A stretch of 64,000 bases of DNA from Streptomyces umbrinus (lineage in GTDB: Bacteria > Actinomycetota > Actinomycetes > Streptomycetales > Streptomycetaceae): positions 1,364,001 through 1,428,000 of the forward strand of contig NZ_JAUSZI010000002.1 of the NCBI RefSeq assembly GCF_030817415.1. The letters run 5' to 3'. Below are positions 1 through 64,000 of this stretch, one piece after another; position 1 is the stretch's first letter; each line of letters begins with the position of its first letter. The notes below the pieces were generated by a model. The model searched no databases and was not told where the DNA came from. It saw only the letters and a program-made list of their open reading frames with translations. Made by a program: the position numbers and the translations under genes.

Positions 1-895
1 GCCGCTCTTCGCCAGCGCCGGACGCTGTTCGGCGGGCTTCAACGTGACCAACGGACAGGCCAACTTCATTCTCACGGCCGGGCACTGCGGCCCGGTGGGC
101 ACGACGTGGTTCTCGGACCAGCAGGGCAGTCAGCAGGTCGGCGCGACCGTGTCCGGCTCGTTCCCCGGCGGTGACTTCTCGCTCGTGCAGTACAGCCCCG
201 GCGTGGATCTCAGCGGCGCCGACCTCGTGGCCGTCGGCGACGGCCAGGGCATACGGATCATCGGATCGGCCGACGCCGCCGTCGGACAGAAGGTGTTCCG
301 CAGCGGCAGCACGACCGGTCTCCAGTCCGGCGAGGTGACCGGACTGAACGCCACCGTGAACTACCCGCAGGGCACGGTCAGCGGGCTCATCGAGACCACG
401 GTGTGCGCCGAACCGGGCGACAGCGGCGGCCCGATGTTCGCCAACGGGCTGGCCATGGGCATCACCTCGGGCGGCAACGGGGACTGCCAGAGCGGCGGTA
501 CGACGTTCTTCCAGCCGGTCAGCAAGGCGCTGGACTCGCTCGGTGTGAAGCTGGTGACCGAGCCCGGGTCGGGCGGCCAGGAGACGCCCTCCTCCGGGAG
601 CACCGGGAACACGGGCAGCGCCAACAACGGCGCGGGCGCGGCGGCGCCTCCCGGCACGTCCTCGACCGCTCCCGGCGGCGCGGTCCTGCCCGGAGGGGCG
701 GGCCCCGGGGACACGGCGCCCGAGGGTGAGACCGACAGTGTGGCCTCGGCGCTGGAGCGGGTCGCGGACTTCAGGAACCTCGGTCCCGGACTGTTCGTCA
801 TCGCGGGCAGCCTGGTCGCCCTGGTGGCCCTCCGGATCCGATCGGAGCGCGGGCGCAGGCGGTACCGCAACCAGTACTCGCAGAGCTGGGGCTGA
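1..895 (+). CDS. Membrane-anchored S1 (streptogrisin-like) serine protease, 5' end missing
   Basis: The reading frame is already open at base 2, so the N-terminus (signal peptide and any propeptide) lies outside the window. Chymotrypsin-fold landmarks are in order: catalytic His in LTAGHCG, Asp in GGDFSLVQY, Ser in GDSGGPMF. The Cys before and at the His (RCS...GHC) and the pair around the Ser (VCAEPGDSGG...GDCQSGG) match streptogrisin disulfides. After the protease domain comes a Gly/Ser/Thr/Pro-rich linker of about 60 residues, then a hydrophobic segment (LFVIAGSLVALVAL) and a basic tail (RIRSERGRRR). This is a C-terminal membrane anchor, so the enzyme should act outside the cell while tethered. 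Substrate unknown. GTG at 44 would be an internal start and is not likely the real one. Confidence 0.9.
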   Translation, partial: PLFASAGRCSAGFNVTNGQANFILTAGHCGPVGTTWFSDQQGSQQVGATVSGSFPGGDFSLVQYSPGVDLSGADLVAVGDGQGIRIIGSADAAVGQKVFRSGSTTGLQSGEVTGLNATVNYPQGTVSGLIETTVCAEPGDSGGPMFANGLAMGITSGGNGDCQSGGTTFFQPVSKALDSLGVKLVTEPGSGGQETPSSGSTGNTGSANNGAGAAAPPGTSSTAPGGAVLPGGAGPGDTAPEGETDSVASALERVADFRNLGPGLFVIAGSLVALVALRIRSERGRRRYRNQYSQSWG

Positions 896-1034
896 CAGCG
901 GCTCGGCCGAGATCCTTCGCGGCTGGAACCTGGCATGGCTAAAACACGGCACACATACCGGTTCACATAACTGAAACAGCCGATAGTGCCCATTGTCGTC
1001 CATCGTGACCGTGGCACTGGTTCAATCGTTCGAC

Positions 1035-3785
1035 ATGACCCTCAAGGGGCGCGCCCGGGAATGCGAGCAACTCGACCTGCTCGTCCGGGAGTTGCGCGAA
1101 GGACTCAGCGGTGTGGCGGTGCTGCGGGGCGACGCGGGCATCGGCAAGACCGTCCTGCTGGAGCACGCGGTGACCGAGGCCGCCGAACTACGTGTGCTGC
1201 GGGTGGTGGGCGTGGAGGCGGAGTCCGGCTTCCCGTTCGCCGCGCTGCACCGGCTGCTCGTCCCCTTGCTCGACGGGCTCAAGGAGCCCGGTGCACTGCC
1301 ATTGGCCCAGCACACGGCACTGCGGGTGGCCTGCGGACTGGCCGAAGGACCGCCCCCCGACGGGTTTCTGGTGGGGCACGCGACGCTCACCCTGCTCGCC
1401 GAGACAGCGAAGCGGCGGCCGGTACTGGCCATCGTCGACGACGCACAGTGGCTCGACGAGGAGTCCCTGCGCGTGCTCGCGTTCGTGGGCCGCCGGGTGC
1501 ACGCGGAGGGCGTCGGCCTGCTGTTCGCCGCGCGGACCGGATTCGACGTACCCGCGGGCCTGCCCGCCGCTGTCGACGTCACCGGTCTGGAGGAGCCGTT
1601 CGCGCTTGAGGTGCTGCGGGGGGCAGTGCCCGGACAGCTCGACGCCCGCGTCGCGGCACGGATCGTGGCCGCCACCGCCGGGAACCCGCTGGCGCTGACC
1701 GACCTCGGTCTCGAACTCTCCGCCGACCAGCTCTCCGGCGGGCTCGCGCTGCCCGAACCCCTGCCCGTGGGAAGCAGGTTGGAGGCGCACTACCTTCAGC
1801 GGGTCCGGGAGCTGCCGGGGCCCGCGCGCACCTGGCTGTTGCTCGCCGCCGCCGAGCCGAGCGGCGACCTCGGCTACCTCACCCGTGCGGCACGGCAGAT
1901 GGGGACCGGTGCCGAGGCCTCGGGTCCGGCCGAGGCCGCCCGCCTCGTGGTGCTGCGCTCGGCCGCGGAGTTCCGGCACCCGCTGGTGCGATCCGCGGTG
2001 TACGGCGGAGCCACCGGCGCCGAGCGAAGACGCGCGCACCAGGCGCTGGCCGAGGTCACCGACCGCCCGGCCGACACCGACCTCAGAGCCTGGCATCTCG
2101 CCGCGGCCGCGATCGGCCCGGACGCCGCCGTCGCCGCCGAACTGGAGCGGACGGCCGACCGGGCGGGCTCCCGCGGCGGATACGCGGCCCGCGCCACCTA
2201 CCTGACCCGGGCCGCCGAGCTGACGCCCGAGGGCGAAGTCCGGGCCGGGCGGCTGCTCTCGGCGGCCGAGGCCGCGCTGCGCGCCGGGGCGCCGTTGCAG
2301 GCGGAGTCGCTGCTCGACGCGATCGACTTGGATCTGATCGGCGACGTCGGCCGGGGCCGGACCCTGCTGGTCCGGGCGCACGCGGTCATCGCGCTGGGCG
2401 CCGCCGACTCGTTCGCGCGCGCTCCCGCGCTGTGTCTGAGGGCCGCGCCCTTCCTCGTCGGCGGCGCGCCGGAGCTCGCCCGCGAGGCGCTGCTGAGAGC
2501 GGTGGAGCGTGCCATCACCGCGGAACACCTCATGCGGGACACCACGGTGGCCCAGATCGCCCGCGCCATCGACGACCTGGTGCCCCGCGCCGGGGACGCG
2601 ACCGGCATCGACCTGGTGCTGCGCGCGTTCGCCGTCCTGGTCACCGAGGGCTACGAGCGCGCCGTGCCCCACATACGGCGGGCCTGCGCGGTGCTGCTGG
2701 ACCCGCGCACCTCCGACGAGCAGGTGCTGCGGGGCTATATGCCGGTCGTCACCCTGTCGATGATGCTGTGGGACGAGGTGACGCACTCCACCGTGATCCT
2801 GCGGGCCGCGGACGCCGCCCGCGCGACCGGCGCCCTGATGCAGCTCGACATCGCCCTGTACTGCGCGGTGATGTCGGAGACCAACCTCGGCGAACTGCCT
2901 GCCGCCGACGAACTGCGTGCCGAGGGGAGCCAGATCCGCGCGGCGATCGGCGCCACGGACGACATGTGGGCCATCTACCGCCACCCCGAACTGCTCGCCT
3001 GGCACGGCGAACTCGACGACCTCCCCGCGGTCCTGTACGGGTCGATGGCGGCGGGCACCTGGCTGGGCACCGGTGCGGTCGAGTCCATCGCCCGCATCGG
3101 CATGATCGTCCTGGCCCTGAGCCGCGGCAACTACGCCCAGGCGCGCAGCACCACCCATGAGCTGATCGAGCACGACGTACTCGGGGTGCACTCCCGGCTG
3201 CTCCCCCACCTGGTCGAGGCGGCCGTACGCTGCGGCGACCGCGTCCTGGCCACGGCGGCCCTGCGCACGCTGACATCCCGGGCCTCCGCCTCAGGCACCC
3301 CTTGGGCGCTGGGGCTGCTGGCGCGCTCGCGGGCCCTGCTCGCCGCCACGAACGAGGCGGAAGCCCTCTACCGCGAGGCGCTCGACCTACTGTCGAAGAC
3401 GCGGGCCCGTTCCGATCTCGCCGTCGCCCATCTGCTGTACGGCGAGTGGCTGCGCCGCCGCAAGCGCCGCAAGGACGCCCGTGAGCAACTGCGCACGGCC
3501 GTCGCGATGTTCGACGCCATGCGTGCCATGGGCTACGCCGCCCGTGCCGCCCAGGAACTCGCCGCCACCGGGGAGCACCCCCACCGCGGTGCCACCGGGA
3601 CGACCGACGCGCTGACCCCGCAGGAGCTCACGATCGCCCGCCTCGCCAGGTCGGGCGCGACCAACTCCGAGATCGCCGCCCAGCTGTTCATCAGCGCCAG
3701 CACCGTCGACTACCACCTCAGGAAGATCTTCCGGAAGCTCGACGTCACTTCTCGGCGACAGCTCGCCCGTACCCCGGACCTCTGA
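1035..3785 (+). CDS. LAL-type LuxR family transcriptional regulator with N-terminal ATPase
   Basis: A 916-residue large ATP-binding regulator. A Walker A motif GDAGIGKT lies at residues 32-39 and a Walker B-like [14 protein letters not shown] near residue 135. A long helical repeat region follows, and the last 57 residues form a LuxR/GerE helix-turn-helix ([20 protein letters not shown], then [14 protein letters not shown]). Size and order are normal for the family. ATG 1035 is preferred because it begins at the conserved GRARECEQL region; an in-frame TTG at 993 would add 14 residues. Neither has a clear ribosome site. The gene sits directly upstream of, and in line with, three alpha/beta hydrolase genes, so it may be their activator; that link is inferred from position only. 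Confidence 0.93.
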
Positions 3786-3881
3786 ACCGGCTGACGACTA
3801 CGCGCTCCACGTGGTTCGAGGACGACCCGCCCCGCCGGACGATCGGGCGGTCGGAACGAACCCACAGACGGGAGCACCCCA

Positions 3882-4706
3882 ATGCCGTACGTGACCGCCT
3901 CCGACGGTGCACGGATCCACTACAAGGACTGGGGTCAGGGCCGCCCGGTCGTGCTCAGCCACGGGTGGCCCCTGAACGCGGACAGCTGGGAGGCGCAGCA
4001 GCTGTTCCTCGCCTCGAACGGCTTCCGCGTCATCGCCCACGACCGCCGTGGCCACGGCCGCTCCACCCAGACCTGGCTCGGCAACGAGATGAACACGTAC
4101 GCCGACGACCTCGCGACGCTCGTCGACACGCTCGATCTGCGGGACGCGACCCTCGTCGGGTTCTCCACCGGCGGCGGCGAGGTGGCCCGTTACGTCGGCC
4201 GGCACGGCACCGCCCGGCTCGCCCAGCTCGTGCTCGTCTCCGCCGTGCCGCCGTTCATGCTCAAGACCGACGACAACCCGGGCGGGGTACCGGTCGAGGT
4301 GTTCGACGCGATCCGCGCCGGCTCGCTCGCCGACCGCTCGCAGCTCTACCGCGACCTGGCCGACGGGCCGTTCTTCGGCGGCAACCGGCCCGGCGCCGGT
4401 CCCTCCCAGGGCGTACGCGACGCGTTCTGGCTCCAGGGGCTCCAGTCCGGACACCGGAACGCGTACGAGTGCATCGCGGCCTTCTCCGCCACCGACTTCC
4501 GTGCCGACCTGGACGCCTTCGACGTGCCCACGCTCGTCATCCACGGCGACGACGACCAGGTCGTGCCCTTCGAGGTGGGCGGCAAGGCCTCCGCGGCCCG
4601 GATCAAGAACGCGTCGCTCAAGGTCTATCCGGGCGCGCCGCACGGCATCACCGACACCCACAAGGAACAACTCAACGCCGATCTGCTGGAGTTCCTCAAT
4701 TCCTGA
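3882..4706 (+). CDS. Alpha/beta hydrolase, non-haem chloroperoxidase-like
   Basis: A 274-residue cytoplasmic alpha/beta hydrolase with no signal peptide. The oxyanion region is LSHGWPL, the nucleophile elbow is GFSTGG (Ser95), the acid lies in [12 protein letters not shown] and the His in [10 protein letters not shown]. The pattern DRRGHGRS and the overall length match cofactor-free chloroperoxidases/esterases (BpoA2-like), which hydrolyse esters and can perhydrolyse short acids. ATG 3882 follows GGGAG with good spacing. It is the first of three related hydrolase genes on the strand. True substrate unknown; the haloperoxidase name reflects family resemblance only. Confidence 0.9.
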
Positions 4707-4817
4707 GGCACCCCCTGAGGCACCTCCAATGAACCGGTGAGGCGCCTCGGCGCGCTCCCGAAGCTCCGTCCGCATGCCCCGCCACCGACATGCCCCGATC
4801 CAGAAGGAGCTCATCAC

Positions 4818-5699
4818 ATGACGTCCGACCGTCATCCCCGCCGCCGCGTCCTCGGCGGCCTGCTCGCGGCCGGCACCGGCGCACTCGGCCTCGGCGGCGC
4901 GCTGCCCTCCGCGTCGGCAGCCGGTGCCAGACCTTCGGCCGGCGGTGCCAAGCCGACCGTCGTCCTGGTCCACGGCGTGTTCGCCGACGCGTCCGGCTGG
5001 TACAAGACCATGGCCGGACTGCAGGACGCCGGTTTCCCGGTCATCGCCGCCGCGAACCCTCCCCCAGACTCCGTCCGGGGGGACCCCCAGCGCACCCTGG
5101 CCGGCGACTCCGCCTACGTCTCCAGCATCGTCGACACGATCCCCGGCCCGGTCATCCTGGTCGGCCACTCCTACGGCGGCGAGGTCGTCACCAACGCCGG
5201 GCGCGGCCACACGAACGTCAAGGCGCTGGTGTACGTCGCCGCGTTCGCCCCCGACGAGGGCGAGAGCGCGCTGCAGCTGGCCGAGCAGTTCCCGGGCAGT
5301 GAGCTGCCCGGCGCCCTGGTGACCCGCCCGTTCCCGCTGCCCGCCGACGCGCCTCCCGGCGATCCCGGCCTCGACGGCTATATCGACCCGGCGAAGTTCC
5401 GCGAGGTCTTCGCCGGCGATCTGCCGCGCTCCGAGGCCAGGCTGATGGCGGCGGCCCAACGCCCGGGCAGCATCGGCGGTCTGGCGGGCGGGAGCGGCGT
5501 ACCGGCCTGGAAGTCGCTGCCGTCCTGGTACGTGATCCCGACCGCCGACAAGGTCATCCCGCCCGCCGTGCAGCGCTTCATGGCGCAGCGGGCGGGGAGC
5601 AGGGTCGTCGAGGTCAAGGGTGCGTCGCACGTCGTGATGATGTCCCGCCCGGCCGTCGTCGTCCGCCAGATCCTGGCCGCCCACCACGCCACCCGCTGA
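4818..5699 (+). CDS. Exported alpha/beta hydrolase with Tat-type signal
   Basis: A 293-residue protein. The start is ATG 4818, behind AAGGAG at 4804; an upstream GTG at 4737 has no ribosome site. The N-terminus HPRRRVLGGLLAAGTGAL is a twin-arginine-type signal followed by an Ala-rich cleavage region, so export is likely. The fold landmarks are VLVHGVFADASGW, nucleophile elbow GHSYGG (Ser118) and a late His in GASHVVMMSRP. About ten residues after AAAN (81-91, PPPDSVRGDPQ) appear to be an insertion encoded by a C/G hairpin (see the repeat entry). Esterase-like; substrate unknown. Confidence 0.88.
   Translation: MTSDRHPRRRVLGGLLAAGTGALGLGGALPSASAAGARPSAGGAKPTVVLVHGVFADASGWYKTMAGLQDAGFPVIAAANPPPDSVRGDPQRTLAGDSAYVSSIVDTIPGPVILVGHSYGGEVVTNAGRGHTNVKALVYVAAFAPDEGESALQLAEQFPGSELPGALVTRPFPLPADAPPGDPGLDGYIDPAKFREVFAGDLPRSEARLMAAAQRPGSIGGLAGGSGVPAWKSLPSWYVIPTADKVIPPAVQRFMAQRAGSRVVEVKGASHVVMMSRPAVVVRQILAAHHATR
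5056..5091. repeat. Hairpin-forming GC repeat inserted in frame in the hydrolase gene
   Basis: A run TCCCCC (5060-5065), about twelve bases of loop, then GGGGGA (5078-5083) followed at once by CCCCC. The C-run, G-run, C-run arrangement is typical of a small interspersed element of Streptomyces intergenic DNA. A related GGGGGTCCCCC core is at 15131-15141 between the two PucR genes. Here it lies inside a coding region and adds roughly ten residues without breaking the frame. Confidence 0.5.
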
Positions 5700-5718
5700 C
5701 CTCCCGGAAGGAAAACCA

Positions 5719-6516
5719 ATGAGCAAGCCGGACACCGTCGTTCTGATCCACGGCTTCTGGGTCACGCCCCGCAGCTGGGAACACTGGATCGCCCGCTACG
5801 AGAAGCAGGGCTACCGCGTGATCGCACCCGCCTACCCCGGGTTCGAGGCGGAGGTCGAGTCCCTCAACGCCGACCCGACGCCGATCGAGGCGATCACCGC
5901 GCCCCGGATCGTCGAGAGCCTCGCCACCGTGATCCGCGCACTCGACGCGCCGCCCGTCCTGATCGGCCACTCCGCGGGCGGGGCCTTCACCCAGGTCCTC
6001 CTCGACCACGGATTCGGCGCGGCGGGCGTGGCCATCAACTCCGCGCCCACCGAGGGCGTGCGGGTGATCCCGCCGAGCCAGGTGAAGTCCACGTTCCCCG
6101 TGCTCAAGAACCCCGCCAACCACCACAAGGCGGTCGGCCTCACCTTCGAGCAGTGGCACTACGCGTTCACCAACACGTTCCCCGAGGAGGAGTCCCGGGC
6201 GCTGTACGAGCGGTACGCGATCCCCGCCTCGGGCCGCATCCTGTGGAACAGCGTGCTGGCCAACCTCCAGCCGGGCCACCAGGACATCTGGGTCAACTAC
6301 CACAACGACGACCGGGCCCCGCTGCTGTTCCTCTCCGGCGAGGAGGACCATCTGATGCCGCCGAAGGTCCAGCAGTCCAACGCCAAGCACTACAAGTCGA
6401 AGACCGTCACCGAGGTCAAGGTGTATCCGGGCCAGCCCCACCTCATGCCGGCCTCGCCCGGCTGGGAGGAGATCGCCGACCACGCCCTGTCCTGGGCCGT
6501 GGAACACGCCAAGTAG
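5719..6516 (+). CDS. Alpha/beta hydrolase
   Basis: A 265-residue cytoplasmic alpha/beta hydrolase. ATG 5719 follows GGAAGGA. Motifs: VVLIHGFWVTPRSW near the N-terminus, nucleophile elbow GHSAGG (Ser85), acid region FLSGEEDHLMPP, and His in GQPHLMPASPGW. The large middle insertion (residues about 100-200) is a lid. It is separated from the preceding hydrolase by only 19 bases, so the two are probably co-transcribed. Substrate is not evident. Confidence 0.9.
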   Translation: MSKPDTVVLIHGFWVTPRSWEHWIARYEKQGYRVIAPAYPGFEAEVESLNADPTPIEAITAPRIVESLATVIRALDAPPVLIGHSAGGAFTQVLLDHGFGAAGVAINSAPTEGVRVIPPSQVKSTFPVLKNPANHHKAVGLTFEQWHYAFTNTFPEEESRALYERYAIPASGRILWNSVLANLQPGHQDIWVNYHNDDRAPLLFLSGEEDHLMPPKVQQSNAKHYKSKTVTEVKVYPGQPHLMPASPGWEEIADHALSWAVEHAK

Positions 6517-6615
6517 GGGCGGACAACGCGCCCGGGGCGACCGCACGGGCCGCCCCGGGCCACCGAAGAAGCCGACGAGCAGGGATCACCGCATGCCCTG
6601 GGAGGGGGTCACCGC

Positions 6616-7407
6616 ATGACCGAGGTCCGTGTCACGCACATCGGCGGTCCGACCACGCTGATCGAGGCCGACGGCTGGCGGCTGCTCACCGACCCGACGT
6701 TCGATCCGCCGGGCGGCCGCTACGCGTTCGGCTGGGGCACCTCCTCCCGCAAACTGGCGGGCCCCGCGCTGGCCGTCGCGGACCTGCCGCCGATCGACGC
6801 CGTCCTGCTGACCCACGACCACCACGGCGACAACCTGGACACGGCAGGCCGTGCCCTGCTGCCGGGCGTCGGCACCGTACTCACCACGCTGTCCGGGGCA
6901 GGTCGGCTCGGGGGCAACGCGCGGGGTCTGGCGGCCTGGACGAGCACACGGCTGGAGGCGCCCGGACGCCCGGCGATCGACGTCACGGCGACTCCGGCCC
7001 GCCATGGTCCGCCGCTGTCCCGGGCGGTCACCGGGGACGTCATCGGCTTCGCGCTCCGCTGGGAGGGCCAGCGGCACGGCGTGCTGTGGGTCTCCGGCGA
7101 CACCGTCCTGTACGACGGCGTACGGGAGGTGGCCCGCCGTCTGGACGTGGGCACCGCGCTGCTGCATCTGGGCAGCGTCCGCTTCCCGCTGACCGGCCCC
7201 GTCCGCTACACGATGAACGCGGCGCAGGCCGTCAGTCTGTGCGGCGAACTGCGGCCGCACACGGTCCTGCCCGTGCACTACGAGGGCTGGGGCCACTTCC
7301 AGGAGGGCCGGACCGCCATCGAGGCGGAACTCGCCGGCGCTCCGGCCGACATCCGCGACCGCTTCCGCTGGCTGCCCACCGGAAAGGGAGCCGACGTCAC
7401 CGTGTGA
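6616..7407 (+). CDS. Metallo-beta-lactamase-fold hydrolase (UlaG-like)
   Basis: A 263-residue protein. The zinc motif THDHHGDN (residues 66-73, HxHxxDH type) follows the usual first strand VTHIGGPTTLIEADGWRLLTD. Later metal-site segments are VSGDTVLYDG and VLPVHYEGWGHF. This arrangement is that of UlaG-like/YtnP-like hydrolases, which act on lactones, phosphodiesters or similar small molecules. ATG 6616 lies behind GGGAGGG. It follows the hydrolase run by 99 bases. It has no signal peptide, so it should act in the cytoplasm. Confidence 0.88.
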   Translation: MTEVRVTHIGGPTTLIEADGWRLLTDPTFDPPGGRYAFGWGTSSRKLAGPALAVADLPPIDAVLLTHDHHGDNLDTAGRALLPGVGTVLTTLSGAGRLGGNARGLAAWTSTRLEAPGRPAIDVTATPARHGPPLSRAVTGDVIGFALRWEGQRHGVLWVSGDTVLYDGVREVARRLDVGTALLHLGSVRFPLTGPVRYTMNAAQAVSLCGELRPHTVLPVHYEGWGHFQEGRTAIEAELAGAPADIRDRFRWLPTGKGADVTV

Positions 7408-7427
7408 CGGAACGGTTTACTGGGGGT

Positions 7428-8615
7428 ATGACGCGCACCAGCCCCAGCAGCCACAGCCCCGATCACGCCCCCGTCATCGTCAGCTCCCCCGGCTCCTTCG
7501 CCCGGAGCGTGCTCGACGAGCGGCACCCCGCCCTCATCGAGCGCGTACGGCGGGCCACTCCGTATCCGCCCGAGCAACAGCGCGCGCTTGACTCCCTGCT
7601 GGAGGAGATCACCAAGGGGGTCATCGAACGGCTCGACGACAGTGAGCCGGGCGCCGAGCGGTGGCGGGACGAGCCGTACTACGGGCAGCGCTGGCCGGAC
7701 GTGCCGTTCCTGTGGGCTGAGAGCTTCTTCTACCGCAAACTCCTGGCCGCCCTGGGCCACTTCGCACCGGGTCCCTGGCTGGGCATCGACCCCTTCGCCC
7801 CCTTCAAGAACGCCGAACTCACGAGTTCCAAGGTCGACGAGGAGCTCTCCGCGCTCGACCGCCTGCCCGAACTCCCGTTGGAGGAACGGGACCGCACCCT
7901 CCTGCTCTCCTCCCTCTGGGGCAACCGGGCCGATCTCGGCTTCCAACTGTCCGCGGGCGCCGGGGGTTTGGGTGAGCGCGTGACGGGCCTGGTCGTCGAC
8001 GACTCCCCCGCGCTCCTGGAGACCCTCGAAGCCGGCGAGCCCGGAAAGGTCTGTCTGGTCGCCGACAACGCCGGTCCCGAGCTGCTTCCCGACCTCGTCC
8101 TCGCCGACCATCTCCTGACCACACGGCGGGCGGCCACCGTCGTCCTTCACCTCAAGCCGTACCCGTACTACGTCTCCGACGCGACCACCACCGACACCCT
8201 GGCCTGTCTCGACCGTATGACCAGGGCGTCCGGACACGCGGCGGAGGTCGGCGAGCGGCTGCGGCAGGCTGTCAGCGGTGGGCAGCTGACCCTGCGCACA
8301 CACCCGTTCTCGTGCGCACCGCACCCCTATGAGCGGATGTCGGCCGACCTCCGGGAGGACTTCGCGTCCGCCACGCTCACCGTGATGAAGGGCGACCTCA
8401 ACTACCGCCGTCTGGTGGGCGATCGCCACTGGCCGGCCACGACACCGTTCGCCGAGGCCACCGCGTACTTCCCGGGTCCGGTGGCGGCGCTGCGGACGCT
8501 CAAGTCGGACGTCGTGACCGGACTCGAACCCCGGACGCTGGAGGAGCTGGACGCGGGCGAGGAGGCATGGCGCACGAGCGGGACGCACGCCCTGATCCAG
8601 TTCGCCGCACGCTGA
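7428..8615 (+). CDS. DUF89/ARMT1-like damage-control phosphatase
   Basis: A 395-residue protein. The C-terminal half carries the DUF89 signature: LVADNAGPELLPDLVLADHL, then HLKPYPYYVSDATTTD, and MKGDLNYRRLVGD. The family is metal-dependent phosphatases that remove damaged or surplus phosphometabolites; eukaryotic ARMT1 (subfamily III) is the closest in layout. The conserved Asp/Asn of the DNAG block and the KGDLNYR block are both present. ATG 7428 is preceded by TGGGGG and lies 20 bases after the upstream gene, so co-transcription is possible. The exact substrate is not deducible. Confidence 0.85.
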   Translation: MTRTSPSSHSPDHAPVIVSSPGSFARSVLDERHPALIERVRRATPYPPEQQRALDSLLEEITKGVIERLDDSEPGAERWRDEPYYGQRWPDVPFLWAESFFYRKLLAALGHFAPGPWLGIDPFAPFKNAELTSSKVDEELSALDRLPELPLEERDRTLLLSSLWGNRADLGFQLSAGAGGLGERVTGLVVDDSPALLETLEAGEPGKVCLVADNAGPELLPDLVLADHLLTTRRAATVVLHLKPYPYYVSDATTTDTLACLDRMTRASGHAAEVGERLRQAVSGGQLTLRTHPFSCAPHPYERMSADLREDFASATLTVMKGDLNYRRLVGDRHWPATTPFAEATAYFPGPVAALRTLKSDVVTGLEPRTLEELDAGEEAWRTSGTHALIQFAAR

Positions 8616-8748
8616 TCCGGTTCGGCACGTGAGCGTTCCGGTTGTGAGGACTGGGCTGTTTGTCCCCTCATGGGGCGGTGGTGCCGCTAGCGTGCGCTGG
8701 TCACCGTTCGCGTGAATGTGCATGACATGCACAGGGGGGAAGTCAGCT

Positions 8749-9435
8749 ATGGGGAACAAGCGTGTGCTGGGACATCCGGCACGGCTGATCGTCGCGTTGC
8801 TCGCCGGGTTCGCTCTGGTCCTGACCGGCACGGGCGCCGCCCACGCCACGACCACCGTGGAGATCCCGGCGGGCACCGAGGGCGGCGTCTCGGCGACCGT
8901 GAAGTTCTACGGGACCGTGGTGCCTCAGCCCTACAACCCGGATCCGACCGCCTACTTCGGCGACCGCAAGTGCCAGCTGATCTACCACGACTACGACCCG
9001 ACCGCGGGCTGCGGCGGCTTCAAGCTCGGCGTCGTCCTGCACAACGTCCGCAACCAGCCGGGCTATCTGGCCGGCCTCAACAGCACCGGGAACTACTTCC
9101 AGGCGCACGCCGACACCGCCCGTACCTTCGGGTGCCTCCGTGCCGACGGCAGCTTCGACCACGGCACGAGCTTCGTCGTCCGCACCGAACAGCAGCGCCT
9201 CGGCTCGACGTACTACGAGCCGGACAGCAACTGGATCCTGAGCGCGCACCGGAACTACGCGGGCGAGTTCGGCCCGCACTTCTTCGTCAACTTCCCTCCC
9301 GTGGAGGTGAATTGCCCGGCGGGCATGACCGCGACCCAGTACGGGCTCAAGGTCAGCAACGTCAACATCAGCATTGACGACGCGAACGTCTTCGGTACGA
9401 CGACATGGAGTACACCGGGGCCGTTCTACGGGTGA
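8749..9435 (+). CDS. Secreted protein of unknown function
   Basis: A 228-residue protein. ATG 8749 follows the strong site AGGGGGGAAG. The N-terminus (basic MGNKRVLGHPAR, hydrophobic LIVALLAGFALVLTG, then AAHATT) is a Sec signal peptide. The mature part is rich in aromatic residues and Asn, with a few Cys (KCQLIYHDYD, TAGCGGFKL, FGCLRADG, EVNCPAG) that could form two disulfides. I recognise no catalytic motif. Its 3' end overlaps the end of the convergent MFS gene by 10 bases. Confidence 0.8.
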   Translation: MGNKRVLGHPARLIVALLAGFALVLTGTGAAHATTTVEIPAGTEGGVSATVKFYGTVVPQPYNPDPTAYFGDRKCQLIYHDYDPTAGCGGFKLGVVLHNVRNQPGYLAGLNSTGNYFQAHADTARTFGCLRADGSFDHGTSFVVRTEQQRLGSTYYEPDSNWILSAHRNYAGEFGPHFFVNFPPVEVNCPAGMTATQYGLKVSNVNISIDDANVFGTTTWSTPGPFYG

Positions 9436-10817
9436 TCAGCTGTGCTTCTGGCGCCCGGACTCCCGGCGGGGTCCGGGCGCCTTTTCCCTGCCACGGCAGG
9501 GAGTCTGCCGGCCAGTAGCGCACCCAGTGCGGCGACCGCGGCGAGGACGACCAGCGCGGTTCCCCTGGCGGAGTCACCGGCCGGTGCGAGCGTGGTGGCC
9601 ACGGCCACCCCGAGGGCCGGACCGATGTTCATCGCGGTCTGCTGGAGTCCGCCGGAGACACCCGCCGAGCGCACGGACGCCTCCCGCACGACGACCGCGG
9701 TCGCGGTGACCGTCACGGGGGCGAAGCCGGACCCCAGCAGAAGGAAACATCCGCCGATCGCCACGGATCCCGACGTCTGACCGAGCCGGGACAGCAGAAG
9801 GGTGGCGAGGGCCACAACAGCCATGCCCGCCACGGTCGTTCGGCGCGGACCGTAGCGACGCAGCAGTACGGCCGAGACCGGTGCGCCGACCACCATGGCC
9901 ACCGCGAGCGGCAGCGCGTGCAGGCTGCCGCGGAGGGGGTCCAGGCCCAGTACGTCCTGGAGGTAGTACGTGCTGAGGAACAGCGTGCCGAACAGCACCG
10001 CCGACGCGGTGAGCAGGACACCTAGTGCCGAGGTGATCGTGGTCGAGCGGAACACGTCGGGTGGTATCAACGGCCCTGTCGTACGCCGTTCGTGGCGGAC
10101 GAAGGCGGCGCACGCGGCCGCCGTGCAGAGGAGTCCGAGCGCGCTCGCGGCCGTCCAGCCGGTGTCCGGCAGACCGACGAGGGTGTGGACCAGGCACACC
10201 AGCGTCACCCCCAGCAGGCACGCGCCCGGCAGGTCCAGGGGGACGTCCGAGGCCTCCCTCGGCACCCGCGCCACCAGGACGAGCACCACCGCCGCGAGCG
10301 CCGGGACGAGACCAAGGAAGAAGACCGACCGCCAGCCGAAGTGGGTCGCCAGCGCCCCGCCGACCAACGGGCCGAGCGCGGCGGCGGCCCCGATGGCACT
10401 GGTACGCACGGCTATCGGCATCCCGAGACGCTCCGGCGGATAGGCGGCGCGCAGCATTCCCAGGGTCGCCGGTTGCAGCAGCGCGCCGAAGACCCCCTGC
10501 ACGACGCGCAGGCCGATGACCCAGCCCACGTTCGGCGCCAGGCCGATCGCCGCAGCGGTGACGGCGAAGCCCAGCATTCCGAGGGCGAAGACCCGTCGGT
10601 GTCCGTACCGGTCACCGAGGCGTCCGGAGAAGACGAGCAGGCTCGCGACGGCGATGAGATAGCCGGTGCTCGTCCACTGCATCTGGACGAACGAGGCGTC
10701 CAGGTCGTGCCGCAGGCTGGGCTGCGCCACGGTCAGCGCGGTCCCGTCGAGAGCGACGAGCGCGGCCCCTGTGATGCCGGCGGTGAGCGTGAGGCGCTGG
10801 TCGCGCGCCGAGTTCAC
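9426..10817 (-). CDS. MFS drug exporter (DHA2-like)
   Basis: A 463-residue polytopic membrane protein. The start GTG at 10817-10815 shares GTGA with the stop of the upstream TetR gene, so translation is coupled. Motif A is GRLGDRYGHRRVFALG, after a first loop DGTALTVAQPSLRHDL typical of DHA2 exporters. About 14 hydrophobic segments fit the DHA2 (14-TM) class. Proton-driven export of a toxic compound or antibiotic is the usual role. A longer reading that starts upstream would run through the regulator gene and is rejected. Regulated by the adjacent TetR protein, judging from the operator. Confidence 0.92.
   Translation of the reverse strand: MNSARDQRLTLTAGITGAALVALDGTALTVAQPSLRHDLDASFVQMQWTSTGYLIAVASLLVFSGRLGDRYGHRRVFALGMLGFAVTAAAIGLAPNVGWVIGLRVVQGVFGALLQPATLGMLRAAYPPERLGMPIAVRTSAIGAAAALGPLVGGALATHFGWRSVFFLGLVPALAAVVLVLVARVPREASDVPLDLPGACLLGVTLVCLVHTLVGLPDTGWTAASALGLLCTAAACAAFVRHERRTTGPLIPPDVFRSTTITSALGVLLTASAVLFGTLFLSTYYLQDVLGLDPLRGSLHALPLAVAMVVGAPVSAVLLRRYGPRRTTVAGMAVVALATLLLSRLGQTSGSVAIGGCFLLLGSGFAPVTVTATAVVVREASVRSAGVSGGLQQTAMNIGPALGVAVATTLAPAGDSARGTALVVLAAVAALGALLAGRLPAVAGKRRPDPAGSPGARSTADHP
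9450..9485 (+). terminator. Rho-independent terminator
   Basis: Perfect 11-base stem: GGCGCCCGGAC (9450-9460) pairs with GTCCGGGCGCC (9471-9481), followed by TTTT (9482-9485). It ends the plus-strand secreted-protein transcript. It lies inside the last codons of the convergent MFS gene. Confidence 0.85.
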
Positions 10818-11428
10818 CGGGGCTCCGGTCCGAGGTGGGCGTCCAGCGCGGCCCGTACGAGGGGTTCGACGCCGTCGGCCCCTGTCGCGAGCTGGAGACT
10901 GCCCCAGCCCCACAGTTGCGCGATGCCGTGCAGGTTGGCCCAGAGAGCACCCGCCACGTCCGGTGCCCGCACGTCGGGGCATGCCCGACTCACCAGGTCC
11001 ACAAGGGAGTTGAACAGCGGCAGGCTGGTCTCGCGCAGGCCCAGGCTGTTGCTCTCCAGCAGATCGTGACGGAACATCAGCTCGTACATACCGCGGTGGG
11101 ACAGCGCGAAGTCGACGTAGATCCGGGCCAGCGCGGCAAGTTGGGCACGCGGGCTCGTCCCGACGCCGCCCGGTTCCTCACCGCCTGCCGGCTCCTTGCC
11201 GCCCCGCAGTTCCTCGGCGACCTCGGCCCCCAGTTCGGCGAAGCCCTCTCGCGCGATGGCGGAGAGCAGTTCGAGGTGGGTCGGGAAGTGGCGGCGCGGG
11301 GCGCCGTGCGAGACACCCGCCCTGCGGGCGATCTCCCGCAGGGTCAGCGCCTGCGCTCCCTCCCGGGTCACCAGGTCCACGCCCACGGCCACCAAACGGG
11401 CTCGAAGTCCCGCCTCCTGTTCGGTCAT
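10814..11428 (-). CDS. TetR family repressor of the MFS exporter
   Basis: A 204-residue TetR protein. N-terminal helix-turn-helix: LTLREIARRAGVSHGAPRRH. The C-terminal ligand domain contains YVDFALSHRGMYELMF, which resembles the WHG/TetR_C_13 type. ATG 11428 is chosen; GTG 11434 is two codons upstream. There is no ribosome site, and the operator ends 17 bases before the ATG, so the mRNA is probably leaderless. Overlaps the MFS gene start by 4 bases. Likely represses itself and the exporter and is released by an exported compound. Confidence 0.93.
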   Translation of the reverse strand: MTEQEAGLRARLVAVGVDLVTREGAQALTLREIARRAGVSHGAPRRHFPTHLELLSAIAREGFAELGAEVAEELRGGKEPAGGEEPGGVGTSPRAQLAALARIYVDFALSHRGMYELMFRHDLLESNSLGLRETSLPLFNSLVDLVSRACPDVRAPDVAGALWANLHGIAQLWGWGSLQLATGADGVEPLVRAALDAHLGPEPR

Positions 11429-11429
11429 G

Positions 11430-11471
11430 GACACTGTCTACCAGCCGTGAGTAGACAGTGTCTACTCACGG
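11430..11471. promoter_or_regulatory. TetR operator (nested palindromes)
   Basis: A perfect 27-base palindrome at 11445-11471 has arms CCGTGAGTAGAC and GTCTACTCACGG around AGT. A second perfect pair overlaps it: GACACTGTCTAC (11430-11441) and GTAGACAGTGTC (11451-11462). Three GTAGAC half-sites are therefore present, enough for cooperative binding of two dimers. It lies immediately upstream of the TetR start. Confidence 0.88.
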
Positions 11472-11565
11472 ATGGAGGTGCGTTCCCCGTCTCGCGGAGG
11501 TACGTACCCGGCCGATCTGCGGGGTCCGCGAACCGCCGTCGCGCGCACCGCATACCATCACCGTG

Positions 11566-11946
11566 ATGAGCAGCAGGACGCACCGGCGACCGCACCGCGT
11601 CACGCGGGACGCGGTGCTGCGCCCTGTCCTCGCCGTGCTGCTCGCGGCGCTGGTGATGTGTCTGGGGTACGTGCCCTCGCACGGCCGGGCGGCTCCGGTC
11701 GCCGATCCCGTCGTCACCGTCTCCGTCGCCCAGGAGCGGCTGGGCTCCCCCGCCGAGCACGACCGGTGCTGCGGCCTGCCCACCCGGGAGGCGCGGGCCG
11801 TACTGCCCGTCGCCGCGCACCCCCTGCCCGCGGTGCTGCCGCGTATGCCGGTCGTGGCGCGCCCGGTCGCGGCCCCGCACGTCCCCGTGCTGCCGCCCGC
11901 GCGCGGCGCCCCCGATCTCCATGTCCTCCAGGTGCAGCGGATCTAG
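11566..11946 (+). CDS. Small secreted or membrane protein, unknown
   Basis: A 126-residue protein. ATG 11566 (or GTG 11563). A basic start (MSSRTHRRPHRVTR) is followed by a hydrophobic segment (AVLRPVLAVLLAALVMCLGYV), then an Ala/Pro/Val-rich exported part with one CC pair (EHDRCCGLP). I see no known domain. It lies 89 bases upstream of the DUF3105 gene on the same strand and may be its partner. The ribosome site is weak. Confidence 0.6.
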   Translation: MSSRTHRRPHRVTRDAVLRPVLAVLLAALVMCLGYVPSHGRAAPVADPVVTVSVAQERLGSPAEHDRCCGLPTREARAVLPVAAHPLPAVLPRMPVVARPVAAPHVPVLPPARGAPDLHVLQVQRI

Positions 11947-12035
11947 ACCGACGTCCAGACCAGAGACGTCCGTCCGACCCCTCACCCACCGCCGCCCGAA
12001 GGAACCGGCGCGGCGGGGACAAGGAACGCATTCCC

Positions 12036-12692
12036 ATGAGCAGGACCAGCAAGAAGTCGGCCGCCGCGGCGCGCAAGGCGCGCGTCGAGGAGCTGCGGCG
12101 GGCGGAGAAGGCCCGCGACCGCAGAAACCGCGTCCTCACGATCACGGTCAGCACGGTCATCGTCGTCGGGCTTGTCGCGTTCGGCGCCTACGGCCTCAAC
12201 AAGGCGAACGACAAGGACGAGCAGCAGCAGGCGGCCGTGAAGAAGCCCGTGAAGGGCGAGAAGTCCTGGAACGCGAAGAAGCTGACGCAGAACCATGTCG
12301 CGAAGGCCGTGTCCTACCCGATGAACCCGCCGGTGGGCGGCGACCACAACCAGGCGTGGATGACCTGTGACGGCACGGTCTACACGAAGGCGATACCGAA
12401 CGAGAACGCGGTGCACTCGCTGGAGCACGGCGCGGTCTGGGTGACGTACAACGACAAGGCCGCGGACGCCGATGTGAAGACGCTCGCCGACAAGGTCGCC
12501 AAGACCCCGTACACGCTGATGAGTCCGGTGAAGGACCAGGCCGGGGCCATCATGCTGTCTGCCTGGGGCAAGCAGCTGACCGTGGACAAGGCGTCCGATC
12601 CGCGGGTCCAGCAGTTCCTCACGAAGTACGTGCAGGGTGCGCAGACCCCGGAGCCGGGGGCCGCGTGCACGAACGGGATCGACGCGTCCTGA
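12036..12692 (+). CDS. DUF3105 membrane-anchored protein
   Basis: A 218-residue protein. ATG 12036 follows AAGGAAC. A charged N-terminus rich in Lys/Arg/Ala leads to one membrane segment (VLTITVSTVIVVGLVAFGAYGL), then an extracellular DUF3105 domain. The domain shows NPPVGGDHNQAW, the single Cys of MTCDG, and HSLEHGAVWVTY. A last Cys is near the C-terminus (GAACTNG). The His-rich conserved blocks suggest metal binding, but the function of the family is unknown. A perfect 12-base hairpin directly after the stop ends the transcript. Confidence 0.9.
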   Translation: MSRTSKKSAAAARKARVEELRRAEKARDRRNRVLTITVSTVIVVGLVAFGAYGLNKANDKDEQQQAAVKKPVKGEKSWNAKKLTQNHVAKAVSYPMNPPVGGDHNQAWMTCDGTVYTKAIPNENAVHSLEHGAVWVTYNDKAADADVKTLADKVAKTPYTLMSPVKDQAGAIMLSAWGKQLTVDKASDPRVQQFLTKYVQGAQTPEPGAACTNGIDAS

Positions 12693-12698
12693 CCAGCC

Positions 12699-12728
12699 GG
12701 CGCCGGGCTCTTCCGTGAGCCCGGCGCC
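12699..12728 (+). terminator. Intrinsic hairpin terminator after the DUF3105 gene
   Basis: GGCGCCGGGCTC (12699-12710), loop TTCCGT, GAGCCCGGCGCC (12717-12728): a perfect 12-base stem seven bases after the stop. It has no U-tract, as is common in Streptomyces. Confidence 0.8.
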
Positions 12729-12825
12729 ACACCGCATCTCCGTCTCTGGCAGGCTCACCCCAGGCGTATCGTTCCGATCCCGAGCAGGACGCCCCCGACA
12801 GGGCGTCCTCGGCAGGAGGCGTGAG

Positions 12826-13560
12826 ATGGAGACGCTCGACTCGCAGGATCCGCTCGCCGTCGCGGTGACCGAGGCGATCCGCGGCGGTGACCTGCCGACT
12901 CTCCGGCAGTGCCTCGCCGAGCACCCCGGCCTCGCCGGAACGGGGATCGTTCGGCGCGGCGCCGGAGCGGGGACACGCAGCCTGCTGCACATCGCCGCGG
13001 ACTGGCCCGGCCACTACCCGAACGGTCCCGCCATCGTCGCCGCTCTCGTGGCGGCGGGCTCCGACCCCAACGCCCGCTTCGAGGGCGCCCATTCGGAGAC
13101 CCCGCTGCACTGGGCGGCCAGCAGCAACGACGTGCCCGTACTGGACGCCCTCGTCGAGGCGGGCGCCGACATCGAGGCCACCGGTGCCGTGATCGGCGGC
13201 GGCACACCGCTCGCCGACGCCCGCGGCTTCGGCCAGTGGCGGGCCGCGCACCGACTGGTCGAACTGGGCGCGTGCACGACGCTCATGGACGCCTCGACGC
13301 TCGGCCTGCTGGACCGGGTGAAGGAGGTCGTCGAGAGCGCCGAACCGCCGGGCCGCGACGCCGTCACCCGTGCTTTCTGGGGTGCCTGCCACGGCGGCCA
13401 ACTGGCCGCCGCCGACTATCTGTTGACGCGGGGAGCCGATCTCGACTGGGTCGGCTACGACAACAAGACCCCTCTCGACATCGCTCGGACGACCGACGCG
13501 GACGGCGTCGTCCAGTGGCTTCGGGAGCACGGCGCGAAGGGCCGCGCCGAGCTTCCCTGA
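12826..13560 (+). CDS. Ankyrin repeat protein
   Basis: A 244-residue cytoplasmic protein. ATG 12826 follows GGCAGGAGG. Ankyrin units are visible: SLLHIAADWPGHY...IVAALVAAGSDPNARF, TPLHWAASSNDVPVLDALVE, TPLADARGFGQWRAAHRLVE, a degenerate unit, and TPLDIARTTDADGVVQWLRE at the C-terminus. This is a protein-binding scaffold with no catalytic motif. Partner unknown. It ends 37 bases before the end of the convergent PucR gene. Confidence 0.9.
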   Translation: METLDSQDPLAVAVTEAIRGGDLPTLRQCLAEHPGLAGTGIVRRGAGAGTRSLLHIAADWPGHYPNGPAIVAALVAAGSDPNARFEGAHSETPLHWAASSNDVPVLDALVEAGADIEATGAVIGGGTPLADARGFGQWRAAHRLVELGACTTLMDASTLGLLDRVKEVVESAEPPGRDAVTRAFWGACHGGQLAAADYLLTRGADLDWVGYDNKTPLDIARTTDADGVVQWLREHGAKGRAELP

Positions 13561-13597
13561 CGGTTCGAACGGGATGCTCCGGGCCCGGTGCCCGCGC

Positions 13598-14938
13598 CTA
13601 CGCCTGTCTCGGCCGGGCGGGCTGGTGCGCGCCGCCTGCCTGTCCTGCCGCCCCTGCCGCGCCGCCCGCCTCGCCCGCCCTGGCCCGCCAGCCGACCGCC
13701 CCCCGGTCCGCGGTGCCCGGGGACAACAGCCGGGTCAGTACGAGCATGGTCTCCAGGTGGCGTTCGGGGTCCGGGCAGGTGCCGTCGGTGAGCTGGGTGA
13801 TCTGGCGCAGGCGGTAGCGGACCGTCTGTTCGTGGACGTGCAGGCGTTCCGCCGTGAGGACGGCGTTGTCGCCGCAGCGCAGGTACACCAGCAGGGTTTC
13901 GAGGAGCGGTTCGCGGCGGCGGGGCGGGAGTTCGAGGAGCGGCCCGAGGAGCTCGGCCGCGGCGGCTTCGAGGAGGTCGCCCGACTGGAACGCGGTCATG
14001 ACGGCCACGTGGTCGCCGCAGCGCAGCGGTGTGCCGGCGGGCAGAGTCCCGCGCTCGACGAGCTCCAGACCGCGCCGCGCCCACCGCAGCGACACCGCGC
14101 CCCGGTCGGCGGGCACCACGGGCCCGAGGGCCGCCCCCTTGGTCTTCGGCAGCCAACGCGGGCCCGGCGTACGGGGATTGGGCAGGATGAGATAGGGCGC
14201 GGCGGGGCTGCGGTCGGCGAGCACCTCGGGCGGCAGGACGTGCGTCTGCGGATGGTCGCCAGGTGGCAGGGCGAGGACGGCGAGCGTGCCCGGCAGCCGC
14301 CAGTCGGCCGCCGCCGCCAGCTCGGCGAGCGGCCGGGCCCGGTCGTCGGGCTCGGCGACCAGGGCGTCCCGCAGCCGGTCCCGCTGCACGTCGAGCGGGG
14401 CGCGGTGGCTCTCCTCGGCGTAGCCGCGCGTCGCGGCCGCGATGGCCGTTCCGATCAGGGTGAACGTGTCCTCGGTGAGCGTCGCCAGCAGGGGCGCGGG
14501 CCAGTGCAGTCGGTACGCGTCCTTGATGAGCCGACGGCACGCCACCCGTCCGGCCAGGTCGAGCGCGTCCCGCAGTGCGTCGAGCGGGCAGCCCAGGCGG
14601 CCGTGCCGTGCGCCGATCCGCTCGTACAGGGCGATGATCTCGGCGGTGGCGGCGGGGCCGGGCCGGCCGCCGTCGTGGATCGACACGAAGCAGTGGACCG
14701 TACGGTCGATGATCTGGCGCACCGAGTAGCCGTACGTGCCGTCGACGAGGTGCGCGTAGTGCGGCAGGCCGGTGCGGACGGCCTCCTCCATCTCGTCGAC
14801 GGCGGCAGGCATGTGCCGCAGCAGCATCCGCCGTGTCTCGCCCGGGAGCGGTGCGGCGTACTGAGCGTGCGGGTCCTTCGTTCGCGCGGCTCGTTCGTGC
14901 GTGTGGGTGCGCGCGGCCCGTTCGTGCGTGGGGGTCAA
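13598..14938 (-). CDS. PucR family (CdaR-like) transcriptional regulator
   Basis: A 446-residue regulator. The C-terminal helix-turn-helix of the PucR/HTH_30 type reads LLETLLVYLRCGDNAVLTAE then LHVHEQTVRYRLRQI. The N-terminal half (DGTYGYSVRQIIDRTVHCF, GRVACRRLIKDAYRL) matches that of the divergent gene at 15285. The start is uncertain: TTG at 14938 is preferred because GGGAGG lies just upstream; longer readings lack a ribosome site. Residues near the N-terminus contain a direct repeat (THERAART twice). The last 30 residues are Ala/Gly-rich low complexity. PucR proteins often control use of nitrogen compounds or amino acids; the target here is unknown. Confidence 0.88.
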   Translation of the reverse strand: MTPTHERAARTHTHERAARTKDPHAQYAAPLPGETRRMLLRHMPAAVDEMEEAVRTGLPHYAHLVDGTYGYSVRQIIDRTVHCFVSIHDGGRPGPAATAEIIALYERIGARHGRLGCPLDALRDALDLAGRVACRRLIKDAYRLHWPAPLLATLTEDTFTLIGTAIAAATRGYAEESHRAPLDVQRDRLRDALVAEPDDRARPLAELAAAADWRLPGTLAVLALPPGDHPQTHVLPPEVLADRSPAAPYLILPNPRTPGPRWLPKTKGAALGPVVPADRGAVSLRWARRGLELVERGTLPAGTPLRCGDHVAVMTAFQSGDLLEAAAAELLGPLLELPPRRREPLLETLLVYLRCGDNAVLTAERLHVHEQTVRYRLRQITQLTDGTCPDPERHLETMLVLTRLLSPGTADRGAVGWRARAGEAGGAAGAAGQAGGAHQPARPRQA

Positions 14939-15099
14939 GGGGCCTCCCGTGGATTCCCGTGGGGCTGGGCAGCCTCCGGGACCTGTGTGACGTACGCCAG
15001 ATTCCGCGCGAGGACCGGTGGCGAAAGTGTCACCCGGCTTACACTCCGGACCACGACGACTCACTGTCCCGTGCTAGGCCCTGTCGCCAACTCCCGTCC

Positions 15100-15165
15100 T
15101 CCGCCCGGAGGGCGGATCCTTCGGCGGTATGGGGGTCCCCCTGGTCGAGCGAAGTCGAGAGCCGC
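15100..15165. repeat. Interspersed GC-rich intergenic repeat
   Basis: The 346-base gap between the divergent PucR genes holds no gene. It contains a GGAGGGCGGATCC stretch and the palindromic core GGGGGTCCCCC (15131-15141), followed by TGGTCGAGCGAAGTCGAGAG. This is a common arrangement in Streptomyces intergenic repeats. A related C-run/G-run is found in frame at 5056-5091. Confidence 0.5.
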
Positions 15166-15284
15166 CACAGGCGTGCTCTCGGCGTGCCAGGCGCGAGCGT
15201 GCATGGCGTCGCCCGGTTGGGGCACCTCCCCGCCGCAGGCCGGCGGAGGGAGTCCGACTACAGGGCCAAGCAAGGGAGTTGGAC

Positions 15285-16439
15285 GTGTCAGCTGTCGATC
15301 CGCTCTTATCCAGGCGCCCGTGGCACGACCTGCCTCCGGCGCTCGCCCCGCTGCTCCGGGCCAGACTTCCCGAGCTCACCACGGAGATGGTGCAGGCCAT
15401 CCGCAGAGAGGTGCGCGGCTACCGGCAGCCGATCGGCTCCGCCGTCGCCCATGACCTCGCCGAGGCGGTCCGGCTGGCCGCGACGCAGTTCACGGAGCTG
15501 GTGGAGGAGCCGGACGCACCGCAGCAGCACTACGTGCCGCGTTTCAAGCGGCTGGGCAGACTGGAGTACCTGAGCGGGCGCGGCATGGACGGGCTGCAGG
15601 CCGCATACCGGATCGGCGCCCGGGTTGCGTGCCGCCGCTATATGGACGTGGCCCGGGAGGCCGCGTTCTCCGGTGAGATCGCCGTCCCGCTGAGCGAGGC
15701 CGTGCTCACGCACATCCACGCGATGGCCGAGGGGTCGGTGGCGGGCTTCGAGGAGGCGCGGGCCGGGGCGGCCGACGAGATGCTGCGCACCAGGCGGCTG
15801 CTCGCCGCACGGCTGCTGGAACGCAACCGGGATCCGCTCGCGGAACCGCTTCCCGATCTCGCCCGCAGGGCCGCCTGGCCGCTGCCGGAACGGGTGCGAT
15901 GCGCGGTGCTGCCCGCCTCCGCCGACCTGACCGCGGTCCACGAGGACGTACTGCGGGTGAGCCGCGGCGGCGAACTGCATCTGGTGGCGCCCGACGACAG
16001 CCTGCTGACCGTCCTGGAGGGAACGGAGGTGGCGGTGGGCCCGAGCGTGCTGCTGAACGAGGCCTGGGTCTCGCTGCACTGTGCCCGGCTGGGGCGGCGC
16101 CTGGGGCGGCTCAGGGCCGAGAACCATCTCGCGGAGCTGCACCTCCTGCACGGCTCGCCGATCGGAACCCTCCTGACCGACCAGGTACTTGAGCCGTTGC
16201 GTGCCCTCCCGCCTGGCAAGGCGGAACGGCTCACGGACACACTCGACGCGCTGCTCACCTCCGGTGGGCGGACCGCTCCGGAGGTCGCCGCCGCGTTGGG
16301 CATCCATCCGCAGACCGCCCGCAACCGACTGCGGCAACTCGCCGCGCTGTACGGCGACAGGCTCGACGACCCGGCATTCCGTTTCGACGTTCAGCTCGCG
16401 CTGCGCAGCAGGTCAGTGCGTCGTTCCTTGCTGCCCTGA
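15285..16439 (+). CDS. PucR family transcriptional regulator
   Basis: A 384-residue paralogue of the divergent regulator at 13598-14938. GTG 15285 follows AAGGGAG. The N-terminal half shares GLQAAYRIGARVACRRYMD with its partner. The C-terminal helix-turn-helix reads LTDTLDALLTSGGRTAPEVA then LGIHPQTARNRLRQLAAL. It has no sensor domain beyond the family-specific N-terminal region. The divergent pair suggests duplication and a shared control region (14939-15284). Confidence 0.88.
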   Translation: MSAVDPLLSRRPWHDLPPALAPLLRARLPELTTEMVQAIRREVRGYRQPIGSAVAHDLAEAVRLAATQFTELVEEPDAPQQHYVPRFKRLGRLEYLSGRGMDGLQAAYRIGARVACRRYMDVAREAAFSGEIAVPLSEAVLTHIHAMAEGSVAGFEEARAGAADEMLRTRRLLAARLLERNRDPLAEPLPDLARRAAWPLPERVRCAVLPASADLTAVHEDVLRVSRGGELHLVAPDDSLLTVLEGTEVAVGPSVLLNEAWVSLHCARLGRRLGRLRAENHLAELHLLHGSPIGTLLTDQVLEPLRALPPGKAERLTDTLDALLTSGGRTAPEVAAALGIHPQTARNRLRQLAALYGDRLDDPAFRFDVQLALRSRSVRRSLLP

Positions 16440-16510
16440 CAAACTTCCGTACGGAATTCAGCAGTTGAGCCAGAAGCGGTACTGACTTTCGGTCAGCATG
16501 CTCTGGCCGC

Positions 16511-17389
16511 ATGAGACATGCCAGCACCCGCGCAGCGAAACGCCTAGGCCTCCTCTCCGGCGCCGCCGCCCTGGCGGTGAGCCTGAGCCTCCTCCCCCAG
16601 GAGGCTCAGGCCGGGCCCGGAGACTTCCAACGGGGCCCCGACCCCACCGAGCAGTCCATCACCGCCGAGCGCGGTCCCTTCGCCACGGCTCAGACCACCG
16701 TCGACGGCCCGACCTTCAAGTCGGGCACCGCCTACTACCCCACCGACACCAGCCAGGGCACGTTCGGAGCAGTCGTCGTCAGCCCCGGCTTCGTGACGCC
16801 CGAGGCACTGATCAGCTGGTACGGACCCCGCCTCGCGTCGCAGGGCTTCGTCGTCCTGACGCTGGAGACCAACTCGGGATTCGACCAGCCCGACGACCGT
16901 GCCACCCAGATGCTCAACGCACTCGACTACCTCGTCCAGTCGAGCTCCGTGCGCACCCGCATCGACCCCAACCGCCTTGCGGTGATGGGTCATTCGATGG
17001 GCGGTGGCGGCTCGCTCAAGGCGTCCGAGTCGCGCCCCGCGCTCAAGGCGGCCGTGCCGCTCATGCCGTGGAGCAACGACAAGACCTGGCAGACCGACCG
17101 GGTGCCCACGATGATCATCGGCGCCGAGAACGACGCCATCGCCTCGCCCGCCTCGCACGCGGAGGTGTTCTACAACAGCCTCACCGCCGCACCGGAGAAG
17201 GCGTACCTGGAGCTCCGGGGCGCGGACCACAACGTGGCGCTCGGCTCCAACGTGACGATCGCGAAGTACAGCATCGCCTGGCTGAAGCGGTTCGTCGACG
17301 AGGACGTGCGGTACGAGCAGTTCCTCTGCCCGGCACCCGTGCCCAACACACAGATCAGCGAATACCGGAACACCTGCCCCACGGGATAG
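16511..17389 (+). CDS. Secreted triacylglycerol lipase/cutinase (S. exfoliatus lipase type)
   Basis: A 292-residue secreted esterase. Signal peptide: AAKRLGLLSGAAALAVSLSL then QEAQAG. Catalytic Ser in VMGHSMGGGGSL, Asp in GAENDAIASP, His in GADHNVAL. The oxyanion block VVVSPGF carries Phe, as in the S. exfoliatus lipase, where bacterial PET hydrolases usually have Tyr. RLASQGFVVLTLETNSGFDQ, AWLKRFVDEDVRYEQFLCP and the final Cys pair (FLCP...NTCP) are family hallmarks. The family hydrolyses lipids, cutin-like and some synthetic polyesters outside the cell. The start region lacks a clear ribosome site. Two hairpins follow the gene. Confidence 0.93.
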   Translation: MRHASTRAAKRLGLLSGAAALAVSLSLLPQEAQAGPGDFQRGPDPTEQSITAERGPFATAQTTVDGPTFKSGTAYYPTDTSQGTFGAVVVSPGFVTPEALISWYGPRLASQGFVVLTLETNSGFDQPDDRATQMLNALDYLVQSSSVRTRIDPNRLAVMGHSMGGGGSLKASESRPALKAAVPLMPWSNDKTWQTDRVPTMIIGAENDAIASPASHAEVFYNSLTAAPEKAYLELRGADHNVALGSNVTIAKYSIAWLKRFVDEDVRYEQFLCPAPVPNTQISEYRNTCPTG

Positions 17390-17408
17390 CCCCCGCCCCG
17401 AGGGGGAC

Positions 17409-17481
17409 GGCCGCGCGGTCCATACACGGACCGCGCGGCCCAGGTGTGCTCGCCGAGGTCCCGGCGGACCTCGGCGAGCAC
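17409..17481 (+). terminator. Two tandem strong hairpins after the lipase gene
   Basis: First: GGCCGCGCGGTCC (17409-17421), loop ATACAC, GGACCGCGCGGCC (17428-17440), a perfect 13-base stem. Second: GTGCTCGCCGAGGTCC (17446-17461), loop CGGC, GGACCTCGGCGAGCAC (17466-17481), a perfect 16-base stem. The two are five bases apart. They end the lipase transcript. The 297-base gap to the next gene holds nothing else except its promoter. Confidence 0.82.
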
Positions 17482-17686
17482 CTGTGGGTCACGCACGCGG
17501 GCACCGCGGTGCGCGCGCATCACCCCGAACTGATGTTGCGCACATTATTGACCACCGCCGCAAACGTGCCTACCTTCACTGTGCCCGCCCCGTCACAGGA
17601 AGCCCGCTGTGCACATGTCGTGCCAACCGCCGTAAGACCAGGCTCAGTTGTGCCGTCATGCCCCCCACCGCCGAAGGGATCCCCTC

Positions 17687-19063
17687 GTGAATCGCCGACT
17701 TCTCCTCTCGGTCGCCGTCCTGTTGATGGTGACCGCGGCCCCGGCTCACCCCGCCACCGCGGAGGACGTCCACGTCGAGGGCACGCTCGCCTCCGGCGCG
17801 ACGTACGTCATGGACGTCCCCGCGGGCTGGAACGGCACCGTCCTCCTGTTCAGCCACGGCTTCCGGCCGAAGGGCGCGCCGAACCCGGCCCAGAACGTCA
17901 CCGACCCGGCCACCCGCGCGCTCCTCCTCAAGGACGGCTACGCGCTGGTCGGTTCCTCGTACGCCACCACGGGCTGGGCGGTGGAGCACGCGGTGCCGGA
18001 CCAGTTGGCGACGCTCGACGCGTTCACCGAGCGGTTCGGGGCGGCCCGGCGGACCCTCGCCTGGGGTCAGTCGTACGGCGGGTTCGTCACCACGAGGATC
18101 GCCGAGCGCCACGGCGACCGGATCGACGGATCGCTGTCCGTCTGCGGGCTGGTCCACGGCGGCGTCGCCAACTGGAACAACACGCTCGATCCGGTCTTCG
18201 CCCTCAAGACCCTCCTGGCACCCGACGCCTCGATACCGCTGGCCGGCTTCCAGGACCAGGCAGCGGCCACGACCGCCGCCGCCACCCTGACCGGCGTCGT
18301 CACCGAGGCGCAGACCTCCGCGGACGGTCGCGCCCGGATCGCCCTCGCAGCGGCCCTGCACAACATCCCCGGCTGGAACGACCCCTCCCAGCCCCGCCCC
18401 GCTCCCGACGACTGGAACGCCCAGCAGGCCAACCAGTACACGGCCGTCCGGGGCCTGCTCGCGACCGCGGCGTTCAGCTGGCGTCAGGACACGGAGGTGC
18501 TGGCGGGCGGCAACTCGTCCTGGAACACGGGCGTCGACTACGCGAAGCTGCTGCGCACGTCCTCGGCGTACAAGGAGGTCAAGGGCCTCTACAAGGCGGC
18601 CGGGCGCTCCCTGAAGGCCGATCTCAGGGCGCTCAACACCGCCCCGCGCGTCAAGGCCGACAAGAACGCGGTCGACTGGATGAGCCGGACCAGCACGTTC
18701 ACCGGCCGGCTGACGAAACCTCAGCTCAGCATCCACACCACCGGCGACGCCCTCGTCCCCGTGCAGACCGAGAGCGCCTACCTGCGCGCCGCCACGGCCG
18801 CCGGTTCGCGCCCGCTGCTGCGCCAGGCGTACGTCGACAACGCCGGTCACTGCACGTTCAGCCCCGCCGAACAGGTCGCCGCCCTGGACACGCTGGAACA
18901 CCGGGTCGACACGGGCCGATGGGGCGACACGGGGGCAGACTCCCTCAACTCACGGGCGGCGCAGGCCGATCCGACGACTCCGGCCCGCTACACCGCGTAC
19001 CGTCCCACTCCGTACCTGCGCCCCTACGACCTGGCCCATCCGGGCGACGCGTACCGGCCCTGA
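17687..19063 (+). CDS. Secreted alpha/beta hydrolase (putative peptidase/esterase)
   Basis: A 458-residue exported protein. GTG 17687 follows AAGGGA. Signal peptide: VNRRLLLSVAVLLMVTAAPA then HPATAED. Fold landmarks: TVLLFSHGFRPKGAP, nucleophile elbow WGQSYGGF, acid region IHTTGDALVPVQ, and His in NAGHCTFSPAEQ. The large insertion between elbow and acid is mostly helical. The layout resembles Streptomyces exported hydrolases of unassigned substrate. The neighbour upstream is also an exported esterase. Confidence 0.85.
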   Translation: MNRRLLLSVAVLLMVTAAPAHPATAEDVHVEGTLASGATYVMDVPAGWNGTVLLFSHGFRPKGAPNPAQNVTDPATRALLLKDGYALVGSSYATTGWAVEHAVPDQLATLDAFTERFGAARRTLAWGQSYGGFVTTRIAERHGDRIDGSLSVCGLVHGGVANWNNTLDPVFALKTLLAPDASIPLAGFQDQAAATTAAATLTGVVTEAQTSADGRARIALAAALHNIPGWNDPSQPRPAPDDWNAQQANQYTAVRGLLATAAFSWRQDTEVLAGGNSSWNTGVDYAKLLRTSSAYKEVKGLYKAAGRSLKADLRALNTAPRVKADKNAVDWMSRTSTFTGRLTKPQLSIHTTGDALVPVQTESAYLRAATAAGSRPLLRQAYVDNAGHCTFSPAEQVAALDTLEHRVDTGRWGDTGADSLNSRAAQADPTTPARYTAYRPTPYLRPYDLAHPGDAYRP

Positions 19064-19219
19064 CCCGTCCCACCCGGCGTGGGAACGGCCCGGCCGTCGG
19101 CGCCTCCCGCTTCCTCTCCTCGACGCGTGCGACCCCATTCGACCGCATGCGACCACATCTGGGCGCACACGACCGTTGTACGTCCGGCCGTTGGCGCCCC
19201 GGAGCCGGAGGAGGAGTCG

Positions 19220-20116
19220 ATGCCGCCCCACCCCATGCCTCGCAGGACGACCCTGGTGCTGACCGCGGCGGCAGTTCTGGCCGCAGCGGGCTGGACCGCC
19301 ATGGGCCGGCCGGCGGGAGCCGCACACACGACCCTGGCACCCGAGCCGCCCCCGCCGGCCATGCTCTGCGCCCCCGCGGGCACCCTGAAGGGCGACAGCG
19401 GGCAACGGGCCTCCGTCAGCCTGTGCGCGAGCGGCGGGGGTGCCGGTACGTCCCTGTCGGCACCGGCCACCTGCGGGCGGGCCGGATCCTCCGTCCGGTA
19501 CACCTGCCGGACGTCCGGCACCTGGACCCTGCGGCGCGACGGCAGGACGGTCGCCACCGGCCCGCTTCCGGGCGGCAGGGAGAACCCCGGCCCGGGCACG
19601 TACGAGGTCAGCGGCACCGTCCATGTCCGCTCGTCGCCCGCCGGTGTCGATCTGCGGGGCACGGTCCGCGCCACCCTGACCCTCACCGACCCGAAGCCCG
19701 TCGTCACCCATCGCATCGAGGCCGACCGGCACACACTGCGGCCGAACACGACCACGACGGTGACGTACACCGTCTCCCGCGACAGCGACGAGGGGGACGG
19801 AAGCGCCCGTTTCGGGCTCATCGGCGAGGAGACCTCGGGGGTGGAGCTGACGACGGCCGACCCGCGCTGCGTCAATCCGCTCGTCGGCCGCTATCCGTCG
19901 AGCGCCCGCAGCATGTACGCCCTGGACTGCGCCCTCACCGACCTCCAGCCGGGCAGGCCCTCCACGGTGGTCGTCCGGGCCCGGCTCACGGACACCTGCA
20001 CGACGGTCGTGTCCAAGCTGGGGTACTGGATGCCCCGGGGCCAGAGCCTCTACACCGGAGGCATGCTCGCCGGCCCGACGGTCACCTGCCCGCCGTCAAG
20101 TGCCCGCGGGCGCTGA
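19220..20116 (+). CDS. Secreted protein of unknown function
   Basis: A 298-residue protein. ATG 19220 follows GGAGGAGG. Signal peptide: MPRRTTLVLTAAAVLAAAGW then GRPAGAAHT. The mature part is Thr/Ser/Gly-rich with several Cys (LCAPAG, LCASGG, TCGRAG, YTCRTSG, DPRCVNP, LDCALTD, DTCTT, VTCPP) and short beta-strand-like segments, suggesting a disulfide-rich beta sandwich. No enzyme motif is seen. A hairpin terminator follows. Confidence 0.75.
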   Translation: MPPHPMPRRTTLVLTAAAVLAAAGWTAMGRPAGAAHTTLAPEPPPPAMLCAPAGTLKGDSGQRASVSLCASGGGAGTSLSAPATCGRAGSSVRYTCRTSGTWTLRRDGRTVATGPLPGGRENPGPGTYEVSGTVHVRSSPAGVDLRGTVRATLTLTDPKPVVTHRIEADRHTLRPNTTTTVTYTVSRDSDEGDGSARFGLIGEETSGVELTTADPRCVNPLVGRYPSSARSMYALDCALTDLQPGRPSTVVVRARLTDTCTTVVSKLGYWMPRGQSLYTGGMLAGPTVTCPPSSARGR

Positions 20117-20140
20117 CCACTTGGCAGGACGAACACCACG

Positions 20141-20168
20141 GGGCCGGCCCCCACGAGGGGGACCGGCC
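20141..20168. terminator. Hairpin terminator between convergent genes
   Basis: GGGCCGGCCCCC, loop ACGA, then GGGGGACCGGCCC, a long stem with one bulge. It lies between the secreted-protein gene (+) and the small antitoxin-like gene (-) and can serve both. Confidence 0.7.
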
Positions 20169-20224
20169 CGTGGCGGGGGCGAGGCAGGCCCTCGCCGCCG
20201 GTGCGCGATCGCGGTGTGACGGTG

Positions 20225-20419
20225 TCAGGACTGCGGCGGCCGGTCCTGGTCCGGGTTCGAACCGAACTGGTCCTTGAGCCTGTCCTGGGCGCCGTCGACC
20301 TGACCGCTGTACTTGCTCTGGGTCTTGTCGTCGACGAAGTCTCCGGCCTTGTCGACACCCTTGTTGGCCTGGTCCGGGTGGCCCTTCAGCATGCCCTTGA
20401 TCTTGTCCATTACGGACAT
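20225..20419 (-). CDS. MT0933-like antitoxin family small protein
   Basis: A 64-residue hydrophilic protein. ATG 20419 follows the strong site AGGAGG. The sequence MSVMDKIKGMLKGHPDQANK, then GVDKAGDFVDDKTQSKYSGQ, matches the small actinobacterial family annotated as MT0933-like antitoxin. No toxin-like gene lies beside it, so the toxin-antitoxin role is doubtful; CsbD-like stress proteins have a similar look. The tail is Asp/Pro/Gln-rich. Confidence 0.8.
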   Translation of the reverse strand: MSVMDKIKGMLKGHPDQANKGVDKAGDFVDDKTQSKYSGQVDGAQDRLKDQFGSNPDQDRPPQS

Positions 20420-20518
20420 GAGTCATCCTCCTGATCAGTTCACCCCCACGCCTCCAGGGTCACCGCAGGTGGCGGATTTCGCATCCGGGCGGGAAACCCG
20501 CCGGTCAGGGGCCCGGTC

Positions 20519-21220
20519 CTAGGCCTCGGTGCGGCACTCCGGGTGGCCCCAGCCGTCGGCGTTCTTCGCGATGGTCTCGCCCGCGATGTACGAGCGGCCG
20601 CAGCGGCAGCGGCCGGGGAACTTGGCCTTGAGCGTGCGCGAGGACGACGACGAGGCCGACGAGGCGGCGGAGGACGAGGCACGCTTGCGCGGCGGCCCCG
20701 CGCTCTTGGCCGTCTTCTTGGCCGCGGGCGACTTCGGCGGTTCCGGAGAGCCGTGCTCGCTGCCCGCCGGTTCCTGGACGAAGGCCGCCTGGCTCGCGGC
20801 CCGGTCCGCGAAGTCGTTGAGCGGGTCGCCGTCGACCTGGTGCGCGGGCACGTACCGGAACTCGACCGAGCGGCCGTCGAGCAGTTCGTCGATCCGTACG
20901 ACGAGTTCCTGGTTGGCCACCGGCTTGCCCGCCGCCGTCTTCCAGCCCTTGCGCTTCCAGCCCGGGAGCCAGGTCGTGACGGCCTTCATGGCGTACTGGG
21001 AGTCCATCCGGATCTCCAGCGGCACATCCGGCGCCACGAAGGTCAACAGCCGCTCCAGCGCGGTCAGTTCGGCAACGTTGTTGGTCGCCGTGCCGAGCGG
21101 TCCTGCCTCCCACTCGGTAGGAGTTGTGCCGGTCCCGTCGCCGATGACCCAGGCCCAGCCGGCGGGACCCGGATTGCCCTTCGAAGCACCGTCGCATGCG
21201 GCGATTACGCGTTCACCCAT
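20519..21220 (-). CDS. Ribonuclease HI with C-terminal Cys/His zinc-binding tail
   Basis: A 233-residue protein from ATG 21220 (ATG 21232, four codons upstream, is an alternative). The RNase HI core has all four acidic residues: D10 in ACDGASKGNPG, E51 in NNVAELTALE, D73 in RMDSQYA and D139 in NDFADRAA, plus the loop His of PAHQVDG. The enzyme cuts RNA in RNA/DNA hybrids. After about 150 residues comes a Lys/Ala/Ser-rich linker with a long Ser run (SSSAASSASSSSS). It ends in GRCRCGRSYIAGE and WGHPEC, a CxC...HxxC set likely to bind zinc and perhaps hybrid nucleic acid. Bacterial RNase HI normally ends near residue 150. Confidence 0.9.
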   Translation of the reverse strand: MGERVIAACDGASKGNPGPAGWAWVIGDGTGTTPTEWEAGPLGTATNNVAELTALERLLTFVAPDVPLEIRMDSQYAMKAVTTWLPGWKRKGWKTAAGKPVANQELVVRIDELLDGRSVEFRYVPAHQVDGDPLNDFADRAASQAAFVQEPAGSEHGSPEPPKSPAAKKTAKSAGPPRKRASSSAASSASSSSSRTLKAKFPGRCRCGRSYIAGETIAKNADGWGHPECRTEA

Positions 21221-21506
21221 GGGCTCGATCATGCCAGGGGTCGGGGTAGCTCCGGGACGGTGGGTGATCCGGTGCGGGTGCGTCGTGGCCGACCGCGCCC
21301 ACGCGGCGGAGCCGCACAACGTCACCGCCTCGCGCCCCTGGAAGTCGGGGCTCGACCCTGCGTAACAGTGGACCGTGGCGAGTACCGCGCGGCACACCCC
21401 GGAAAACCGTCCGGACGGTGGCCCTCTGACCACGCGCAACTGTCCGCCGGACCCTCCTTCCTGTGAGCTATGTTGAACCCCAGTGGGACACGAAGGAGGC
21501 GCATCG

Positions 21507-22439
21507 GTGCCATCGCCGCAGCAGGCCCGCGCGCAGGCGTCTGCCATCAGTTCGGGGAAACCGGTCCCGGAGGCGGAGGCCGCTCCCACCACACGGCTGC
21601 GGGCACTTTTCGACGGCCCCCGGCTCTCTCCCGGGCAGCGCCGCATCGCCCAGTACCTGATCGAGCACATCACCGAAGCCGCGTTCCTGTCGATCACGGA
21701 CCTCGCCGAGCGGGTGGGCGTGAGCCAGCCCTCGGTGACCCGCTTCGCGACGGCGGTGGGCTTCAGCGGCTATCCCGCGCTGCGCGAGCGCCTCCAGTCG
21801 ATCGCGCTCAGCAAGCTGGCCAGCACGCCCGAGGCCGCCGAGGAGGCGGAGGCGGCCCGGCCGAACGAACTGCAGGCGGCCGTGGACGCCGAGATCGACA
21901 ACCTGGAGAACCTGCGCCGCGACTTCGCGGACCCGGAACAGGTCATCGAGACCGGCCGCGCGCTGTCGCAGTCGACTCCCCTCACCATCCTCGGGCTGCG
22001 GATCTCCGGCTCGCTGGCCGAATACTTCGCATACGCCGCCCGTCGTATCCACCCGGACGTGCGGCTGGTCACGCGAGGCGGCAGCGTCGCGTACGACGCC
22101 CTGCTCCAGTCGCGCGAGGCGGGCGGCACCTGGGTGCTGGCCTTCACCATGCCCCGGCACGCGCACGAGACGCTGACGGCCATGCGGGTCGCCCGGCGGG
22201 CCGGGCTGAGCGTCGCCCTGGTCACCGACCTGGGGCTCGGGCCGCTGGCCGACGAGGCCGACGTCGTCTTCGCCACCGGCACCGGCTCACGCCTCGTCTT
22301 CGACTCGTACGCGGCGCCCGTGGTGCTGTCCGCGGCCCTGCTCCAGGCCATGACCGACGCCGATCCCGAGCGTACGCAGGCCCGCCTGGAGGACTACGAA
22401 CAGGTCGCGGACGAGCACGCGTTCTTCGTCAAGGACTGA
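21507..22439 (+). CDS. MurR/RpiR family transcriptional regulator
   Basis: A 310-residue regulator. GTG 21507 is preferred because AAGGAGG (21493-21499) lies seven bases upstream. The N-terminal helix-turn-helix is FLSITDLAERVGVSQPSVTR FATAVGF-like, followed by a SIS domain (LTILGLRISGSLAEYFAYAA ... GSVAYDAL ... VALVTDLGLGPLADEADVVF). SIS domains bind sugar phosphates or related ligands, so the regulator probably senses a phosphorylated metabolite. Candidate TGAA/TTCA operator half-sites lie just downstream (22491-22541), ahead of the next gene. Confidence 0.9.
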   Translation: MPSPQQARAQASAISSGKPVPEAEAAPTTRLRALFDGPRLSPGQRRIAQYLIEHITEAAFLSITDLAERVGVSQPSVTRFATAVGFSGYPALRERLQSIALSKLASTPEAAEEAEAARPNELQAAVDAEIDNLENLRRDFADPEQVIETGRALSQSTPLTILGLRISGSLAEYFAYAARRIHPDVRLVTRGGSVAYDALLQSREAGGTWVLAFTMPRHAHETLTAMRVARRAGLSVALVTDLGLGPLADEADVVFATGTGSRLVFDSYAAPVVLSAALLQAMTDADPERTQARLEDYEQVADEHAFFVKD

Positions 22440-22490
22440 CCTCTCCGGCATGTGGTGACCGGTGTCCGCAAGGGGCGATTCAGCCGTACC

Positions 22491-22541
22491 TTCACATGAA
22501 TTTTTTCATACCCTTGCGTACCGGACGGTATATATGAATAC
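22491..22541. promoter_or_regulatory. AT-rich palindromic cluster, candidate RpiR operator
   Basis: Within GC-rich surroundings lie TTCACATGAA (22491-22500), the inverted repeat ATGAA-TTTT-TTCAT (22496-22509) and GTAT-ATATGA-ATAC (22529-22541 region). TGAA(N)TTCA-type palindromes with an AT core are typical targets of RpiR/MurR proteins, and the upstream gene encodes one. It could control the 22722 gene. Inference from sequence form only. Confidence 0.5.
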
Positions 22542-22648
22542 TTCTCGCTGATCGGGATCCGGTGGGGTCCCGGTCGGCCCGGGAACGACGCTCCCTTCTC
22601 GTATCGGCCCCGGGTGCACTGAACGGGCACCGCTCGCGCACGCCCGTG

Positions 22649-22681
22649 GCGGCCCCGGTCCATCCCCTAGACCGGGGCCGC
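22649..22681 (+). terminator. Perfect 12-base hairpin
   Basis: GCGGCCCCGGTC (22649-22660), loop CATCCCCTA, GACCGGGGCCGC (22670-22681). It may end transcription from the RpiR gene, or act as an attenuator-like leader hairpin, since it lies only 41 bases before the next start. Confidence 0.65.
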
Positions 22682-22721
22682 CAAGAACGACCCTCACCAC
22701 CCGCCGGCCACCTCGGAAGCG

Positions 22722-23111
22722 ATGCCCATGTCCCTGACGTACTCCCCCATCAGCACGGATTGGCCGTGTCAGGTCAAGACGCCCGGCAACCGGGACTGGG
22801 AACGATCGGCCGCCAAGTGGCTGCGCGACCTGGTGCCCTCCCGCTACTCCAGCTATCCGCTGCTGATCCGTCAGCCCGTGCTGCTCGCCCGTCACGCGCA
22901 GATCCAGCTCCAGCAGGAGATCCGGGTCGTGCGCACCGCGCTGCACAGCGCCCGGGCCGAGCTGCCCGCCCTGGGGATGCCGGAGTCCGTCATCGAGAAC
23001 ACGATCAAGCTGTACGCGGCCGAGCTCACGCAGTTGAACCACATCGCCCGGGGTGTCCGCGTCGTCTCGCAGGCCCTGGTGGAGAGCCACAACACGCGGC
23101 ACGGCCACTGA
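22722..23111 (+). CDS. Conserved-looking hypothetical protein
   Basis: A 129-residue soluble protein. ATG 22722 (or 22728) follows GGAAG. It is mostly alpha-helical in pattern: LLIRQPVLLARHAQIQLQQE, IRVVRTALHSARAELPALGM and VIENTIKLYAAELTQLNHIA. I recognise no domain. It looks like a real gene from codon use and ribosome site. The AT-rich palindromes and hairpin upstream suggest regulated expression. Confidence 0.72.
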   Translation: MPMSLTYSPISTDWPCQVKTPGNRDWERSAAKWLRDLVPSRYSSYPLLIRQPVLLARHAQIQLQQEIRVVRTALHSARAELPALGMPESVIENTIKLYAAELTQLNHIARGVRVVSQALVESHNTRHGH

Positions 23112-23169
23112 CCCGGGCACCCGCGGACCCGGCGCGTTCGCGACCGCGGACGCTCGCTAGTCTGCCGGG

Positions 23170-24411
23170 ATGCGTGATGGGGGAAGCGGGAGCGACAGTG
23201 GCGTTGACGGGGGCGACGAGGAGACGTCCGTCGAACCTCGGGGCCGATTCGGATCGTTGACAAGGCACGTCTCGTTGCGGGGGCAACCGCGGAAGCGTCG
23301 CCGGGCCGTCGTCGGCGGAGCGGTGGTCGTTCTCGCCGCCGGGGTCTCCCTTCCGCTCGCGCTCGCCGACTCCGGGCACGACAAGCCCTGTTGGCGACTG
23401 CCCGCCTCGAAGCGGGCGCTCGCCGACGACGCGACGGCCGCCACGAGGGCACTGGATCCCGGCGAGGACCTCGAACGGCTCGGCTCGGTCAGGAAGCTGC
23501 TGGCACACGAGAAGGTGTGCGACGACGGCGCCCGCGTACTCGGCGAGATCGTGAACACGGCGACCCGTGCGAAGAGTTCCGGCACACCGCACACCCTGGC
23601 GCAGGCACGCGGCGCGTACGCGGTGGCGGCCGTCCTCCACAACGCGGAGATCCCCGATGGCCTCGCCCCGGGCGTGGCGCGGATGCTGGCCGAGTACGTG
23701 GTGGACTCGGGGCGCGACGACTCGATCAGCGACGACGACGCGAACCGCCCGGCGGTGCGCGCCGAGGAGGCCCAGCTCGACTCGGACGGCTACTCCCGGT
23801 ACGGGCGCTTCCTGGCGGCGGGTGAGGCGCACGTGGTCTTCGAGCACAGCGACAGCTACGCGGACGCCGACGCGAACATCGAGTACCTCGTCGCCGAACT
23901 CGCCAAGGATCCCGAGGCGTTCGCGATCCTCTACGACGCCGAGCGCGCCTATTTCGCGTACTACCTGGAGCGGCTGACCGGCTCGGGGGGCGACCCCGAC
24001 TTCCGCCCCTCGACCGACAAGCGCTTCGAGTCGACCCCGCAGGACTGGCCCGACAACGACATCCAGGACATGTCGGGCCGCATCGGCAACCTCATGAAGT
24101 ACCGCGCCGCGTACGTCAGGAACGGGACGATCCCCGACCTCGCCGCCTTCGACAAGGCGGTGCGCGAGCACACGCGCGGCACGTTCCGCCCCGCGTCCCG
24201 GCAGCTCGACGACCGCCCGCCGATGGGTGACATCGCGGACCGCAAGGCCGCCGGTCCGGTGCGCGGCGACCTGATGGACGGCCGCCACCAGCTGTTCACG
24301 GTCCTCGAAGGATGGGCCCAGGACCGGAAGGTGTCCGCCGAACGCGCCGCCACGATGCGGCAGTTGGTGGACAACTGGTACGTACGGGCGCTGTGGATGA
24401 CGATCTACTAG
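23170..24411 (+). CDS. Single-pass membrane protein of unknown function
   Basis: A 413-residue protein. ATG 23170 has no ribosome site, but TAGTCT lies about ten bases upstream, so the message is probably leaderless. A basic cytoplasmic N-terminus (RGQPRKRRR) is followed by one membrane segment (AVVGGAVVVLAAGVSLPLAL) and a long extracytoplasmic part. That part has one Cys pair (KPCWRLP, EKVCDDG) and is rich in helices and acidic residues. No known domain was recognised. It converges with the next gene. Confidence 0.78.
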   Translation: MRDGGSGSDSGVDGGDEETSVEPRGRFGSLTRHVSLRGQPRKRRRAVVGGAVVVLAAGVSLPLALADSGHDKPCWRLPASKRALADDATAATRALDPGEDLERLGSVRKLLAHEKVCDDGARVLGEIVNTATRAKSSGTPHTLAQARGAYAVAAVLHNAEIPDGLAPGVARMLAEYVVDSGRDDSISDDDANRPAVRAEEAQLDSDGYSRYGRFLAAGEAHVVFEHSDSYADADANIEYLVAELAKDPEAFAILYDAERAYFAYYLERLTGSGGDPDFRPSTDKRFESTPQDWPDNDIQDMSGRIGNLMKYRAAYVRNGTIPDLAAFDKAVREHTRGTFRPASRQLDDRPPMGDIADRKAAGPVRGDLMDGRHQLFTVLEGWAQDRKVSAERAATMRQLVDNWYVRALWMTIY

Positions 24412-24441
24412 CGGACCACTGGCGGGCGGAGCCACCAGCGG

Positions 24442-25485
24442 TCAGAAGCGGAACCGGAGCCCGGAGCAGTCGCGGCGGTCCACCTGGTCCTGCGCGAACT
24501 GCTTGAACATGCGCCGCTCTGCGGCCTTGTCGACGCCGGGGATGTCGTCGGAGGCGCTGAGGGCGAAGTTGGCGGCCTCGCCGTCGCAGCGGGCGGTGGC
24601 CGTCGTCGACAGGAACTCGCCGTTGCTGTCCTCGAAGACGAGGCGGTTGCTCCAGTCGCCGTACCAGGCGACGAAGTACATCCCCTTGTCGTTCCCGCTG
24701 TCGCCCGACTCGCTGCTCAGGTCGCACTGTCCCGTCGGCGCGGAGTCGTTCATGCCCGCCTCGACGCGCCAGTCGCCGCTCTCCGGCAGGCCCGCCCTGG
24801 TCACCCACTCGCAGCCGGTGCCCTCGGCCCGGGTCAGCGGCACGCCCTTGGGCTCGTCCCCGAGGGCGGGCGGCACCGCGTTGCCCTTCGGTGCCTTGAG
24901 CGGCTCGGCACCGCAACCCAGCCGGTCCGAGGCCGAGTTGGCGAGCGCGACGACCGCCTGGTACGCGGCTCCCGGCACCCCGTACAGCGTGTCGCGGCCC
25001 ATCCAGGTGCGTACCAGGAGCTTGCCCTGCCGCCCTTCGGCGTCCTTCGGGAGGTCCGGGCAGGGCATCAGGAGCTGGATCACGCCGAGGCGGTCGATGA
25101 ACCCGGGCAGCCCCTCGGGCACCGCGGACTGCGAGGAGTACCCCTCCTCGGGAAAGGCCCGGAAGAACTCCCGGTCCTGGTCGTCGCGCCGGGTGTACGC
25201 CTCCATGCTGATGAGGCGTGAGTCGTTGACCTCATCGCCCTTCATGGTGAGGTCGCAGCCGTACGAGCCCAGCGCGCCGGTCTGCCGGGACTCCTCGCTC
25301 TCGAGGTGTGCGTCGTCCGGGGTGAGCCGGTCCACGACGTCCCGGGGCAGTGCCCCGCCGCACGCGCTGCCGGCCAGCATCCGGTCCTGTGCGTACGGCT
25401 CGGCCACGTACCCGCCGATACCCAGCACCACCGCAGCCGCCACCGACACCTTGATCCAGCGCCGCACCGTTCCGACCCCCGTCAC
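24442..25485 (-). CDS. Membrane-anchored protein of unknown function
   Basis: A 347-residue protein read from GTG 25485; longer readings (ATG near 25580) are possible. The N-terminus VRRWIKVSVAAAVVLGIGGY is a signal anchor. The exported part has regularly spaced Cys (GSACGGALP, SYGCDLT, LMPCPDL, RLGCGAE, TGCEWV, GQCDLSS, ATARCDGE, RRDCSGL), enough for four disulfides. This resembles Streptomyces exported lipoprotein-like hypotheticals. No function is evident. The last coding bases lie 31 bases from the end of the convergent gene. Confidence 0.75.
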   Translation of the reverse strand: MTGVGTVRRWIKVSVAAAVVLGIGGYVAEPYAQDRMLAGSACGGALPRDVVDRLTPDDAHLESEESRQTGALGSYGCDLTMKGDEVNDSRLISMEAYTRRDDQDREFFRAFPEEGYSSQSAVPEGLPGFIDRLGVIQLLMPCPDLPKDAEGRQGKLLVRTWMGRDTLYGVPGAAYQAVVALANSASDRLGCGAEPLKAPKGNAVPPALGDEPKGVPLTRAEGTGCEWVTRAGLPESGDWRVEAGMNDSAPTGQCDLSSESGDSGNDKGMYFVAWYGDWSNRLVFEDSNGEFLSTTATARCDGEAANFALSASDDIPGVDKAAERRMFKQFAQDQVDRRDCSGLRFRF

Positions 25486-25579
25486 ACGCGCACCAGCGTT
25501 CGCTCCGGCCTCACGGCCGGGCACAGGCCAGGACCCTACTCGGCGCCTCGGACCGGCCCGCACCCGGTCCCGGCCGGGC

Positions 25580-25619
25580 ATGGCACTCAGTTCCCTGATC
25601 GGAGCACACTGAGTGCCAT
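25580..25619. promoter_or_regulatory. Operator of the TetR gene
   Basis: Perfect inverted repeat: ATGGCACTCAGT (25580-25591) and ACTGAGTGCCAT (25608-25619), spacer 16. The right arm ends 18 bases before the TAGGTT -10-like element (25638), so binding would cover the -35 region. The same half-site recurs at 26442 and 26464. Confidence 0.8.
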
Positions 25620-25650
25620 ACGACCCTCGTCCGGTGCTAGGTTCCCCACC

Positions 25651-26433
25651 ATGAGCGAGGCACCCCGCCCTGACCAGGCGGCCGATGTGACACCTCCGAA
25701 GCCGCCGATGCGGGACTCCCTCGTCGCGGCGGCGTTCCAGCTGTTCCTGGAGCGGGGGTACGAGCAGACCACCGTCGACGAGATCGTGGCTCTCGCGGGG
25801 GTCGGACGGCGGTCCTTCTTCCGGTACTTCCCGTCCAAGGAGGACGTGGTCTTCCCGGACCACGAGCGCTGCCTGGCCGAGATGAACGACTTCCTCGGCA
25901 AGGACAACGGCAGCAACGACGGCGGGGACGCGGACGACCCGGTGGCCCGGGTCTGCGACGCCGCTCGCGTCGTACTGCGCATGTACGCCGAGAACCCGAC
26001 GTTCTCCGTCCAGCGCTACCACCTGACCAAGAAGGTCCCGGGACTGCGGACGTACGAACTCTCGGTGGTCTGGCGGTACGAGCGCGCGCTCGCCGAGTAT
26101 CTGCGCGGGCGCTTCGCCGGTCGTCGGGACGGGACGCTGCGGGCCGACGTGATCGCCGCGGCCGTGGTCGCCGCGCACAACAACGGGCTGCGGTCCTGGC
26201 TGCGTTCGGACGGCCAGAGCGACGCGACCGCGGAGGTGGACCACGCGCTCGCCCACGTCCAGCGGGTCTTCGGTTCGGAGCCCGACCCCGTCGGACCGGT
26301 ACAGCGGCCGACCGACAAACCGGCGAAGGAGGCCGCGGACGACGACGTGGTCGTCGTCATCTCCAGGCGCGGCGCGCCGATGTGGCGGGTCGTCCAGGAG
26401 GTCGAGACGGCTCTTGGTCGAGATCCCGAATGA
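25651..26433 (+). CDS. TetR family regulator
   Basis: A 260-residue regulator. ATG 25651 has no ribosome site and lies right after a TAGGTT -10-like box, so the message is probably leaderless. The helix-turn-helix is TTVDEIVALAGVGRRSFFRY followed by FPSKEDVV, of the AcrR/TetR type. The C-terminus carries an acidic then hydrophobic extension (EAADDDVVVVISRRGAP) that is unusual in length. Operators on both sides indicate self-control and control of the downstream DUF35 gene. Confidence 0.9.
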   Translation: MSEAPRPDQAADVTPPKPPMRDSLVAAAFQLFLERGYEQTTVDEIVALAGVGRRSFFRYFPSKEDVVFPDHERCLAEMNDFLGKDNGSNDGGDADDPVARVCDAARVVLRMYAENPTFSVQRYHLTKKVPGLRTYELSVVWRYERALAEYLRGRFAGRRDGTLRADVIAAAVVAAHNNGLRSWLRSDGQSDATAEVDHALAHVQRVFGSEPDPVGPVQRPTDKPAKEAADDDVVVVISRRGAPMWRVVQEVETALGRDPE

Positions 26434-26441
26434 TTGAGGGT

Positions 26442-26480
26442 ACTGAGTGCCTTTACGCGTGACACTGCGTGCCATATTCT
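26442..26480 (+). promoter_or_regulatory. Promoter with two direct TetR half-sites before the DUF35 gene
   Basis: ACTGAGTGCC (26442-26451) and ACTGCGTGCCAT (26464-26475) repeat the half-site of the upstream TetR operator, 22 bases apart, two helical turns. A promoter TTTACG (26452-26457), 17-base spacer, TATTCT (26475-26480) fits between them. Repression of the DUF35 gene by the TetR protein is the simplest reading. Confidence 0.65.
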
Positions 26481-26543
26481 GAGCTCGTGCACGGCGCTCC
26501 GCGCACTTTCTCAGATTCCGGCCCAGCGCAGGGAGATGACATC

Positions 26544-26951
26544 GTGTTCCACCGAGGAAGCGGGACCACGACGGGCGTACTCGACCCGGAGACGACGACC
26601 AGCGGCCCGGCCGCCGAGGAAGGGCTCCTCTACCAGCGTTGTCGCTGGTGCGGGACCGCCATGTTCCACCGGCTGCTCTGCCCGGTCTGCCAGGGCAGTG
26701 ACCTGCGCACGGAACGCAGCGCGGGCCTGGGAGTCATCCGCCACGCCACCGTCGTCCAGCGCAACACTCCCGGCGCGCGCAATGTGTCGCTCGTCGAGAT
26801 GGCGGAGGGTTTCACCGTCCGGGGCCGGGTCACGGGACCGCTCATAGCGATCCGTACCGGCGACCGCGTCCAGCTCACCACGGCGTTGGACCCGGTCCGC
26901 CGCGAACCGGTCTTCAAGCTCGTCGAGGAGCCGTACACCGGCTGGCACTGA
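26544..26951 (+). CDS. Zn-ribbon/OB-fold (DUF35-type) protein
   Basis: A 135-residue protein. GTG 26544 lies seven bases after AGGGAGA; the upstream in-frame ATG has no ribosome site. The zinc ribbon reads YQRCRWCGTAMFHRLLCPVC (two CxxC pairs), followed by an OB-like part (GLGVIRHATVVQ, FTVRGRVTGPLIAIRTGDRV). DUF35 proteins usually pair with thiolases or ketoacyl synthases and bind acyl-CoA. No such partner is adjacent, although the lipid-type synthase operon ends 640 bases away on the other strand. Confidence 0.85.
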   Translation: MFHRGSGTTTGVLDPETTTSGPAAEEGLLYQRCRWCGTAMFHRLLCPVCQGSDLRTERSAGLGVIRHATVVQRNTPGARNVSLVEMAEGFTVRGRVTGPLIAIRTGDRVQLTTALDPVRREPVFKLVEEPYTGWH

Positions 26952-27039
26952 CCGGCTCTCCCACCGGCGCGACGCGCGCGGCGGGTCCGCGGGGGACACT
27001 GGGCAGGGACAGGAACCCGCGGAGAGCGTGGAGGAGCCC

Positions 27040-27549
27040 ATGCACGCCAAGGACATTCTCGTCGACGCGCACGGCCGCATCCGGGAAGAGGTCCATGCCG
27101 CCGTCGACGGCCTCTCCCCCGGCGACCTCAACGCCCGCATCGACGACGGGACCAACTCGATCAGCTGGCTGGTCTGGCATCTCACCCGTGTCCAGGACGA
27201 CCACGTCGCCGACGCCTTCGGCCTGAAACAGGTCTGGCTGTCGCAGGACTGGCCGGACCGCTTCGCGCTGGGCCTGCCCGGCCGGGACACGGGCTACGGC
27301 CACACCCCGCGCCAGGTCGCCAAGGTCCAGGTCGACTCGGGCGACCTGCTGCTCGGCTACTACGACGCCGTCCACGAGCAGACGCTGGCCGCCCTGCGCG
27401 ACCTGCGCGCCGACGACCTGGACCGGATCGTCGACGCGAACTGGTCCCCGCCCGTCACCCTGGGCGCCCGGCTCGTCAGCGTCCTCTCGGACGACCTGCA
27501 GCACGTGGGCCAGGCGGCGTTCGCACGGGGGATCCTGGAGGGCCGTTGA
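27040..27549 (+). CDS. DinB-like/DUF664 family protein
   Basis: A 169-residue soluble four-helix protein. ATG 27040 follows GGAGGAG. DinB-type metal ligands are visible: His in SWLVWHLTRVQDDH and His in DDLQHVGQAAF. The family includes thiol-dependent S-transferases using mycothiol or bacillithiol, the former expected in actinobacteria. The exact reaction is unknown. Confidence 0.82.
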   Translation: MHAKDILVDAHGRIREEVHAAVDGLSPGDLNARIDDGTNSISWLVWHLTRVQDDHVADAFGLKQVWLSQDWPDRFALGLPGRDTGYGHTPRQVAKVQVDSGDLLLGYYDAVHEQTLAALRDLRADDLDRIVDANWSPPVTLGARLVSVLSDDLQHVGQAAFARGILEGR

Positions 27550-27594
27550 GGGCGGCCGTGCCGTGAGCACCGTTGGCACCGCCCTTCAGTCACG

Positions 27595-28737
27595 TCAGTC
27601 GCGGCGCGCCAGGAGCCGATAGGCGTTGGACAGACCCAGCCGGTGCGACAGGCGTTTGACCACGAACCGGTCCAGCAGGGTGGCCAGGATCAGGAAGGGC
27701 ACCCCGGCGATCGCCATCGTGGTGCGCAGCGTCCGCTGCCGGCGGTTCGGCGGTTTCGGCAGCCACGGCAGGTCCTCGCGTGGCGCGGCCGCGTCGATGG
27801 CCAGCCACGTACCGGCCAGGAGGTCGACCGGATCATGCGGTTCGGCGTGCTGTTCCGCCACCACCGTGAAGCCGAGGCCGGTCAGTCTGCGCCGCAGGTT
27901 CTCGGCCGGGACGAGGTGCAGGTGCTGAGGCTGGAGCCAAGGCAGCCACCAGCGGCCGAGGAGACGTGCGTAGCGGCTGTCGGGGTCGGGGACCTCGATG
28001 AGCAGATGGCCGCCGGGGCGTATCGCCCGGTGCGCGGCCTCCAGTTCACGGCCGGGCTCCGTGCTGTGCTCCAGGTAGTGGAACATGCTCACCACGTCGT
28101 AGTGGCCGGCGAGTTCCGGGGCCAGCTCGGGAAAGCTGCCGCGGTAGCCCCGCTCCACCCGTCCGGCGCGCTCGGCGAGTTCGGCGCCGTCGGTGAAGTC
28201 GAGCCCGTCGAAGGTCGTGCCGGGGTGGACGGTCCGCGCCGACTCGCAGAAGTGGCCGTGGCCGGTGCCGACGTCCAGCCAGTTCTTGGGCGTCGCGGCG
28301 AACGGCAGCAGGGACTCCGCTCGCTGCCGGTACATCGCGGTCCGGCCCCCGAAGGTGTTGCCGAGCTGCTTCTCCCCCAGGCCGTCGTAGAAGTCGCGGT
28401 AGTAGAACTCCAGCCCCTCGGCGCTCAGTCGGGGGTTCTGGAAGGTGTGCCGGCAGTCCTGGCAGCGGTCGAGGACGAAGTGGCCCGGCTTGTGCTGGAG
28501 CAGGTCGGTGGTGCGCAGCCGCGTCCTCAGCCGCGCCGAGCCGCACCAGGGGCAGTCGGAGCGCCGGGGTTCGAAGAAGCGGTCAAGGCCGCGCGCCAGG
28601 TCGGCCTGGTAGCCGGGGCGCAGCGCGGCGACTTGTTCGGCACGACTCGGCGTCGGCTCGCTGTCCGTGACCTGATCGGTGCGACTCGGCGTCGGCTCGC
28701 CGTCCGCCCCTTGTGGTTCGTGCTCTGCGTCGCTCAT
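27595..28737 (-). CDS. SAM-dependent methyltransferase with N-terminal zinc ribbon (last gene of the synthase operon)
   Basis: A 380-residue protein. ATG 28737 overlaps the glycosyltransferase stop as ATGA. Residues 1-40 carry a duplicated EPTPSR..QV segment. A zinc ribbon follows (CPWCGSARL...CQDCRHTFQNPRLS), then a class I methyltransferase fold: motif I WLDVGTGHGHFC, DGLDFTDG, MFHYLEHSTEPG, GGHLLIEVPDP. The last 60 residues include a hydrophobic stretch (AGVPFLILATLLDRFVV) that may contact the membrane or a lipid. Enzymes with this zinc ribbon plus methyltransferase layout often modify sugars or polyketides. It probably methylates the glycolipid-like product; inference from position. Confidence 0.88.
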   Translation of the reverse strand: MSDAEHEPQGADGEPTPSRTDQVTDSEPTPSRAEQVAALRPGYQADLARGLDRFFEPRRSDCPWCGSARLRTRLRTTDLLQHKPGHFVLDRCQDCRHTFQNPRLSAEGLEFYYRDFYDGLGEKQLGNTFGGRTAMYRQRAESLLPFAATPKNWLDVGTGHGHFCESARTVHPGTTFDGLDFTDGAELAERAGRVERGYRGSFPELAPELAGHYDVVSMFHYLEHSTEPGRELEAAHRAIRPGGHLLIEVPDPDSRYARLLGRWWLPWLQPQHLHLVPAENLRRRLTGLGFTVVAEQHAEPHDPVDLLAGTWLAIDAAAPREDLPWLPKPPNRRQRTLRTTMAIAGVPFLILATLLDRFVVKRLSHRLGLSNAYRLLARRD

Positions 28738-29960
28738 GGGGCCTCCTTGGAGGGCGTGGCGCCGGCCAGTTCTTCGAGGTGAATTGCTGCCGCGCCGGCA
28801 CCACCCGCGGCACGGAACGCGGTACGGATCCGCTCGGCGGCGGTGCGGTGGCCGGGTTCGTGGAGTACGGCGTCGATCGCCGCGCCGAGCTTGGGCGCGG
28901 TGACCCGGCCGAACCTGACCCGGATGCCGGCGCCCGCGTCGACGACCTGCCCGGCCACGACGGGCTGATCGTCACGGATGGGGGCCACCACGAGAGGGAC
29001 GCCGTGCCACAGCGCCTCACACACGGTGTTGTGCCCCGCGTGGCAGACGACCGCGTCGACCCGTTCGAGGAGCGGGAGTTGAGGGACCGAGGACCGGATC
29101 AGTACGTCCTTGTCGTCCAGGTCCGGGGGTACGCCGAGCACGTTCGCGGGATCGACGATCACCGCCTGCACCCGGTCCGCACGGCAGCGCAGGGCGTCGC
29201 GGCACTCGGCGAGGAAGCGGGCCCCGACATCGGTGTTGGCGGTGCCGAGGGTCACGAGCACCGTGGCACGGGCGGGGTCGAGCCAGGTCCAGGGGAAGTC
29301 GGCCGCGGCGGGCCGAGGCGCCATCGAGGGGCCGACCCAGCGGATCCGGTCACCGACCCCGGCCCCCGACCCTGCGCCTGCGCCTGCGCCGACCAACTCC
29401 GGCGTGCTGAACGCGAGCACCAGATGCGGGGAGAACCGTGGATCGGCCGTGCCCGACGGATCACCGATACGGCCGCGCAGATCGTGGAGCAGCCTGTCGA
29501 GCCAGTCCGCGACCTTGGGCATACCCGTCAGCGCGTCGGCGAAGGTGAATTCGGCGGAGGTGGTGGACGAGGTGGCCCACGGCACACGCAGCCGCTCGGC
29601 GACCACCCCTCCGGCGAAGGCCTGTTGATCGGCGACGACGACATCGGGGCCGAACTCCCCGATGGCCGCCCGCACTCCGGGGGCCATCGCCTCGGCCAGC
29701 GGCACCAGGAACCGTTCCCACAGGAACTTCAGCGCCTCCGGACCCCGAAGGTCCGCCGGCCGCACTCCGTCTTCCCCTGTCAGGACCGGTCCCGCGCACG
29801 GGAACACCACTGCCTCGTCCCCCGCGAGCCGCCGGACGAGCCCCGGATCCGCGGAGGCCCAGGCCACCCGGTGTCCCCGCGCGGTCAGTTCCGTCGCCAC
29901 GCCCACCGTCGGGTTGATGTGGCCGACCAGAGGCGGCACGACGAACAGGAACCCGCTCAC
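28734..29960 (-). CDS. GT1 (MGT/UGT-like) glycosyltransferase
   Basis: A 408-residue protein. GTG 29960 overlaps the upstream hydrolase stop as GTGA. The N-terminal acceptor domain starts FLFVVPPLVGHINPTVGVA. The C-terminal donor domain has VLVTLGTANTD, SVPQLPLLERVDAVVCHAGH, NTVCEALWHGVPLVVAPIRD and DQPVVAGQVVDAGAGIRV, the GT-B signature for nucleotide-sugar binding. A Gly/Ala dipeptide run (GAGAGAGSGAGVG) lies between the halves. This class glycosylates macrolides, sterols and polyketides with NDP-sugars. In this operon it should add sugar to the synthase product. Confidence 0.92.
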   Translation of the reverse strand: MSGFLFVVPPLVGHINPTVGVATELTARGHRVAWASADPGLVRRLAGDEAVVFPCAGPVLTGEDGVRPADLRGPEALKFLWERFLVPLAEAMAPGVRAAIGEFGPDVVVADQQAFAGGVVAERLRVPWATSSTTSAEFTFADALTGMPKVADWLDRLLHDLRGRIGDPSGTADPRFSPHLVLAFSTPELVGAGAGAGSGAGVGDRIRWVGPSMAPRPAAADFPWTWLDPARATVLVTLGTANTDVGARFLAECRDALRCRADRVQAVIVDPANVLGVPPDLDDKDVLIRSSVPQLPLLERVDAVVCHAGHNTVCEALWHGVPLVVAPIRDDQPVVAGQVVDAGAGIRVRFGRVTAPKLGAAIDAVLHEPGHRTAAERIRTAFRAAGGAGAAAIHLEELAGATPSKEAP

Positions 29961-30835
29961 CGGCCCTCGACCCTCGCGAACTCGGCCACGCCCCGCTCCG
30001 TCACTCCTCGGTCCGCAACGCCCCGCTCCGCCACGCCCTGCTCGCCCGTCCCCTCGCCGATCATGGAGAGGATGTGGTCGCCGACCGTACCCGGCGCCTC
30101 GACGAGCACGGAGTGCTCGTGCCCCGGCACCACTACGGTCCGGCAGTCGGGCAACAGGGACTCCAGCCACGGTGCCCGCTCGACGAGGGCCGACTCGCCA
30201 CCGTAGAGGGCGAGAACCGGGCAGCGTACGGACCGGATCTGGTCCTCGGTCAGCACCTTGCTGACCGGAATGTCCCGGACGAGGGTGGTCTCGCGGGCCA
30301 GGCGGGCCGCGCCCTTCGCCAGGCGGGCGGTGTTCTGGCTGCGATTGGCGGTGATCCAGGCCAGCGCGGCGGCCTCGTTGTGCGCCAGCTCGGTCAGCAC
30401 CTGCTGCAGCACCCCGTCCATGGTCGCCGCCCAACCCGCGGTCGCCGGCTCCGACTCGATCAGGGAGACGCCGGCCGCCCGCTCCGGATGGCGGGCGGCG
30501 TAGCCGAAGGCGACGGACCCGCCGAAGGAGTTGCCGACCAGTTGGACCGGTCCAGTCACCTCCAGCCGGTCGAGCAGTGCCTCCAGGTCGTCGAGATGGT
30601 CGTCGAGGCGGTAGCCGCTCTCCGGGCGCTCGCTGCGGCCGTGGCCGCGCAGGTCGTACATGATCACGTCGATGCCGGACACCGCGAACACCGGTGCCAG
30701 GGTGAAGTAGTAGCTGGCCAGGCTGTCGGTGAGCAGACCGTGGACGAGCACCGCGGTCGCGGTGACGGGACGTCCTCCCTTGGGGGACATCCGCTGGACA
30801 TGCAGCCGGACGTCGCCGGTGTCGACCATAGCCAT
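29957..30835 (-). CDS. Alpha/beta hydrolase, probable chain-release or editing esterase
   Basis: A 292-residue protein starting at ATG 30835, three bases after the ACP stop. Motifs: AVLVHGLLTDSLASYYF, MYDLRGHGRSERPESGYRLD, nucleophile elbow GNSFGG, acid region ALYGGESAL, and His in VPGHEHSVLVEAPG. There is no signal peptide. The C-terminal tail has a 5-residue tandem repeat (GVAER, GVADR, GVTER, GVAEF; 29978-30037). In this setting it may act as a thioesterase that frees the chain from the ACP, since neither synthase has a TE domain. That role is inferred. Confidence 0.87.
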   Translation of the reverse strand: MAMVDTGDVRLHVQRMSPKGGRPVTATAVLVHGLLTDSLASYYFTLAPVFAVSGIDVIMYDLRGHGRSERPESGYRLDDHLDDLEALLDRLEVTGPVQLVGNSFGGSVAFGYAARHPERAAGVSLIESEPATAGWAATMDGVLQQVLTELAHNEAAALAWITANRSQNTARLAKGAARLARETTLVRDIPVSKVLTEDQIRSVRCPVLALYGGESALVERAPWLESLLPDCRTVVVPGHEHSVLVEAPGTVGDHILSMIGEGTGEQGVAERGVADRGVTERGVAEFARVEGR

Positions 30836-30838
30836 GGC

Positions 30839-31177
30839 TCAGACCGCCTCCGCCGCTTCGAGGCTCCGCACTACGTGCTCGACGAGCCTGCCGACGGTGA
30901 GTTCGATGATCTCGTCGAACTCCATACCGGCCAGGAACTCGGCGAAGTTGACCCGTTCCCCGTACCGCTCCTCCAGGAGGCCCGCCAGGGTCACGAGGTC
31001 GATGCTCTCCAGTTCCAGATCGCGGTTGAACGTGGTCTCCATGCGGACCTCGACGTCGTCGAGGCCGTACTCGTCGAGGAGGATCGCGAGCATGCCGGTG
31101 AGATCGGCGAGGACCGATTCCTCGTCCGCGCGCACGGGGTCGTCGTCGGCCGCGCCGGTCGACTGACTCGGGTTCAT
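30839..31177 (-). CDS. Free-standing acyl carrier protein
   Basis: A 112-residue acidic protein. ATG 31177 overlaps the stop of the large synthase as ATGA and is served by AGAGGAGAG. The helix II motif is LELESIDLVTLAGLLEERYG; the Ser in LES is the phosphopantetheine site. The adjacent residue is Glu where most ACPs have Asp (DS). Besides the ACP inside the 2417-residue synthase this is the second carrier of the operon. It may carry a starter unit or the finished chain. Confidence 0.93.
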   Translation of the reverse strand: MNPSQSTGAADDDPVRADEESVLADLTGMLAILLDEYGLDDVEVRMETTFNRDLELESIDLVTLAGLLEERYGERVNFAEFLAGMEFDEIIELTVGRLVEHVVRSLEAAEAV

Positions 31178-34100
31178 CGATCGCTCTCCTCTTGGTACGT
31201 CGGCTCTTGGTACGTCGGTTCTTCGTCCGTGGGTCCGGTCGTCCAGGCCACGACGTAGTCCCTGTCCGGCAGTCCCGGCGGGTTGCCGATCCGCTCGCAG
31301 TGCACGGTGTACGCGCGTTCGAGGCGCCCCGAGACCAACAGCCGGACCCCTGCGTCCCCGGCGTCCTCGGCGTTCCCGGCCGTCGCTTCGAGCACGGTGA
31401 AGTCCCGGGGGCGTCCCCGGAAGCCGGTGCCCTCCGCCTTGGCGACCGCTTCCTTGGCCGCCCAGAACCGGGTGAACCACAGCGCCTCCGATTCGCCGGT
31501 GGCGGCACACCGGGCGCCCAGCAGCCTCAACTCGTCCTCGCCGAGGGCGACGGCGCGGGTCTGCGCGTCCCGCTCGACGACCTCTTCGATGTCGATGCCC
31601 GGCCCCGGCTCGGGCCTGTGCGGCCGTACGATGGCGACCCCGGCCTCCGCGCGATGGGCCAGCGAGACGTCCAGCAAGGGCAGGGTCCGGCCGTGCAGTC
31701 CCGTGACGTACGGGCGGCCCGACTCGTCGTTGCGCACCCGGATCTCGGCCGGGAAGACCGGTCCTTCGCCCTGGTCCCACAGCCACTGCCGTATGGCGTC
31801 CTTGGCCGCGATCCGCCCGAGCAGCCACTGTCTGCGGCCCCGGGGAGCGTGCCGCTCGTACTCCGAACGCTCCGCGCCGCTGAGGGAGTTGCGCATGATC
31901 AGGTCGCGCGAGGCGAGGTCGGGCCAGCGCTCGTGGAGGAGGGACCAGCCGCCGGGCCGCGCCTGGGAGAGCGTGTTGCGTTCGGGGAACCGCTCTACGG
32001 GCCTGGTCTGCGGATCGTTGTCGAACCGGCGGTCCTGCCAGCCCGTGAGCTCCGCCCACACCTCGCCCGCGACGACCAGTTGGACATCGGCTTCGAGCAC
32101 GGTGTCGGTGAGGGAGGTGATCCTCACCAGGCAGTCCACGTCCGTCCCGGGGCGCGGGTGCGGCCCGTGGAACCGCATGTGCCGCATCTGGACGGGGAAC
32201 ACGACGGTCCGTTCCGTACGGGTCGCCATGATCCAGTAGCCGAGGAGCTGGCCCACGTTGTCGAGCAGGGCGCCGGGGGCCGGCGGGGTGGTGATCACTC
32301 CTCGTACGTGCCTGTCGCCGATCGCGGTGAGTTCGGTGACCCCTTGGAACGCTGGTCCGTGGAACATCCAGCGCTCGTAGTAGAGCTGGGCCGCGGTGTG
32401 GTCGGGGGCTCGCTCGGAGGCGGGGTCCGTACGCCACGGGGTCGGGGATGTCACCGGATGGCGGGCCGCGAGCTCGACCACCGCACGGGCGCGGGGGCCG
32501 AAGGAGACCGCGAGCCGGCCGGGGCCGTCGGGGACGGCGGTGACCGGTACGTCGACGGCCGGTGTCGCGGTGAGCCACTGGTCGAACCGGGCCCCGTGCA
32601 CGGCGACCGCCCGCATACCGGGGGCCGCGCGCTCCGCCGCCTCCATGATGTGGTGAACGATCGTGGTCGCGGGGACGACCGGCCAACGGTCCGCCACGTC
32701 GGGCCAACCGGGCCGCTGCGGGAAGAAGCAGTGGTCCAGGAGGTACGGCATCGCTTCCGGGGATACGGGGACGGCGGTGCGCCATTCCTGTCCAGGTGGC
32801 CCGGCAGCGGGTGGCCCGACGGTAGGGGGCGTGGGGGTGGGGGCTGGGGTGGGAGCGGCTGGCCGGGCGGGAGAAAGCCCCGGGGCGGAGGCAGGGGCAT
32901 GGACCGTTGCAGGGCCTGAGTGGCGGCTTCCTGCCGTGATCAGTGCGGCGGCCGTGTCAGCCGTGTCCCGCAACAGCGCGCTCAGTTCGGCGGCGAACGG
33001 CATGCGCGCGGCGAGCGCGTCCAGTGGCGACGGGCCCGCGGCAACCGCCGTGGGGACGGCTTCACCCGGGGCCGTTGTGCCGCGAAGCTCGGCGCGCAGC
33101 TGTGTGAGAGCCGGGCCGTCGAGCGAGATGAGCGCCCCGCCGAGGTCGAGGCGGACGGTCGGCCGGTCCACCCGCGCAGGGTGTGGCGGGTCAACGGCTC
33201 CCGCCGGGCGGGCGGCGGGGCCGGCGGAACGTACGGACGGCGGCAGCGCGGGAGTGACGTTCGCGCCCGCGGTCCACAGTGCCGTCGCCACGCGGCGGAG
33301 CTGGGAAAGGCCGGTGCGGTGGGGCGAGTTGGCCGCCACGACCAGGTGGTCGCGCCCGCTCAGCGTGTCTCCGACGAGTGAGCCGAGCTGCCCGGTGCCG
33401 ACCTGGACGAAGGCGCGATGCCCCGCCGCGTACATGGCCTCGATCAACTGCCGGAAGCGGACCGGCTCCAGAAGGTGTCTGACGAACAGGTCGTGTACGG
33501 CGGCCTCGTCGGCGGGGAACGGCGCCGCGGTCGTCCCCGACCACAGGGGCACGGTCGGCGGATGCAGCCGGAAACGGTTCGCCGCTTCCTCGATGGGCGC
33601 GAGGTAGGGCTTCAGCATCGGTGTGTGGAAGCCGGACCGGAAGGGCAGCACCTGGCTGAGAACACCCCGGGCGCGGAAGGAGCGTACGAACTCCTCCACC
33701 GCGTCGTGCGGTCCGCACACCATCGACTGGTTCGGCGCGTTGTCGTGGGAGAGGACGATTCCGGCGTCCGTCCACCCGTCGTCGAGGGCCTCCAGGACGC
33801 GCCCTGCGGGGGCGCCGAGAGCGGCGAAGGACAGGCCGGGGACGGTCAGCGCGTCGGGGTCGAACGATGCCATGAAGTCGCTCACTTCGTCCCCGGCGTA
33901 CATCCCGGCGGCCACCATCGCCGTCCACTCGCCGACGCTGTGCCCGGCCACCGCGTCCGGGACGACGCCCATGCGGCGCAGCGCGCCGTCGAGCAGCCGG
34001 CCGACACCGACGACACCGAATCCGTGCCGGCCCACGTCCGAGACCCGGGCCTTCTCGGCGTTCGGGGCGGGCCCCGGGACGCCGGGAAGGCCGAAGTGGG

Positions 34101-36069
34101 CGGCGACGTCGTCGACTTGGGGTTCGAAGTCGCCTTCGAGTCCCGGGAAGACGAAAGCCAGCTTGCCGCCCCTGCTCTCGTCCTCGCCGCCGCCGAGCAG
34201 AAGGCTCGGCGTGAACCAGACGTCGCTGCGGCCGTGCCAGGCACGTCCCTTGGCGACCGCCCGGCGGGCCAGGGCGAGCCGCTTGGCGGTGGGGGCGACG
34301 ATGCCGAGCCGGGCCCGGCCCGCGTCCGGATGCGTCCGGCCGGTGCCGGTGTCGAGACCGGCCGCGAGCAGGGCCGAGTCGTCGGCCTCCAGCAGAGCGG
34401 CGAGGCCTTCGGGGCTGTCGGCGGCGAGGAGGAGCACCTGCTCCGGCTCGGCGACGGAAGCGGTAGCTGTGGCAAGAGCTGCGGCTGCGGCGGTCCGGGA
34501 GGAGGACGGACGCGGGGGCAGGCTCTGGAGTGCGGACGAGGCCGGGGAAGTGATCGTCCTGTGCCGGTTGGCCCGCACACCAGGCGTTCCGGTGGCCCGT
34601 GCGGCAGGCGCCTGTTCAAGCACGACGTGGGCGTTGATCCCGCCGAAGCCGAACGCGTTGACGGCCGCCCGGCGCACCGGCCGCTCGGGGCTGGTCTCCC
34701 AGGGCGTCGCCGTCTCCAGCGGACGGAAACGGGTGGCCGCGAGGGCGGGGTGCGGGTCGTCGCAGTGGAGCGTCGGCAGGAGCATCCCGTGGTGGACGGC
34801 GAGGGCTGCCTTCACCAGGCCGGCCACTCCGGCGGCGGGCATGGTGTGGCCGATCATCGACTTCACCGAACCGATCACCGCGGGGTCACCGTCCGTGCCG
34901 GGGCCGAACACCTCGGCCAGGGTGGTGAGTTCGGCCGCGTCGCCCGCCGGGGTCGCGGTGCCGTGGGCCTCCAGGAGGCCGATGGATCCCGGCTGGGCGG
35001 GGTCGAGTCCCGCCGCTTGCCAGGCCTGGCGTACGGCGTGGGCCTGGCCACCGGGGTCGGGGGTGACGAGACCGGCGGCGCGGCCGTCGCTCGCCACGCC
35101 GGTGCCCCTGATGACCGCGTAGATCCGGTCACCGTCGCGTTCGGCGTCAGCCAGCCGCTTGAGCGCGACCACGCCGGTGCCCTCGCCGATCAGGATGCCG
35201 TCGGCGTCGCGGTGGAAGGGGCGGATCCGCTGGCTCGGGGAGAGCGCGCGGAGCTGGGAGAAGACGCTCCAGAGCGTGATGTCGTGGCAGTGGTGCACTC
35301 CTCCGGCGAGCATCAAGTCGCAGCGTCCGGAGGCGAGTTCGCTCACCGCCTGGTCGACGGCGACCAGCGACGACGCGCAGGCGGCGTCCACCGTGTAGGC
35401 GGGGCCGCGCAGGTCGAGGCGGTTGGCGACGCGCGAGGCCGCGAGGTTGGGCACCAGGCCGATGGCCGACTCGGGGCTGTCGGGCCCGAGGCGCTCGGTG
35501 AACGCCGCCCGCACCCGGTCGAGTTGGCCGGCGTCGAGATCGGGCAGCAACTCGCCGAGCGTACGCACGAGTTGACCGGCGGTACGGACGCGTTGGTCGA
35601 GGCGGACCAGACCGGGCGTGAGGTAGCCGCCCCGGCCGAGGACGACGCCGATGCGGTGCCGCTCCGGCAGCCGGTCCTCGCCGCCCGCGTCGGCGAGGGC
35701 GGAGGCGGCCACGTGCAGCGCGATGAGCTGGTCGGGTTCGGTGCCGGGCACCGAGTTCGGCATGATCCCGAACCGGGTGACCTCCACGTCGGCGAGTTCG
35801 TCGACGAAGCCGCCTCGTCGGCAGTACACCTGGTCGGCGACGGCCGGCCCGGTCGCGGAATCGGGCCGGTAGTAGTCGGCGTCCCACCGCCCGTCGGGCA
35901 CGTCGGTGATGGCGTCCGTGCCCGCCAGCAGATTCAGCCAGTACGCGTCGAGGTCGGCGGCGCCGGGCAGCAGTACGGCCATCCCCACGATGGCTACAGG
36001 AGACGGAAGTTGACGTCCCCTCAGATCATCCCGAGCCGCGAGATCGTGCTGATCCGTCAGGTCGGTCAT
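31174..36069 (-). CDS. PUFA/Hgl-type synthase subunit: KS-AT-DH-phosphopantetheinyl transferase
   Basis: 1631 residues. ATG 36069 is one base after the stop of the upstream synthase. KS (about 23-490): Cys231 in DAACASSL, His369 in EAHG, His408 in SMIGHTM, all present. AT (about 635-945): LAFVFPGLEGD, Ser711 in GHSVGEW, GFHTPM. A Pro/Ala-rich linker follows. DH (about 1105-1345): His1113 in LLDHCFFPQ and Asp1270 in GALLDNVGQLLGYW, the double-hotdog catalytic pair. C-terminal PPTase (about 1400-1610): GIDIEEV, then WFTRFWAAKEAVAKAEG, the Sfp/EntD-like magnesium and CoA site. The tail has EPTYQ twice. A fused PPTase should charge both ACPs of the operon, making the system self-activating. Confidence 0.93.
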   Translation of the reverse strand: MTDLTDQHDLAARDDLRGRQLPSPVAIVGMAVLLPGAADLDAYWLNLLAGTDAITDVPDGRWDADYYRPDSATGPAVADQVYCRRGGFVDELADVEVTRFGIMPNSVPGTEPDQLIALHVAASALADAGGEDRLPERHRIGVVLGRGGYLTPGLVRLDQRVRTAGQLVRTLGELLPDLDAGQLDRVRAAFTERLGPDSPESAIGLVPNLAASRVANRLDLRGPAYTVDAACASSLVAVDQAVSELASGRCDLMLAGGVHHCHDITLWSVFSQLRALSPSQRIRPFHRDADGILIGEGTGVVALKRLADAERDGDRIYAVIRGTGVASDGRAAGLVTPDPGGQAHAVRQAWQAAGLDPAQPGSIGLLEAHGTATPAGDAAELTTLAEVFGPGTDGDPAVIGSVKSMIGHTMPAAGVAGLVKAALAVHHGMLLPTLHCDDPHPALAATRFRPLETATPWETSPERPVRRAAVNAFGFGGINAHVVLEQAPAARATGTPGVRANRHRTITSPASSALQSLPPRPSSSRTAAAAALATATASVAEPEQVLLLAADSPEGLAALLEADDSALLAAGLDTGTGRTHPDAGRARLGIVAPTAKRLALARRAVAKGRAWHGRSDVWFTPSLLLGGGEDESRGGKLAFVFPGLEGDFEPQVDDVAAHFGLPGVPGPAPNAEKARVSDVGRHGFGVVGVGRLLDGALRRMGVVPDAVAGHSVGEWTAMVAAGMYAGDEVSDFMASFDPDALTVPGLSFAALGAPAGRVLEALDDGWTDAGIVLSHDNAPNQSMVCGPHDAVEEFVRSFRARGVLSQVLPFRSGFHTPMLKPYLAPIEEAANRFRLHPPTVPLWSGTTAAPFPADEAAVHDLFVRHLLEPVRFRQLIEAMYAAGHRAFVQVGTGQLGSLVGDTLSGRDHLVVAANSPHRTGLSQLRRVATALWTAGANVTPALPPSVRSAGPAARPAGAVDPPHPARVDRPTVRLDLGGALISLDGPALTQLRAELRGTTAPGEAVPTAVAAGPSPLDALAARMPFAAELSALLRDTADTAAALITAGSRHSGPATVHAPASAPGLSPARPAAPTPAPTPTPPTVGPPAAGPPGQEWRTAVPVSPEAMPYLLDHCFFPQRPGWPDVADRWPVVPATTIVHHIMEAAERAAPGMRAVAVHGARFDQWLTATPAVDVPVTAVPDGPGRLAVSFGPRARAVVELAARHPVTSPTPWRTDPASERAPDHTAAQLYYERWMFHGPAFQGVTELTAIGDRHVRGVITTPPAPGALLDNVGQLLGYWIMATRTERTVVFPVQMRHMRFHGPHPRPGTDVDCLVRITSLTDTVLEADVQLVVAGEVWAELTGWQDRRFDNDPQTRPVERFPERNTLSQARPGGWSLLHERWPDLASRDLIMRNSLSGAERSEYERHAPRGRRQWLLGRIAAKDAIRQWLWDQGEGPVFPAEIRVRNDESGRPYVTGLHGRTLPLLDVSLAHRAEAGVAIVRPHRPEPGPGIDIEEVVERDAQTRAVALGEDELRLLGARCAATGESEALWFTRFWAAKEAVAKAEGTGFRGRPRDFTVLEATAGNAEDAGDAGVRLLVSGRLERAYTVHCERIGNPPGLPDRDYVVAWTTGPTDEEPTYQEPTYQEESDR

Positions 36070-36070
36070 G

Positions 36071-39000
36071 TCACCAGCCCGACGACGTGTAGACAACGGC
36101 TCCGGCCGACTCGTCGCCCCAGGCGAGTTCACGCAGCAGCGCCGCGGTGCCCTCCTCGGGGTCGATCAGCTTGATCCCGCGCCTGGCGTACTCGCGTCCG
36201 AGTTCCGGGGTGACCATTCCGGTGTGACCGCCGGTCGGCGCCCACGGTCCCCAGTGCACGGTCAGAGCACGGTGACCGGTGCGGGCGGCCCAGTCGGCGC
36301 CGAGGCTCTGGAGGGCGTCGTTGGCGGCCGCGTAGTCGACCTGGCCGCGGTTGCCGAGGACGGCCGAGATGCTCCCGAACAGGACGGCGAACGCGGGCCC
36401 GTTCGGGAACTCCTCCAGAGCCGTCAGCAAGGTCTCGGCGCCGCTCGTCTTCGTGTCGTACACGCGCTGGAAGGACTCGGCGGTCTTGTCGGCGATCAGC
36501 CGGTCCTCGATCACTCCTGCCGCGTAGACGACACCGTCGAGCCGGCCGTGCTCGGCGTGGATCTCCTTCACCGCCTGGAGCGCGGCGTCCGGCTCCCGGA
36601 AGTCCACGGAGTGGTAGCGGGCGGTGCTGCCGAGGGCCGTGAGCTCCGCCAGGGTGGCGGTGATCTCCCGCTGGGCCAGCACGAGTTCGGCTTCGCGGTT
36701 GATGTCGGCGGGCGTCAGGCCCCCGCCCGCGCGGGTCGCGAGGGCCGTACGCAGCGCGGCGCGGTCCGTGGCGGCCGCGATGGCCGGATCCTCGGGGCCG
36801 GTCGGCGCCGGAGTCCTGCCGAGCAGTTCGACACGGCACCGGGAGGCCGCGGCGAGCGCGGCGGCGAAGGTCGCGGTGATGCCGCGGGCCCCGCCGACCA
36901 ACAACACCACGGAGTCCCGGTCGAGGCCGATGGCGGCGGCCTCGGCGGCTCCGTCACCCGCCGGTCCGGCGCCGGTGGTTCCGAGGGTGCCCAGCGGTGT
37001 CTCCACGAGGTCAAGTCCGTGGCGACCGGCTGCCGTTCGCAGGACGACGGGAGCCGGGTCGGGCGCGAGCAGTTCGGCGACCAGCGCGTCGGCGACGGCG
37101 GCCGGAGTGGTGTCTTCGAGGTCGACGACCCGCGCGACGGTCTCCGGGTACTCGCGTGCGACCGTACGGAACAGACCGTGCAGCCCTTCCGACCGCAAGC
37201 CCGGGGAGCCCCCGTCTGCGGGCCGGGCGGCGAGCAGCCAGCGCGGGCCCTGGCGCAGGGCGGCCTGGAAGACGGGGAAGGCATGGGGCAGCACCGGTGA
37301 CGAGGAATCGGCGAGGGAGCCGAGGTACAGCACCCCGTCCACCCGGCCGTCCGCTTCGGTGAGCAGGTGCTCCGGGCGGAGGATCACGGCGTCGGCTCCG
37401 TGCGCCGCCAGCCGGGAGAACACCTCCCGGGACACGTCCTCGCTCTCGTAGCCGAGCAGGACGAACCGCTTCCCGGCCAGTACGGCGGACGGGTCCGCCG
37501 AGCCGTCACCGTCCTGCTGCTCCAGCAGGACGGGCCGGAGCTGAAACCGCTTCGGCGCCTCGCCTGCGACCTCCACCAACTCTGGCGTCTCGGTCTGCCC
37601 GACCGCTGTGCCGTTCCGTGGCCCTTCTGGCTGCCCGGTCCCAACCGGCGGCGTGCTCGGAGCCGTACCGCCGGACGGTTCGGCGGGCCCCGCCAGACGC
37701 GCGGCGAGCCAGCCCGTCACCGACGCGGCCGTACGGGCCTTCGCCAGGTCCTCCAGTTCCGCGTCGTCCAGCCCGGCGATGTCCACGCCGCCCCCGGCGC
37801 TCAGGCGCTTGGCCAGTTCACCGGCGATCTCGGCCCGTTTGATGGAGTCGATGCTGAGGTCGGCCTCCAGGTCGAGATCGGGCTCGATCATGTCCACGGG
37901 ATAGCCGGTGCGCTCGCTGATGATCTCCAGCACGACGGCCAGGACGTCCGCTTCCGTGACCGCTGCCGTGACCGACGGGGTGGCGCGCGTCTGGGAGGTG
38001 GCGAGCGCTGATGCGGCCTCCTCCGGCCGCAGAACCGGCAGTTGGGCCACGGGAAGCTCCGCGGCCGGTACCGCCTGTTGACGCATGCCGACCGCGGCGG
38101 GTGCGACGGGCGCGGGAATCCATTCCCCCGCCGTGGCGCCGAAGTAGGTCATCAGCACGTCCCGCTGGGCAGCCACCATCTCCCGGCTGGTGCGCAGGTA
38201 TTCGACGATCAGCGCGTCCCTGTCGGCCGGGACGCCGTCTCCGTGGTTCACGTGGCTCGTCGTCACTGTCGTCTCCACAACGCGTCGGGCCGGTGCGAGG
38301 GCACCGGGGAGGAGTTCTCCGGCGGCCGTACGGACCAGCTGGCCGTCGACCGTCCAGCCGGGCCGTTCGGGCTCCGGGGTCCGGGTCGCGTCGACGGCGT
38401 CGCGTCCCTGGAACAGCCATCCGGTGCGTACCGGCAGCCCCGCCACGGCCAGTTGGGCCAGCGCGTCGAGCCAGCCACGCAGTCCGCTGTCGTGACGCGG
38501 CTCGCACGCGACGGTGCGGTGCGGGCGGTCGCCGAGGATCTGCGTGACCAGCCGGGTGAGTACGGAGCCGGGGCCGGCCTCGACGAAGACCCTTGCCCCG
38601 GCCTCGTACATGGCCTCGATCTGTGCGACGAATCCGACGGGGGCGCCGATCTGGGCGGCGAGTTCCGCGCGGATCCCGTCGGCGTCGTCGCCGTACGGGG
38701 CCGCTGTGCGGTTGGACCACACCGGGAACTCGGGCGGACGCACGGTCCGGCGCGCGAGTGCCTCGGCGAACCGTTCTCCGCCGGCGGCCACCACCGGGCT
38801 GTGGAAGGCGCAGGCGACGGGGATGCCTTCGGCGCGGTGTCCCGCCGCGCGCAGCAGTCGCACGGCGGTGGCCATCGCCTCCGTCGGTCCGGAAATCACG
38901 GTCTGCCGGGGCGAGTTGTGGTTGGCGACGACGACCGTGCCGGGGGCGCCCGTCTCGCGCAGGGCCCGTTCGACGTCTTCGGCACCGGCCGCGACCGCCG

Positions 39001-42000
39001 CCATGGTTCCCGGATCCTCGCCGACGGCCGAGAGGATCGCCGCCGCCCGCTCGGCGCTCAGCTCAAGCAGCGCCTCCGGCGTGATCGCGCCCGCCGCGCA
39101 GAGGGCGACCAGTTCGCCGTAGCTGTGCCCGGCGGCCATGTCCGGTCGTACACCGGCCGCGGTGAGCAGTGCGTGGGCGGCGAGTCCGGCGATGCCCAGC
39201 GCGGGCTGGGCGACCCGGGTGTCGGTGATCCCGGCTCGCCGGCGGTCCCGAGCAGCCGTGTCGAAGGCGGCGGGCGGGTACAGCGCGTCGGCGTGGTCGC
39301 GGCCGAGGTGCAGGTAGTGCTGAAGCTCGGGGAAGGCGATGAACACGTCCGCGAGCATCCCGGGCCGCTGGCTGCCCTGGCCCGGGAAGAGAAACGCGAC
39401 CTTGCCGTCGGCCACCGCCGGCCGACGCGGACCGGACGGCACCTGTCCCGCGTCCGCCCGCGCCACGTCCGCCTCCGCCGCGTCCGCCCGCGCCATGTCC
39501 GCCTGCGTAACGTCCACCCGCGCCATGTCCGCCTGCGCCGCGTCCACCCGCGCCATGTCCGCCTGCGTAACGTCCACCCGCACCTGCTCGCTCCCGCCGA
39601 CCAGCGCTCGTCCGGTCTCCGCGAGGTGGATGCCCCCGGCCGGGTCGTCCTCGCCCGCCAGAGCCCGGCGCAGCCGGCCGATCAGCCCGTCGACGTCCGT
39701 GGCTACGACGGCCACCTGGACCGGTTCGTAGCGGGCGTCGGCACGGCGGGACGCGCTCAGCGCGAGGTCGCGCAGGCGCCACGGGCGGCCGTCGGTCCCG
39801 GCGGCCTTCAGTACGTCCTCGATGGCTCGCCGGGCCGCCGCCGGATCCGTACCGCGGAAGGTGAACAGCTCTGCGGGCCAGCTGTCCAGGCCGTGGGCGG
39901 GCGGTTCGGCGGCCGTGTGGGCGCTGAGCACCACATGGAAGTTGGTCCCGCCGAAGCCGAACGCGCTGAGTCCGGCGACGCGCTCCCCGGCCGGGACCGC
40001 CCAGGGCCGTGCCCGTGTGTGGAAGGCGAACGGGCTGCTCTCCTCCCGCCATGCCGGGTTCGGCCGCTTGATGTGCAGAGTGGGCGGCTTCACTCCCGTG
40101 TAGAGGGACAGCACGGTCTTGATCAGGCCCGCGAGACCGGCGGCGCACTTGCTGTGCCCGATCTGCGACTTGACCGAACCGAGCGCGCAGCCACCGGCCT
40201 TGGCCCCGGCCTCGGTGAACACCTCGCTGAGGATGGTCAGTTCGGTACGGTCCCCCACCACGGTCCCTGTGCCATGGGCCTCGACCAGGCCGACGTCGGC
40301 CGGTGAGATGCCCGCGTTGCGGTAGGCCCGTTCCAGCGCGGCGCGCTGCCCCTCGGGGCGGGGTGCCGTGAGTCCGAGCGAGCGGCCGTCGCTGGAACTG
40401 CCGACTCCCTTGATCACGCCGTAGATCCGGTCGCCGTCCCGTTCGGCGTCCGCGAGCCGCTTGAGCACGACACAGGCGATGCCCTCGCCCAGGGCTATCC
40501 CGTCCGCCGAACTGTCGAAGGCGCGCGACCGGCCGGTCGGCGAGAGCGCGTGCACGGAGGAGAAGAGGACGTAGTCGTTGATGCCGTTGTGCAGGTCGGC
40601 GCCGCCGCACAGCACGACGTCACTCGTACCGCCGACGAGTTCCTTGCACGCCACGTCGACGGCGGCGAGGGACGACGCGCACGCCGCGTCGACGGTGTAG
40701 TTGGCGCCGCCCAGGTCCAGCCGGTTGGCGATCCGCCCCGAGATGACGTTGGCCAGCATCCCGGGGAAGGAGTCCTCGGTGAGCCGGGGCAGTTGCCCGT
40801 CCAGACCGCCGGGAACCTCCCCGTAGTAGGAGGGCAGTACGGCACGCAGGGTGGCGGCGTTGGAAAGGTCGCTGCCCGCTTCGGCGCCGAAGACCACGGA
40901 GGTCCGCGACCGGTCGAAGCCCCGGCCGCGCTCCCCGTAACCGGCGTCCTCCAGTGCCCGCCGCGCGGCTTCCAGTGCCAGCAGCTGTACGGGCTCGATG
41001 CTGCCCAGCGAGGTCGGCGGGATGCCGTAACGCAGCGGGTCGAAGGGAATCCGCGGCAGGAAGCCACCCCACTTGGACGGAGTGGCGCCTTTCGCGTCCT
41101 CCGAGTAGTGCACGGCGGGGTCCCAGCGGTCGGCGGGGACCTCACCGACGCCGTCGTGGCCGCCGAGGATGTTCGCCCAGTAGGCGGCGAGGTCGGGGGC
41201 CCCCGGGAACATGCAGGCCATGCCGACCACGGCCACGTCCAGCGGCTCGGGCGCTGCGGGCTCCTCGGCCGTGTCCATCCCGAGGCGTTCCCGGAGGAGA
41301 GCCGTGCGGGCCGCGAGGAATCCCGCCGCGCCGGTGGTGACCGAGCCGTGCAGCGCGCTGATCGTGGTGGTCGCCGAGCGCAGGACGGCCACTTCTCCGG
41401 CCATGAACATGCCCTCGGAGAGCTGGCGTTCCTCGGCCACGGCCGCCAGTTCACCGGTGGCGTCCCGCTCGATGCCCTTGCTGGCGATGCGCAGCCGCCC
41501 GACGTTGAGCCGTTCCAGTTCCTCCCAGATCCGCCGCTCCGGCACGCCGCGCTCGCGCAGCTCCGCCTCGAACTCCCGGTAGTTCTCGCTGAACGGGCTG
41601 GGCACACAGCGGGTGGCATGGCCGGGTGCGGTCTCCAGCAACGCGGTGCGGGTGGCGGCCATGACCTGCCGCTGGAAGAGCGGCCGGACCGCCCCGCACT
41701 CCACCGCTTCGTCGGTGAACAGATAGGCGGTTCCCATGAGGACGCCGACGGCGGCTCCGCGCGCGGTCAGAGGAGCGGCGAGTGCGGCGATCATCGCCGA
41801 CGAGCGCTCGTCATGGACGCCGCCCGCGAAGAACACCTCGACGCGCTCGGCCGTTTGGGCATCCGCGTCGTCCAAGAAGTCTTCCAGTACGGCGAGTTGG
41901 GCCTCCCACAGGGGGAAACTCGCGCGCGGTCCGACGTGGCCGCCGCATTCGGAGCCCTCGAAGACGAATCGGCGGGCTCCGGCGTCGAGGAACTGGCGGA

Positions 42001-43324
42001 GCAGGCCCGGCGAGGGCACGTGCAGGAAGGTGCTGATCCCGGCCCGCTCCAGCGCCTCGGCCTGGGACGGTCGTCCGCCCGCGATGATCGCGTGCGTGGG
42101 CCGCAGCTCCCGTACGGCTTCGAGCTGGGCGTTTCTGGTCTCCTCGGGTGCGAAGCCGAGCACGCCGACGCCCCAGGGCCGGCCGGCCACGACGGCGCGG
42201 GTGTCCTCCAGGACCGTACGCGTCTGCTCGCCGCTCGCGAGAGCCAGCGCGATGAACGGCAGGGCCCCGTCCCCGGCGACGGCGGCGGCGAACCGTGCCT
42301 GGTCGCTGACCCGGGTCATCGGCCCCTGGGCGACAGGCACGCGCGTGCCGAGCGCCCGGCTCATCGGGGACCCGGGACGCAGTGCCCCGGCCGGCCCGTC
42401 GTCGCGTACGGCGTCCCGTACGGAGTCGGTCAGGGCGCGGACCGTCCGGCCCGCGTCGCCCCAGCGCTCGGCGAAGCGGGCGGCGAGGAAGCCGTCCTGA
42501 CCGACCGGCAGGAGCTGGGTAAGAGGGTCCTGGGCACCGAGCATTTCCGACACGAGCGACGGATCGTCGGCCGGGATGCGCGGGACGTCCGGACCCCTGC
42601 GGTGCAGCACCCGGTGCCCGCCCACCACGACTGTCTCCGAACCGTCCATGGACCGCAGTGCCGCGGCAGCCGGCTCCGGAAGCCTCGCCTCGGCGAGCAG
42701 CGCCAACTGGCTGTCCAGGACCACTCCGGCCGCCCCACCGGCCACGGCCGCCGCTGCCGTACGGGGGCCGATGCCGCCGCAGGCCCAGACGGGGAGGTCC
42801 ACGCCGGGCTCGGCGAGCAGGTGCTGGAGCAGGACGAAGGTGCTGAGCTCCCCGGTCCGGCCGCCGCTCTCGCTGCCGCGGGCGATCAGGCCGTGCGCTC
42901 CGGCGCGGACCGCCACCAGAGCCTGCTCCAGGTCCGTGACCTCCACCAGGACTCGGTACGCCGCGGTGACCTCGTCGATCTGCCATGGCGAATCCATGCC
43001 GAGGACGACGGTATGGAGACCACCGCCGTCTCGCTTTCCCGGCTTTCCGTTCTTCTTTCCAGGCGCGAATTCTCCGGGTTCGAGTTTCCCGGGACCGAGT
43101 TCTCCGGGAGCCATCCGGCAGTGCGCTCCGACCCGCACTCCGAACGGTCCCGGCGCCCAGCGACTCAGAGATGCCAGCGCTTCTCTGGCTCTTCGGTCGC
43201 CGACTCCCAGGTCAAGTACCCCGAGGCCGCCCGCACGGCTGACGGCGGCGGCAAGCCTGGCTTCTGGCTCACCGAACGGGGTGATTCCAATGATCATGTC
43301 CTCGGCGCGCACAGCAGACGTCAT
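36071..43324 (-). CDS. PUFA/Hgl-type synthase subunit: tandem NMO-like enoyl reductase-KS-AT-ACP-KR
   Basis: 2417 residues. ATG 43324 follows GGAGA; a longer reading has no ribosome site. Residues about 8-305 and 318-680 both resemble nitronate monooxygenase/PfaD flavoproteins (LAAAVSRAGGLGVLDLG and WACGGIGPRTAAAA; VPVAQGPMTRVSD, FEGSECGGHVGPR). KS (about 694-1140): Cys882 in DAACASSL, His1017, His1057. AT (about 1305-1640): FLFPGQGSQRPGM, Ser1401 in GHSYGEL, AFHSP. One ACP: Ser1827 in LSIDSIKRAE, the PUFA-synthase motif. KR (about 2135-2417): VGGARGIT and VDYAAANDAL. A tandem repeat lies in the KS-AT linker. PUFA synthases normally carry the reductase on a separate gene (PfaD) and several ACPs; here there is fusion and a single ACP. 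Confidence 0.93.
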   Translation of the reverse strand: MTSAVRAEDMIIGITPFGEPEARLAAAVSRAGGLGVLDLGVGDRRAREALASLSRWAPGPFGVRVGAHCRMAPGELGPGKLEPGEFAPGKKNGKPGKRDGGGLHTVVLGMDSPWQIDEVTAAYRVLVEVTDLEQALVAVRAGAHGLIARGSESGGRTGELSTFVLLQHLLAEPGVDLPVWACGGIGPRTAAAAVAGGAAGVVLDSQLALLAEARLPEPAAAALRSMDGSETVVVGGHRVLHRRGPDVPRIPADDPSLVSEMLGAQDPLTQLLPVGQDGFLAARFAERWGDAGRTVRALTDSVRDAVRDDGPAGALRPGSPMSRALGTRVPVAQGPMTRVSDQARFAAAVAGDGALPFIALALASGEQTRTVLEDTRAVVAGRPWGVGVLGFAPEETRNAQLEAVRELRPTHAIIAGGRPSQAEALERAGISTFLHVPSPGLLRQFLDAGARRFVFEGSECGGHVGPRASFPLWEAQLAVLEDFLDDADAQTAERVEVFFAGGVHDERSSAMIAALAAPLTARGAAVGVLMGTAYLFTDEAVECGAVRPLFQRQVMAATRTALLETAPGHATRCVPSPFSENYREFEAELRERGVPERRIWEELERLNVGRLRIASKGIERDATGELAAVAEERQLSEGMFMAGEVAVLRSATTTISALHGSVTTGAAGFLAARTALLRERLGMDTAEEPAAPEPLDVAVVGMACMFPGAPDLAAYWANILGGHDGVGEVPADRWDPAVHYSEDAKGATPSKWGGFLPRIPFDPLRYGIPPTSLGSIEPVQLLALEAARRALEDAGYGERGRGFDRSRTSVVFGAEAGSDLSNAATLRAVLPSYYGEVPGGLDGQLPRLTEDSFPGMLANVISGRIANRLDLGGANYTVDAACASSLAAVDVACKELVGGTSDVVLCGGADLHNGINDYVLFSSVHALSPTGRSRAFDSSADGIALGEGIACVVLKRLADAERDGDRIYGVIKGVGSSSDGRSLGLTAPRPEGQRAALERAYRNAGISPADVGLVEAHGTGTVVGDRTELTILSEVFTEAGAKAGGCALGSVKSQIGHSKCAAGLAGLIKTVLSLYTGVKPPTLHIKRPNPAWREESSPFAFHTRARPWAVPAGERVAGLSAFGFGGTNFHVVLSAHTAAEPPAHGLDSWPAELFTFRGTDPAAARRAIEDVLKAAGTDGRPWRLRDLALSASRRADARYEPVQVAVVATDVDGLIGRLRRALAGEDDPAGGIHLAETGRALVGGSEQVRVDVTQADMARVDAAQADMARVDVTQADMARADAAEADVARADAGQVPSGPRRPAVADGKVAFLFPGQGSQRPGMLADVFIAFPELQHYLHLGRDHADALYPPAAFDTAARDRRRAGITDTRVAQPALGIAGLAAHALLTAAGVRPDMAAGHSYGELVALCAAGAITPEALLELSAERAAAILSAVGEDPGTMAAVAAGAEDVERALRETGAPGTVVVANHNSPRQTVISGPTEAMATAVRLLRAAGHRAEGIPVACAFHSPVVAAGGERFAEALARRTVRPPEFPVWSNRTAAPYGDDADGIRAELAAQIGAPVGFVAQIEAMYEAGARVFVEAGPGSVLTRLVTQILGDRPHRTVACEPRHDSGLRGWLDALAQLAVAGLPVRTGWLFQGRDAVDATRTPEPERPGWTVDGQLVRTAAGELLPGALAPARRVVETTVTTSHVNHGDGVPADRDALIVEYLRTSREMVAAQRDVLMTYFGATAGEWIPAPVAPAAVGMRQQAVPAAELPVAQLPVLRPEEAASALATSQTRATPSVTAAVTEADVLAVVLEIISERTGYPVDMIEPDLDLEADLSIDSIKRAEIAGELAKRLSAGGGVDIAGLDDAELEDLAKARTAASVTGWLAARLAGPAEPSGGTAPSTPPVGTGQPEGPRNGTAVGQTETPELVEVAGEAPKRFQLRPVLLEQQDGDGSADPSAVLAGKRFVLLGYESEDVSREVFSRLAAHGADAVILRPEHLLTEADGRVDGVLYLGSLADSSSPVLPHAFPVFQAALRQGPRWLLAARPADGGSPGLRSEGLHGLFRTVAREYPETVARVVDLEDTTPAAVADALVAELLAPDPAPVVLRTAAGRHGLDLVETPLGTLGTTGAGPAGDGAAEAAAIGLDRDSVVLLVGGARGITATFAAALAAASRCRVELLGRTPAPTGPEDPAIAAATDRAALRTALATRAGGGLTPADINREAELVLAQREITATLAELTALGSTARYHSVDFREPDAALQAVKEIHAEHGRLDGVVYAAGVIEDRLIADKTAESFQRVYDTKTSGAETLLTALEEFPNGPAFAVLFGSISAVLGNRGQVDYAAANDALQSLGADWAARTGHRALTVHWGPWAPTGGHTGMVTPELGREYARRGIKLIDPEEGTAALLRELAWGDESAGAVVYTSSGW
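39443..39577 (-). repeat. 30-base tandem repeat in the KS-AT linker
   Basis: Four and a half units of 30 bases encode VDVTQADMAR, VDAAQADMAR, VDVTQADMAR, ADAAEADVAR and ADAGQ (residues 1250-1294 of the large synthase). The array is in frame and falls outside all catalytic domains, just before the AT. Near-identical units suggest recent slippage. Confidence 0.92.
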
Positions 43325-44225
43325 GATTCTCCGAAAAAATCGGTGAGACTGCACGGTGGGGGGTGCCTGGAGACGACGAATTGGCCCACGCGGACAAACA
43401 CCGTTCACGCGGCGTCGGGGGGAAACTCCCACGCGAAAACCAACCCGTTGGAAGCTAGCGCCAGACTTACCCGCCGGTCAACATCGCGTCGACCTGCCGC
43501 TACGCCGTGGAATCGATTCGGCCAGGCCCCGCCGGGCCTCAAGAACCGAAAACCCGGCCAATTGCAATCAGTCACTACTCTAGTCGGACGACAGCGCCGC
43601 AAGTCCGCCAAAAGCAGCGTCATGATTCACCCCTGCGAAACACGGACGGCAGCGCAAGGCCACTCTGTAAAATTCACATGTCAGCGCCAGAAGTCCCCGT
43701 CAGTCCCACTCTCAAGATCCGCATGCGGCGCGATGTCGAGAAACAAATCCCCACACAACTGACTCCATCACGGGACGTCGCTCCGGCTCATTCACAGGGA
43801 TTTCCCTTTTACCCACCCTCCCTCCCCGAACCGCCGACAGGATTTTACCTCTCCGCAACCGCAAGACGTTTCAGGAATCTCTCCGCCGACACCGGGAGAA
43901 CACACTTCGGATCAATCGGTCGAATCGCTCCCAAGAAACCGTTCACTCCGAGCCGACCACGACAATCCGTGCGCGGCCCCGGACGCACCACGGCCGCTCC
44001 CCCGCCCCGAATGTGATCTACGCCGCAGAGGCAACCCCGCCGCCGACACCGACGTCTTGATCGACAACGAGATGGCGCGGCGGCGCCAGTGACCCGTCGA
44101 CCCAAGGCGCATGACCCAGGGCGGAAAACGGGACACTATACACATCGCGTATACACAGCGTGTATACGCATGCGAACTCAGGTCCGCCGCCGCCCGTCCG
44201 AGCATCGGCAGACCGAAAGGCACGC
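43325..44225. other. 900-base divergent intergenic control region
   Basis: No convincing gene is present. The stretch is clearly richer in A and T than its flanks (e.g. GGATTTCCCTTTTACCC near 43800) and all its reading frames lack the third-position GC bias of neighbouring genes. It separates the minus-strand synthase operon from the plus-strand TPR/prenyltransferase pair and must hold both promoters. The only strong signal I see is the GTATAC palindrome at its right end. Confidence 0.75.
44148..44168. promoter_or_regulatory. 21-base perfect palindrome before the TPR gene
   Basis: CGTATACAC (44148-44156), AGC, GTGTATACG (44160-44168). A further TATACACA copy lies just upstream (44138-44145), giving three TATAC units. 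It starts 78 bases before the ATG, where a repressor or activator dimer could cover the promoter. No regulator gene is adjacent. Confidence 0.75.
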
Positions 44226-45476
44226 ATGTACGGCAAGGCATTCGCACCCGAGTACCAAGGTGCGCTCACCACCCTGTCCGTGAACTCCTCCCTGGTCGAC
44301 GTACTGGCCGCGGGCACCGAGCAGTTGCGCGCCGCCGAGCGCGCCGGAGCACGGGGAGAGGTGGCGCGCTCCGGCCTCGCGGTCGCGGAGGCGCACCGTC
44401 GGCTCGGGCAGGTCGGCGACGCCGACCGCGCGTGGAAGGCGAGTTACCGCGCGGCACGGGAGGCCGGGGACACCGCCGCGATGGCATGGGCCCTGTGGAG
44501 CGGCGGCACGCTGGCACGCCAGCGTGGTGCGTTCCCGCTCGCCTGGCGGCTGCTGGGGCTCGCGGCCGAGTTCGGCGAGCGCGGCGGCGACATCGTCGTA
44601 CGCGGCTACTCGCTCGCCGGGATGGCGGAGACGGGCCGGATCCAGGGCGACTATGAGGCGGTCGGCGCGCTGCACGAGCAACTCCTCGCCGAGGCACGCA
44701 AGCGCGGCGAGGCGCGGCACACCGTGTGGGCCCTGGAGGGCATCGCGCAGATTCACCGCAACACCGGCTCGTACGACACGGCGTACGCGATGTTCGAGGA
44801 GGCCGCGGAGATCGCCGGGCGGGCCGACGACCGGCGCGGCCACGCGTGGGCGCTGCGCGGCCTGGCCGACATCGTGTCCGTCCGAGACGGGGATGCCGAG
44901 CGCGCGCTCGGCCTGCTCGCCGAGGCCGAGGTGACCTGCCGGGAGATGAACCTGTCGAGCGCGCTGGCGTACAACCACAAGATGCGCGGCAACGTCCTTT
45001 ACCGGGCCGGGCGTTACGCGGAGGCCCGGGACGTCTACTCCCAGGCGCTGGCGGAGTTCCGCGCGATGAGCGAGCCCCGCGGTGAGGCGCTCTCCCGGCT
45101 CGGCCTCGCCAAGTCCCTCGCCCATCTGGGCCACGACCTGGACGACACGGCCGCCGAACTGGCCGATCTGGCACAGGTGTTGGAACGCATCGGCCTGCGG
45201 CACGCCCGCCAGATGGTGGCTCGCGCACAGGCGGAGTTCGGCATCGTGGCGGATACGGATGTCCGGACGGCCACCGTGCCGGACGCGGGCCCCCGTACCG
45301 GGCCCGGCGCGGGCGCCGACTCCGGCCGGCCGTCAGCGGTGGACACGGAGACCCCGGCCGCCGCCACGCCGACTGCCTGCAGCCCGGCCTCCACCGCCGC
45401 CGAAACAGATGAGGTTGAGGCCGCAGATGCCGGCACCCCCGCAACCACCCTCGCAGGCACGGAGGTTCGGCGATGA
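44226..45476 (+). CDS. Tetratricopeptide repeat protein coupled to a prenyl diphosphate synthase
   Basis: A 416-residue soluble protein. ATG 44226 follows AAAGG. About eight helical repeat pairs (for example AMAWALWSGGTLARQRGAFP, YDTAYAMFEEAAEIAGRADD, NHKMRGNVLYRAGRYAEARD) show TPR spacing. The last 90 residues are Ala/Thr/Pro-rich and look disordered. The stop overlaps the next start as ATGA, so the two products are made together. A protein-binding or scaffold role for the prenyltransferase is plausible but unproven. Confidence 0.85.
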   Translation: MYGKAFAPEYQGALTTLSVNSSLVDVLAAGTEQLRAAERAGARGEVARSGLAVAEAHRRLGQVGDADRAWKASYRAAREAGDTAAMAWALWSGGTLARQRGAFPLAWRLLGLAAEFGERGGDIVVRGYSLAGMAETGRIQGDYEAVGALHEQLLAEARKRGEARHTVWALEGIAQIHRNTGSYDTAYAMFEEAAEIAGRADDRRGHAWALRGLADIVSVRDGDAERALGLLAEAEVTCREMNLSSALAYNHKMRGNVLYRAGRYAEARDVYSQALAEFRAMSEPRGEALSRLGLAKSLAHLGHDLDDTAAELADLAQVLERIGLRHARQMVARAQAEFGIVADTDVRTATVPDAGPRTGPGAGADSGRPSAVDTETPAAATPTACSPASTAAETDEVEAADAGTPATTLAGTEVRR

Positions 45477-46549
45477 CGATGACGACCTCCGCGCCGTATC
45501 CGCCCGTCTCGACCACGGCCGATGCCGAGCGGGCCGTTCAACTCCTCGACCGCAGCCGGGCGTTGGTGCGCCCCGCGCTGGCCGAGGCGGTCGGGCGGCT
45601 GCACCCGTGGGTGGGTGAGATGGCGGCGTACTCCTTCGGCTGGTGTGAGGCCGGTGGTGCACCCGCCGCGGCGGCGGGCGGCAAGGGGCTGCGGCAGGCC
45701 CTTGCCGTCCTGGGCGCGGAGGCGGCCGGGGCGGCCGCGGCCGCGGGAGTGAGCGCGGCCGTCGCGGTGGAGCTGGTGCACACCTTCTCACTGCTCCACG
45801 ACGACATCATGGACGGCGACGCGACCCGGCGTGGCCGCCCCACGGTCTGGAAGGCGTACGGCACGGGCCCTGCCGTCCTCGCGGGGGACGCCCTGTTCGC
45901 CCTGGCCGTGGAGACCCTGGCCTCCGCGCCCGGCAGCCACGTCCCGTCGGCCGTCCGTCACCTGTCCACCGCGCTCAACGATCTCGTGAGCGGTCAGGCC
46001 GACGACCTGCTCTTCGAGTCACGCCCCTGGACGGGCCCGGAAGCGGTGGGCCCCGACGAGTATCGGGCGATGGCCGAGCACAAGACCGGCGCGCTGCTGG
46101 GCTGTGCCGCCGCCCTGGGTGCCGTACTGGCCGGAGCCCCCGCGGCGACGGTCACCGCGCTCGACCGCGCCGGGCGTCATCTCGGCGTGGCCTTCCAGGT
46201 GATCGACGACCTCCTGGGCATCTGGGGCGACCCCGCCGTCACGGGCAAGCCGGTCCACGCGGACCTGCGTCGCCGCAAGAAGACGTTCCCGGTCCTGGCG
46301 GCTCTCGACAACCCGACCGCCGTCCGCCCCCTGGCCCGCCTCCTGGAGAGCGCCGAAGAGCTCGACGAGACAGCCGCCCGCCGGGCCGCGGCCGTGATCG
46401 AGGAGGCCGGTGGCCGCAGCGCCGCGCTGGCGGAGGCCCACCGTCACATCTCCCATGTCCACGCGTGCCTCGAGGGCCTCCCCACGGCTCCGCACGCGGC
46501 GGACGATCTGCGTGCGCTGCTGGCTTTCCTCGTACGCCGCGAGATGTGA
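45473..46549 (+). CDS. Polyprenyl diphosphate synthase (short-chain trans type)
   Basis: A 358-residue enzyme. ATG 45473 overlaps the TPR gene stop. First Asp-rich motif LLHDDIMDGDATRRG (DDIMD at 110-114); second VIDDLLGIWGD (245-253); Lys-rich RRRKKTFPVL. It condenses isopentenyl diphosphate with an allylic diphosphate using magnesium. Phe lies five residues before the first motif, which favours a short (C15-C20) product. No terpene cyclase is in the window, so the role of the product (lipid, quinone or terpenoid) is open. Confidence 0.92.
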   Translation: MTMTTSAPYPPVSTTADAERAVQLLDRSRALVRPALAEAVGRLHPWVGEMAAYSFGWCEAGGAPAAAAGGKGLRQALAVLGAEAAGAAAAAGVSAAVAVELVHTFSLLHDDIMDGDATRRGRPTVWKAYGTGPAVLAGDALFALAVETLASAPGSHVPSAVRHLSTALNDLVSGQADDLLFESRPWTGPEAVGPDEYRAMAEHKTGALLGCAAALGAVLAGAPAATVTALDRAGRHLGVAFQVIDDLLGIWGDPAVTGKPVHADLRRRKKTFPVLAALDNPTAVRPLARLLESAEELDETAARRAAAVIEEAGGRSAALAEAHRHISHVHACLEGLPTAPHAADDLRALLAFLVRREM

Positions 46550-46680
46550 CCAACTCCTTTGTCACACGGGCCTCTTGACGCCGCAGAAAGCCCTTGCCAC
46601 ACTCACCGCCCGCCATAGAAAACGCTTGCTGCGACGCATTCGCGCGGGCGGCGGACCCCCACACAGGAGAAGAAGTCGAG

Positions 46681-47910
46681 ATGGGACGCAGAGCCGCACC
46701 TCACCTCACCCGCAAGACCGCAAGCGCCGACCAGCCCCCCACAACCGCCAGAGCCCGCGGGAGGCGGGCCGGCGTCACCGTCGCGTGCACGACCGCCCTG
46801 CTCACAGGAGCAGCCCTGCTCACGGCCCCCGCGAGCGCGGCCCCGCAACAGGCGGCGGCAGCGTGCGGCGAGGGTTCGTACCAGGCGGAGGCGGTACTGA
46901 ACGGCGGCACCTGGACCGCCCGGCGCGGCAGCAGTGTCACGTACACCGGTACCGACATGCGGGCCGCGATGCAGGCAGCCGTCAACAGCCTTATGGCGGG
47001 GCGCACTTCGAAGGAACGGGTCGTGGTGCGCGGCTCGGGCGCCATCAGCGCCGGCTCCAGGGTCTCCCTGCCGAGCTACACCGTGCTCGACGTGTGCGGC
47101 ACCATCGCTGTCACCGGTTCGGGCTCCGGCGACCAGGCCCCGGTCTACGCACGCGGCGCCCGGGACATCGAGGTCCAGCATCTGAACCTCACGGGCACCC
47201 CGCTGTACGGCATCTTCATGCGCAACGTCACCAACGTCGTGCTCGGCCAGATCGACATGCGCCTCTCCCGCGGTCTCGGCGTACGCATCGACAACCGCGG
47301 CGACACCAGCCAGTGGACGCGCAACGTCCGGATCGACAACGTGTACGTCTCCGGGGCGAGCAGCCACGCCGTGGAGACGTACGGGGTCGACGGCATCACC
47401 ATCGGCACGGTCACCGCGCGCAATGTGGGCGAGTCCGGTCTCCTGCTGAACCAGACCGTCAACGCGACGGTCACGAAGGTCGACGCGGACGGTGCGGGCG
47501 CCGGTACGGGTTACGCGGCCTTCCGCATGGCCAACCGCAACGGCCGGATCGGCAGCGGTTACCCGACCAACGTACGGGTCGGCGAGGTCGTCGCGCGCGG
47601 TGGCGGCCGGGGCGTCTTCTGCGTCTCCGAGAGCGGCGGCGCGACCATCGACCGCGTGACCATCTCCGACACCGGCAACAACGCGATCCTGATCGAGAAC
47701 TGCTACAACGTGAACCTCGCCGCCCAGAGCGGCAGTGTCACGGGCGGCGGCGAGATCCGGCTGGCCGCCCGCTCGGAGTTCCCGAACAACTCGGACATCA
47801 CCGTTCAGAACCTCAGGGTGACCAACTCCTCGATCCGGGAGAGCCCTTGCGGTGACAACACCACGTTCCGCAACAACACCCTGGTCAACAGCACCCAGAC
47901 CATCTGCTGA
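46681..47910 (+). CDS. Secreted right-handed parallel beta-helix protein
   Basis: A 409-residue exported protein. ATG 46681 follows AGGAGAAG. Signal peptide with a long basic start, then GVTVACTTALLTGAALLTAP and ASAAPQQ. The mature part shows beta-helix rungs (IEVQHLNLTGTPLYGIFMRN, VTNVVLGQIDMRLSRGLGVR, RNVRIDNVYVSGASSHAVET, ITIGTVTARNVGESGLLLNQ) of the pectate lyase-like fold. Two Cys near the C-terminus (SPCGDN, TIC) may form a disulfide. A polysaccharide lyase or hydrolase is likely; the substrate cannot be told. Confidence 0.85.
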   Translation: MGRRAAPHLTRKTASADQPPTTARARGRRAGVTVACTTALLTGAALLTAPASAAPQQAAAACGEGSYQAEAVLNGGTWTARRGSSVTYTGTDMRAAMQAAVNSLMAGRTSKERVVVRGSGAISAGSRVSLPSYTVLDVCGTIAVTGSGSGDQAPVYARGARDIEVQHLNLTGTPLYGIFMRNVTNVVLGQIDMRLSRGLGVRIDNRGDTSQWTRNVRIDNVYVSGASSHAVETYGVDGITIGTVTARNVGESGLLLNQTVNATVTKVDADGAGAGTGYAAFRMANRNGRIGSGYPTNVRVGEVVARGGGRGVFCVSESGGATIDRVTISDTGNNAILIENCYNVNLAAQSGSVTGGGEIRLAARSEFPNNSDITVQNLRVTNSSIRESPCGDNTTFRNNTLVNSTQTIC

Positions 47911-47935
47911 CGTCCGCCGGGGGCCGCTACGGCAG

Positions 47936-48037
47936 TCAGTACGGAAGGAGTCGGCCCGAGGGGGTCCTGCGGTCGATCGTCGTGTCGCGCGCGGTGGTCG
48001 TGCGGCGGGTGGGACGGATGCGGATCCGGCGGTTCAT
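47936..48037 (-). CDS. Possible 33-residue basic peptide
   Basis: ATG 48037 is preceded by GGAGG at good spacing. The peptide MNRRIRIRPTRRTTTARDTT is Arg/Thr-rich and ends PSGRLLPY. It has no signal peptide and no known domain. The ribosome site is the main support. It could be a real small protein or a chance frame in the gap between convergent genes. Confidence 0.35.
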   Translation of the reverse strand: MNRRIRIRPTRRTTTARDTTIDRRTPSGRLLPY

Positions 48038-48204
48038 GGCGGCCTCCTCATTCCTGATGCCACCAGCCTCCGCGCCGCCGCGGCCCCGCACATCGTGCCC
48101 ATGGAGGCATTCACCCTGGTCCCGTGGCGGCAGTCGCCGGGGACCAGGTACTCCCGGGGAAGGACGTGGGCCCCTACACGCACCCTCCGACCTGCGCACG
48201 GCCG

Positions 48205-48432
48205 TCAGGGGCGGCGCGGCTCCGGGCCCCAGTAGGACGGTCCTCCGCCACGCCACTCGACGAGCGGTGACACCGCGGCCTCGTTCTCGTCGAACTCCAG
48301 GCCCGCGCGGCGCAGGAACTCGACGACGTCCAGGAGGTTCACGGCGACGCCGATCGGCTCGCCGTGGACCGTCACACGTCGCCCGCCCTCCTCCTGCGGC
48401 GGGTGCACGACCACTACGGGATGTTCCGACAT
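48205..48432 (-). CDS. Small conserved-looking hypothetical protein
   Basis: A 75-residue soluble protein. ATG 48432 follows GAGG. Sequence features: VVVVHPPQEEGGRRVTVHGE then NLLDVVEFLRRAGLEFDE and WRGGGPSYWGPEP. It has a beta-beta-alpha-beta look. Codon use fits a real gene. Function unknown. Confidence 0.65.
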   Translation of the reverse strand: MSEHPVVVVHPPQEEGGRRVTVHGEPIGVAVNLLDVVEFLRRAGLEFDENEAAVSPLVEWRGGGPSYWGPEPRRP

Positions 48433-48602
48433 GCCCTCAGCCTCACCCGGACCGCCCCCGCGCGCATCCGGGGCGGCCCGCCCGGCTCCCGGATGCCCAG
48501 TCATACGTGAAGGCCCACTCCTGACCCGTACAGAAAGACGTCGGCGTGGGCCTCCCCACGAGGCACACGCCGACGGACCGGGCCGTTCGGTACGCGACGG
48601 CT

Positions 48603-48899
48603 CTACTCGAAGGCCCCGACCAGTCCCATGGCGGGGGCCGCGAGGTCGGTCACCTGGTGGAGCTGCTCCAGCTGGTAGAGGCCGTTCAGCTCATTGAGCT
48701 TGTCGAGCTGGTCGGAGACCCTCGGCATCTCGGCCTTGTGCTCCGCGGGAAGGTCGCTCACGGCGAGCGAGTCGAGCATCGCGATGGGGTTCACCTTCCC
48801 CGTCTCCGGGGTGGTGGCAGCGGTCGCGGACGGTACGGCAAGGCCCGTGACGCCGACGGCGAGGCCAACGGCGGCGACGATACGTCGTGTTGAGATCAT
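48603..48899 (-). CDS. Small secreted protein
   Basis: A 98-residue protein. ATG 48899 follows GAAGG. Signal peptide: ISTRRIVAAVGLAVGVTGLA then VPSATAATT. The mature 70 residues form an amphipathic helical pattern (LDSLAVSDLPAEH, QLDKLNELNGLYQLEQLHQV) ending in GLVGAFE. No Cys is present. It resembles the small exported helical proteins common in Streptomyces. Function unknown. Confidence 0.78.
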   Translation of the reverse strand: MISTRRIVAAVGLAVGVTGLAVPSATAATTPETGKVNPIAMLDSLAVSDLPAEHKAEMPRVSDQLDKLNELNGLYQLEQLHQVTDLAAPAMGLVGAFE

Positions 48900-49086
48900 G
48901 CCTTCAGCAACGTCGGCAGGCCGCGCACGGACACGGCCGCGCACGGCCCCCCACCCGACAGGCGCATCGGTCCGCCTGCGCTTGCCGTGGCCGCCGCGCC
49001 GGAGGAGTCTCAGAGGGAGAGGCCCTCAACGGCCCGCTCCATACCGGGCCGCGGCCTTCGCGAGTGGTCCCACAAGGAGGTCCATC

Positions 49087-49461
49087 ATGGGCACTGCGAC
49101 AAGCTCCGGCTTCGACACCGAAGCCCTGCGCCGGGGCATCGAAGGCCAGGACGCGTCGGCGCTCCTGTCGCTGTACGCGGACGAAGCGGAGATGCGCGTC
49201 GTCGACCGCAACACCCAGCCCAGCCACCCCAAGGTCATGCACGGCCGCGAGCAGATCCGCGAGATGCTCGACGACGTCTACAGCCGCGACATGACACACA
49301 AGCTGGAACAGTGTGTGATCCAGGGCGACCAGGTCGCCTTCACCGAGTCCTGTCAGTACGCGGACGGCACCAGGGTGCTCGCGAACTCGATGATGTCGCT
49401 GCGCGACGGGAAGATCGTCGACCAGACGGTGCTGCAGGCATGGGACGACACAGAGCAGTAA
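49087..49461 (+). CDS. SnoaL-like (NTF2-fold) protein
   Basis: A 124-residue soluble protein. ATG 49087 follows AAGGAGG. The NTF2-like pattern is clear: LRRGIEGQDASALLSLYADE, then VMHGREQIREMLDDVYSRD and SCQYADGTRVLANSMMSLRD then GKIVDQTVLQAW. The family includes small isomerases, cyclases and ligand-binding proteins. No adjacent polyketide gene suggests its substrate. Confidence 0.87.
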   Translation: MGTATSSGFDTEALRRGIEGQDASALLSLYADEAEMRVVDRNTQPSHPKVMHGREQIREMLDDVYSRDMTHKLEQCVIQGDQVAFTESCQYADGTRVLANSMMSLRDGKIVDQTVLQAWDDTEQ

Positions 49462-49482
49462 GGGGTATGCCGAGGGTCCGGA

Positions 49483-50025
49483 TCACGACCCGTGTGACCT
49501 GGACCTTTTCGGCTCAGACCCGTCCGGGGCGGCCTCTGCGGCCTCTGCGGCCTCGACCAGCTTCCGGAGCAGGTCGGCGAGTGTCCGCTTCTCTCCTTCT
49601 GACAGCACTGAGAGCAGCGCGTTCTCGCCATGTTCTTCGGAGGCCGCGTGCCGCTCGAAGGCGTCGTATCCCGCCGGGGTGAGCCGTACGTGGACCCGGC
49701 GGCGGTCGGCCGCGTCGTGCGTACGCGTGATCAGGCCGGCGCCCTCCAGCGGGCCGAGCCGTGCCGACAGCGCGCCCCGGGTCAGCCCGAGCAGATCGGC
49801 GAGCCGTGACGGGCTCGTCTCGTAGGGCGGGCCGAGCCTGCGCAGGGTGAGCAGCACCTTGAACTGCCAGTGCTTGAGCCCGTCGGAGTCCAGGGTGTCC
49901 CGGCGGGCCTGCGCCGCGTGCCGCGCCAGGATCGCGAGCCGCGCGAAGATCGCCTCCTTGACCGGGTCCATCCAGCCGAGCTCCTTCGACCAGAGCGCGA
50001 CGTGCCGGTCGACCGAGTCACCCAC
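49483..50025 (-). CDS. MarR family transcriptional regulator
   Basis: A 180-residue regulator. GTG 50025 follows GGAGGAAA. The winged helix reads TSPSRLADLLGLTRGALSAR, LGPLEGAGLITRTHDAADRR and RVHVRLTPAGYDAFERH. The C-terminus is a helical dimer region with a Glu/Ala repeat (EAAEAAEAAPDG). It lies divergent to the TPR-like gene at 50103, with direct repeats in the gap. Confidence 0.92.
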   Translation of the reverse strand: MGDSVDRHVALWSKELGWMDPVKEAIFARLAILARHAAQARRDTLDSDGLKHWQFKVLLTLRRLGPPYETSPSRLADLLGLTRGALSARLGPLEGAGLITRTHDAADRRRVHVRLTPAGYDAFERHAASEEHGENALLSVLSEGEKRTLADLLRKLVEAAEAAEAAPDGSEPKRSRSHGS

Positions 50026-50056
50026 CTTTTTCCTCCTGACGTCCTGACAACCGCCC

Positions 50057-50080
50057 GATAGTTTTCTTGTGGATAGTTTT
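50057..50080. promoter_or_regulatory. Direct repeats in the MarR divergent gap
   Basis: GATAGTTTT occurs at 50057-50065 and 50072-50080, 15 bases apart, in an AT-rich island between divergent genes. Possible MarR site or overlapping promoters. Confidence 0.45.
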
Positions 50081-50102
50081 TCTGATTACTACCTTCCTCG
50101 CC

Positions 50103-50957
50103 ATGACGAAGACGAGTACGACCCAAGCCGTCCTTCCGGTGGACGAGGTCGTCGCCGCGGCGCGTGAACTTGCCCGGGCCGGACGATGGCAGCGCGCTCT
50201 GGCTCTCCTCGACGCGGCCGCAACGGCCGAGCCCCGCGGCCGGGCGGCCCTCGCTCTGGCCGGGGCGGAGGTCGCTCTTGAGCACGACTGGTTCGGCGGT
50301 ACGGACACCGCGGCCACCCGGATCGCCGCCGCGGACAGGGCGTTGGCCGAACCAACCGCACCGGTCGGCATCTGGGACCTGGACTTCGTACGGCTGCGGC
50401 ACACGTACTTCCGGCTGCTCCTCGGTGACGGCACGTTCCGGTTCGGGCCCGCGGGCAAGGATCCCGTCGAGCTGGCGGAGCTGCGGCGGCGTGCGCAGGA
50501 GCTGTGCGAGCGGGCGGCCGACGATGTGCGCCGGGGGTGGGCGCGGATGTACCTCGGCCTGATCGTCGACAACCTCTTCGCCGAGCGTGAGGCGGCGCCC
50601 GCGCACTACGAACTCGCCCTGAGCGCCGGGGAGTCGGGCGACGACCTGCTCGCCCGTGAGGCGCTGCGGCATCTCGGCGACCACGACCACGACGACCTCG
50701 ACCACGCGCGGGCACGCGAGCGCTGGACCCGGGCGACCGCTCTCGGCGCCCGGGCGGGGAACGTCCCCGGCACCCTCTCCCAGCAGCTTCTCCTGGCCGT
50801 TCTGGCCCGCGACCACGGCGACGAGGCGGGAGCCGCGGCCCTCGCGACCGAGGTGGCGCGCTGGGCGGCGGCCATCGGCGCCGTACGCATCGAGGCGCAG
50901 GCGACCGGGTTCCTGGCAGGCGTGGACCCGACGTCCGGGCCGGAGGAGGATTCCTGA
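50103..50957 (+). CDS. TPR-like helical protein divergent to the MarR gene
   Basis: A 284-residue soluble protein starting at ATG 50103. Helix-turn-helix repeat pairs (ARELARAGRWQRALALLDAA, RGWARMYLGLIVDNLFAERE, ARERWTRATALGARAGNVPG) indicate TPR-like packing. The motif GDHDHDDLDHARARE is His/Asp-rich and could bind metal. It has no catalytic signature. Likely under control of the divergent MarR protein. Confidence 0.75.
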   Translation: MTKTSTTQAVLPVDEVVAAARELARAGRWQRALALLDAAATAEPRGRAALALAGAEVALEHDWFGGTDTAATRIAAADRALAEPTAPVGIWDLDFVRLRHTYFRLLLGDGTFRFGPAGKDPVELAELRRRAQELCERAADDVRRGWARMYLGLIVDNLFAEREAAPAHYELALSAGESGDDLLAREALRHLGDHDHDDLDHARARERWTRATALGARAGNVPGTLSQQLLLAVLARDHGDEAGAAALATEVARWAAAIGAVRIEAQATGFLAGVDPTSGPEEDS

Positions 50958-50999
50958 CCCTCGGCTGAGCAGAACCGTTCAATTCCGCTGCGGTACAGC

Positions 51000-51076
51000 G
51001 CGCCCCTCAAGGGGCGCGGGGCTGTGACATCTGCGGCTCCGCCGCGTGGGCGCGACCAGCCACCGACGGCCCGCAG
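51000..51076. repeat. Interspersed intergenic repeat, copy 1
   Basis: Begins GCCCCTCAAGGGGC (a hairpin) and continues GCGGGGCTGTGACA, CTGCGGCTCCGCCGCGTGGG, CGCGACCAGCCACCGACGGC. The same order occurs at 62738-62825, and a shortened reverse copy at 55824-55874. Confidence 0.85.
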
Positions 51077-51215
51077 ACGAGAACCACACCCCAGCGGAGC
51101 GTAGGGTGATGGCAGGCCGTGACTGGCGCTGAGGTGGAGTACCACCGGGGAGCGGCCCGACGCACACGTCTTCGCCGCGCGCCTGGGCATCTTCTACGAC
51201 GCTCAGGAGCGGCTC

Positions 51216-52064
51216 ATGCCCCAGGCCCAGCTGATGGACGGCACCGGTCTCGCCCGGCGGATCACCGACGAGACGGCCAAGCGGGCGGCCAGCCTCACCG
51301 AACGCACGGGGGTGGCGCCCTGTCTGGCCACCGTGCTGGTGGGTGAGGACCCCGCCTCCGTCACGTACGTACGCATGAAGCAGAACCGTTCCCGCAAGAC
51401 GGGTATCGAGTCGCGGCACGTGGCTCTGTCCGCCGGGACCACGACGGCCGAGCTGATCGGCACGCTCACCGAGTTGTCCGCCGACCCGACCGTGCACGGC
51501 ATCCTGTTGCAGCACCCGATGGGTCATCACATCGACGAGCGCGCGGCGTTCGAGGCGATCGCTCCGGAGAAGGACGTCGACGGGGTCACACTGGCGTCCT
51601 TCTCGGCGATGAGCTTCGGTCTGCCGGGCTTCGCGTCGTGCACGCCCGGCGGGATCATGCGGCTTCTGGACGAGTACGACGTCGACCCGGCCGGTAAGCG
51701 GGCCGTCGTGGTCGGTCGCAGCGCGATCCTCGGCAAGCCGGTGGGGATGCTGCTGCTCGGCCGCGACGCCACGGTGACGTACTGCCACTCGCGCACGGCC
51801 GATCTGTCGTCGGTCGTGCGGGAGGCCGACATCGTGGTGGCCGCGGTGGGGCGGCCCCGGCTGATCCGCGGCGAGGACATCAAGCCGGGCGCGGTCGTCG
51901 TCGACGCCGGCTACAACCCCGGCAACATCGGCGACGTCGACTTCGACAGCGCACGGGAGCAGGCCTCGCTGATCACTCCCGTGCCGGGCGGGGTCGGTCC
52001 GATGACGATCGCCACGCTGCTGGCCCAGACCGTCGAGGCGGCCACGCGGCAGACCGGTGCCTGA
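51216..52064 (+). CDS. folD: FolD-type methylenetetrahydrofolate dehydrogenase/cyclohydrolase
   Basis: A 282-residue enzyme of one-carbon metabolism, interconverting methylene-, methenyl- and formyl-tetrahydrofolate with NADP. ATG 51216 follows AGGAGC. Key blocks: SVTYVRMKQNRSRKTGIE with the catalytic Lys, EKDVDGVT, SCTPGGIMRLL, VVVGRSAILGKPVGMLLL, TPVPGGVGPMTIATLL. The usual LPLP block is replaced by LLQHPMGHHID, an unusual variant, so this may be a second, specialised FolD. The gene ends directly against the convergent membrane-protein gene. Confidence 0.9.
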   Translation: MPQAQLMDGTGLARRITDETAKRAASLTERTGVAPCLATVLVGEDPASVTYVRMKQNRSRKTGIESRHVALSAGTTTAELIGTLTELSADPTVHGILLQHPMGHHIDERAAFEAIAPEKDVDGVTLASFSAMSFGLPGFASCTPGGIMRLLDEYDVDPAGKRAVVVGRSAILGKPVGMLLLGRDATVTYCHSRTADLSSVVREADIVVAAVGRPRLIRGEDIKPGAVVVDAGYNPGNIGDVDFDSAREQASLITPVPGGVGPMTIATLLAQTVEAATRQTGA

Positions 52065-53102
52065 TCAGCGAATCCACGCGCTGTAGTCCATGACGTCACC
52101 CACCTCGAGTCCGTACTCGGGGTCGGCGGCCGTGGCGGTGCTCTCCAGGCCGAGGACGGCACCGGTGACCGGATCCATGATCAGCATCTGCCGGGCCCCG
52201 GTGGCGTCGTACACGTACGCCTGACCGCTCCGGCCCAGGCGATCGGTCACCTGGCCGACGGGCCGCAGTCCGCCGGCGTCCGCGAGGACTCGGGCGAGTG
52301 CCGCGTCCTCACGGGGGCCGAGGGTCCAGGTGTCGAGCAACAGCCGTGTGGCGTCGAGCAGTTCGCGCGTGGTCAGCGGGGTGTCGGTGTGCTGCGCCTC
52401 CTGCAGATAGGCGCGCAGCCGCTCGGCGTCGTGCGGGGGCGGCGACTCGGGCGGGGCGTCGCTCCAGCTCGGCGGAAAGGTCTGATCGCTGATGACGTGA
52501 CCGTCGTCGACGAGGTCCGGATCGCCGTCCGCGTCGGACAGCACCGGCCGGCCCGGGTGGCGCGGGTCGGTCGCGACGACCAGTTCCGTGTGGCTGTCGT
52601 CCGCGTTCCAGCGCACGATGCGCTCCACGGGGAGCGTGATCGGAGGCTTGTCCTCCGACATGCCCATGCTCCACGACTGCACATGCGTGCCCTTGCGCAG
52701 ACCGGACGAACCGTCCGCCGCCGCCCCGTCGGCCCGCTCGGCCAGCCGGTCCAGCGGTACCGGCGTGGAGTCGGCCCGGACGACCAGCGGGCGCGGCGCA
52801 GCCACCGCGGGGGTGGTGCTCGGGCCCGCGAGGAGGATCGTGAGGGAGGTCACGGCGACGGCCGCGGTCGTCGCTAGGGCCCACACGAGACGCGTACGGC
52901 GGGGGCGGGGGCCTCGCAGAAGCCGGCCGAGGCTGTTGCGGCCGAGCCGGAAGCGCCCTGGCCCCGGGCTCTCGTCGGCCGCCGGTCCCATGAGCCGGCT
53001 GAGGCGGCGCTCGGCCTCGTGGCCCAGCGGTCCATCGCCGAAGCGGGGGTCGCCGGACGGCACCGGGTTGGCGCGGCGCAGCAGTTCGAGTTCGTCAGCC
53101 AT
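52065..53102 (-). CDS. CU044_5270-type membrane protein, probable sigma-factor partner
   Basis: A 345-residue protein. ATG 53102 overlaps the end of the ECF sigma gene by 8 bases. The cytoplasmic N-terminus ([20 protein letters not shown]) is followed by one membrane segment (VWALATTAAVAVTSLTILLA) and an exported domain. This architecture and the pairing with an ECF sigma factor fit the CU044_5270 family, which may act as an anti-sigma or signal-sensing partner. No Cys/His zinc anti-sigma motif is seen in the cytoplasmic part. Confidence 0.82.
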   Translation of the reverse strand: MADELELLRRANPVPSGDPRFGDGPLGHEAERRLSRLMGPAADESPGPGRFRLGRNSLGRLLRGPRPRRTRLVWALATTAAVAVTSLTILLAGPSTTPAVAAPRPLVVRADSTPVPLDRLAERADGAAADGSSGLRKGTHVQSWSMGMSEDKPPITLPVERIVRWNADDSHTELVVATDPRHPGRPVLSDADGDPDLVDDGHVISDQTFPPSWSDAPPESPPPHDAERLRAYLQEAQHTDTPLTTRELLDATRLLLDTWTLGPREDAALARVLADAGGLRPVGQVTDRLGRSGQAYVYDATGARQMLIMDPVTGAVLGLESTATAADPEYGLEVGDVMDYSAWIR

Positions 53103-53658
53103 GGCGCTGCTCCTTCGGGGTGTCGCGGCGAGGCGTCGTGGGACCGGCGGCCACGGCGGTCCGCATGCTGTCGATCTCGGCTCTGAGCCGACGGCGGGCG
53201 CGGTGCAGCCGCATCGCCGCCGCCCTGTTGCCGCAGCCGAGGGCCACGGCGACCTCGTCGATGCCGAGTTCCTCCCAGGTGGTGAGCCGCAGAACCTCCT
53301 GATCGGCGGGGGCAAGGCGGGCCAGCGCGTCGTGCACCCAGGCGCCGGGCTGCTCCGAGTCGGGGCTGTCCACGATCTGCCGGCCGTGCGCGGTCTCGTC
53401 GTGACCGAGCTTGTCGACGAGTCGCCGGCGGCGTCCGTAGCCGCGTACCGCGTTGGACAGGCAGTTGCGTGCCACGCCGTACAGCCAGGGAAGGGGGGAC
53501 GCGGGCAGGTCGGACCGGCGCCGCCAGGCGACGGCGAAGACCTCCGCCACCACTTCCTCGACTTCGCTCGTCCGGCCGTCCAGTCGCCGCGCAACGTACC
53601 GGCTGACCGCCCAGTAGTGCTCGCGATAGGCAGCGGCGAAGGTCTCGTCGTTGCTCAT
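53095..53658 (-). CDS. ECF RNA polymerase sigma factor
   Basis: A 187-residue sigma-70 family factor starting at ATG 53658. Region 2: [51 protein letters not shown]. Region 4: [47 protein letters not shown]-like. It directs extracytoplasmic-stress type transcription. The downstream overlapping gene encodes its likely membrane partner. Confidence 0.93.
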
Positions 53659-53764
53659 GTTCCGTAGGTGTCCGGCAATCCCTCGATCGTCACACCTGAA
53701 TGCGGTGATCCTTGTCGCTCCGCTCAAGTGTGACGCCGGGACAGGCCTCGGACACAGGCGGGGT

Positions 53765-55447
53765 ATGGAGAGCAACACTGTCACCGCGGCGCTCGCGCCC
53801 CCGCGTGCGGGCCGTCGCCCGGGCCTCGCCGCCGTCCGCTGGCTGACCACCACTGACCACAAGACGATCGGTACGTTGTACCTGGTCACCTCGTTCGCGT
53901 TCTTCTGCATCGGCGGCGTGATGGCGCTGTTCATGCGCGCCGAACTGGCCCGTCCCGGCACGCAGATCATGTCGAACGAGCAGTTCAACCAGGCGTTCAC
54001 GATGCACGGCACGATCATGCTGCTGATGTTCGCGACGCCGCTGTTCGCCGGTTTCACCAACTGGATCATGCCGCTGCAGATCGGCGCGCCCGACGTGGCG
54101 TTCCCCCGGCTGAACATGTTCGCCTACTGGCTGTACCTGTTCGGCTCGCTGATCGCGGTCGGCGGGTTCCTCACCCCGCAGGGGGCGGCCGACTTCGGCT
54201 GGTTCGCCTACAGCCCGCTCTCCGACGCGGTCCGCTCGCCGGGCATCGGCGCCGACATGTGGATCATGGGTCTGGCGTTCTCCGGCTTCGGCACCATCCT
54301 GGGCGCGGTCAACTTCATCACCACCATCATCTGCATGCGCGCCCCGGGCATGACCATGTTCCGCATGCCGATCTTCGTGTGGAACGTGCTGCTCACCGCG
54401 GTCCTCGTGCTGCTCGCCTTCCCCGTCCTGGCCGCCGCGCTGTTCGCGCTGGAGGCGGATCGGAAATTCGGCGCACACATCTTCGATGCCGCCAACGGCG
54501 GAGCGTTGCTGTGGCAGCACCTGTTCTGGTTCTTCGGGCATCCAGAGGTGTACATCATCGCGCTGCCGTTCTTCGGCATCATCAGTGAGGTCATCCCGGT
54601 CTTCTCCCGCAAGCCGATGTTCGGCTACATGGGATTGATCGGCGCGACCATCGCCATCGCCGGCCTGTCGGTGACGGTGTGGGCCCACCACATGTACGTC
54701 ACCGGCGGTGTGCTGCTGCCGTTCTTCTCCTTCATGACGTTCCTCATCGCCGTGCCAACGGGTGTGAAGTTCTTCAACTGGATCGGCACGATGTGGAAGG
54801 GATCGTTGTCCTTCGAGACCCCGATGCTGTGGGCGACGGGCTTCCTGATCACCTTCACCTTCGGTGGTCTGACCGGTGTCATCCTGGCCTCGCCGCCGAT
54901 GGACTTCCACGTCTCCGACAGCTACTTCGTGGTGGCGCACTTCCACTACGTGGTGTTCGGCACGGTCGTGTTCGCGATGTTCTCCGGCTTCCACTTCTGG
55001 TGGCCGAAGTTCACCGGCAAGATGCTCGACGAACGCCTCGGCAAGATCACCTTCTGGACGCTGTTCATCGGCTTCCACGGCACCTTCCTCGTCCAGCACT
55101 GGCTGGGCACGAACGGTATGCAGCGCCGGATTCCCGACTATCTGGCCGTGGAAGGACTGACGGTCCTGAACACGGTGTCCAGCATCTTCTCCTTCGTCCT
55201 CGGGCTGTCCCTGCTGCCGTTCTTCTACAACGTGTGGAAGACGGCGAAGTACGGCGAGAAGGTCGAGGTCGACGACCCGTGGGGTTACGGCCGTTCGCTG
55301 GAGTGGGCGACCTCCTGTCCTCCGCCGCGGCACAACTTCGTCGTCCTGCCGCGGATCCGTTCCGAATCCCCGGCGTTCGACCTGCACCATCCCGAAATCA
55401 GTGCCGTGGCCGGGCAGTTGCCTGTGCCGGAGAGGGTTCTGCGGTGA
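53765..55447 (+). CDS. ctaD: Cytochrome c oxidase subunit I, isolated paralogue
   Basis: A 560-residue, 12-helix haem-copper oxidase subunit. ATG 53765 is chosen. Haem a ligand in [10 protein letters not shown]; copper B and Tyr in [15 protein letters not shown]; copper B His pair in [10 protein letters not shown]; haem ligands in [12 protein letters not shown]. It forms the oxygen-reducing core. The usual neighbours (subunits II and III, assembly genes) are absent; only a small membrane protein follows. This fits the extra CtaD copies seen in Streptomyces, which may serve low-oxygen or developmental states. Confidence 0.95.
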
Positions 55448-55800
55448 CGGCGATGGACGAACGGCCGGTCGATGCGGGGGTGTTGATCAACGAGTTGGAG
55501 GGTCATCTGCTGATCGAGGCGACCCTGGGTGAAGGGCGGGCCGAAGCGGGCCGTTTCAGCCGGCAGTTCGGGTGGCTCACCGACAGTCAGCGGGTCGAGG
55601 TCGAGGAGCGGTTCGCGGAGGTGTACGTGGCGCTGGCGGGGGTTTCGTGGCAGCGGACGGTTCAGCGGGGTGCTGAGTTGCGGGGTGAGTATGAGGAGGC
55701 GTATCGGGTGTTGCGTCGACGGGTGCTCTCGGTGTGGCTGTTCGGGATGGCGCTCATCAGCGGGGCCGGCGTCCTGATTGTGTCGCTCGCCCGGCAATGA
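55444..55800 (+). CDS. Small membrane protein translationally coupled to CtaD
   Basis: A 118-residue protein. GTG 55444 shares GTGA with the CtaD stop. Soluble helical N-terminal part ([40 protein letters not shown]) and one C-terminal membrane helix ([20 protein letters not shown]). A role as an accessory of the oxidase is suggested by coupling only. The 3' end overlaps the convergent NmrA-like gene by 44 bases. Its middle is unusually G-rich in T/G codons, unlike its neighbours. Confidence 0.8.
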
Positions 55801-56629
55801 CAACCAAGCCTGTTGTTCGATGGCTGCGGGCCGTCAGTGGCTGGTCGCGCAGTTCCCCGCGCCCCTGAAGGGCGCTCCTCTCCGCCAGGAAGTCCTCCCA
55901 GGTTCGCTTGCCGATCGTCGTGTCCGTGAGGGAGAGGTTGTTGCCTGCGCGGTAGGCGCGGCCTGCCTTTCCTGGCATGCGGACTGGGAGCATGAGGCGG
56001 CGCTTGCCGTGGGCCTTCAGGTAGGTGGTGAGCAGGTCGGCCAGGGCGTGGACCGTCGGGCCGGTCAGGTCGGGGACCAGGCCGGCCGGCTTGCCGAGGG
56101 TCAGTTCCACGAGTCGGGCGGCCACGTCGCGGGAGTCGACCGGCTGGAAGCGGAGTCCGCCCGGGACCGGGATCACGGGCAGCTTCGTCATCCCTTGCGC
56201 CATCTTCAGGACCAGGTCATGGAACTGGGCGGCCCGCAGTGTCGTCCACGGCAGGCCGGAGTCGGCCACGGCACGCTCGGCGCCCAGCTTGGCCCGGAAG
56301 TAGCCCAGCGGGACCGCGTCCGCGCCGGTGACAGAGATGTACACCAGGTGCCGTACTCCTGCGCGCGATGCGGCCCGCACGAGGTTGCGGGTCGCCTCGT
56401 CGTCGCCCTTGGGGCCGCCCGCGAGGTGGAGAACGGTCTCGACTCCGGCCAGCGCGGCCTCGATGCCCTCACCCTTGAGCAGGTCGGCGGTCACGTGCTC
56501 GACGCCGTCACCGGTTGCGCGGCCGTGCCTGCTGAGGACCCGCACGTCGTGGCCGGCCTCCCGCAGAAGGGGGACGACGTGGCTGCCCAGGGTGCCCGTA
56601 CCGCCGGTGACCAGGATGGGAGTCGTCAT
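55757..56629 (-). CDS. NmrA-like NAD(P)-binding reductase, partner of ECF41
   Basis: A 290-residue atypical short-chain dehydrogenase. ATG 56629 follows AGGAACC. Nucleotide site ILVTGGTGTLGSHVV; then HLAGGPKGDDEATRNLVRAA, LVYISVTGADAVPLGYFRAK and RFQPVDSRDVAARLVEL. The conserved part ends near TWEDFLAER; about 40 further residues are encoded by an intergenic repeat and the bases beyond it, so the tail is probably not original. Divergent from the ECF41 sigma gene, matching the known pairing of ECF41 with oxidoreductase or epimerase genes. Confidence 0.87.
   Translation of the reverse strand: MTTPILVTGGTGTLGSHVVPLLREAGHDVRVLSRHGRATGDGVEHVTADLLKGEGIEAALAGVETVLHLAGGPKGDDEATRNLVRAASRAGVRHLVYISVTGADAVPLGYFRAKLGAERAVADSGLPWTTLRAAQFHDLVLKMAQGMTKLPVIPVPGGLRFQPVDSRDVAARLVELTLGKPAGLVPDLTGPTVHALADLLTTYLKAHGKRRLMLPVRMPGKAGRAYRAGNNLSLTDTTIGKRTWEDFLAERSALQGRGELRDQPLTARSHRTTGLVVIAGRATQSGRRPR
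55824..55874. repeat. Interspersed intergenic repeat, copy 2 (short, reverse)
   Basis: On the minus strand it reads GGGGCGCGGGGAACTGCGCG then ACCAGCCACTGACGGCCCGC. It matches both ends of the copies at 51000 and 62738 but lacks their middle. It lies inside the 3' end of the NmrA-like gene. Confidence 0.8.
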
Positions 56630-56706
56630 GGTTCCTCCGTAAATCGCTCGGCCCGGGAGTCCGGCTCCCGGTACCTTCGGCTGGGTTTTCGTGGATCTAC
56701 TGCCAT

Positions 56707-56733
56707 GACCCCGGCCGACGAAGGAATGTGACA
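56707..56733 (-). promoter_or_regulatory. Candidate ECF41-dependent promoter of the NmrA-like gene
   Basis: On the minus strand TGTCACA (56733-56727) is followed after 16 bases by GGTC (56710-56707). The described ECF41 promoter is TGTCACA and CGTC with a similar gap, so one base differs. It overlaps the ribosome site of the sigma gene itself. Confidence 0.5.
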
Positions 56734-56734
56734 C

Positions 56735-57619
56735 GTGAGCGAGCTCGACTGGCTGACCGAGGGTTTCGAGGAACACCGGCCCCGTCTGCACGCGATGGCG
56801 TACCGGATGCTCGGTTCCGCGAGTGAGGCCGACGACGCTCTTCAGGACGCCTGGCTGCGGGTGGGGCGCGCCGACACCGACGGCGTGGAGAACATCGGCG
56901 GGTGGCTGACGACCGTGGTGGCGCGGGTGTGCCTCAACATGCTGCGCTCGAGGGAGCACCGGCGTGAGGAGTCGCTCGAAGCGCAGGTGACCGTTCCGGC
57001 GCGTGGTCAGGACGATGGGCGCGATCCCGAGGAGGAGGCTCTGCTGGCCGACTCGGTCGGGGTGGCCCTGCTGGTCGTGCTGGACACGCTGTCCCCTGCC
57101 GAGCGCCTCTCCTTCGTCCTGCACGACATGTTCGCCGTGCCCTTCGACGAGATCGGCCCGATGCTGGAGCGTTCTCCGGCCGCCGTGAGACAGCTCGCGA
57201 GCCGTGCCAGGCGCCGGGTCAAGGGTGCCTCACCGCTGCCCGAGGCCGATCTGGCCCGTCGGCGCCGTGTCGTGGACGCCTTCCTGGCCGCCACCCGCGG
57301 CGGGAACTTCGACGCCCTGGTCGCCCTGCTCCATCCGGACGTGGTGCTGCACGCCGACAGGTCGGTCGTCCCGACGCCCGAGCCCGTCGTGGTGAACGGT
57401 GCGCACCCGGTCGCCAAGGGCGCGATGGCCGCCACGGGCCGGGCCCGGTTCACCGGTCCCGCGCTGGTGAACGGTTCGGTCGGACTCGCGATGGCTCCGC
57501 ACGGGCGGCTCTTCCTGGTGCTCGCCTTCACGATCACGGACGACCTGATCACCGGGATCGATGTCGTGGCGGACCCCGACCGCCTCGACGAACTGGAGCT
57601 CGCGGTGCTCGACGGCTGA
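56735..57619 (+). CDS. ECF41-type sigma factor with C-terminal SnoaL-like domain
   Basis: A 294-residue sigma factor. GTG 56735 follows AAGGA. Region 2: RPRLHAMAYRMLGSASEADD, then LQDAWLRV, WLTTVVARVCLNMLRS. Region 4: LDTLSPAERLSFVLHDMFAV then FDEIGPMLERSPAAVRQLAS. After it, a SnoaL/NTF2-like domain (RRVVDAFLAATRGGNFDALV ALLHPDV-like) with a near-C-terminal DPDRLDEL resembling the ECF41 NPDKL motif. In ECF41 the C-terminal domain controls activity in place of an anti-sigma factor. Its target is usually the neighbouring oxidoreductase-type gene. Confidence 0.9.
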   Translation: MSELDWLTEGFEEHRPRLHAMAYRMLGSASEADDALQDAWLRVGRADTDGVENIGGWLTTVVARVCLNMLRSREHRREESLEAQVTVPARGQDDGRDPEEEALLADSVGVALLVVLDTLSPAERLSFVLHDMFAVPFDEIGPMLERSPAAVRQLASRARRRVKGASPLPEADLARRRRVVDAFLAATRGGNFDALVALLHPDVVLHADRSVVPTPEPVVVNGAHPVAKGAMAATGRARFTGPALVNGSVGLAMAPHGRLFLVLAFTITDDLITGIDVVADPDRLDELELAVLDG

Positions 57620-57686
57620 CGGCGGTACGGCGCGTCGGCGTGCGGACCCTATGACCCGTACGGCACGCGCCGCCATACTGACCGTC

Positions 57687-58937
57687 GTGCGAGTAGCGAT
57701 CATGACGGCGGGGTCGCGGGGCGACGCCGCGCCGTACACAGGACTTGGGCACGGGCTGGCACGGGGCGGGCACGAGGTCACCGTGGTGACGCACGCGTGC
57801 TTCGAACCGCTGGTGGCAGCCGCCGGGGTGGGCTTTCATCCACTGCCCGTGGATCCGCGGGCCGAACTGGAGTCCGTACGCGGGCTCGCGCTGCATCGCA
57901 GCGTCACCGGGATCGGGAAGCTGGCCCGGGTCGTCGAGATGGCCAGGTCGTTGGTGGGGCGGATGGCCGACGATCTGGTGGCCGCCGCCGAGGCCGCCGA
58001 TGTGCTGCTGTTGTCGAGTTCGCTGGGGCCTCTCGGTCACGCCATCGCCGAGGGGCACGCGCTGCCGAGCATGGGCGTCTATCTCCAACCCCTGGCGCCC
58101 ACGGGGGAGTTCGCTCCTCCGGTGATCGGCACCCGCTCCCTTGGTCCGGCCGGGAACCGGCTCGCGGGGCGGGCCGTCAATGTCGCCGTCGAGCGCATCT
58201 TCGCTGACACCACTCGGTCGCTGCGGGCCCGGCTCGGGCTGCCGCCGCTCGGTTCGCGTGCCGCCCGGCGTGCCCGTGAGCGGCAGAACTGGCCGGTCCA
58301 GCACGGCTTCAGCCCGCTGGTGGTGCCCCGGCCGCTTGACTGGCGGCCCGGTCTGGGCATCGCCGGGTACTGGTGGCCTCACGACCGCGAAGTCCAACTC
58401 CCGGACGGACTGCGGGACTTCCTGGACGCCGGGACCCCTCCGGTCTACTTCGGTCTCGGCAGCGCGACCGTGCCGAATCCCGAGCGGTTGAGCGAGGAGG
58501 TCGTACGAGCCCTGCGGGCGGCCGGGGTGCGTGGTGTCGTGCAGCGGGGCTGGGCCGGGCTGGAGGCCGGCGGGGACGACATGTTCACCGTGGACGAGGT
58601 CCCGCACTCGGCGCTGTTCCCGAGGATGGCCGCGGTGATCCACCACGCGGGTGCGGGCACGACCGCGGCCGCGCTGCGGGCCGGGGTGCCGGCCGTGCCC
58701 GTACCGATCCAGTTCGACGAGGCGTTCTGGGCCGCCCGGCTCGTCGCGCTCGGGGTGGCTCCGGAGGCCGTTCCGCTGCGCAGGCTCGATGCCGAGGCGC
58801 TCGGCGGTGCCGTGGCGCGTGCCGTCACCGAGCCCGTGTACGCCCGCCGCGCGAAGGCGCTGGCCGGCCGGCTCCGGGACGAGGACGGGGTGGGCCCCGT
58901 CCTCGCCGCCGTGGACCGGCTGGCCGCGGGAAACTGA
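57687..58937 (+). CDS. GT1 glycosyltransferase (sterol/rhamnosyl-type)
   Basis: A 416-residue GT-B enzyme. GTG 57687 is chosen because the conserved start VRVAIMTAGSRGDAAPYTGL begins there and CATACT lies just upstream, suggesting a leaderless message; ATG 57651 is an alternative. Donor domain: PPVYFGLGSATVPNPERLSE, VDEVPHSALFPRMAAVIHHA, GAGTTAAALRAGVPAVPVPI and QFDEAFWAARLVALGVAPEA. This class uses UDP- or dTDP-sugars on sterols, lipids and polyketides. No biosynthetic partner is adjacent. Confidence 0.92.
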   Translation: MRVAIMTAGSRGDAAPYTGLGHGLARGGHEVTVVTHACFEPLVAAAGVGFHPLPVDPRAELESVRGLALHRSVTGIGKLARVVEMARSLVGRMADDLVAAAEAADVLLLSSSLGPLGHAIAEGHALPSMGVYLQPLAPTGEFAPPVIGTRSLGPAGNRLAGRAVNVAVERIFADTTRSLRARLGLPPLGSRAARRARERQNWPVQHGFSPLVVPRPLDWRPGLGIAGYWWPHDREVQLPDGLRDFLDAGTPPVYFGLGSATVPNPERLSEEVVRALRAAGVRGVVQRGWAGLEAGGDDMFTVDEVPHSALFPRMAAVIHHAGAGTTAAALRAGVPAVPVPIQFDEAFWAARLVALGVAPEAVPLRRLDAEALGGAVARAVTEPVYARRAKALAGRLRDEDGVGPVLAAVDRLAAGN

Positions 58938-59021
58938 AGCACCGTGAGCCGCCGGCACCCTGCCCGCAGGTCGGAGCACCGCGGCTCCCGGCGACAGCGC
59001 CGCGCCCCCTGGCTAGGGCCC

Positions 59022-60461
59022 CTACGCCACGGTGACGTGCACCGTCATCTCGTCGGCCCCGGGTGTGCCCACCGTCTCGATCGTGACCCCGGTCCAGGTG
59101 CCCTGGGGCAGGTTCAGCGCCGGAGCCGTCTTCTCGCCGACCGTGGTGTTGTCCTTGAACGGGTACAGGTCGTCGCTGTCACCGCGGTTGCCCCGGCCGA
59201 ACATCCGGGAGAGGTCGCCGCGGCCGTCCGCCTGGAGGAGTTCGATGGCCAGGTTCTGTTCGTCGTTGACGTTGTCGATCGATTCGTCGACGACGTAGAC
59301 GGCGATCCCCTCGTCGGGCAGGAAGGCGTCCTGGCCGCGACGGCGACGGTACTCGACGAGTATGTACTGGCTGTCGGACATGGTCGCGGGGTTCTGGATG
59401 AACACCGCTTCGCCGTCCTCGGCGGCGGGCCGCAGCCTGATGTCCCGGGTGGTCTTGTTCACCACCTGGGGCTCGATCCAGCCGTGGAACATACGCAGCA
59501 TGGCGGTCGGGAAGACCGGGGTCAGACCGCCGTTGCCCCATGAACCGCCCGCCATCAGGCAGTAGTTGCCGAGTCCGGCCGAGCGGGTCAGCTGCTGCTG
59601 CCCGGTGTCGTAGTAGTCGGCCCAGCGCGCCGCGAGGTGGCCCCACTCGTGGGCGCAGACGCCGACGGCACTGTCCTCGGGGACGGTCAGGAAGGTGCGC
59701 GCGGACAGACCCGGACCGACGTCGACGCCGCCGGGGATCGTCCACTTGAGGCTCCACAGGTCGCCGCGCTGGGTCGTCTGCTCGGCGCCGCGTCCGGCGT
59801 GGATGACGAACAGGGCGGTGACGACTCCTTCGTCGAGTGCGTCGAAGGAGGTGAAGTCGACTCCGGCGTCCCGGGCCGCCAGTACGGCGTCACGCGCCAA
59901 CCCCTGTGAGTTGCGCGGGAAGTTGGCGTTCATGCCGGAGTTGCCGTCGGCGTAGAAGGAGAGCGGCTGCGGCATCCGGAACCAGCCGTGCACCGCGCCC
60001 TGGACATCGATGCCGGTGCTCGGTGACGTGTCGAAGGCGCTGACGTCGCGGTAGAACGAGCGCATGCTGCCGGTCGGGAACTCGTCGAGGCCGAAGAGCA
60101 TGCTGTCGTAGTGGCCGGGGCCGTGGTCGACCTCGTGCGGCTGGTCGGGAAAGTCGACTAGCAGCACCAACGTCCGGATCGTTCCCCGGAGTTGGGACGG
60201 CGGCCGGGTGATGAGCTGCTTGTCGGTGCTGGGGCCCGGGTCGAGGGCTCCGTCGTCGAGGCCGACGAGGTTCTCGCCCCGCCGTCCCGCGCGCCAGACG
60301 GTGTAGTACTCCTCGAACGTCATGTTCCCTGGCAGGCGGCGTTGCTTGAGCAGTTCGAGATAGCGGGCGTACAACTGCGCCAGGGCCTGGGGCGACAGCG
60401 GTACCGGGCAGGCGGCGGAACAGTCGTGGACTGGTCGTACAGGGCTGAGCGTATGACGCAT
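59022..60461 (-). CDS. M6 family metalloprotease
   Basis: A 479-residue protein. ATG 60461 follows AAGGGGG. Zinc motif HEWGH (271-275) in [20 protein letters not shown], followed by [14 protein letters not shown], typical of the immune inhibitor A/M6 group. Segment [18 protein letters not shown] and the C-terminal beta domain ([20 protein letters not shown]) complete the fold. The N-terminus ([20 protein letters not shown]) is not a signal peptide, so export would need another route. A TTGACA/TATGAG promoter precedes it. Confidence 0.88.
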
Positions 60462-60545
60462 CAGGCACCCCCTTCAGGGGACGAACCCCTCTTGCCGGAC
60501 ACGGAGAATCCAGAAAAATCCGGCCATGCGAAGGCCGTACACCTT

Positions 60546-60574
60546 CTCATAGTTGGGGCCGAGATTACTGTCAA
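60546..60574 (-). promoter_or_regulatory. Sigma-70-type promoter of the M6 protease gene
   Basis: On the minus strand: TTGACA (60574-60569), 17-base spacer, TATGAG (60551-60546). This is a consensus -35 and near-consensus -10 for the housekeeping sigma factor. The predicted start lies about 80 bases before the ATG. Confidence 0.72.
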
Positions 60575-60655
60575 TGTGCAGTCGTACAGCGGAACTTGGG
60601 CGTGCCGAAACGGAACTCTCCGGTCCCCCGACCGGGCCGTGCCCTCGGCCCGGAT

Positions 60656-61318
60656 CTACGAGCCCTCCGAACGCCATCCCGCCGGGCGCAGGATCCCCAG
60701 GAGCAACCCCACGAGTTCGTCCACCACCTCGTCGAGGCTCGCGTCGACCCAACCCGAACTCCAGTCGTGCAGCAGGCCGTTGACGCTGCCGATGAACGCC
60801 GCGGCGGCGATCCGGTAATCGCGGGGGACCGCCTCGCCCCGGACCGCGGCGGCCGTGGCCTCGGCGCAGACGAAGTCGATCCAGCGGGAACGACGGGCCA
60901 GCCGTTGCCGTTCGAGCCGTGGGCTGACGCCGATGATCTCGACGAAGGTGATGCGCAGGCGGCGCGGATCGCCGGTGACGTTGGCGGCGTAGGCGCGGAA
61001 GGCTGCCGTGGCGCGTCCCTCGATCGGCAGTCCGTCCGCCTCGGCGAGGCCGGTCAGGGCGGCCTCCTCGGCCCAGTCGTTGACCTGGAGGTGGAGAGCG
61101 GCCAGTACGTCTTCGAGGGTGCGGAACTCCTCGTAGAACTGGCGGGTGGACAGGCCGGCGGCCTCGCTCAGGGCGGAGACGGTCGTGGCGCGGTAACCGG
61201 GGGCGTCCCCGAACAGCTGGAGTCCGGCGTCCAGGAATCTCCGGCGACGCTCGGACTTCCGCTCCTCGGCGGTCTTGCCGCCGTAACGACCGGTCGGCGT
61301 TCGAAGCCTGCCCGCCAT
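60656..61318 (-). CDS. TetR family regulator
   Basis: A 220-residue regulator starting at ATG 61318. The helix-turn-helix is ATTVSALSEAAGLSTRQFYE then EFRTLEDVL. The C-terminal part (VEIIGVSPRLERQRLARRSR, FIGSVNGLLHDWSSGWVDAS) is a typical ligand and dimer domain. It is divergent from the beta-propeller gene, and two inverted repeats lie in the gap, so control of both is likely. Confidence 0.92.
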   Translation of the reverse strand: MAGRLRTPTGRYGGKTAEERKSERRRRFLDAGLQLFGDAPGYRATTVSALSEAAGLSTRQFYEEFRTLEDVLAALHLQVNDWAEEAALTGLAEADGLPIEGRATAAFRAYAANVTGDPRRLRITFVEIIGVSPRLERQRLARRSRWIDFVCAEATAAAVRGEAVPRDYRIAAAAFIGSVNGLLHDWSSGWVDASLDEVVDELVGLLLGILRPAGWRSEGS

Positions 61319-61388
61319 TGACCCTCCCTGATCGACCCGACGGCCAATTTTGTCCTGTCCGGAGTCTTGTGGTGAGCGGGCCCCGCTC

Positions 61389-61433
61389 CTTACTTTCCAG
61401 TAAGTCCAATCTGAACGTACGCGTTTTCAGATT
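61389..61433. promoter_or_regulatory. Two inverted repeats in the TetR/beta-propeller gap
   Basis: CTTACT-TTCC-AGTAAG (61389-61404), perfect 6-base arms, and AATCTGAA (61408-61415) with TTCAGATT (61426-61433), perfect 8-base arms with 10-base spacer. The first is a short TTACT/AGTAA palindrome of the sort bound by TetR proteins. Confidence 0.65.
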
Positions 61434-61474
61434 CTCCGCCTTGTCATGCTCCCCACACATAGGAGAGATCGGTC

Positions 61475-62725
61475 ATGTCTGCCTTCAGAGCCCGGCACGC
61501 CGTGTCCATCGCGGCCGCCCTCGTCCTGGCCGTCACCGCGCCGGCCACCGTGTCCGCCGCACCGAACGCCTCCGCGGATCTGCGAGAGGTGATGTTCGTC
61601 GGCAACAACTGGGAGGGCACCGCCGACGTCATCAAGTCCACGGGCGACTTCGCGAAGGTCGGCCGGATCAACGTCATCCCGGACAAGGACGCGCGGATGG
61701 CGGAGATCAACGCCGACCCGATCAAGTGGATCGCCTTCATGACCATCCGCAACAGCGTGGGCGAGGGTCACGACCAGTTCGTCGACGACATGTACTCCAC
61801 CCCCGACGGCAGGTCGATGGTGGTATCCCGGCCGAGCTTCGCCGACGTGGTCTCGATCGACCTCGCCTCGGGCGACATCAACTGGCGCTTCCCCGTGTCG
61901 GGTTTCCGCGCCGACCACATGGCGGTCTCCCCCGACGGCACCCGGGTCGCCGTCTCGGCCTCCACCTCCAACACCGTGCACGTGCTGGACATCAACACGG
62001 GCAAACAGGCGGGCTCGTTCGCCACGGGTGACAAACCGCACGAGAACATCTTCACCAGCGACGGCAAGCAGATCTGGAACATGGCGATCGGCGACGTCAA
62101 CACCGCGACCGACGCCCCGTGGCTGGACTGGACGAAGGGCGACCGCAAGATCACGGTCGTCGACGCGACCACGTTCAAGCAGGTCAAGGTCATCGACATG
62201 CGACAGCGGCTCGACGCGATCGGCCTCACCGACTACTCCGACGCGGTCCGCCCGGCCGCCTTCAACCCGGACGAGTCGAAGCTGTACTTCCAGGTGTCGT
62301 TCTTCAACGGCTTCTTCGAGTACGACATCGCCACGGACCGGATCACCCGCACCAAGACTCTGCCGATGAACCCCGCGACCAGCACCGACCGCACCACCTG
62401 GGTCAACGACTCGCGCCACCACGGCATCTCGATGAAGCCCGACGGCACGAAGATCTGCGTCGCGGGCACGATGGACGACTACGCGACCGTCATCGACCGC
62501 GCCACCCTCCAGGAGGGCCCGCTCGTCACCGCCTCCAAGCCCTACTGGGCGACCGTCAGCGGTGACGGCAAGTCCTGCGTGGTCTCCGAGAGCGGCGCCG
62601 ACCAGGTCACGGCGATCGACTTCGCCACCGGCAGGAAGACCGTGTCCGTGGCCGTCGGCGACCACCCGCAGCGCGTCCGGCTGGCTCACGTGCCTGCCAA
62701 CTGGACGGGACCGGCCGCCCACTGA
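61475..62725 (+). CDS. Secreted YVTN/beta-propeller protein
   Basis: A 416-residue exported protein. ATG 61475 follows GGAGAGA. Signal peptide: SIAAALVLAVTAPATVSAAP. Repeating blade motifs: SPDGTRVAVSASTSNTVHVL, DINTGKQAGSFATGDKPHEN, KPDGTKICVAGTMDDYATVI, GDGKSCVVSESGADQVTAID, FATGRKTVSVAVGDHPQRVR. This is a seven-bladed YVTN-type propeller, a binding scaffold or possible oxidoreductase. Divergent TetR control is probable. A copy of the interspersed repeat follows the stop. Confidence 0.87.
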   Translation: MSAFRARHAVSIAAALVLAVTAPATVSAAPNASADLREVMFVGNNWEGTADVIKSTGDFAKVGRINVIPDKDARMAEINADPIKWIAFMTIRNSVGEGHDQFVDDMYSTPDGRSMVVSRPSFADVVSIDLASGDINWRFPVSGFRADHMAVSPDGTRVAVSASTSNTVHVLDINTGKQAGSFATGDKPHENIFTSDGKQIWNMAIGDVNTATDAPWLDWTKGDRKITVVDATTFKQVKVIDMRQRLDAIGLTDYSDAVRPAAFNPDESKLYFQVSFFNGFFEYDIATDRITRTKTLPMNPATSTDRTTWVNDSRHHGISMKPDGTKICVAGTMDDYATVIDRATLQEGPLVTASKPYWATVSGDGKSCVVSESGADQVTAIDFATGRKTVSVAVGDHPQRVRLAHVPANWTGPAAH

Positions 62726-62737
62726 CCGCCTCCGGCC

Positions 62738-62825
62738 AGTTCCCCGCGCCCCCAAAGGGGCGCGGGGCTGTGACACTTTGCGGCTCCACCGCGTGGGCGC
62801 GACCAGCCACGACGGACCCGCGGCC
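62738..62825. repeat. Interspersed intergenic repeat, copy 3
   Basis: AGTTCCCCGCGCCCCCAAAG then GGGCGCGGGGCTGTGACAC, GCGGCTCCACCGCGTGGGCG, CGACCAGCCACGACGG. Longest of the three copies. The hairpin at its left end (CCCCGCGCCCC/GGGGCGCGGGG) can also terminate transcription of the propeller gene. Confidence 0.87.
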
Positions 62826-62860
62826 GAAGCACCGGACCCGGCGGAGCGGGGAGACAGTGC

Positions 62861-64000
62861 CTAGTTGAACTCCGCCGCCATCCACGAGGACAGCTCCGCC
62901 CGCGCCGCGCTGAGCACCGCAGCGGACGGGGCCGTCGCACCGTTGGTGACGAGGGCGTAGTGCAGCGCGCCCGAGTCCGCCGCGGTGAGCAACAGCCGCC
63001 GACTACCCGTGCCACCCGGCTCGGCCGCCACGGCGATCGGAGTGGTTCGGGTGTACGCGGGCGGACCGAACACCGTCCCGAGGTCGGAGACCACCGTGGT
63101 CGACGCGTTCGGGAAGGACGCCGGAAGATGCAGTTCCGTCGGCTCGGCACTGCCGTCGGAGCGCCAGACCTGCAGCGCGTACTGACCCGAACCCACCAGT
63201 TGGGCGACATTCGGCAGGGAACTCGGCACCGGGTTCCACGTCAGTGTCGTGGAGCCGTCCCGTGAGCGGTCCTCGTAGGTGAAGGCGAGCGAGCGGCCCG
63301 CCGTGGCGCTGGGGTAGACGCGGTCGAGCATCCGCGCGTCCTGGCGCAGCACGGCCTTGCCGGAGTCGTCGAGGCGTACCGCGGACAGGTCCTCGTCGTT
63401 CCAGGCGTCGCCCTCGGTCTGCACCTCGTTCGGGTTGTCGTTCATCAGCTCGTGGTGGCGGCCGTTGTAGATGTCCCACTGCCACTGGGAGCCGGACAGG
63501 ACGGGACCCGAACTCGCCGGGTTTGCCCACCAGTTGGCTCCCTTCACCCGGGAGTCGAGGGCCTGGTACATCGCCTTGTAGACCGTCGGCGCCTTGTCGG
63601 AGACGGAGCCGGCGAGCGGGTGCCCGAACTCGCTGATGATCGCCGTCGTCCCGGTGGCCGTGGCCCGGTCGCGGATGGTGCCGAAGTCGCCGACGTACTG
63701 ACCGTCCTCGGCCTTGCCCCACATGAAGACGCCGGAGATGGCCTTCTGGTCGTAGAAGTGGGTGTTGAAGACGTAGCGCGACCCGAGGGTCGAGTCGAGC
63801 AGTCCGCCCTCCTGCTTCTGGAAGTCGATGTTGGCGTTCCAGAACAGGTTCGGCTCGACGAAGGCCGGCTTGGCCTGCCAGCCCGCCGCGTCCATCCGGG
63901 CGCGGAACTTGACGTAGAACGGCCACAGGACGTCCTTCTCCCACGCCCGGCTGGTCTGGCCCGAGTCGTAGGTTCCCGCGTGCGGCTCGTTCCACGGGTC
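62861..64000 (-). CDS. GH5-like glycoside hydrolase, C-terminal part (runs off the window)
   Basis: The frame is open to base 64000, so the N-terminus lies beyond the window; the stop is at 62861. The acid/base Glu is in DPWNEPHAGTYD and the nucleophile Glu in AIISEFGHPLAG, the strand 4 and strand 7 pair of clan GH-A. SQWQWDIYNGRHHELMNDN is typical of endoglycoceramidase-like GH5 members. A C-terminal beta domain (TLTWNPVPSS, PTELHLPASFPNASTTVVSD) follows. It probably attacks beta-linked glycans or glycolipids, likely outside the cell. Confidence 0.85.
   Translation of the reverse strand, partial: DPWNEPHAGTYDSGQTSRAWEKDVLWPFYVKFRARMDAAGWQAKPAFVEPNLFWNANIDFQKQEGGLLDSTLGSRYVFNTHFYDQKAISGVFMWGKAEDGQYVGDFGTIRDRATATGTTAIISEFGHPLAGSVSDKAPTVYKAMYQALDSRVKGANWWANPASSGPVLSGSQWQWDIYNGRHHELMNDNPNEVQTEGDAWNDEDLSAVRLDDSGKAVLRQDARMLDRVYPSATAGRSLAFTYEDRSRDGSTTLTWNPVPSSLPNVAQLVGSGQYALQVWRSDGSAEPTELHLPASFPNASTTVVSDLGTVFGPPAYTRTTPIAVAAEPGGTGSRRLLLTAADSGALHYALVTNGATAPSAAVLSAARAELSSWMAAEFN

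Follow-up and report, generated by a model that had tools for sequence, protein, structure and literature searches.

The minus-strand segment from position 27595 to position 43324 of the window, by which we mean the whole 64,000-nt stretch of Streptomyces umbrinus DNA that was analysed, is one tightly packed operon of six genes, A to F. We consider it reasonably likely that a compact, iterative secondary-lipid pathway of the PUFA type is encoded here, one that ends in a sugar head group; as far as the genes allow a prediction, the product would best be described as a long-chain lipid derived from malonyl units, glycosylated and in some cases methylated. The first-pass annotation had proposed an iterative PUFA-like synthase together with genes fit for release, glycosyl transfer and methyl transfer, and the present analysis supports that proposal. 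Its statement that no characterised product was known also stands, as no product report for the operon or its relatives was found in openly licensed PMC literature.

Operon organization

The arrangement first described as six minus-strand genes without real gaps was borne out, all junctions being gaps of 1-3 nt or overlaps: a 1-nt gap between A and B, an ATGA overlap between B and C, a 3-nt gap between C and D, a GTGA overlap between D and E and an ATGA overlap between E and F. None of the frames is broken.

Gene A, 36071-43324, minus strand: 2417 aa, order pseudo-ER, ER, KS1, AT1, ACP, KR
Gene B, 31174-36069, minus strand: 1631 aa, order KS2, AT2, DH, PPTase
Gene C, 30839-31177, minus strand: 112 aa, free-standing ACP, motif LESID
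Gene D, 29957-30835, minus strand: 292 aa, alpha/beta hydrolase; its proposed role is release or acyl transfer
Gene E, 28734-29960, minus strand: 408 aa, GTG start, GT1/MGT-type glycosyltransferase
Gene F, 27595-28737, minus strand: 380 aa, SAM methyltransferase whose N-terminus carries CxxC pairs resembling a zinc ribbon
Upstream intergenic region, 43325-44159, no strand assigned: 61.3% GC versus 72.8% in the operon; probably the promoter region

The Pfam matches of gene A are NMO (in two stretches), KS, AT, ACP and KR, those of gene B are KS, AT and ACPS/PPTase, and genes C to F match ACP, alpha/beta hydrolase, UGT/EryCIII-like glycosyltransferase and Methyltransf_23, respectively. Together with the fold of the DH and the two CxxC pairs of F, these matches confirmed the inventory given earlier: two KS, two AT, two ACP, KR, DH, flavin ER-like and PPTase functions, followed by hydrolase, GT1 glycosyltransferase and zinc-ribbon methyltransferase. 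The Pfam scan, which covered 20 flanking ORFs, detected no sugar-nucleotide gene among them.

Synthase domains

The domains of genes A and B are as follows, all on the minus strand. In the column counts given below, sequences with a gap at the column in question are left out.

ER1, 42515-43324, minus strand: TIM-barrel-like; catalytic His absent, with Arg in its place in the window
ER2, 41345-42397, minus strand: FabK/PfaD-like enoyl reductase, motifs QGPM and ECGGH (His463)
KS1, 39905-41245, minus strand: catalytic Cys-His-His intact
AT1, 38465-39457, minus strand: motifs GHSYGE and CAFH
ACP of gene A, 37715-37972, minus strand: single and integral, motif LSIDSIK
KR, 36074-37327, minus strand: Pfam match in gene A
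KS2, 34600-36012, minus strand: catalytic Cys-His-His, AT next
AT2, 33250-34392, minus strand: motif GHSVGEW
DH, 32005-32817, minus strand: double hotdog, assigned by fold
PPTase, 31270-31962, minus strand: PF01648, weak holo-ACP-synthase matches (best E 0.0013), with motifs

What had been annotated as a flavin enoyl reductase in gene A is two FabK/PfaD-like barrels in tandem, the first degenerate and the second intact. In the structure model of ER1 (pLDDT 89.7), residues 11-203 form eight strands alternating with helices, and residues 128-207 match FabK by sequence. ER1 retains the GGIG loop, while the alignment, read by eye, has no Met at the place of motif I. In ER2 the catalytic His is found in 73 of the 74 aligned sequences, and its motifs are those of the FMN enoyl reductase of the FabK/PfaD type present in PUFA synthases.

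The catalytic residues of KS1 are kept in 74/74 aligned sequences. KS1 is 45-49% identical to the KS of PfaA-like synthases (loci L105-L107, labelled so from a domain order read off alignments), 53% to the KS of a Methylosinus tandem-ER PKS, 37% to the KS of an enediyne locus (L103) and 35-38% to eight further KS domains from its own genome. Since the deep nodes of the KS tree are weakly supported (0.094 and 0.594), and with them the grouping of KS1 with PfaA, it is sequence identity that connects the two. KS2 was considered as a chain-length factor of the PfaC type, and this was rejected because Cys-His-His is conserved in 81/81 aligned sequences and an AT comes after KS2.

The Ser of AT1 is conserved in 75/75 sequences, and its two motifs are those that we take to be malonyl-type. 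AT2 is atypical at its N-terminus, where the match starts at position 76 of the Pfam profile, and keeps its Ser in 81/81 sequences. The Ser of the gene A ACP is found in 76 of 79 sequences and that of the free-standing ACP in 79 of 79. Among 70 gene A proteins of at least 2000 aa, the window included, the ACP motif occurs once in 61, twice in eight and not at all in one; one locus, L101, gave three ACP matches.

Gene B has no Pfam match for a DH; the domain was recognised from its fold and is a PKS-type double hotdog, with its His in 80/80 and its Asp in 79/79 aligned sequences. It is the one DH found in the operon, and among the families listed it matches type I PKS DHs best. In the PPTase, VSLAH fits the P1b' motif hShxH and SGRP fits the P1a motif x(G/D)xP; no clear P0 motif (hRxhLS) is present, the nearest string, ERNTLS, being unfit.

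Tailoring genes

The nucleophile of D is Ser in 69 and Cys in 8 of 77 aligned sequences, and its His is found in 77/77. Two loci with full context (L040 and L046) showed no counterpart of D at a threshold of E 1e-10, therefore D is not always needed. The best solved relative of E is the oleandomycin glycosyltransferase 2iya. All four Cys of the two CxxC pairs of F are conserved in 58/58 aligned sequences.

Distribution and variants

Relatives were picked with patterns from gene B, and the best 80 of 206 were kept, a choice that over-represents close relatives; the fetched loci extend from the match to B by at most 10 kb in either direction, and by less at contig ends. A search of genome databases for the same gene order had been suggested, and all six genes were found in that order in 55 of the 80 loci, a figure that speaks of linkage, not of frequency, as the relatives were found via gene B. 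Eighteen more of the 80, uncut by contig ends, carry A to E without F. Where the locus comparison shows A and B far apart, this is an artefact of split alignments.

Five loci cut by contig ends (L043, L049, L051, L063 and L071) were excluded from the methyltransferase comparison. In one clade the methyltransferase is missing, and genes for a GDSL esterase and an exporter of the ABC type are mostly found instead. A repeated mutual exclusion of methyltransferase and exporter/esterase was considered and rejected, as only two methyltransferase changes are needed on the tree of B, in essence the one clade and, in addition, L035.

A comparison with S. phaeochromogenes (L043), covering the whole of A and gene B as far as AT2, gave dN/dS values of 0.10-0.29 for the catalytic domains, with 0.108 for KS2; the contig cut in L043 removes DH, PPTase and genes C to F from this comparison. 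Together with the gene order kept in 55 loci, these values indicate an arrangement that is not due to chance. The DH-PPTase marker was detected in 41 of the 121 genomes sampled from the genus, in most of which part of the first-look candidates was scored. Thus, related clusters are present in Streptomyces as had been annotated, and the word "some" used for them understates their spread. A linear plasmid carries a copy consisting of just these six genes, with hypothetical genes and an IS3 transposase as neighbours, and in its gene list, which is incomplete, no sugar-nucleotide gene appears.

Reduced forms were also found. In L098 and L099, two loci that fall outside the class, the core is kept but KS2 is missing, and in L099 genes A and B form one 3355-aa frame. 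Locus L092 has a relic-like operon lacking the synthase genes. In its closest relatives, G337 and G328, frames of 1491 and 1567 aa and full synthase genes are present, so L092 appears to have arisen by deletion; this weakens its reading as a stand-alone "head-group module". In three other genomes (G007, G028 and G313) the match to the DH-PPTase stretch contains an in-frame stop, so some copies may be broken.

Proposed pathway and alternative readings

We propose the following pathway. The PPTase built into B would activate both ACPs, the integral one of A and the free-standing C. A linear chain would be extended by KS1 and KS2 together with the two malonyl-type ATs and reduced by KR, DH and the FMN enoyl reductase ER2, the degenerate ER1 fused to ER2 possibly serving as its scaffold. 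Reduction steps are probably skipped at times, leaving hydroxyl groups; the "fully reduced" chain of the first-pass annotation is a prediction, as the domains would permit full reduction without showing its use in every cycle. The chain would then move to ACP C, and hydrolase D would release or transfer it. A hexose would be attached by glycosyltransferase E, most likely from UDP-glucose, given that no sugar-nucleotide genes are seen beside the operon, and F would methylate the product. In one clade methylation would not take place, and in most cases the operon has genes for an ABC exporter and a GDSL esterase next to it.

The "glycosylated lipid" is thus a predicted product, and as the glycosyltransferase and hydrolase families are broad, the glycosylated compound could be a polyketide other than a lipid. 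A glycosylated polyene or polyhydroxylated polyketide, made by a set resembling an enediyne PKSE split in two and with reduction perhaps rare, appears to us a possible but rather improbable product. Enediyne PKSEs are known as single KS-AT-ACP-KR-DH-PPTase polypeptides, and we take that of L103 (Streptomyces sp. NBC_00209) to hold this same set as the operon, whose DH, moreover, is of the PKS type; the reduction programme cannot be read from the sequence. However, we know of no ER in enediyne PKSEs, whereas the operon has an intact FMN enoyl reductase, KS1 is closer to PfaA-like KS than to the KS of L103, and the companions of L103 (DUF1702, flavin reductase, P450) are absent from the 20 flanking ORFs by Pfam.

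A special case of the secondary-lipid pathway would be a macrodiolide glycolipid of the fattiviracin/cycloviracin type, in which D cyclodimerises two glycosylated polyhydroxy acids head to tail and F methylates the sugars. We regard it as unlikely. The AT motifs, in the meaning we assume for them, predict unbranched chains, and clades with and without the methyltransferase both exist; passages of PMC4365757 describe long-chain trihydroxy acids with glucose from Streptomyces and Kibdelosporangium, and methoxylated outer sugars in cycloviracins. These compounds bear more than one sugar, though, and the operon has one glycosyltransferase; no fattiviracin or cycloviracin gene cluster was found in openly licensed PMC literature, and the named producers are not among the best 80 of the 206 relatives. 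It would be a bolder and slightly less likely proposal still that these operons are the pathway for such macrodiolides across actinomycetes, with polyhydroxy C22+ acids from an iterative synthase that has a second true KS and a dead ER fused, as a scaffold, to a live one, D joining two glycosylated chains, and export and a GDSL esterase having replaced methylation in one clade.

That the product is a structural lipid of the envelope or spore, like heterocyst and cyst lipids, and does not act as an antibiotic seems very unlikely to us: the family is spread across differentiating actinomycetes, and Type M synthases are reported in all three finished Frankia genomes (PMC3098273), but its presence within the genus is patchy (41/121), and the plasmid-borne copy argues against a general structural part. 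Least credible is a decayed or silent relic, which the synthase-less L092 and the three in-frame stops elsewhere might suggest, against the unbroken frames in the window and the low dN/dS over A and B up to AT2.

The secondary-lipid pathway would concern a large family, about one third of the sampled Streptomyces genomes carrying its marker with no product found. As the unit is small and its six genes occur together on a plasmid, one heterologous expression could assign products to this orphan family. Moreover, the fused dead/live enoyl reductase and the forms with and without KS2 offer a direct test of chain reduction and length setting in iterative synthases.

Comparison with known synthases

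Judged from its domains, the operon would work like a PUFA-type secondary-lipid synthase, yet it departs from several of the PUFA features compared. It shares with Pfa synthases the KS-AT-ACP-KR order (PfaA order KS-MAT-ACP-KR, found in gene A by Pfam), the FabK/PfaD-type ER and a PPTase, and PfaA (TIGR02813) is the best NCBIfam match of A, with a score of 863 bits that falls short of its cut-off of 1010. To this extent the PUFA logic first assigned to it is correct. In other features it is not: gene A has one ACP instead of a tandem array (four to six in Type A, PMC3098273), a second catalytic KS replaces the KS-CLF pair of PfaC, the ER is a degenerate/intact tandem fused N-terminally, and tailoring genes are present. 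One DH, of the PKS type by its best matches, was found, PfaC being described with two DH domains, DH2 (PMC3098273).

Membership among enediyne PKSEs was rejected: the functions are split over A and B, as against one synthase gene in L103, an ER and a second KS-AT are added, and KS identity is low. A likeness is found on a plasmid of Methylosinus sp. C49 (L104), an Alphaproteobacterium, which has a tandem ER whose ER1 also misses the His, the 53% identical KS and a DH-PPTase protein; this 18.7-kb locus contains a KAS III-like gene, and matches to KS2 and to genes C to F were not detected in it. Two FabK-like barrels also pair in the ERb/ERc heterodimer of the thraustochytrid PUFA synthase, of which ERb is described as unstable alone; there the barrels lie in different proteins and both have the catalytic His (PMC13311796), whereas the operon joins them in one protein and the His is missing from the first.

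Another Pfa-like cluster of Streptomyces is SCO0126-0127 of S. coelicolor, named for eicosapentaenoic acid and classed as Type L, with PUFA production not demonstrated according to PMC3098273, which describes a fused KS-CLF-DH2-AT with a pfaD homologue. PMC6414726 and PMC5932044 deal, in the parts concerned, with this different cluster. The synthase of the operon probably belongs to Type M among the secondary lipid synthases distinguished by Shulse and Allen in 2011 (PMC3098273), in whose main text the word glycosyltransferase does not occur. Type M is likewise actinobacterial, and the genus Actinosynnema is in both sets, with A. mirum in Type M (PMC3098273) and A. pretiosum (L072) here. Type M is defined there by KS phylogeny, and the operon is likened to it by its actinobacterial spread and by its PPTase, which shares with Type M the hShxH motif and the lack of a clear P0, the P1b' motif agreeing with Types M-T generally and not with M alone.

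Operon layout and surroundings

Genes A to F constitute a single operon in the high-GC window (contig positions 1364001-1428000 of the 12.4-Mb host assembly), placed between a convergent and a divergent neighbour:

end at 27549: DinB-like gene, convergent to the operon
27595-43324, minus strand: operon, genes A to F
start at 44160: TPR gene, divergent from gene A

The first-pass annotation described the genes as running without real gaps, and indeed three of the five junctions are overlapping start and stop codons, the other two being 1 and 3 nt apart. An 835 bp region of lower GC separates gene A from the TPR gene, which forms with an overlapping polyprenyl synthetase gene a divergent pair adjoining the operon (44160-46549); the synthetase scores 390 bits, against a cut-off of 450 for the family-2 encapsulin cargo polyprenyl transferase model NF041169. 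A TPR gene also adjoins gene A in Streptomyces phaeochromogenes (L043), which carries the closest gene A (91%) among the best 80 of 206 relatives. Elsewhere in the window, a ZMP/ZTP riboswitch (51109-51195) lies directly upstream of a folD-like gene (51216-52064), and 16511-17389 encodes a PET-hydrolase-like protein (PF12740, 350 bits).

Distribution and variants

The best 80 of 206 relatives were kept as loci. The same six genes, whose order it had been proposed to search for, were found in order in 55 of them; genes A-E without the methyltransferase (MT) gene F occurred in 21, three of them at contig ends (L049, L051 and L071; in the last, gene A is beyond the contig end and its match falls on B), hydrolase gene D alone was missing in two, and two loci were cut inside B. 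This kind of operon is widespread. Genome counts refer to DH-PPTase matches, with gene order confirmed for L111 and L112 of a diverged group: 14 of 31 genomes (8 of 19 within the genus) and, at E 1e-30 or better, 7 of 246 across the phylum, three outside the class, both totals including the host. Within the genus, a diverged DH-PPTase query matched 41 of 121 genomes (E 1e-40 or better), nine of them with 65-100% identity to the query, bearing out the expectation of related clusters in Streptomyces; in the phylum and 121-genome counts, part of the first-look candidates were scored in most genomes. L111 and L112, which belong to these nine, keep the order of the window with about 1 kb extra between the glycosyltransferase (GT) and MT genes, and in L111 a long Gly/Ala/Pro-rich linker joins AT1 to ACP. 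Three DH-PPTase matches (G007, G028, G313) contain an in-frame stop. Linear plasmid NZ_CP108492.1 bears a six-gene copy. In an incomplete gene table, hypothetical genes and an IS3 transposase adjoin it, and the genes further out include an IS6 transposase.

A GDSL esterase and an ABC exporter, identified by Pfam in L044, have relatives in 13 and 11, respectively, of the 18 intact MT-lacking loci versus none and one (L003, 44% identity) of the 57 MT-carrying loci. The tree of B requires only two changes of MT state, which indicates nearly a single clade switch instead of repeated exclusion of MT by esterase or exporter. In L093 (G020), upstream of gene A and on the other strand, 19206-19901 matches MT (69% over 232 aa); MT therefore need not be the final gene of the operon. 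In Kribbella antiqua (L079), inspection of protein starts by eye places a five-gene MT-less form between genes resembling those for MreB and nucleoside-diphosphate kinase. L092 (G012, 7996-14088) holds DH-PPTase, ACP, hydrolase, GT and MT beside a gene that is TatC-like by eye; no synthase domains were matched within its 19.9-kb stretch, and it is probably a deletion derivative, its DH-PPTase frame being nonetheless open.

Ketosynthases and tandem enoyl reductase

All aligned sequences of KS1 (74/74) and KS2 (81/81) retain the catalytic Cys and the two His, and constraint is equal (dN/dS against L043, 0.125 and 0.108); judged by sequence, both are true ketosynthases. Outside the class of the window, L100 has KS2, whereas L098 and L099 contain the AT-DH-PPTase part but no KS2, so KS2 has been gained or lost. 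Since A and B share a single 3355-aa frame in L099, both proteins probably act as one synthase.

With motif definitions from PMC13311796, 73 of the 74 aligned ER2 sequences retain the motif-III His, and ER2 also has the QGPM motif, whereas ER1 has Arg instead of this His in 64 of 71 and, in an alignment judged by eye, lacks a Met at the position of motif I. The absence is general, because distant relatives have Leu (L099), Trp (L098) or Arg (L100 and Methylosinus L104) there. ER1 nevertheless stays under selection (dN/dS against L043, 0.291 versus 0.134 for ER2). It may serve as a fused scaffold for ER2; the same paper describes a two-ER heterodimer in thraustochytrids.

Proposed chemistry

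Full reduction of the chain, as first suggested, is possible for the predicted synthase domains. The ATs, whose motifs we take to be malonyl-type, would load malonyl units. The GT would use UDP-glucose, since its nearest solved counterparts are 2iya and YjiC, with the donors that we assume for them, and no sugar-nucleotide genes were seen among 20 flanking ORFs or in the incomplete gene list of the plasmid copy.

Relation to known systems

The PUFA-type domain logic initially proposed is partly supported. KS1 is 45-49% identical to the KS of PfaA-like synthases (L102, a clear PfaA with six ACP matches; L105, L106 and L107, so called by domain order). Its identity is 53% with the KS of the Methylosinus tandem-ER PKS (L104) and 37% with an enediyne-locus KS; eight other KS domains from the host genome, which has 42 KS matches, are 35-38% identical to it. 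Support is low at deep nodes of the KS tree (0.094 and 0.594). L104 (Methylosinus sp. C49 plasmid, 6153-16458) is an alphaproteobacterial PKS whose first ER barrel also lacks the His; a DH-PPTase protein and a KAS III-like gene accompany it. Plasmid pSALBX2 of S. albogriseolus (L107) carries a distinct Pfa-like cluster, in which the synthase matches resemble PfaA and PfaC. In line with the first-pass annotation, searches of openly licensed PMC papers found no characterised product for such an architecture.

PKS-NRPS-PUFA hybrids are the subject of a 2026 survey (PMC13291983); in the operon, Pfam detected no NRPS domain. The catalogue of secondary-lipid synthases by Shulse and Allen 2011 (PMC3098273) includes Type M, of uncharacterised product, from Actinosynnema, Frankia, Renibacterium and S. 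avermitilis. The PPTase motifs of the operon fit Types M-T as given there. The operon is a variant of the secondary-lipid synthase kind and a probable member of Type M.
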